Assembly: GCA_026692885.1 (NCBI GenBank)
Contig: JAPLNJ010000972.1
Span: 1 to 21,420 of the forward strand
Length of the DNA stretch: 21,420 nt
Direction: 5' to 3'
From: Planctomycetota bacterium
GTDB lineage: Bacteria > Planctomycetota > Planctomycetia > Pirellulales > Pirellulaceae
This document shows, piece by piece, positions 1-21,420 of this stretch (the stretch's first letter is position 1; the number at the start of each line of letters is the position of its first letter). The notes under the pieces are model-generated. The model worked only from the letters and a program-made list of their open reading frames with translations. It was not told the DNA's origin and made no database searches. Both the position numbers and the translations under genes were made by a program.

Positions 1-1
1 C

Positions 2-2764
2 AGTATCTCCTACCCAGACAGTACAAAACAAACGTTTGCCTTCGACCCGCTCGGCAATCTGGCCGCGGCTGTCATGCAAAACGGCGATGCCATCGGCCAA
101 CTCATTGGCATTGGCCTGCCAGGCGGACAAAGCATCAGCTACGCGTACAACTCCACAGGCGACCGGACCCAGGTCAACGTCAACGGGACGGCGACGACCT
201 ACACGAGCAATGCCGTCAACGAAATCACCCAGGTCGGCCCAGCGGCCTACTCTTATGACGCCAACGGCAACCTGCACACCATCACCGATAACAGCGGCAC
301 GACGATTTACAACTACAACGACCTGAACCAACTGTTGGCAATCACGGCGCCCGATGGGGCTGCCACCAGTTTCCAGTACAGCCCGCTCGGCTTCATGGTG
401 GGGATCACTTCGGGCAACGGCGCAGACCAAACCAACTACCTGGTCGATCCGGCGGGTCTGGCGAACGTGGTGTCATCCTATACAGGCGACGGGGCGCTGA
501 TTGCCCATTACAATTTCGGGCTGGGCGTGCTGGCTAACCAAACGGGACCGAGCGGTATTGGATATTACGACTTCGACCAGATGGGTAATACGGTCGGCAT
601 CTCGGGTTCTGGCGGTGTCTATGTTAACCACTACAGCTATCTGCCATTCGGAGAAACAACGATCGCCTCGGCAACGTTGCCCAATCCGTTCACCTTCTCC
701 GGTGAAACCGGCGTAATACAGAGCGGCACAAACTTGTTCAATATGCGGGCAAGGCAATACTCCGTAACGACCGGACAGTTCCTGAGCAACGATCCCATCA
801 GCCTCGGCGGCGGAGACAGCAACCTTCGTCGCTATGCCAACAACGCTCCAACGAACTTTGTCGATCCGTCCGGCAATGACTCTGCGAAGGTCTATTTCTG
901 GAATGCCAATGGCGGCACGGGGCACACTGCCATTGAGGTAAACGGCAATTACCTGGAAATCAGGCCCCAGGGCGATACGAACTCCATCGCCGGCGCCCTC
1001 AGCTCCCTATTCATGAACACTGTTGGAGCGGTGGTCGGATTGACGGTGCGCGGAGACTATTCGAAGTCCGCCGCCAACAACGGAGCGACCTCCAGCTATA
1101 CATTTGGCGTATCGTCGCAGCAGGCAGAGCAGATGAGTGCGGCGATCAACCACAGGAAAGAGGTCATTGACACGGCCAATCAGGTCGGCTTTCCGACTTA
1201 TAATCTCTACACGAAGAGCTGCGCGTCGGACACTGCCGATGTCTTGAATGCAGGAGGCATCAATATTCCGCTTGGGATTCAGTTAAGTCCACACATATTT
1301 GAATGGTACATAAAGAACCTTACATCTCACGATCCCAACGCCCTCATCGGCCCCGCCGGCTACGGCACGCAGAACTTCATCCAGGACAGCGGCGTCTGGC
1401 CCTACACCGTCGAGTTCGAAAACACTGGCAGCATCGCCGCCCAAGAGGTGATCGTCACCGAACAGCTCGACTCCAACCTGGACTGGTCGACGTTCGAGTT
1501 TGGTTCGTTCGGCTTCGGTCCGGTCAAGGTCGCCGTGCCCGCCGGGCTGACCCAATACCAGACCACCGTCAGTTACCAGAACTCCGACGGCTCGACCTTG
1601 AACGTGCAAGCCTCGCTCGACTTCAATGTCCAGACCGGCCTGTTGACCGCCACCTGCGTTTCGCTCGATCCGTCCAGCGGCCAGGCGCCGACGGGAGTCT
1701 TCGACGGTTTTCTCCCGCCCGACAACAGCAGCGGCATCGGTGAGGGCTACGTCCAGTACACGCTGCAGCCCAAGGCCGGTCTGACCACGGGAACCACGAT
1801 CAATCCGCAAGCATCGGTCGTCTTCGATACCAATGCACCGCTGGCCACGCCGCAGTTCCCCAATACGATCGACGCCAGTCCGCCGACCAGCAGCGTCGCC
1901 GCCCTGCCCGCCACGGAGACCTCGCCGAGCTTCCTTGTGACTTGGTCGGGCGCCGACGACTCCGGCGGATCGGGGATCGCCACGTACACCATCTGCGTCT
2001 CCGATAACGGCGGCGAGTTCCAGCCGTGGCTGACCGGCACTGCGAACACTTCGGCCACTTTTCCAGGTCAGAATGGCCACAACTACGCGTTTTCCAGCCT
2101 GGCGACCGACAACGTCGGCCACCGCCAAAGCAGCCCGTCCGCGTCTGCGACCACCCAGGTGGTCGCGAATCCTTGGCATAACTTCGCCAACCCGTGCGAC
2201 GTCGATGGCCAGAATGGAGTCACGCCGTTGGACGTGTTGATCGTGATCAACTACATCAACTCGCATCCGGTCAGTACCTCGCTGCCTGCCGCGCCCACGT
2301 CCCCGCCTCCGTACTACGATGTGGCCGACGGCACGGGCGATCAGCAGGTCACGCCCCTGGATGTCTTGACGGTCATCATCTACATCAACTCCCATCCGTC
2401 GGGATCAGCGGAAGGTGAGGCGGCCGAGTCTGTGGGCAGGCCGGCTCTTGCGACTGGGTGGCCGGCGCCGCGGGCCGACGAGGGAGTGGTCCCAGCCGGA
2501 TACGGCACCCGGTTGACGGCCCGGACGTCCGCAGTGTCCACTCCATCCCCGTACTCACCTGAGGAGGCATCGACGGTCCCACGCCCGAAACTCGCCTTGG
2601 CGACCATTCCGGGTATCTCCGGGCGTTTGGACGCAATCAGGGTCAGACCATCGAATCGCTTGGCGTCAGACCAAGACATCGGGGCGATCGATGCTTGGTC
2701 GGCCTCCCCGGATGATATCGGGTCGGACCTCGCCGCCGACGTCGCGGCAGCATGGCGAGCCTGA
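2..2764 (+). CDS. RHS/YD-repeat protein with C-terminal dockerin (5' truncated)
   Basis: The reading frame is open from base 2, so the gene begins left of the window; 920 residues are visible. Residues 1-250 are YD-type repeats (YSYDANGNL, YNYNDLNQL). They end in the RHS core signature, which runs from RARQY near residue 250 to FVDPSGN near 290. After it comes a variable region with GHTAIEV (His308) and YTKSCASD (Cys407). That His-then-Cys order fits a circularly permuted papain-like (NlpC/P60- or LRAT-like) fold, but this is inference. Residues 440-725 look like beta-sandwich modules (FENTGSIAAQEV, a late VVFDTNAP, then an Ig/FN3-like unit). Residues 733-800 hold two dockerin repeats with the VTPLDVL-NYINSHP pattern. 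The last residues, AADVAAAWRA, match planctomycete dockerin-protein tails. It is probably exported and bound at the cell surface. RHS proteins often carry polymorphic toxins, but here the post-core part continues into a dockerin, so a structural or adhesive role is as likely. Confidence 0.85.
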   Translation, partial: SISYPDSTKQTFAFDPLGNLAAAVMQNGDAIGQLIGIGLPGGQSISYAYNSTGDRTQVNVNGTATTYTSNAVNEITQVGPAAYSYDANGNLHTITDNSGTTIYNYNDLNQLLAITAPDGAATSFQYSPLGFMVGITSGNGADQTNYLVDPAGLANVVSSYTGDGALIAHYNFGLGVLANQTGPSGIGYYDFDQMGNTVGISGSGGVYVNHYSYLPFGETTIASATLPNPFTFSGETGVIQSGTNLFNMRARQYSVTTGQFLSNDPISLGGGDSNLRRYANNAPTNFVDPSGNDSAKVYFWNANGGTGHTAIEVNGNYLEIRPQGDTNSIAGALSSLFMNTVGAVVGLTVRGDYSKSAANNGATSSYTFGVSSQQAEQMSAAINHRKEVIDTANQVGFPTYNLYTKSCASDTADVLNAGGINIPLGIQLSPHIFEWYIKNLTSHDPNALIGPAGYGTQNFIQDSGVWPYTVEFENTGSIAAQEVIVTEQLDSNLDWSTFEFGSFGFGPVKVAVPAGLTQYQTTVSYQNSDGSTLNVQASLDFNVQTGLLTATCVSLDPSSGQAPTGVFDGFLPPDNSSGIGEGYVQYTLQPKAGLTTGTTINPQASVVFDTNAPLATPQFPNTIDASPPTSSVAALPATETSPSFLVTWSGADDSGGSGIATYTICVSDNGGEFQPWLTGTANTSATFPGQNGHNYAFSSLATDNVGHRQSSPSASATTQVVANPWHNFANPCDVDGQNGVTPLDVLIVINYINSHPVSTSLPAAPTSPPPYYDVADGTGDQQVTPLDVLTVIIYINSHPSGSAEGEAAESVGRPALATGWPAPRADEGVVPAGYGTRLTARTSAVSTPSPYSPEEASTVPRPKLALATIPGISGRLDAIRVRPSNRLASDQDIGAIDAWSASPDDIGSDLAADVAAAWRA

Positions 2765-2921
2765 GGCTTCATTCGTATGTGGCCCAGCCCTCTTCGTTCA
2801 GTGTTCTTCTGCAGGTGACCTCCCGGCCTGAGTGCCGATCTTCTGCCGTCGTCTCATCAACTCAACCGTTTTCTGAGAAGATTCGCGCGAAACTGGTCGG
2901 AAGGGGGCGCGAGGAAAGGGA

Positions 2922-2943
2922 TGCCCGCTAGAACGTGCGGGCA
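2922..2943. terminator. Inverted repeat in gap after patatin gene
   Basis: TGCCCGC, an 8-nt loop and GCGGGCA form a perfect 7-bp stem in the 229-bp gap between the two convergent genes ending at 2764 and 2994. It could end transcription of either gene. On the minus strand it is followed by a C/T-rich stretch rather than a clean T tract, so terminator function is only possible. I see no gene in the rest of the gap. Confidence 0.3.
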
Positions 2944-2993
2944 ACCGAGCGGTCGAGGCCGAGTCGTGCGAGACGACGCCCTTCGACAAACGG

Positions 2994-5900
2994 TCAGGGG
3001 ACGGCGGCGTCCCGTTTGAGATACCGCCTTAGGGCGGACCAGCGTTCGTGGAAGTCACTGAACGGATCCTCCTGGCACCAGCCATAGACCTTTTGCAGCT
3101 CGACGCCCTGCGGCTGATAGCTTGCCGGCCTGCAATACAGGTCGTGAATGAGTTGCCGGACTTGTGCGTGGTTGAGCGTGGCCGGATCGTAGCTACCCGG
3201 GGGCGAGGCGTCGCCGCTCACGGGCCGCCAGTTCTGTCGCACACGCGGCGGCTTGATCGTCACGCTGGATTGGACCATCCAGTGAGTGCCCATGCCGCCG
3301 AAACTGCGCAAGGGACTGGGCATCGGCAGGTACAGGATCTTCAGCGGGCTGGGCTCGCCCACAGCGGACTTTTGTTGCAGATTCTTGTAGGAATTCGTCA
3401 CCTGTTGTGTCAGCCGCCGGATGAGTTCGTTGGCGAGTTGTGCCTTGGCGGACAGGGCGGCCGTGACTCCCCGGTCATTGGCATAGTCGAACGCCAGATA
3501 CGACGCGTCGGCGACGATCACGTCAATTTCCGGCCACTTCTCGACTCGCGGCAAACCTCCCGTCTCCCGTTCCGCAGACTCCTTTTCAATGATGCGCTCG
3601 AGAAGGAGCAGGATCGAAATCAAGCCGCGATTGTCCATGGCGCCCCCGTCGGTGACCCAGGCGGACTTGTCCTGAAATTGCAGGTAGGCGTTCTGAAACA
3701 CGGGCGGAAAATTCGCGCACAACGAGGCGGCGGTCGCCAGTTCGATTCCGGGTTCGGCGATGGTCACGAATCGCAGATAGTCATCGCTGGGCGGGGGCAA
3801 TTCAATCGCCGCGAGGCATGCAGGTGCCGGAATCGCAAGATCCGGCACCTTGCGGTCGAAGTATTTATCGTCGCGGAAATTCGTGAAAACAAGCCGGCTC
3901 CCCGCTTGGTAAGCCTGGGCGCTCTTCACGGGCTCATGGGGCGCCAGGTAGGGTCGTCTTCCGGATTCATTTTCCGCGGACCCTGGGTTCGACACGCCCG
4001 TCGGCGACTCATGGATCCCGGCCAGGGTGGAATTCAAGATCACTAGCGGATGGTACTTTTCCACCTCCGCCGCGGCAGGGCGGCTCGTCCAATCGTGTCG
4101 CTTCGGGTCGGCGGCAGCGTTGAATTGTTCGCGTAAGCTTCTGCCCAAGAGTTCACCGATCGGCGTGCCGCGAACCAGCACCTCGAGGTCGGTCGAACCT
4201 GCGAGAACTTGCGTGATGTAGTCGTAGGCCATGGCCTCGTGGAATCGTTGCCAGGGATCGGCCTGCTCTTTCGGGCCGGATTGCGAAGGCCCCTCACCAA
4301 CCGTTTCACTCACGTTGAGCGACTCGGCATGGGCGGCGTAGTAGGCGAGCGCGACGGCGCCGCCGGAGACGCCGCTGACCAGTTTCACGTCCTTCAGGGC
4401 GTCGATGCGACGCAAGCCTTCCAGCACCTCAAGCGTATTCAGGGCGGCGCGCGTTCCGCCTCCCGACGACGCGATGGCCAGGATGCGGCCGGGCATGATT
4501 TGGGGGTAGCCGCCCTCCGGTTTCTGGTCGCCGAACAACTTGCCGCGCACGTCATACAGCTCTCCACGGGGGTCCGTCGCCGCGAGGAACGGAATGCGCG
4601 GTGTCTGAGACGCATTGAGGCGGAAGGAACTTGCCACTCCGGCTCGCCAGCCTACAAACGTGAAGGCCAACGTGAGCACGACGTTGAAGAACGCAAAATA
4701 CGTGGCACTCGCGAGGCGCACTTCCCCGAGGAGGCGGGCGTCCTCGCGAGTCAGACGTCCGGGCTCGCTGGTGAGTCTTCGTTGCACGCGGTCGAACTGG
4801 GTCGGATCGTGGGCGGGCCGTGATGGATCGCGTGCGACGGCGCGTCGCGCCAACGCGGTGGCGGGATCCATGCGCCCCCGTGCGTCCTCGGCCGCCACCA
4901 GCGCCCGCGATGTCAGATTGGCGTCCTGAACGACGGCGACAAATAGCTCGTCACGGTCGTAAAACTGCCAGCGAACCTTGCCTGCGCACAAGCGCAGGAC
5001 GCCGTCCATCAGGAACTGCAAGGCCGTCCAGCGCCCGCGCCGCAAACGGACCCAGCGAACGATGCCGCGAAGCTTCGACCACTCGCGAGGCTCTTGCATC
5101 GCAGTCCCCACCACCGCAAAACGTCGCCCACCGTGCAATTGGATCGTTCGGTCCTTCTCCTCGACGTGATGAATGCGCACCCAAGATCGACACGGGTACT
5201 TTACCCGATACTCGCCAAGCCGATCCTTCGCGAGCAACAGCAATAACTCGTCGTTCAAGATCCGGTTGAGCCAGTAGTCGAAGCCCCAGAACACCAGGTA
5301 GGCCGCCACCACCCACTTCCAGATCAACTCGGGACTTCCGTCGGCAACCGTCATGACGTAGTTGTTTTCGAACTGCTTCGCGATAGCCAGTGCGATGACG
5401 CTGTACGACACCAGGGCCGGCGTGCCGCACCCGAACAGATGGCGAAAGACGTTGAAGGTCGTTTCCAGTCGCTGCGAGGAGCGGGCCAGATAAAGAACGA
5501 ACACGAGGATGACGACGAAAGCAGCTGGAACGAGCCACCAGCTGATCTCACCATCCACCTTGGGCCTGTGCCGACAAAGCAGGACGAAGAAGGCGGACGG
5601 GAATAGTGCAACTCCGGCGTCTTTCAAGAGCGTACTGAAACCGAGCGTGATCCTCAGGAGACTCTGCCGTTGCCAGCCTGTGTCCTCTGGGAAATGAGGT
5701 TGTGAGAACAGGTCGGTGTGCTGCACGCGCTCCTGAATCGCTTGTCTCTTGCCCTGCGAAATGGGTTGGAGAGAAAATCGAGCAAGAGACGAGGCAAAGA
5801 CAAGGGCCACCGTCCACAACAGACAGACACCGACCAGCACGATGTTCACGCGGTCGACTGCTGGGAACACCGACAGCTTCACCGAAAGAGCAACCGTCAC

Positions 5901-6260
5901 GGCGATCAGTTTCAGCCATAAGATCGCCGTCTGACAAGCGAACAACGACCAGTAGCATCTCCCCACCGTCGCCAGACCCCATACCATCGTGATCGACACG
6001 ACCACAGCCAACACCCCGACGCCCCAGGACCACCACATGTCGGGCGCCCGGACCGGAATGTCGACCACCAACGCCAACAGGACGAATCCAAGAATCGAAA
6101 CGGCGGAATGACCGGCCAGCGGCGGGTTCGCTAACCACCGGTGAAAAACGCCGTGGTACGGACTCTGGATCTTCCAGTCCAGAGTGCGAATCGTGTGGTC
6201 CAGGAATCGAGTTGCCCGCACAAGGGTGCCATAGAATCTCGGGGGGGCATGTGTTTTCAC
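2994..6260 (-). CDS. Patatin-like phospholipase with large N-terminal membrane domain
   Basis: A predicted membrane-anchored lipid acyl hydrolase of 1088 residues. The start is a GTG at 6260 with AAGGA eight bases upstream. Residues 45-330 contain about eight hydrophobic segments (for example SILGFVLLALVV, IVLVGVCLLWTVALVF, SYSVIALAIA). Another segment lies near 525-545, just before the catalytic part. The patatin domain spans roughly 590-1000. Its oxyanion-hole motif SSGGGTR has glycines 600-602, the nucleophile elbow GVSGG has Ser632, and the catalytic Asp871 is in TDGGAMDN, so the Ser-Asp dyad is complete. Patatins cleave acyl chains from phospholipids. Bacterial stand-alone patatins are usually 300-400 residues, so two thirds of this protein is extra. 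The C-terminal 90 residues (DPFSDFHERW) are unassigned. No operon partner is visible: the neighbouring gene at 2764 converges on it. Substrate and cell location of the catalytic face are unknown. Confidence 0.85.
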   Translation of the reverse strand: MKTHAPPRFYGTLVRATRFLDHTIRTLDWKIQSPYHGVFHRWLANPPLAGHSAVSILGFVLLALVVDIPVRAPDMWWSWGVGVLAVVVSITMVWGLATVGRCYWSLFACQTAILWLKLIAVTVALSVKLSVFPAVDRVNIVLVGVCLLWTVALVFASSLARFSLQPISQGKRQAIQERVQHTDLFSQPHFPEDTGWQRQSLLRITLGFSTLLKDAGVALFPSAFFVLLCRHRPKVDGEISWWLVPAAFVVILVFVLYLARSSQRLETTFNVFRHLFGCGTPALVSYSVIALAIAKQFENNYVMTVADGSPELIWKWVVAAYLVFWGFDYWLNRILNDELLLLLAKDRLGEYRVKYPCRSWVRIHHVEEKDRTIQLHGGRRFAVVGTAMQEPREWSKLRGIVRWVRLRRGRWTALQFLMDGVLRLCAGKVRWQFYDRDELFVAVVQDANLTSRALVAAEDARGRMDPATALARRAVARDPSRPAHDPTQFDRVQRRLTSEPGRLTREDARLLGEVRLASATYFAFFNVVLTLAFTFVGWRAGVASSFRLNASQTPRIPFLAATDPRGELYDVRGKLFGDQKPEGGYPQIMPGRILAIASSGGGTRAALNTLEVLEGLRRIDALKDVKLVSGVSGGAVALAYYAAHAESLNVSETVGEGPSQSGPKEQADPWQRFHEAMAYDYITQVLAGSTDLEVLVRGTPIGELLGRSLREQFNAAADPKRHDWTSRPAAAEVEKYHPLVILNSTLAGIHESPTGVSNPGSAENESGRRPYLAPHEPVKSAQAYQAGSRLVFTNFRDDKYFDRKVPDLAIPAPACLAAIELPPPSDDYLRFVTIAEPGIELATAASLCANFPPVFQNAYLQFQDKSAWVTDGGAMDNRGLISILLLLERIIEKESAERETGGLPRVEKWPEIDVIVADASYLAFDYANDRGVTAALSAKAQLANELIRRLTQQVTNSYKNLQQKSAVGEPSPLKILYLPMPSPLRSFGGMGTHWMVQSSVTIKPPRVRQNWRPVSGDASPPGSYDPATLNHAQVRQLIHDLYCRPASYQPQGVELQKVYGWCQEDPFSDFHERWSALRRYLKRDAAVP

Positions 6261-6277
6261 GGTAGCGGTCCTTGGAA

Positions 6278-6303
6278 CTTAAGGGGACAGGAACACAAAT
6301 TGG
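6278..6303 (+). repeat. Possible REP-like sequence
   Basis: The string TTAAGGGGACAGGAACAC lies just upstream of the patatin start. It resembles the GGGGACAGGCAC-type repeats found near REP-associated transposases in planctomycetes and other phyla. Only this one copy is visible here, so the call rests on remembered pattern similarity and is weak. Confidence 0.2.
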
Positions 6304-6490
6304 AGTGTCTGGCGAATCGGCGGTCGGTTTCATTTCTCCGGGACGACTTTGGGGCGGCCGCGCGGCCAGAGTGTTGACTTCAGGCCAGGCGACTCTTCGG
6401 TACGTGACATCCAGTCGTCGTTCCCGCAGGGGCAGACTGGGTGGTTGGCTGCGAGTTCCATTATTGCATTATTGCGTGTCCGGCCCTTCT

Positions 6491-6652
6491 TCCCAAGTCC
6501 AGGAGATGATTCACATGTGCGGTTTTGCCGTCGGGTTGAGTCGGCAGATCTACGGTGTGATCATTGCCAGCGAGCGGCCGGGGCACCGGCCGGCCCAACA
6601 GTGGCATCCTCTGGGACCAATCAGCGTCATTACGGCCTTCAACTTCCCGATT
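6491..6652 (+). pseudogene. Aldehyde dehydrogenase fragment (ALDH7/AASADH type)
   Basis: The plus strand encodes [17 protein letters not shown] followed by IASERPGHR and [17 protein letters not shown]. These are signature blocks of the ALDH7/alpha-aminoadipate semialdehyde dehydrogenase family, from the helix before the substrate channel to the start of the NAD-binding motif. Similarity starts abruptly near 6491 and stops after FNFPI near 6652. The expected WSWNAALA stretch is not in frame, although short hints of it may continue in another frame up to about 6720. A functional enzyme needs about 500 residues; only about 54 remain, without the catalytic Cys and Glu. It is a relic of a deleted gene. 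The rest of the gap 6261-6858 shows no gene. Confidence 0.75.
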
Positions 6653-6858
6653 CTTGGCGGACGACACGCTCCAGTCCTGGCGATGCAGCGGACTGTGGAG
6701 ATCCAAACGGGCACTGGCACAGCCAGTGACACACACGCGGTTGACGATGGCGAGCAGGGGCGCAAGGGAATGGCGGAGTCACTGCCGGGGCAACTCGCGA
6801 AATGTTCAACTCCAGGACTTACGCTTGGGGTTAAGTTTGGTGCGCAATCCGGGTGAAC

Positions 6859-8319
6859 CTACCGCAAACGCCGCAGGATATCCCAGTAGGCGCCGCGCGC
6901 CCCGGCGGCAATCGCCTCGACCAACGCGCGGTTGTCATTGTAGTTGTGGTCGCCCGAGTCGGCCGTGGCGACGGGCACCTCGTCTTGTGGCGGAAAGAAC
7001 CGCGGGTCGCCCGCGATTAAGTCGCGGACGAACCGGGCCGGATGGTCGCCGAGGGCCGCCGATACATAGAACGTCGGCTGCAACAGATCGACCGGCCCCG
7101 CGTAATGCCGCCGGATACTGGGGTTCGTCTCCCACGGTTCTTCGGCCGACACGCATTCGGCGATCGGCGTCCCGGGGTAGATGCGCAAGCCGAGCGCCGC
7201 GCCGGCGCAGTCCGGATCGACTTGTTTGAAGTCCGCGATGGTTCGCGCCACCGTTTCCGGCGTTTCCCCCGGACCGCCCAGCAGCATGTCCAGCATGACC
7301 GCGATCCGGCGCTGGCGGCATAGCCGTACGACCCGGGCTAGGTCTTCCTTGTCGTGTGACTGGCCGTACGTGCGGAGCATGGCGGGATGCGACGAGTCGC
7401 TGGTGAAGTTGATGCCGACGCAACCCGCTCGCTGCATGCGATCGGCCAAGTCTTCGGGGAAGGGCAGGACCGCCAGATACGCATACCAGCGCACTACCTC
7501 CCCCAGGTGCCGGCGAATCAACTCGTCACAAACGGCCGCCGCGTGCTCCGGCGGCAGATTGAACTCGGCGTCGCACAGGTGCAGGACGTTGATCCCCTGC
7601 GAGCGTAAGGCTTGCACCTCGTCGGCCACTTCGACCGGCGACCGCAGCCGATACGAGCGGCCCTTGGCCAACGGGTCGACACAATACGTGCATTGACGCC
7701 GACAGCCGCGTTTGGTCTCCAGGCCGACTTGTCCGCCCCGGGCAAAATAGAACCGGTTGTCGACGCAGTCCCGGCCCGTCGGCACCCTCAGGTCCTGCGG
7801 CCAAGCAGGCGGATTTGCGTGCCAGGCTCCAGCCTGCCGATAGACCAGGCCCGGCACGCGGTCCCAGTGCCGGCTTCCGCGCAGTTCGCGCAGCAGGGCG
7901 ACCACGGCCTGTTCCCCGTCGCCGTGGATACCGAAGTCGGCGCCAACAGATTGGACGATCTGTTTCGGGAAGACCGAATAGCCGACGCCGCCGAGCACGA
8001 TGGGAGCGTCCGTCCGCCGCCGGACCGCCGCCACGTCATGGGCCAGCGTAGGCAGGAACGACTGGCCGCTGGGCCAGAAACAATCATCCACGTTGCGAAA
8101 CGTCAGGCCGACCAACTCCGGCTGACGCTGAGCCAAGTGCTCGTCCAGCGCCGCGTCGGGGTGGTCGTGGGCGCGGCACAGGTCGACCAACTGGACGTCG
8201 CAGCCCGCATCCCGCGCAGCCCCCGCGACATAGTCCAACCCGATCGGCGCGATCGGCGGCTGCATCCGGTTGGTGTTGATCAGGGTCAGTTTGCCGGTCT
8301 CGTTCCGTCTGTGTTCCAT
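6859..8319 (-). CDS. B12-binding-domain radical SAM protein
   Basis: A 486-residue protein with two domains. Residues 10-150 form a Rossmann-like cobalamin-binding type domain (KLTLINTN, APIGLDYVAGAARDAG, VLGGVGYSVFP, GEQAVVALLREL). It lacks the DxHxxG motif of base-off cobalamin binders. The radical SAM core begins near 200 with KRGCRRQCTYC, a canonical CX3CX2C [4Fe-4S] cluster motif, followed by LHLCDAEFN and a GGPGET strand. The family uses S-adenosylmethionine to make a 5'-deoxyadenosyl radical; some members methylate unactivated carbons. The substrate cannot be told from sequence. The start ATG at 8319 is poorly supported: no clear Shine-Dalgarno sequence precedes it, and the first codons fall in an 11-nt repeat (8308-8340). 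The next Met, residue 19, would remove the first beta strand, so 8319 remains the best choice. No partner peptide or operon is visible. Confidence 0.85.
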   Translation of the reverse strand: MEHRRNETGKLTLINTNRMQPPIAPIGLDYVAGAARDAGCDVQLVDLCRAHDHPDAALDEHLAQRQPELVGLTFRNVDDCFWPSGQSFLPTLAHDVAAVRRRTDAPIVLGGVGYSVFPKQIVQSVGADFGIHGDGEQAVVALLRELRGSRHWDRVPGLVYRQAGAWHANPPAWPQDLRVPTGRDCVDNRFYFARGGQVGLETKRGCRRQCTYCVDPLAKGRSYRLRSPVEVADEVQALRSQGINVLHLCDAEFNLPPEHAAAVCDELIRRHLGEVVRWYAYLAVLPFPEDLADRMQRAGCVGINFTSDSSHPAMLRTYGQSHDKEDLARVVRLCRQRRIAVMLDMLLGGPGETPETVARTIADFKQVDPDCAGAALGLRIYPGTPIAECVSAEEPWETNPSIRRHYAGPVDLLQPTFYVSAALGDHPARFVRDLIAGDPRFFPPQDEVPVATADSGDHNYNDNRALVEAIAAGARGAYWDILRRLR

Positions 8320-8340
8320 CGGTGTTTCATCCGTGGCTAG
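8308..8340. repeat. Three-unit 11-nt repeat at start of radical SAM gene
   Basis: Three consecutive 11-mers share a pattern: TCTGTGTTCCA, TCGGTGTTTCA and TCCGTGGCTAG. On the minus strand this reads as a CACGGATGAAACACCGATGG type sequence. Similar 'CACAGATGGACACGGAT' strings are scattered between genes in many planctomycete and other genomes. Here the repeat supplies the start codon and first codons (MEHR) of the radical SAM gene. Confidence 0.5.
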
Positions 8341-8356
8341 TTCAGTCCTGGCCCGT

Positions 8357-8620
8357 TCACTCCGCCGGTCGAATCGTGACCGTGATCGTCGCCTGCTTCA
8401 CCGGCTCGGTCAAGTCGATCCGCAGCGGGACCGGCAAATGCGGAGTGCGGACGTCTTCATGGATCTCCTCCGGCTGGATTTTGACTTCGGCATTGGGCAC
8501 GGTCACCTCCACGCGCGCCGCATCGGCCCCCTTGCCAATCAATGATGGTTCGGCCGTCGAGCTTGAGGTTCGGCGAGAACGTCATCAGGGCCGTGCCAAA
8601 CGTCTGAGGCTCTCCCAAGG
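8357..8620 (-). pseudogene. Frameshifted C-terminal remnant of an unknown gene
   Basis: Two minus-strand frames join naturally if one G is removed from a run of five (plus-strand C run 8527-8531). The first frame reads TFSPNLKLDGRTIIDWQG and the second ADAARVEVTVPNAEVKIQ, ending IDLTEPVKQATITVTIRPAE and a stop at 8357. The joined product has alternating hydrophobic beta-strand texture and looks like the end of an exported or beta-sandwich protein; I do not recognise the family. The upstream part is missing, since the frame runs into the oppositely oriented membrane ORF. It is either a decayed 3' end or a gene hit by an indel or assembly error in the homopolymer. Confidence 0.45.
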
Positions 8621-8633
8621 CATCGCTACCTGG

Positions 8634-8912
8634 TTGCTTTGGCCGCCCATCCTGTGTTACCAAGTGTCGCTGCCGCAGTCGGCCGGTGGCGCGCCCTGGA
8701 GTTCCGTATGTTGGCTCTGGGGTACGCCACTTATGGGACTCTACATGACGGCGGCGATTCTGACGGGCGGTTGGTTCGGTCGGCGAGGTCGTCGTCCGCT
8801 GAAGCGATCCTGGCGGGAACAGTTCGGCTTGATCCTGTCCTGCCTGTGGGCCTGCACCGGGCTGTATCTGTTAGGCCTCCTGTATTGGATCGACCTGTTC
8901 AGGAAGCGGTAG
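8634..8912 (+). CDS. Small membrane protein or gene fragment
   Basis: The frame ending at 8912 encodes about 92 residues rich in Trp and Leu with three likely membrane segments: WLLWPPILCYQVSL, then CWLWGTPLMGLYMTAAILTG, then LILSCLWACTGLYLLGLLYW. A basic loop (FGRRGRRPLKRSW) lies between the second and third. The composition looks like a real membrane protein rather than a shadow frame. No good start exists: a TTG at 8634 or GTG at 8664 is possible, and no convincing ribosome site is seen. Its 5' part lies against the decayed minus-strand gene. It may be a truncated 3' fragment. Function unknown. Confidence 0.35.
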   Translation: MLWPPILCYQVSLPQSAGGAPWSSVCWLWGTPLMGLYMTAAILTGGWFGRRGRRPLKRSWREQFGLILSCLWACTGLYLLGLLYWIDLFRKR

Positions 8913-9056
8913 GACGTCGGGACGTCGACGATGGAGCGATTGCCAAGGAGGCGGCGTTTCGCCTCATCTGCCCACACGCTGGAAGCGACTGGGCAGGCGA
9001 GGCAGTCGGAGTCTGCAGAGCTGTCGTGACGGATATCAAGAGCAAGAGAAAACCTA

Positions 9057-9096
9057 CGAAAAAAGCCTTTCGTAACTCGTTGTTACAAAAGGCTTT
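9057..9096 (-). terminator. Intrinsic terminator of the tRNA-Lys locus
   Basis: On the minus strand AAAGCCTTT...GTAAC, a short loop, GTTAC...AAAGGCTTT forms a stem of 9 plus 5 bp, followed by a run of six T. It begins seven bases after the end of the tRNA-Lys 3' half and so marks the original chromosomal side of the junction. Confidence 0.75.
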
Positions 9097-9102
9097 AGGA
9101 AG

Positions 9103-9144
9103 TGCCCCCAGTTGGACTTGAACCAACAACCCTCTGATTAAGAG
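9103..9144 (-). other. 3' half of tRNA-Lys(CTT): attachment site junction
   Basis: Read on the minus strand, the segment gives an anticodon loop CTCTTAA (anticodon CTT), the 3' anticodon stem TCAGA, a variable loop, a T arm GTTGG-TTCAAGT-CCAAC, the acceptor strand TGGGGGC and discriminator A, with no encoded CCA. Upstream of the loop the sequence is TTCCA, which cannot pair with TCAGA, and no D arm or 5' acceptor (expected GCCCCCA) follows. The tRNA is therefore split exactly at the anticodon loop, the usual crossover for tyrosine recombinases. The integrase gene begins 86 bp away. The element lies to the right and should rebuild an intact tRNA-Lys at its other end. Confidence 0.85.
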
Positions 9145-9199
9145 TGGAATGCACTTGACGCTATTTCCCTGAGTATTTCTACTGTTAGTGGGCTTATGG

Positions 9200-9218
9200 T
9201 ACAGAATTGATACAGAAT
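9200..9218 (+). repeat. Direct repeat TACAGAAT upstream of integrase
   Basis: Two copies of TACAGAAT start 11 bases apart (9200 and 9211) between the attachment site and the integrase start. Repeats about one helical turn apart beside an att site could be integrase arm-type sites or a regulator's operator. No binding evidence is available. Confidence 0.3.
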
Positions 9219-9229
9219 CGGAGACAATC

Positions 9230-10306
9230 ATGGCTCGACAACCGAAACCTTGGTACTGGGAAGATCGGGGGGAGTGGTATGTCACCATCAATCGGGTTCG
9301 GCATCGCCTTGGGGAGGACAAGAAGGCCGCCACAGCGAAGTTTCACGAGCTGATGTCGGGGAAGCGGACGCAGGTCCAATCGGATGCCGTTTCGGCGGTG
9401 CTCGATCAGTTCCTGTCGTGGACCGAAGCCCATCGAAGTCCCAAGACCTACCGTGGGTACAAGGACTTCTGTCAGTCCTTCCATTCCACATTTCCCCGTC
9501 TCCGCATTTCGGAACTGAAGCCGTTCCACGTTCAGCAGTGGGCAGAGGGAAAGACCACTTGGAACGCGACCACACAACGGGGAGCCATCACGGCGCTCGT
9601 ACGAGGCATGAACTGGGCGATGAAGATGGGGCATATCGACCGGAACCCCTTGGCAGGCATCGAGAAGCCGGAGGCGAGCAAACGGGAAACGTTGATTTCG
9701 GAGGGCGAATTCAACGGGATGCTGGAACACGTGAATCAGCAGTTTCGCGACCTGCTTGTCGTCTCGTGGGAGACAGGATGCAGGCCGCAGGAGACGAAAG
9801 CTGTTGAGGCCCGGCATGTCCAGTTCGACCTGCATCGGTGGGTTCTTCCGCCTTTGGAATCGAAAGGGAAAAAGAAGCCTCGCATCGTCTACATGACACC
9901 GCGGGCTGAAGAAGTAGTGAAGCGACTGGTTGAGCAGTACCCGGAGGGGAAATTGTTTCGAAACGTGCGAGGCCGTCCTTGGACCGCCTCGTGCGTCAAG
10001 ATGACCTTCGAGCGATTGGAGGGAAAGCTCGGCACACGATACTGTCAGTACAACTTTCGGCACTCGTTCGGCCACCGGATGCTGACCGAGCGGAAGCTCG
10101 ATAGCTTGGTGGTGGCCGAATTGATGGGGCACTCTTCACCGATGATGCTCGCCACGACCTACAGCCATCTGAACGCGAATCCGGAGCACTTGCTCAAGGC
10201 CGTAGGTGCTTCAGAACAGGAAAAGGAGCCGGACGTATCCGTGCCTCCGGCTCGACGCGGCAAGTCGCAAGGTAAGCATCGACGTCAGACTCGGCGCAGC
10301 GGATAG
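9230..10306 (+). CDS. int: Tyrosine recombinase (integrase)
   Basis: A 358-residue site-specific recombinase that would integrate and excise the element at tRNA-Lys. I chose ATG 9230 because GGAG lies just upstream; an earlier in-frame start at 9188 lacks this. The N-terminus has a small AP2-like arm-binding region (WEDRGEWYVTINRVRHRLG). The SAM-like core-binding domain covers about 55-145 (LDQFLSWTEAHRSPKTYRGY), and the catalytic domain the rest. Catalytic residues visible are Arg in GCRPQE, Lys in SKGKKKPR, Arg in QYNFRHSFGHR (Tyr stands in place of the usual His of HxxR, as in many relatives), His in LMGHSS and the nucleophile Tyr311 in TTYSHL. A basic tail of 47 residues follows. It is the only plus-strand gene of the element and its 3' end overlaps the excisionase gene by 113 bp. 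Confidence 0.93.
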   Translation: MARQPKPWYWEDRGEWYVTINRVRHRLGEDKKAATAKFHELMSGKRTQVQSDAVSAVLDQFLSWTEAHRSPKTYRGYKDFCQSFHSTFPRLRISELKPFHVQQWAEGKTTWNATTQRGAITALVRGMNWAMKMGHIDRNPLAGIEKPEASKRETLISEGEFNGMLEHVNQQFRDLLVVSWETGCRPQETKAVEARHVQFDLHRWVLPPLESKGKKKPRIVYMTPRAEEVVKRLVEQYPEGKLFRNVRGRPWTASCVKMTFERLEGKLGTRYCQYNFRHSFGHRMLTERKLDSLVVAELMGHSSPMMLATTYSHLNANPEHLLKAVGASEQEKEPDVSVPPARRGKSQGKHRRQTRRSG

Positions 10307-10418
10307 CACCCCGGCCGAGACCGATGCGGTAACACGCCAACCGCCCTTGCGCTACCAGTTGGTAGACCAGGGCGGTCGACACACCGAGCCGTTCTGCCAC
10401 TTGCGACACCGTCAACAT
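10194..10418 (-). CDS. Excisionase-family (MerR-type HTH) DNA-binding protein
   Basis: A 74-residue protein almost wholly made of a winged-helix excisionase-type HTH: LTVSQVAERLGVSTALVYQL forms the first helices, then CYRIGLGRGAIR the wing and ESDVDAYLATC the last helix. Such proteins bend DNA at attachment sites and steer integrases toward excision; others act as small regulators. The start ATG at 10418 is preceded by GGAGAAGG at good spacing. The gene lies two bases after the stop of the Cys-rich ORF (10420-10593), so the pair is probably cotranscribed. Its last 37 codons are antisense to the end of the integrase gene. Given that position, a recombination directionality role is likely but inferred. 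Confidence 0.8.
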   Translation of the reverse strand: MLTVSQVAERLGVSTALVYQLVAQGRLACYRIGLGRGAIRCAESDVDAYLATCRVEPEARIRPAPFPVLKHLRP

Positions 10419-10419
10419 G

Positions 10420-10593
10420 TCACACCTTCTCCGCCACTTCGCTTCTGGCGGTGAGCGTCTGCATCTTCACGGTCCTCTTGAGGTCATTCCAGCACAGCCG
10501 GATGACCGGGCCGTTGTCCGTCTGCCCCTCGCAACACTCCTTCTCGCACCAATTACAGGTGGCGCTGTCGATCACATTCCTGGTGGCCATCAT
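10420..10593 (-). CDS. Small Cys-rich protein, possible zinc-binding
   Basis: A 57-residue hypothetical protein. Starts at 10593 or 10590 (adjacent ATG codons) both follow AAGGA. The frame stays open upstream to 10737, but that part lacks a comparable start signal and reads less like protein. The sequence contains TCNWCEKECC and RLCWNDL, giving a C-x2-C-x3-C-C pattern plus a further Cys, compatible with a small metal-binding fold. It ends two bases before the excisionase start and likely shares its transcript. I do not recognise the family. The 263 bp upstream (10594-10856) show no other gene. Confidence 0.5.
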   Translation of the reverse strand: MMATRNVIDSATCNWCEKECCEGQTDNGPVIRLCWNDLKRTVKMQTLTARSEVAEKV

Positions 10594-10856
10594 GGAATCC
10601 TTGTTTTCGAATAAATGGATAACGATGCGTTGGAAATGCTTCTCCGGAAAGGTGGCTGGTAACCGTCCACGACGCTTGGCGGGAACGCGAGGCATCTGAG
10701 ACGGTTGGACAGCTTGAACTGTCGGATGGCGGAACATTGGCGTTCGAGTTGTCGGCGAGGCACGCTTGTGGGTTCTCTGTGGTCAGGAGTCAGTCTCAAG
10801 GTGGAGGCCGGCGGCGTGCAATAAACCGATCGGCCTCGATGGGGCAAAACAAATCG

Positions 10857-11819
10857 TCACGTAGCTGCTCGCAGTTGGCGGTGGTCGGTTTGACCGACGA
10901 GCACGGTGCGTTCTGCGTTGGTGACAGTCACGTCGAAGTAGGGCCGGCCAGCAGATTCGAACTTGCTGACGCCGGAAACAAGGGACCAAATCTGCTCTTT
11001 TGACAGACCAAGCCGCAGCAAGTCACAGACGATGGCGAAGTCCCGCCGGCTTCGATCCCGACACGGGCGGTCGAGCCGGCTGATGAGCGCTGCCGCCTCG
11101 GCTTGGACGGCCCCGGGCTCGACCGCTGGCTGTGGACACGGTCCGGCCACCTGCGGCGGCGTTCCGTTTTCGACTGCCGCCATCCATGGGGCGAAAGCGT
11201 CCAATGGATAGCGCAGTTCCGGATCGCAGGCACAGAGCGTGCAGGGCAACGGCCGTCGGCCACTGCGGGCATCCTTGTAGTTGAGAGTCCCCGGCGGACG
11301 CAGTACCCGCGACAAATTCTGGACGTGGTCCCCACCAAAGCTGCGGTAGAAGTTCGAGAGCATGGCCCCCAACCGCGATCGCTCTGCGTGGGAGGTCAGG
11401 TCTTGCTGCAACAGCCAGTAACCGTGGATTCCCGAACCGCTGCTGATGACAATCGAGGGGCGGGGGATTCCGGCCTCGCTCCAACGTCTGCGCACCTCCT
11501 CGGCAGTGACTCGGTCGATGTCGCACCAGACGCAACGAACCGTCTGGATGCTCTGATCGTCGGCGTCGCCCACCTTGGCCCGCGGGCAAACCCCGAAGTA
11601 GATGTTGGCCCGCTCGCGTCTCGCGAATGTGGTGAGATCGCCATGCCTGGCGATGACTTCGTCGGGCCGCAGCCATTCCGCGGATCGCACAACGCGGCTA
11701 CGTTTCTTGCTCTGCGATAGCCAGCTCTCAATGAACCGTAGTTCGATCAATTCCTCCCGTAGAAACAGGGCCGAGAGGAACTGTTCAAGCTGCTGACGGG
11801 CTGTCTGCGGCTTGGTCAT
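10857..11819 (-). CDS. RepB-type DNA primase (AEP superfamily)
   Basis: A 320-residue protein resembling the archaeo-eukaryotic primases of plasmids and integrated elements, which synthesise primers for element replication. Visible motifs are NIYFGVCPR (strand before the active site), VRCVWCDIDR with the paired acidic metal ligands DxD, SSGSGIHGYWLL with the motif II His, and LSRVLRPPGTLNYK near 190-205. The C-terminal 75 residues (DFAIVCDLLRLGLSKEQIWSL) look like a helical PriCT-type cap. GGAGG precedes ATG 11819. The gene lies 68 bp downstream of the ribonucleotide reductase gene on the same strand, separated by a hairpin. A helicase domain is absent, so it would rely on another helicase. 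Confidence 0.75.
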   Translation of the reverse strand: MTKPQTARQQLEQFLSALFLREELIELRFIESWLSQSKKRSRVVRSAEWLRPDEVIARHGDLTTFARRERANIYFGVCPRAKVGDADDQSIQTVRCVWCDIDRVTAEEVRRRWSEAGIPRPSIVISSGSGIHGYWLLQQDLTSHAERSRLGAMLSNFYRSFGGDHVQNLSRVLRPPGTLNYKDARSGRRPLPCTLCACDPELRYPLDAFAPWMAAVENGTPPQVAGPCPQPAVEPGAVQAEAAALISRLDRPCRDRSRRDFAIVCDLLRLGLSKEQIWSLVSGVSKFESAGRPYFDVTVTNAERTVLVGQTDHRQLRAAT

Positions 11820-11854
11820 GGGATTCCTCCGAAATAAAGGTGCTTAGGAAACCG

Positions 11855-11881
11855 GCCTGGCTGCTCGTTGAGCCGCCAGGC
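11855..11881. terminator. Hairpin between ribonucleotide reductase and primase genes
   Basis: GCCTGGC, a 13-nt loop and GCCAGGC form a perfect 7-bp stem just after the reductase stop codon. On the minus strand it is followed by CGGTTTCC, so it is at most a weak terminator or an mRNA end stabiliser. Confidence 0.4.
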
Positions 11882-11887
11882 GGAGAA

Positions 11888-14326
11888 TCAACACATCGAA
11901 TAGCCACAAGCGTGGCACTTCAGGCAGCCTTCCTCAAAGGCGAGCGTTCCAGACGAATCGCACTCGGGACACTTGATCTTGAAGATGGCTTCCTGTTGGC
12001 GGTCCTGCGAAGCGACGGCGGGTCGCTCCGGTGGTCGAAGTGATTTCACGCGACCGGAAAGTAGCGCCGGCAGGCCCTCGCGTTCCTTCGCGGTCAGGTA
12101 CTTCCGAAGGGCTTGCGCGAGTCCATCGCCCAAGGACTTGATCCGTCCATCCTTGGACGGCACGGACAAGCTGGACCCGATTCCGTCAAGTTGGTCGATG
12201 ACGGTCCTGATGTCGCCGTCGCAACGGAGGAGCAGGGAAATCAGCCGACAGATCGCTTCCAAGTCGGAGTTGGCAAGGTCGCCACCTTTTCCCAGTTGGG
12301 CGAAGACTTCGCGCTCGCGTCCGGTCTCCGGATCGACGCTGATATGGAGGTGCATGTTTCCGAATGGCGTCGGCTGACGGAGCCGCACGGAAGGGATCAC
12401 CTCGGGGAGCTTCAAGGGTCGAACTGGACTCGCCTCCGGCGGTGTCTCGCGCGTCCCTGCCGCCCCGCTGGAGAGTGCCATCGGCTGGAGCGGTCGGGCG
12501 CCGTCGCGGTAGACTGTGATGCCCTTGCACTTCAGCTTGTAGGCAAGAATGTACGCCTTCTCGACGTCCTGGACTGAGGCGTCCGCGGGAAGGTTGATGG
12601 TCTTGCTGACCGCGGCATCCGTATGACGCTGCCAGGCGGCCTGCATGCGAACGTGCCATTCGGGGCTGACGTCGCGGGCGGTACGAAACACGGACTTGAG
12701 CTGCTGGGGCAGATCGTCGAGATCCTGGATCGACCCGCGTGCAGCCGCGTCTTGGAGAATCCGGTCCGCCTTCTGTTCGTCCTTGAACTGCTGACGCAAG
12801 ACGCGTTGGAAGATCGGGTTCACCTCGACCAACTTCTTGCCACCGAGGACGTGCCTCGTGAAGGCCAGCGAGAACAGCGGCTCAATGCCGGACGAGCAGC
12901 CGGCGATGATCGAGATCGTCCCCGTTGGGGCGATGGTCGTGACCTGGGCGTTTCTCATGGGCTTCCCGCCATGCTGCGTGTCCCACACGCTACCTTTCCA
13001 GCTGGGGAACGATCCGCGAGACTCAGCCAGTTGCTGGCTGGCGGCCCAGCCGGTTTCCCTGATGAAGGAACCCAAACGTTCCGCGAGGGTTATCGCCTCG
13101 TCCGAGTCGTAGGGGATTCCAAGCTCAAAGAGGAGATCCGCAAACCCCATCACGCCCAGGCCAATCTTCCTCGTGGCGAGAGAAGCGTCGTGAATCTCCT
13201 CGGTCGGATACTTGTTCACCTCCACGACGTTGTCGAGAAAGCGAACGGCAAGAACGACCGTCTGCCTGAGACGTTCCCAATCGACTCGGTCTGCAGGGGA
13301 ACCGCCTGAACGAGGGTCGCATAAGGCGGCCAGGTTGATCGAACCGAGGTTGCAGGCCTCATACGGCAAGAGTGGTTGTTCACCACAGGGATTCGTCGCC
13401 TGAATGCTTCCAAGCTGGGGCGTTGGGTTGTGTCGGTTGACCTCGTCGATGAAGACAAGACCGGGATCACCCAGCCCCCAGGCGCACTGCACGATCCGAC
13501 CCCAAACCTCACGAACGGTGAAGTGGCGGCCGTTTATGGTTGCTGGCGGCGTATGGTAATCCGCCGTGCCGGTGTCCTTCGACATTGCGCCTGACTGACC
13601 GGTGTGCGGGTTGACCACGGCGTGGACCTTGTGCGGGTCCCCGTTCAGAGCAGCCATGAAGTCGTCGGTCATGGCCACGGACAGGTTGTAGTTGGTGAGT
13701 TGCGTGGGATCGGACTTGATGCCGATGAATGCCAGAATGTCCGGGTGGTCCACTCGCATGATGCCCATGTTGGCCCCACGGCGAAATGCTCCCTGCTGGA
13801 TGGCATCCGTCACACCGGACAGCATCCGCAAGAAGGACAGCGGACCGTCGGTCGTCCCACCGGACGAGCGAACAATCGAGCCTTTCGGGCGTAACCCGGA
13901 CAAGTCCACGCCTGTACCGCCGCCGGCACGTTGTACGAGAGCCATTTGCCGTGCGGCTTCCATGATCTCCGGGATTGAATCCCCGAGCGGGAGCACGAAA
14001 CAGGCCGAAAGCATGCCCAGGCGTCGGCCTGCGTTCATCAGCGTGGGCGAATTCGGAAGAAATGTTCTACTTGCCATGAGCTGGTAGAACTCCTGCTCGA
14101 TCCGCTCGCACTGCTCGGCAGTAGCCCCCCAGCTTTCCTCGGGAGCGATGATGGCCCTGGCGACGCGGCGAAACAGGTCGGTCGGCGTCTCCGCGATTCG
14201 TCCTTCGTGATCCCGCATGAGATAACGGTCCTCCAGGACAGTGATGGCGTTGGAGCTCAAGTCTGGCACCAACTGGGCAGGCAATTCCTGCGATGGAGAC
14301 AGTGTCGTAGAGAGCGTCGTAGACAT
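11888..14326 (-). CDS. nrdJ: Adenosylcobalamin-dependent (class II) ribonucleotide reductase
   Basis: An 812-residue class II enzyme that reduces ribonucleotides to deoxyribonucleotides using a cobalamin-derived radical, with no oxygen or NrdB partner needed. SPTLMNAG and LSACFVLP (Cys109) give the first redox Cys. NPCGEQ gives Asn312, the thiyl Cys314 and Glu316, equivalent to E. coli NrdA N437/C439/E441. EACNLGSINL gives the partner Cys325. GCSSGIEPLFSLAFTR forms the later barrel loop. After residue 640 a TSCPD-like module follows (TPFGNMHLHIS, EVFAQLGKGG). The C-terminus is a Cys-rich ribbon with CPEC at 786-789, CHAC at 804-807 and Cys812 at the very end, the tail that re-reduces the active site. 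No ATP-cone is evident at the N-terminus. AGGAGG precedes ATG 14326. All key residues are present. It is unusual as cargo of an integrated element. Confidence 0.93.
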   Translation of the reverse strand: MSTTLSTTLSPSQELPAQLVPDLSSNAITVLEDRYLMRDHEGRIAETPTDLFRRVARAIIAPEESWGATAEQCERIEQEFYQLMASRTFLPNSPTLMNAGRRLGMLSACFVLPLGDSIPEIMEAARQMALVQRAGGGTGVDLSGLRPKGSIVRSSGGTTDGPLSFLRMLSGVTDAIQQGAFRRGANMGIMRVDHPDILAFIGIKSDPTQLTNYNLSVAMTDDFMAALNGDPHKVHAVVNPHTGQSGAMSKDTGTADYHTPPATINGRHFTVREVWGRIVQCAWGLGDPGLVFIDEVNRHNPTPQLGSIQATNPCGEQPLLPYEACNLGSINLAALCDPRSGGSPADRVDWERLRQTVVLAVRFLDNVVEVNKYPTEEIHDASLATRKIGLGVMGFADLLFELGIPYDSDEAITLAERLGSFIRETGWAASQQLAESRGSFPSWKGSVWDTQHGGKPMRNAQVTTIAPTGTISIIAGCSSGIEPLFSLAFTRHVLGGKKLVEVNPIFQRVLRQQFKDEQKADRILQDAAARGSIQDLDDLPQQLKSVFRTARDVSPEWHVRMQAAWQRHTDAAVSKTINLPADASVQDVEKAYILAYKLKCKGITVYRDGARPLQPMALSSGAAGTRETPPEASPVRPLKLPEVIPSVRLRQPTPFGNMHLHISVDPETGREREVFAQLGKGGDLANSDLEAICRLISLLLRCDGDIRTVIDQLDGIGSSLSVPSKDGRIKSLGDGLAQALRKYLTAKEREGLPALLSGRVKSLRPPERPAVASQDRQQEAIFKIKCPECDSSGTLAFEEGCLKCHACGYSMC

Positions 14327-14351
14327 AGGATTCCTCCTGCTAATAACCTGG

Positions 14352-14375
14352 AAAAAAACCGATGCACGCCACCGG
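14352..14375 (-). terminator. Terminator-like hairpin upstream of nrdJ (possible attenuator)
   Basis: On the minus strand CCGGTG, loop GCGTG, CATCGG form a 6-bp stem with one G-U pair, extendable by G-U and A-U pairs and followed by seven T. The T tract ends 25 bases before the nrdJ start. There is almost no room for a promoter between it and the ribosome site, so if it terminates, it must be regulated by read-through. A competing stem GGCT-cga-AGCC overlaps its 5' side. I found no cobalamin riboswitch signature next to it. Confidence 0.5.
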
Positions 14376-14710
14376 CTTCGAGCCAGGACAGAACGTCGCG
14401 GCTGAAAGTCGGCGGTTGAAACGTCTACCCGTGCAATCGTGGAAAAGAGCGTGGGATGAGAAGAAACGCCGATAACCGACGTCTCGCCCGGACCCTAGCA
14501 CGTTTCGGAATGAACTGCAAAACTTGTCGGAGAGAATCAGATAATCCCTTGAAAGAATTCGGTTCTTTGAGACGCGCGCAGAGTGTGGTGATGGGGCCGG
14601 GACGGAATGGGCGTTGGCTGCTCGCCAGGACGTGGCTGAGCGGCTTTGGGTCTGAGTGTGCACCTGGTCATCGTCGCGTCGCGCACGCCCAGAATGGAAA
14701 CGATGGGTAG
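14376..14710. other. Leader region of nrdJ, no gene seen
   Basis: The 335 bases between the attenuator-like hairpin and the next gene hold no convincing coding frame. A weak minus-strand promoter is possible: TTGCAG (14515-14520) and TAGGGT (14492-14497) with 17-bp spacing, though the second box matches consensus at only three positions. AAAGAA and TTCTTT form a small inverted repeat at 14552-14568. Confidence 0.3.
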
Positions 14711-14944
14711 TCATGATTTGGTTGGCTGAGAGTTACGGAAGATCCAGGTGTGGGCTTCGTCGAGAGCCAGCCGGAGCAACGGGATTTCATCGCGGCCGAA
14801 GCGGCTCGATTCCTTCCAGACATCGCCGTTGCGGAACAGCCGAGTCACCGCGATGGTGTGTCGCAGTCCGGAGCGAGTGCGTTTTCGCCAGATGCGGACC
14901 TTGATCAGGCCGCGGCGGAGTTCGTGTATTGGCTTTCCTGGCAT
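14711..14944 (-). CDS. Small element-borne protein, family A (paralogue of 16137-16394)
   Basis: A 77-residue protein of unknown function. It is clearly related to the 85-residue protein at 16137-16394: both read KP[IV]HE[IL]R.G.I...IW, then VTRL[FY] followed by GD.WK.S, then RD[DE][IL]P and finally A..WI. The predicted fold is four beta strands followed by a long C-terminal helix, reminiscent of PC4/YdbC-type single-strand nucleic acid binders, but that is inference without any search. The start at 14944 follows GGAG by nine bases, inside the end of the upstream gene (3-bp gap to 14948), so the two are probably translationally linked. Confidence 0.65.
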   Translation of the reverse strand: MPGKPIHELRRGLIKVRIWRKRTRSGLRHTIAVTRLFRNGDVWKESSRFGRDEIPLLRLALDEAHTWIFRNSQPTKS

Positions 14945-14947
14945 GGT

Positions 14948-15259
14948 TCATGTCTCCGTTCGGGTGATGCCGTCAAGCTTGGCGGCGAGATTTGCGAGCG
15001 CACGGCGCTGGCGGGTCGGGATACAGCCGTCATCGGCGAGAGTCGCCGCCAAGACCTGGCAGAGCTTTACGAGATCCTGCACGTCGGTGGGCCGGAGGAG
15101 TTGCTCAACGTGGCCATCGCGGCCGTTCATGCGATAGACGTTGAACCGATAGGACCACCCCGCTCGTTCATCGCCGGCCTTCCAGACCGCAGAAACGAGC
15201 TGGCCAGCGCCCAGCATGGCGTAAGGCTTCGACGTAGTCGGTGGCATATTGCGTGGCAT
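14948..15259 (-). CDS. Small element-borne protein, distant relative of family A
   Basis: A 103-residue hypothetical protein. Its first 60 residues follow the same plan as the family A proteins (KPYAMLGAGQLVSAVWK, then WSYRFNVYRM, then PTDVQDLVKL as the helix), but identity is low. The tail LADDGCIPTRQRRALANL is basic. The start at 15259 has no strong ribosome site; Met5 is an alternative. The gene is followed after 3 bp by the 77-residue gene. A nucleic-acid-binding role is possible only by analogy. Confidence 0.6.
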   Translation of the reverse strand: MPRNMPPTTSKPYAMLGAGQLVSAVWKAGDERAGWSYRFNVYRMNGRDGHVEQLLRPTDVQDLVKLCQVLAATLADDGCIPTRQRRALANLAAKLDGITRTET

Positions 15260-15345
15260 TGTGTTTTTCGATTCTTGGTTTGTGCGTGTACTGCAAGGGA
15301 TCCGGTGAGGAAACGTTCAACGGGATGTTGAGCGAACAATAAGGA

Positions 15346-15373
15346 GGCATGGAGAGCGGTCGCTCTCCATGCC
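15346..15373. terminator. Perfect 12-bp intergenic hairpin
   Basis: GGCATGGAGAGC, a 4-nt loop and GCTCTCCATGCC pair perfectly. It sits seven bases beyond the stop codon of the 79-residue gene. On the minus strand it is followed by TCCTTATTG, a poor T tract, so it could be a terminator, processing site or stabiliser. Confidence 0.6.
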
Positions 15374-15380
15374 GGTGGGA

Positions 15381-15620
15381 TCAACCCTCTAGGTCGACGC
15401 CGTCGAGCCAGCCTTCACTGCGTGCGACATCCAACCAGCAGTCCAAGAGCCGGACTGCTTCGACTACTTTGGCAGGTGGGCGCATGCCGTCCGGATAGAA
15501 CCGGAAACGTCCAAGCTCCTCAAGAAAGTAGTGCTTGAAGATGACTATTAAGGCATCCCACAGTTCCGTTGTGGGAAGTGGTGGTTGACTCCCGATGGGT
15601 TTTGTGTTGTTTGTGTGCAT
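15381..15620 (-). CDS. Hypothetical 79-residue protein
   Basis: An acidic, mainly helical small protein with a low-complexity start (MHTNNTKPIGSQPP), a helix TELWDALIVIFKHYFLEEL, then FRFYPDGMRPPAKVVEAV and DCWLDVARSEGWLDG. The start at 15620 is preceded by GAGGAG nine bases upstream. The frame continues further upstream without a better start, and that part overlaps the preceding gene. Hairpins flank it on both sides. I do not recognise the family. Confidence 0.6.
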   Translation of the reverse strand: MHTNNTKPIGSQPPLPTTELWDALIVIFKHYFLEELGRFRFYPDGMRPPAKVVEAVRLLDCWLDVARSEGWLDGVDLEG

Positions 15621-15659
15621 GTGTCTTTCTCCTCGTAATGGCTGCTGAGTTATAAGCAA

Positions 15660-15751
15660 GGGACATCCGCAGCCGTTGCATGTCCCTCCGCGACGTGGAT
15701 GCGTCGCGGCGAGACACGAGGGGAGAAAGGCCGGCTGGCGAACCAGCCGGC
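15660..15751. repeat. Three successive hairpins in a 172-bp gap
   Basis: Between the 79- and 94-residue genes lie three perfect inverted repeats. They are GGGACAT/ATGTCCC (15660-15686), CCGCGAC/GTCGCGG (15688-15709) and GCCGGCTGG/CCAGCCGGC with a 4-nt loop (15730-15751). The last one reads UUCG in its loop on the minus strand and is followed by CTTTCT, so it may terminate the 94-residue gene. The gap holds no gene. Confidence 0.55.
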
Positions 15752-15792
15752 AGAAAACCAGGTGTAAAACCTGCAGTAAAACCGGTTGCCGG

Positions 15793-16077
15793 TCAGTACT
15801 CTTCCGGCAGCAGGATGGTCGTGACGGAACGATCGTGTTCAGTGATGATCCAGAACTTCGTTCCGCGCGGAGTTGCATAGCTGGATAGGAGACGAAACCC
15901 GTGTTCAAGCGAGAATTCGTTCTCCTTCCGGTCATCCTCGTCCACATCACCCCAGTCGCCCGCCACGTGGCGAGCAAGGCCTTCCAAGACTTCGTCTTGC
16001 GACAACTCGGACTGCGCTCCGGAAGTGATCACGATTCTTCCTGTCCAGAACTTCCCTTGGGCGATTATCAGCGTCAT
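15793..16077 (-). CDS. Conserved mobile-element accessory protein (94 residues)
   Basis: The start at 16077 is supported by GGAGG at ideal spacing; longer frames start inside the upstream hairpin. The sequence runs FWTGRIVITSGAQ, ARHVAGDWGDVDEDDRKENE, EHGFRLLSSY, then KFWIITEHDRSVTTILLPEE. I recognise this pattern as a small hypothetical family often annotated 'plasmid-related protein' on plasmids and integrated elements across phyla. Its biochemical role is not known to me. Its presence supports the mobile nature of the region. Confidence 0.75.
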   Translation of the reverse strand: MTLIIAQGKFWTGRIVITSGAQSELSQDEVLEGLARHVAGDWGDVDEDDRKENEFSLEHGFRLLSSYATPRGTKFWIITEHDRSVTTILLPEEY

Positions 16078-16097
16078 GGCTTGATCCTCCATGAAGG

Positions 16098-16122
16098 GCC
16101 GACCGGATTGCATCCGGTCGGC
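16098..16122. terminator. Perfect 11-bp intergenic hairpin
   Basis: GCCGACCGGAT, loop TGC and ATCCGGTCGGC pair perfectly within the 59-bp gap between the 85- and 94-residue genes. On the minus strand it is followed by CCTTC and then the ribosome site of the next gene. Confidence 0.6.
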
Positions 16123-16136
16123 AGGTTATTCATCCG

Positions 16137-16394
16137 TTACTCGACCGCCTCGGCCGGGTCAGCTGGCACTTCGTGCTCCCAGATCCAGGCGTACGCCATG
16201 TCGACGACCTTGGCGACAATAGGGAGGTCATCGCGACGAAACGTCGCGGAGTCCTTCCATTGATCGCCATCCTTGTAGAGACGCGTGACCGTGACATTGA
16301 ACCAAACATCCCGATGTTCGGTCTGATTGGCCCAAATCGCGGCTCGGATGCGTCCCAGGCGGATTTCGTGGACCGGTTTGTGTTTTTGTGCCAT
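16137..16394 (-). CDS. Small element-borne protein, family A (85 residues)
   Basis: The start at 16394 is chosen because AGGAG lies six bases upstream; the longer frame to 16463 has no such site. Core sequence: KPVHEIRLGRIRAAIW, DVWFNVTVTRLYKDGDQWK, RRDDLPIVAKVVDMAYAWIW, acidic tail. It is a paralogue of the 77-residue protein at 14711-14944. Alternating beta strands then one amphipathic helix suggest a compact nucleic-acid- or protein-binding domain. It heads the run of small genes and is probably transcribed from the 365-bp gap upstream. Confidence 0.7.
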   Translation of the reverse strand: MAQKHKPVHEIRLGRIRAAIWANQTEHRDVWFNVTVTRLYKDGDQWKDSATFRRDDLPIVAKVVDMAYAWIWEHEVPADPAEAVE

Positions 16395-16759
16395 AAGCAC
16401 TCCTGTTGAATTGGGTCCGGCGGCTGTTTCTGTTGCCCGTCGAACCTCGTTGTTACACGGCATCGGTGTTCAGCACCGCTGCCACTTAAGTGTGGGCTGT
16501 CCGGAGACAGTCCGAAAACCAGACCGAAAACCTCTGGGGCAAACCTACCGCCGGGCACATCTGGTACGCGTGCGCGAGCGATAAACATTCAGACTGGATT
16601 TCTCCAGTGACTCGGTGAGCTGCGTTCCCCTGAACGTCAGTTCCACCTACGGTTTGCTAAGGTCTGTTACCCGTTGTTTTTCCGTGCTCCAGGGCCAGGA
16701 GCGTTGAGACCCATGGAAAGGGAGTCAAAAAATACGAGTGGTCGAAGCACCTCCTTCTT
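16395..16759. other. Intergenic region, likely promoter of the small-gene run
   Basis: No convincing gene is seen on either strand in 365 bp. Short inverted repeats occur (CGGTG/CACCG near 16465-16480, CTGTC/GACAG near 16498-16512, TGGCT/AGCCA at 16763-16774 just inside the upstream gene). I could not identify a promoter with confidence. Confidence 0.3.
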
Positions 16760-17473
16760 TCAGTGGCTGGAGCCAATCAGAGGCAGCAGCTCCGGCAGCG
16801 CCACCACCTGCAGCAGAACGCTGCGAGTGTCTCGCACCTGAGCCAATGCCTCGTAGATCCGTCGTGCCTTTTGGCGAAAAACGGTTAAGACCGTGATCTC
16901 GAAGCGTCCCGCCTCGATGAGCTGCCTGAACCCGGGCTGGCGGACATGGTCGTCGATGTCTGTGCGGAGCGATTGGAGAACCCGGTCCCAACGGCCGCGG
17001 CGGGCGGCGTCAACCCGAGCGAGACCGAGACGGCCTGATCCTGCGGGGTCAAAGTAGTAGCCGCTGGGCAAGCCTGGCCGCTGAAGACTTGGAAAATTCC
17101 GTGTGAGGTCATCCGCCGTGAGTCGATGACGGGGCTTGTCGGATAGGCAGCAGAACCGCAACAGGGCCAAGGCCCGCAGCTTGGCCGGTTCCGACAGGGG
17201 GCCGATTCGCTGCTCGGCCAATCCGCAACGCTCCGCGCCGACGGCATCCAAGTACCAATACTTGGCGCCGTGGTACAGCGGGGCGGAGCCGACCAGCGAT
17301 TGCCGCTGGCAATCCCGCAGCACGTCCTTGATCTGTCGCGGTCCCCTTGCCGAGAACACGGGCAAGCGTTCGAGCGCGGCGAAGACAGTCAGCCGATATC
17401 GGGCTACGTGATTCAAGACGGCCTCGGTCAACTCGGCGGGGACAAACTCTGTTTGGGGTATATCGTGCGGCAT
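16760..17473 (-). CDS. Replic_Relax-like winged-helix protein, second copy
   Basis: A 237-residue protein starting at 17473, four bases after the stop of the preceding gene, with GGTGAC as ribosome site; the upstream in-frame Met lies inside that gene. The N-terminal 90 residues (VLNHVARYRLTVFAALERLP, VLRDCQRQSLVGSAPL, YWYLDAVGAE) read like a winged helix. The C-terminal half (SGYYFDPAGSG, LGLARVDAARRGRWDR, FRQLIEAGRFEITVLTV) has the strand-acid-strand order of nuclease-like domains found in Replic_Relax proteins. It seems related in layout to its neighbour at 17478-18113. It may help process or relax DNA at the transfer origin. Family assignment is tentative. Confidence 0.5.
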   Translation of the reverse strand: MPHDIPQTEFVPAELTEAVLNHVARYRLTVFAALERLPVFSARGPRQIKDVLRDCQRQSLVGSAPLYHGAKYWYLDAVGAERCGLAEQRIGPLSEPAKLRALALLRFCCLSDKPRHRLTADDLTRNFPSLQRPGLPSGYYFDPAGSGRLGLARVDAARRGRWDRVLQSLRTDIDDHVRQPGFRQLIEAGRFEITVLTVFRQKARRIYEALAQVRDTRSVLLQVVALPELLPLIGSSH

Positions 17474-17477
17474 AAAG

Positions 17478-18113
17478 TCACCACAGTTCGTAAGGGAGGT
17501 CGAGCTCGACGCAATGCTCGTGAAAGCGGTCGATCTGGGACGCACTATTGCGGCCAGCGGATTCGATCACCCGCAACACTCGCCCGTTCGCATCGCAGAG
17601 AAACGCATCCGGGTCCTTGATCCGGTATCCGGCCTTGGGCAAGGCGTGCTCGCCGATCCACAACTTCGCCAGGCGTGGAAGAGCGACGCGGTAGTGAACG
17701 TAGACCGCTGCCAACCGCAGATCGTGGTCCCGGTGCTCCGGCGGAGGGAGTCGGCGTGCCGTGCTGCCGAGCAGGCAGGCGGCCATGGGCGAAGCCACGC
17801 AGACACTCGTGGGCCGGGCCGGCTGCGACCAGCGGGCCCGCGACTCGCAGGCGATACGTTCCGCATCCGGGTCCTCCTGGCCAGGCTCCCATGTGAACAG
17901 GGGCCGGCGCACAGGAAGCAGCGGATGCGCGTTGATGATGTGACATTCGATCCAACCAGCCTTGGCCAACAGTTCCAACCGGCGCCTCGCCGTGCCTTGG
18001 TTTCGAGCTTCCGGCCACCAGACTTTCGCGGCGAGGTGCAGGGGGAACAGGCGTACGCGTCCAGTCAGCGTCTCCAACAGGTCGTGATCCCGTGCCGTGA
18101 GGGTGAGGGTCAT
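17478..18113 (-). CDS. Replic_Relax-like DNA relaxation/transfer protein
   Basis: A 211-residue protein. Residues 1-70 form a winged helix (TARDHDLLETLTGRVRLFP, ARRRLELLAKAGWIE), as in the replication-relaxation family of plasmids and ICEs. The C-terminal part contains YRIKDPDAFLCDANGRVLRV, IESAGRN and FHEHCVELDLPYELW. This follows the PDa..., E.. pattern expected for the nuclease-like domain of that family. Its ATG overlaps the coupling-protein stop by four bases (ATGA), a sign of translational coupling. With the gene at 16760-17473 it forms a three-gene transfer operon. The role in nicking or loading DNA for transfer is inferred from neighbourhood. Confidence 0.6.
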   Translation of the reverse strand: MTLTLTARDHDLLETLTGRVRLFPLHLAAKVWWPEARNQGTARRRLELLAKAGWIECHIINAHPLLPVRRPLFTWEPGQEDPDAERIACESRARWSQPARPTSVCVASPMAACLLGSTARRLPPPEHRDHDLRLAAVYVHYRVALPRLAKLWIGEHALPKAGYRIKDPDAFLCDANGRVLRVIESAGRNSASQIDRFHEHCVELDLPYELW

Positions 18114-20536
18114 GTCCGCTTCCTCCGTCGGCGAGGCTGCTCGATCGGCTTTGCGGGTGGATCGTTCGGCGGCGACGGTTCAAGCTTCGGCATCGACTGT
18201 CCAAACTGTTGGAAGAGGGCATCAATCGCTCCGGTGTCGGCTGGGGACAGAGGTGCTCTGTCCTCGCCGATGACTTCCTCGGTCCACTGCGGCCCTGACG
18301 GAGTCGACTGGGAACCCGCGCCCGTGTCTTGGCCAACCGCTTGCCGCGGGACAAAAGTGCCTGGGCCGGTGGGCCAGGGCAGCGATTTGCGCCGCTGGTA
18401 CTCTTCTGCGGAGATGTGGTAGTTCGATTCAATGATGACCGGCAGGCCGCCATACTGAGCGTAGCCGGCGCCGCGACTGATGCGGAGGAAGCTGCGGAAG
18501 GGGTGATCGCTGGTGAGCAGAACGTCATTGAGCGTGAAGCGTGGTACCACTTGCTCCGTCTCGGAGTACGAAACCGGCCCGAGGCCAGTGATACTACTCT
18601 TTGCCGAGCAGCCCAATACTCGATCGACCGTCAAACCGCTGCCGTTGATGACCCGCTGTTGATCGTCGCTCGATGAGACGGAGAACCATTGGCGTAACCG
18701 GCAGTTGGCCTCGATGGCCGGGATCAGGTTCGTCGACGATTTCTTCAGATCCTGCATGCTCTGGTTCGCGAGGATCACACCGACGCCCATGCTGCGCGCC
18801 AATTGCATCATGTATTCGAGATTGCTGGCCACCATCCGTTGGAATTCGTCGATGACCAGGAACACCGGGTGCCGCCGCTCGGTTTGCGTGGCCGCGGCCA
18901 GCAACATGTAGTTCACCAGCCGGGCCATCTCCGGTGCGCCGCTCGGCGACAACGTGGCCGACAGATGGAAATAGAGCAGCTGCGGCTGTTGAAAGACCTG
19001 CGTCAGGTCGATGGCCTGTTCGACAACGTCTGGTGCATGCCCGGTGGAGGCGGTGACGTTGAGGGGTTCACAGGCCGCCAGCCGCTTGATGACCTCATGG
19101 ACATGGACACCCGCCTTGCGGATTTCGGGGTGCAGTTCGCGTTTCTTCGCCGTGGTGATCACGTTCCCGATGCAGTCAGCCAGTTCGGTGAACGTGGCCA
19201 CGTGCGGAAACGTCTTGAGGGCGTGATACAGAATCGCCGCGTTGGCGGAACTGTAATACCCCTGGCCATAGTCGGTGCCGTACGTCAGCCCGTTCGCACC
19301 GCAAAGAATGTCCGTTCGCGTGAGCAGGTCGAATTTTTTCCAGAACGGCTGAGTCATCGGGTTGAACGCGAACGTCGCTCGGTCGGCCTGGTTGGAGAAG
19401 GACTTGAGCCTCAGCGACACCCCACGTTCCCGGCGAACGGCCTCGGCCGAGGCTTGAAGGGTCGCTAGTAATTCGAGCGAATCGGCTTTCAGATCCAGTA
19501 CAATGACGCTGCAATCGCCGCTCATTACGAGCTGTTCAATGAGGGGGCAGAGGAACAGGGCGGTCTTTCCCGATCCGCTGTCACCCAGTCCGTGGGCATG
19601 CTCCCGAAATACGATCCGGGGAACCAGCACGGGGCTGCCATCCTCGACGACTCGTCCTAAGTAGATGCTGTTACGTTCCGTGAGGTCGGGTGAACGCCGC
19701 AGATCGGCAAGCATTGTTTCGACGTTATTGGCGGAGTTGGCCTGCTCTCGCTGCGCCGCGGCCTCCAGGAGTACCGGGATCGTCAACGAGATGGCTATCG
19801 CCCACGGCAGCGTGACCGGGAGCAAGATGAGGGCGATGAACGCGGGGCCCCAGATGACGCCGCCGTAACGTGAATGTTCGAAGCTGCTTGCACCCCGCGC
19901 GTCCAATTGCTGAGCGACCGATTGGTGCTCGGCCAGGGTCCATTGGTGTAGGCGGGGGAGCGGGGAATCCGCCCAGCGGACCAACATCACAGCAGCAAGC
20001 ACGGCGACGAGAGCGGCGAGGCTAACACGGTGACTGGCCGGACCGACAGGACTCCGCAACAAGCCGGGAAGCGGCCGGGGGTCAAAGGTGAACCACGAAA
20101 CGAGACTGTCGAAAACGACTCTCCATCGGGAGGAACGAAGACCTTCCGGACGCCGCACCGCGGCCGCCGCTAACGGCAGCGTGAGCACTGCGAACTTGAG
20201 AATCAAAGCCCCTGACCAGAGTACGGCTCCGGTCAGGAGGGCGGCGATGCCAGCCATGACGAAGAGTTGCCGTTGCCAGTCCAGGCGAAGTGGATCTGCG
20301 TTCGAACGAGGAAGAGGTGTTCCCGTACAGACGACGCTCCAGTGGCGCCCGAACGAGTAGACCAACACTCCGACCATGATCGACGCCAAGACGACTTGCA
20401 GACTCCACGGGATGTCGGGATTCAGGCAGAGGAAAGCCACCCCGGCGAGGAACAGCGGTTGCAATAGCCAACGGACTTGACCAGTCGCGATCCCGATGCC
20501 GAGTCCGATGGCGACGACCGGGCCTGCAAAAAGCAA
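18110..20536 (-). CDS. VirD4/TraG-type conjugative coupling ATPase
   Basis: An 808-residue inner-membrane ATPase that would link DNA substrate to a type IV secretion channel. The N-terminal 250 residues hold several membrane segments (VVAIGLGIGIATG, VVLASIMVGVLVY, FIALILLPVTLPWAI). The ATPase domain has Walker A GDSGSGKT (Lys324), VIVLDLK, and Walker B FLVIDEFQRM (Asp563-Glu564). The TraM-recognition-like region follows (ARSMGVGVILANQSMQDL). The C-terminal 120 residues are Pro-rich and basic. The start shown is a TTG at 20536 just after an in-frame TAA (20540-20542). Upstream of that stop, the same frame runs on as a matching hydrophobic leader, so the true gene may once have begun at 20671. 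Orientation and 4-bp overlap place it first in the operon with the two Replic_Relax-like genes. Confidence 0.85.
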   Translation of the reverse strand: MLFAGPVVAIGLGIGIATGQVRWLLQPLFLAGVAFLCLNPDIPWSLQVVLASIMVGVLVYSFGRHWSVVCTGTPLPRSNADPLRLDWQRQLFVMAGIAALLTGAVLWSGALILKFAVLTLPLAAAAVRRPEGLRSSRWRVVFDSLVSWFTFDPRPLPGLLRSPVGPASHRVSLAALVAVLAAVMLVRWADSPLPRLHQWTLAEHQSVAQQLDARGASSFEHSRYGGVIWGPAFIALILLPVTLPWAIAISLTIPVLLEAAAQREQANSANNVETMLADLRRSPDLTERNSIYLGRVVEDGSPVLVPRIVFREHAHGLGDSGSGKTALFLCPLIEQLVMSGDCSVIVLDLKADSLELLATLQASAEAVRRERGVSLRLKSFSNQADRATFAFNPMTQPFWKKFDLLTRTDILCGANGLTYGTDYGQGYYSSANAAILYHALKTFPHVATFTELADCIGNVITTAKKRELHPEIRKAGVHVHEVIKRLAACEPLNVTASTGHAPDVVEQAIDLTQVFQQPQLLYFHLSATLSPSGAPEMARLVNYMLLAAATQTERRHPVFLVIDEFQRMVASNLEYMMQLARSMGVGVILANQSMQDLKKSSTNLIPAIEANCRLRQWFSVSSSDDQQRVINGSGLTVDRVLGCSAKSSITGLGPVSYSETEQVVPRFTLNDVLLTSDHPFRSFLRISRGAGYAQYGGLPVIIESNYHISAEEYQRRKSLPWPTGPGTFVPRQAVGQDTGAGSQSTPSGPQWTEEVIGEDRAPLSPADTGAIDALFQQFGQSMPKLEPSPPNDPPAKPIEQPRRRRKRT

Positions 20537-20539
20537 GTC

Positions 20540-20671
20540 TTAGGGTTCGAGCCAGACTAGTCCCGGCGGCCAACACAGTAGGAACGTGACCAGCACCGCG
20601 GCCGCGCTGTATGAAAGACTGACTGCCAGCAGGCGAAGCTGGCTACCGAGCGGCACGCGCGGCGGCAGCAT
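20540..20671 (-). CDS. 43-residue membrane peptide, probable cut-off N-terminus of the coupling protein
   Basis: ATG 20671 opens MLPPRVPLGSQLRLL, a transmembrane stretch AAAVLVTFLLCWPPGLVW, then LEP and a TAA. Two codons later, in the same frame, the 808-residue coupling protein begins (LLFAGPVVAIGLG). The text reads straight through the stop as one membrane domain, which suggests that the TAA was formed by a point change in a longer gene of about 853 residues. Alternatively this is a separate short membrane peptide coupled to the ATPase. The ribosome site (GGAAA) is weak. Confidence 0.5.
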   Translation of the reverse strand: MLPPRVPLGSQLRLLAVSLSYSAAAVLVTFLLCWPPGLVWLEP

Positions 20672-20697
20672 TTCTGTTTCCGGCCGCGTCGCCGGTA

Positions 20698-21006
20698 GCC
20701 GGTCAAGTTGCAGGGGATTTCGAACCGATTCTTCAGGTCGTGGCTACGGCACATCCGGTGGCCCCGGAGGAGTACGTCGATTTTCGCTCTGCCGCGGCCG
20801 GGCGAGACAGGGCGGCCTTGCTTTGTCGCCGCTGGACGGGGGTGAGCTTAACGGAATTGTCGAGGCGTTTTGGACTGCGGCACCCGGACAGATCAGCCAA
20901 CCTGGTGCGCCGGGCAAAGCAGCGGGAAGCGGACTCCGCCGCCGATCGTTGCCAAATCCAGCAGGCCGAGTTGCTAGGGACCTCCAAAACCGAAAAACAA
21001 GTCTGA
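20698..21006 (+). pseudogene. C-terminal fragment of a REP-associated tyrosine transposase
   Basis: The frame AGDFEPILQVVATAHPV, DRAALLCRRWTGVSLTELSR, RRFGLRHPDRSANLVRRA, ending TSKTEKQV and stop 21006, matches the DnaA-C-like HTH tail of long REP-associated (Y1/HUH) transposases as I know them in planctomycetes. The nuclease half is absent upstream, where the coupling-protein leader lies on the other strand. The CAAGTCTGACCCC at the stop resembles the repeats that flank such genes. It is a non-functional remnant. Confidence 0.55.
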
Positions 21007-21020
21007 CCCCTGCGAGGTCC

Positions 21021-21420
21021 CAGGCTCGACAGCCGCCGACGGCGTTCGGCCAACCGTTCCCCGTCGGCCGTCAGCATCTGCAAGTCGGCCGCGGTCGGCT
21101 CCGCCGGCTGACCGGCCGCAGCCCTGCGTCTCGCGAAGAGAAACCACCAGCGGCGCGTGACATCCTCGTCAGCGCAATCCTGGACCACGTCGGGCCGATT
21201 GCGGAGCACGACATGCAGGTGTTACTCATAACGGAGAAAAACAGGACTTCGATGCCAAACTGCCCGGCTAGGAACTCTAAACGCTGTAGAACCCAGGCTT
21301 TGCGGTGACCGAAGCTCCGGCCCATGATCGGATCCTGGCCGCAGAGGAAGGCGCGCCGGACCGCGCGCTGGACGCAGGGATAAATGCCGACTTCCGGTTC
21401 CTCAATCAGGTCGCGTCGAG
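21021..21420 (-). pseudogene. Frameshifted N-terminal fragment of a REP-associated tyrosine transposase
   Basis: The minus strand reads RRDLIEEPEVGIYPCVQRAV, FLCGQDPIMGRSFGHRKAWV, EFLAGQFGIEVLFFSVMSN. One base is then missing near 21220, and in the next frame the product continues HVVLRNRPDVVQD, TRRWWFLFARRR and GERLAERRRRLSSL. In intact relatives the join reads MSNHLHVVLR, the HUH nuclease motif, so the indel destroys the catalytic HxH. Similarity stops at about 21021, where the opposite-strand fragment ends. The 5' end runs off the window by a few codons. It is inactive as written. Confidence 0.75.

Follow-up and report, generated by a model that had tools for sequence, protein, structure and literature searches.

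A class II ribonucleotide reductase gene recurs beside a primase gene on planctomycete integrative elements

An intact gene for a B12-dependent ribonucleotide reductase (nrdJ) lies directly upstream of an AEP primase gene on an integrated element in the window, which is the whole 21,420-nucleotide stretch of planctomycete DNA that was analysed, and the same pair recurs in other loci. The explanation that we favour, and consider probable, is a recurring nrdJ–primase cassette from which the element obtains deoxynucleotides for priming and synthesising its own DNA. The features of the element in the window are as follows, with identities given against two related loci, L001 and L002.

9103..9144, minus strand: 3' half of a tRNA-Lys(CUU) gene, putative attachment site, read by eye
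9230..10306, plus strand: tyrosine integrase (PF00589, 1.1e-12; phrog_1 integrase, 2.2e-45)
10301..10418 (end provisional), minus strand: small helix-turn-helix frame, excisionase-like by eye from its translation
10857..11819, minus strand: AEP primase (PrimPol-like), 320 aa, from alignment, conserved residues and fold comparison
11888..14326, minus strand: NrdJ, class II B12-dependent ribonucleotide reductase, 812 aa, from profile matches and intact conserved residues
14327..14520, minus strand: conserved nrdJ leader, from an alignment of three sequences only
14948..15259, minus strand: small frame upstream of nrdJ, 48% and 67% identity in L001 and L002, no Pfam family
15793..16113, minus strand: small frame, 67% and 71% identity in L001 and L002, no Pfam family
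16130..16588, minus strand: small frame, kept in L001 and partly in L002, no Pfam family
16760..17545, minus strand: frame without a family match, the last part of which recurs at the end of contig L001
18110..20536, minus strand: TraG/TraD-type coupling-protein-like gene (PF12696, 24.8 bits, cut-off 22)

An earlier sequence-only reading had described a complete B12-dependent reductase with its catalytic cysteines, encoded 68 bp ahead of an AEP primase in the same direction, and both statements hold: the primase gene starts 68 bp downstream of nrdJ on the same strand, and the nrdJ frame is intact. NrdJ contains the lgN, barrel and TSCPD domains and scores above the cut-off of the NrdJ_Z profile, which places it in class II. 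Residues C109, N312, C314, E316 and C325, which we take to be the catalytic residues of the NrdJ family, in agreement with how they align to the B12 enzyme of T. maritima, are identical in all 112 aligned rows (query included), and six cysteines of the C-terminal tail are kept in 111 of them. The predicted activity is adenosylcobalamin-dependent ribonucleotide reduction.

The primase has the AEP fold, with S-2L PrimPol and RepB' as its nearest folds. Two acidic residues of motif I (D100 and D102) and the motif II histidine (H132) are invariant in 38 rows, and their aligned counterparts in the S-2L chain are E, D and H; the frameshifted rows P0237 and P0242 were dropped between alignments A1 and A2. 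The window primase could not be aligned at the tyrosine gate of S-2L PrimPol. By motif comparison only, the motif II histidine fits all3500-like members, as these are described in the available part of PMC5862659. Primer synthesis, from dNTPs or NTPs, is the predicted activity.

A Shine–Dalgarno-like GGAGG precedes each of the two genes. With dN/dS at about 0.12 for nrdJ and 0.2–0.3 for the primase gene (window versus L001 and L002), both are under purifying selection. Synonymous divergence in the same comparisons is 1.5–1.6 for nrdJ and 0.45–0.6 for the primase gene. As nrdJ is the more diverged, the two genes may at times have moved separately, and the unequal values hint that parts of the cassette are exchangeable. 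The 68-bp spacer contains an inverted repeat, read by eye, that could split the nrdJ and primase transcripts.

The pair is not confined to the window. A genome scan kept 80 NrdJ loci, in which the closest NrdJ proteins were those of L001 (75% identity) and L002 (74%), followed by one at 61%. L001 belongs to a Candidatus Anammoximicrobium MAG and L002 to a Rhodopirellula MAG. A tblastn search of 108 loci found the primase only in L001 (78%) and L002 (76%), in both cases directly downstream of nrdJ. When 65 loci were searched with profiles, NrdJ matched in 62 and the primase in six; the two occurred together in L001, L002 and L152 only, while L153, L154 and L155 had a primase match and no NrdJ in the sequence covered. 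The primases of L153 and L154 are 42–43% and 34–35% identical to that of the window, and no NrdJ was found in the roughly 19 kb covered at each. An integrase adjoins nrdJ or the primase gene in three loci. L152 (genome G377) has nrdJ, primase and integrase together, L162 (G224) has integrase and nrdJ without a primase between them, and L155 (G001) is cut at the primase, with the integrase and the primase end at the contig edge.

A broader view of linkage was obtained from clustered proteins. NrdJ and primase clusters were compared for an identical size, in bases, of the longest contig, since two proteins that agree in this value probably lie on one contig. The inputs were the 120 NrdJ clusters listed and the best 120 of 147 primase matches, so that the count of linked clusters is a lower bound. 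Among NrdJ clusters with at least 64% identity, at least 21 of 57 were linked to a primase relative by exact longest-contig size; below 64% identity, none of 63 was linked among the matches listed. As a control, sizes jittered by 1–50 bases gave a mean of 0.36 linked clusters and at most three in 2000 trials. The remaining 36 of the 57 close clusters had no primase linkage among the matches listed, which may reflect missing data. The sequence-only reading had called the reductase unusual cargo for a mobile element; this understated the case, as nrdJ recurs together with the primase gene, adjacent to it in L001, L002 and L152 and linked to it in the clusters just described.

The placement of the pair on an integrated element, also proposed from the sequence alone, was borne out. 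The integrase adjoins a putative attachment site in the 3' half of tRNA-Lys, a site that was read by eye. Its ORF opens at 9188, and the ATG of MARQ is at 9230; from the integrase to the primase end there are 551 bases. No whole tRNA gene was found in the window. Since the 3' end of the tRNA piece is on its left side, the element lies to the right of it. The genes to the left, for RHS/dockerin, patatin-like and B12-radical-SAM proteins, were taken as host DNA. The window ends before the far end of the element, which is thus seen in part. G+C content (0.608 versus 0.619) does not set the element apart. Among the scanned proteins of the window, in which the element is incomplete, there was no match to a relaxase or a type IV secretion system, and the coupling-protein-like gene, the reading frame of which is interrupted by a stop near the 5' end, was the sole transfer-type candidate. 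Among the matches listed, a coupling-protein relative agreed in contig size with a single one (15,591 bases) of the 21 linked contigs, so its link to the nrdJ–primase pair is thin. The NrdJ cluster P0102 (56% identity) has its longest-contig size of 5916 in common with a coupling-protein relative, which may be chance. A known plasmid was considered and rejected: the window gave no megablast match, the primase had no match, and NrdJ stayed below 60% identity in all matched plasmid records.

The element could instead be a prophage or phage satellite, in which case nrdJ and the primase gene would form an ordinary phage replication module. Ribonucleotide reductases are frequent in phages (PMC3653736, in the part available). 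The coupling-protein-like gene has a second match, to a PHROG terminase (4.3e-8), one small frame shows a weak similarity to a tail chaperone family (0.0035), and the right part of the element lies beyond the window. However, among the tested window proteins there was neither a capsid or portal protein nor a clear tail protein. The best NrdJ in viral contigs is 48% identical and all phage records are below 60%, while the primase reaches at most 35% among the best 80 of 431 viral loci, with one weak phage record. We therefore regard a phage origin of the module as distinctly unlikely.

Phylogeny separates the element reductase from the one that is usual in the order, as profiles of the host-type enzyme also do; grouping with vertically inherited planctomycete reductases, as sole reductase, had been named in advance as the result that would speak for a housekeeping gene. 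In a 113-row tree, a single clade of 49 rows (SH-aLRT 100) held the query together with the 20 linked full-length NrdJs, and its sister group of 61 rows had no primase-linked member; this was a quick maximum-likelihood tree with a very long outgroup branch and no bootstrap, and its rows were restricted to 700–950 aa, which left out the linked P0077 among others. Distribution is sporadic. NrdJ with at least 70% identity was present in 3 of 396 genomes from the order to which the genome of L001 belongs. A fourth carrier, G002, comes from a family in which 3 of 119 genomes were positive, two of them already counted. Three further matches (48–51% identity, ending near query residue 624–648) were not counted as element-type NrdJ. 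In the phylum as a whole, E<=1e-250 was passed by 35 of 392 genomes, and G001 alone reached 70% or more. Two candidates were scored per genome in the scans of 396 and 392 genomes, so misses are possible and these counts are lower bounds.

A different, host-type class II reductase of about 1000 aa was found in 310 of the 396 genomes of the order. It scores 1401 bits with NF005122, a B12-dependent family (cut-off 859), and carries PF08471, the class II N-terminal domain. Judged by these profiles, the element NrdJ and the host-type enzyme are both class II, in different subfamilies. G001, G002 and G224, three of the four carriers, have both types; in G377 only a partial element-type copy and no second reductase were found. 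Because the element type is sporadic and the other reductase is common and co-occurs with it in three of four carriers, the element NrdJ is not a housekeeping gene in relatives of the window. The opposite case, in which the window NrdJ would be a captured housekeeping gene and the sole reductase of its host, could draw on G377 and on the sister clade, where NrdJ is the sole PF02867 gene in six of six genomes (for which there are no completeness values). Set against the second reductase in the other three carriers and its frequency in the order, it is barely credible. The outcome named in advance was thus absent in three carriers, and G377 showed nothing beyond its partial element copy.

These results also bear on the advantage that an element might draw from its own reductase. 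Independence of oxygen had been suggested; since the host-type enzyme is B12-dependent as well, this would be no special gain. Escape from host control of the dATP type is not indicated either, as neither the element NrdJ nor the host-type enzyme had a Pfam match to an ATP-cone at E<=1. With both enzymes in class II, the element copy is less likely to widen the oxygen range than to bring a gain in dose, timing or regulation.

Regulation may be reflected in the sequence ahead of nrdJ. When about 200 bp ahead of the gene are aligned between the window, L001 and L002, the mean column identity is 83%. This leader has a promoter-like hexamer pair, followed by a terminator-like hairpin and T run at about 14352–14375, before the start codon, and a possible antiterminator arm at about 14406–14415. 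The arrangement looks like transcription attenuation. The 5' arm of the hairpin can pair alternatively with an upstream stretch in 25 of 30 cells, which 3 of 6050 placements equalled, for a pairing picked after inspection. Single folds compared with shuffles gave z values of -1.34, 0.01 and -2.03, clearly better in one of the three at most. Pair changes among the three sequences are few, and 38 of 500 shuffles were as good. A covariance model of the leader, run against 31 sources, detected nothing above noise except the three sequences from which it was built, and the exact 21-base core had no match in viral contigs. As these controls are weak, the leader is a lead and not a result. A known riboswitch was rejected as a candidate: the window leader has one chance-level Rfam match, to an unrelated snoRNA, and at gathering scores no Rfam family was found in the whole window. 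A fuller version of our explanation, in which integrative elements of planctomycetes carry a dedicated module for precursor supply and priming and an undescribed attenuator-type leader RNA ahead of nrdJ gates its expression, is therefore offered tentatively, as a possibility with the balance against it.

A leader of this kind would also suit a reading in which NrdJ is cargo that benefits the host as an additional, differently regulated reductase and has settled beside replication genes, since it suggests that nrdJ has its own expression control. L162, which retains nrdJ without an adjoining primase, agrees with this, as does the wide spread of reductases on plasmids and prophages (PMC3019208, in the part available). 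However, the host type is also class II, so such cargo would bring no new cofactor or oxygen range, and repeated pairing with one primase family is unexpected for loose cargo. We consider this reading unlikely.

In the supply cassette that we favour, planctomycete elements integrating at tRNA or tmRNA 3' ends would carry the two genes, and the integrase would insert the element at the attachment site. Both nrdJ and the primase gene are probably co-transcribed from a promoter before the conserved leader. NrdJ would reduce ribonucleotides, and host kinases would phosphorylate the products. The resulting dNTPs could feed primer and strand synthesis started by the AEP primase during element replication, for instance once the element has been excised or when the cell's dNTP pools are low. 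In a rival reading, NrdJ would counter a dNTP-depleting host defence by maintaining pools at element entry or replication. A reductase beside a primase on an element is compatible with such a function, which we nevertheless regard as very improbable.

Supply of dNTPs to plasmids and integrative elements is usually seen as a service of the host, with phages as the known exception. Judging by the cassette, some mobile elements may come with a DNA-precursor supply of their own. That divergent elements have a reductase beside a primase suggests that the same dNTP limit is met and solved by some integrative elements, and the limits on element replication and establishment in slow-growing bacteria become testable. 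In addition, the NrdJ clade can be used as a marker to find such elements in fragmentary metagenomes.

Neither protein is of a new kind; the novelty lies in their repeated combination on integrative elements of planctomycetes, and perhaps in the leader. One close known system is PrimPol-PV1 (all3500-like, RepB'), whose primases are described in bacteria on integrated elements, often in tRNA genes and also in tmRNA genes (PMC5862659). It has in common with the window an AEP primase on an integrase element at a tRNA gene and, in all3500-like members, the motif II histidine. However, the main text of that paper contains 'ribonucleotide reductase' and 'planctomycet' 0 times, whereas here a reductase recurs beside the primase. 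ICEAcaSM.3 of Acidithiobacillus caldus carries nrdB, a case of a reductase gene on an ICE-type element (PMC3826726). Its gene encodes a lone class Ia small subunit, in contrast to the complete single-gene class II enzyme with a primase in the window. In 2013 the authors of that paper, in the part available, stated that they had found no report of reductases on mobile elements besides phages, and plasmid and prophage reductases had already been tabulated in 2010 (PMC3019208). Plasmids, prophages and phages likewise have their own reductases on mobile DNA (PMC3019208, PMC3653736); by comparison, the window NrdJ falls in a planctomycete clade, at no more than 48% identity to the viral contigs matched and below 60% to phage and plasmid records. 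A Brevibacterium ICE is inserted into a reductase gene and does not carry one (PMC6579920, in the part available). A full-text literature search, over the portions of papers that it returned, found no description of a reductase–primase pair on non-phage integrating elements. Close reductases also occur in the planctomycete sister clade (e.g. L003 and G604); they are of the same NrdJ type and 61–67% identical, but NrdJ was the sole PF02867 gene in six of six such genomes and no primase was found in the flanks covered, whereas the window NrdJ lies beside a primase.

At synonymous sites of the nrdJ-primase cassette (window 10857-14326), the reductase gene nrdJ is more diverged than the primase gene from L001 and L002, two related loci that carry the same pair. 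This difference hints that parts of the cassette may have been exchanged. The spacer between the two genes (11820-11887, minus strand) contains an inverted repeat, read by eye, and similar G+C-rich repeats are present at the same place in L001 and L002.

Further features lie on either side of the cassette:

74-2764, plus strand: protein with RHS repeats, DUF7619 and a dockerin domain, left flank
6859-8319, minus strand: B12-binding radical SAM protein, left flank
14327-14520, minus strand: conserved nrdJ leader that contains a terminator-like hairpin and may also contain an antiterminator arm
18110-20740, minus strand: coupling-protein-like gene with an in-frame stop close to its 5' end

The nrdJ leader fits no Rfam family. 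For the radical SAM protein, every NCBIfam match was below the cut-off, the best being to a tryptophan methyltransferase model. The position of the in-frame stop in the coupling-protein-like gene is read through in its relative P0243 (879 aa, 98% identical), and the stop in the window may reflect either a broken copy or a sequencing error. The frame at the right edge (21071-21420, minus strand) presumably resembles a REP/IS200-type transposase.

Within positions 1-1094 of L162, a related locus with an integrase and nrdJ and no primase between them, a weak match to a tmRNA 3' end (16.1 bits, below the gathering score of 47) adjoins the integrase, and related elements may therefore use attachment sites other than that of the window.
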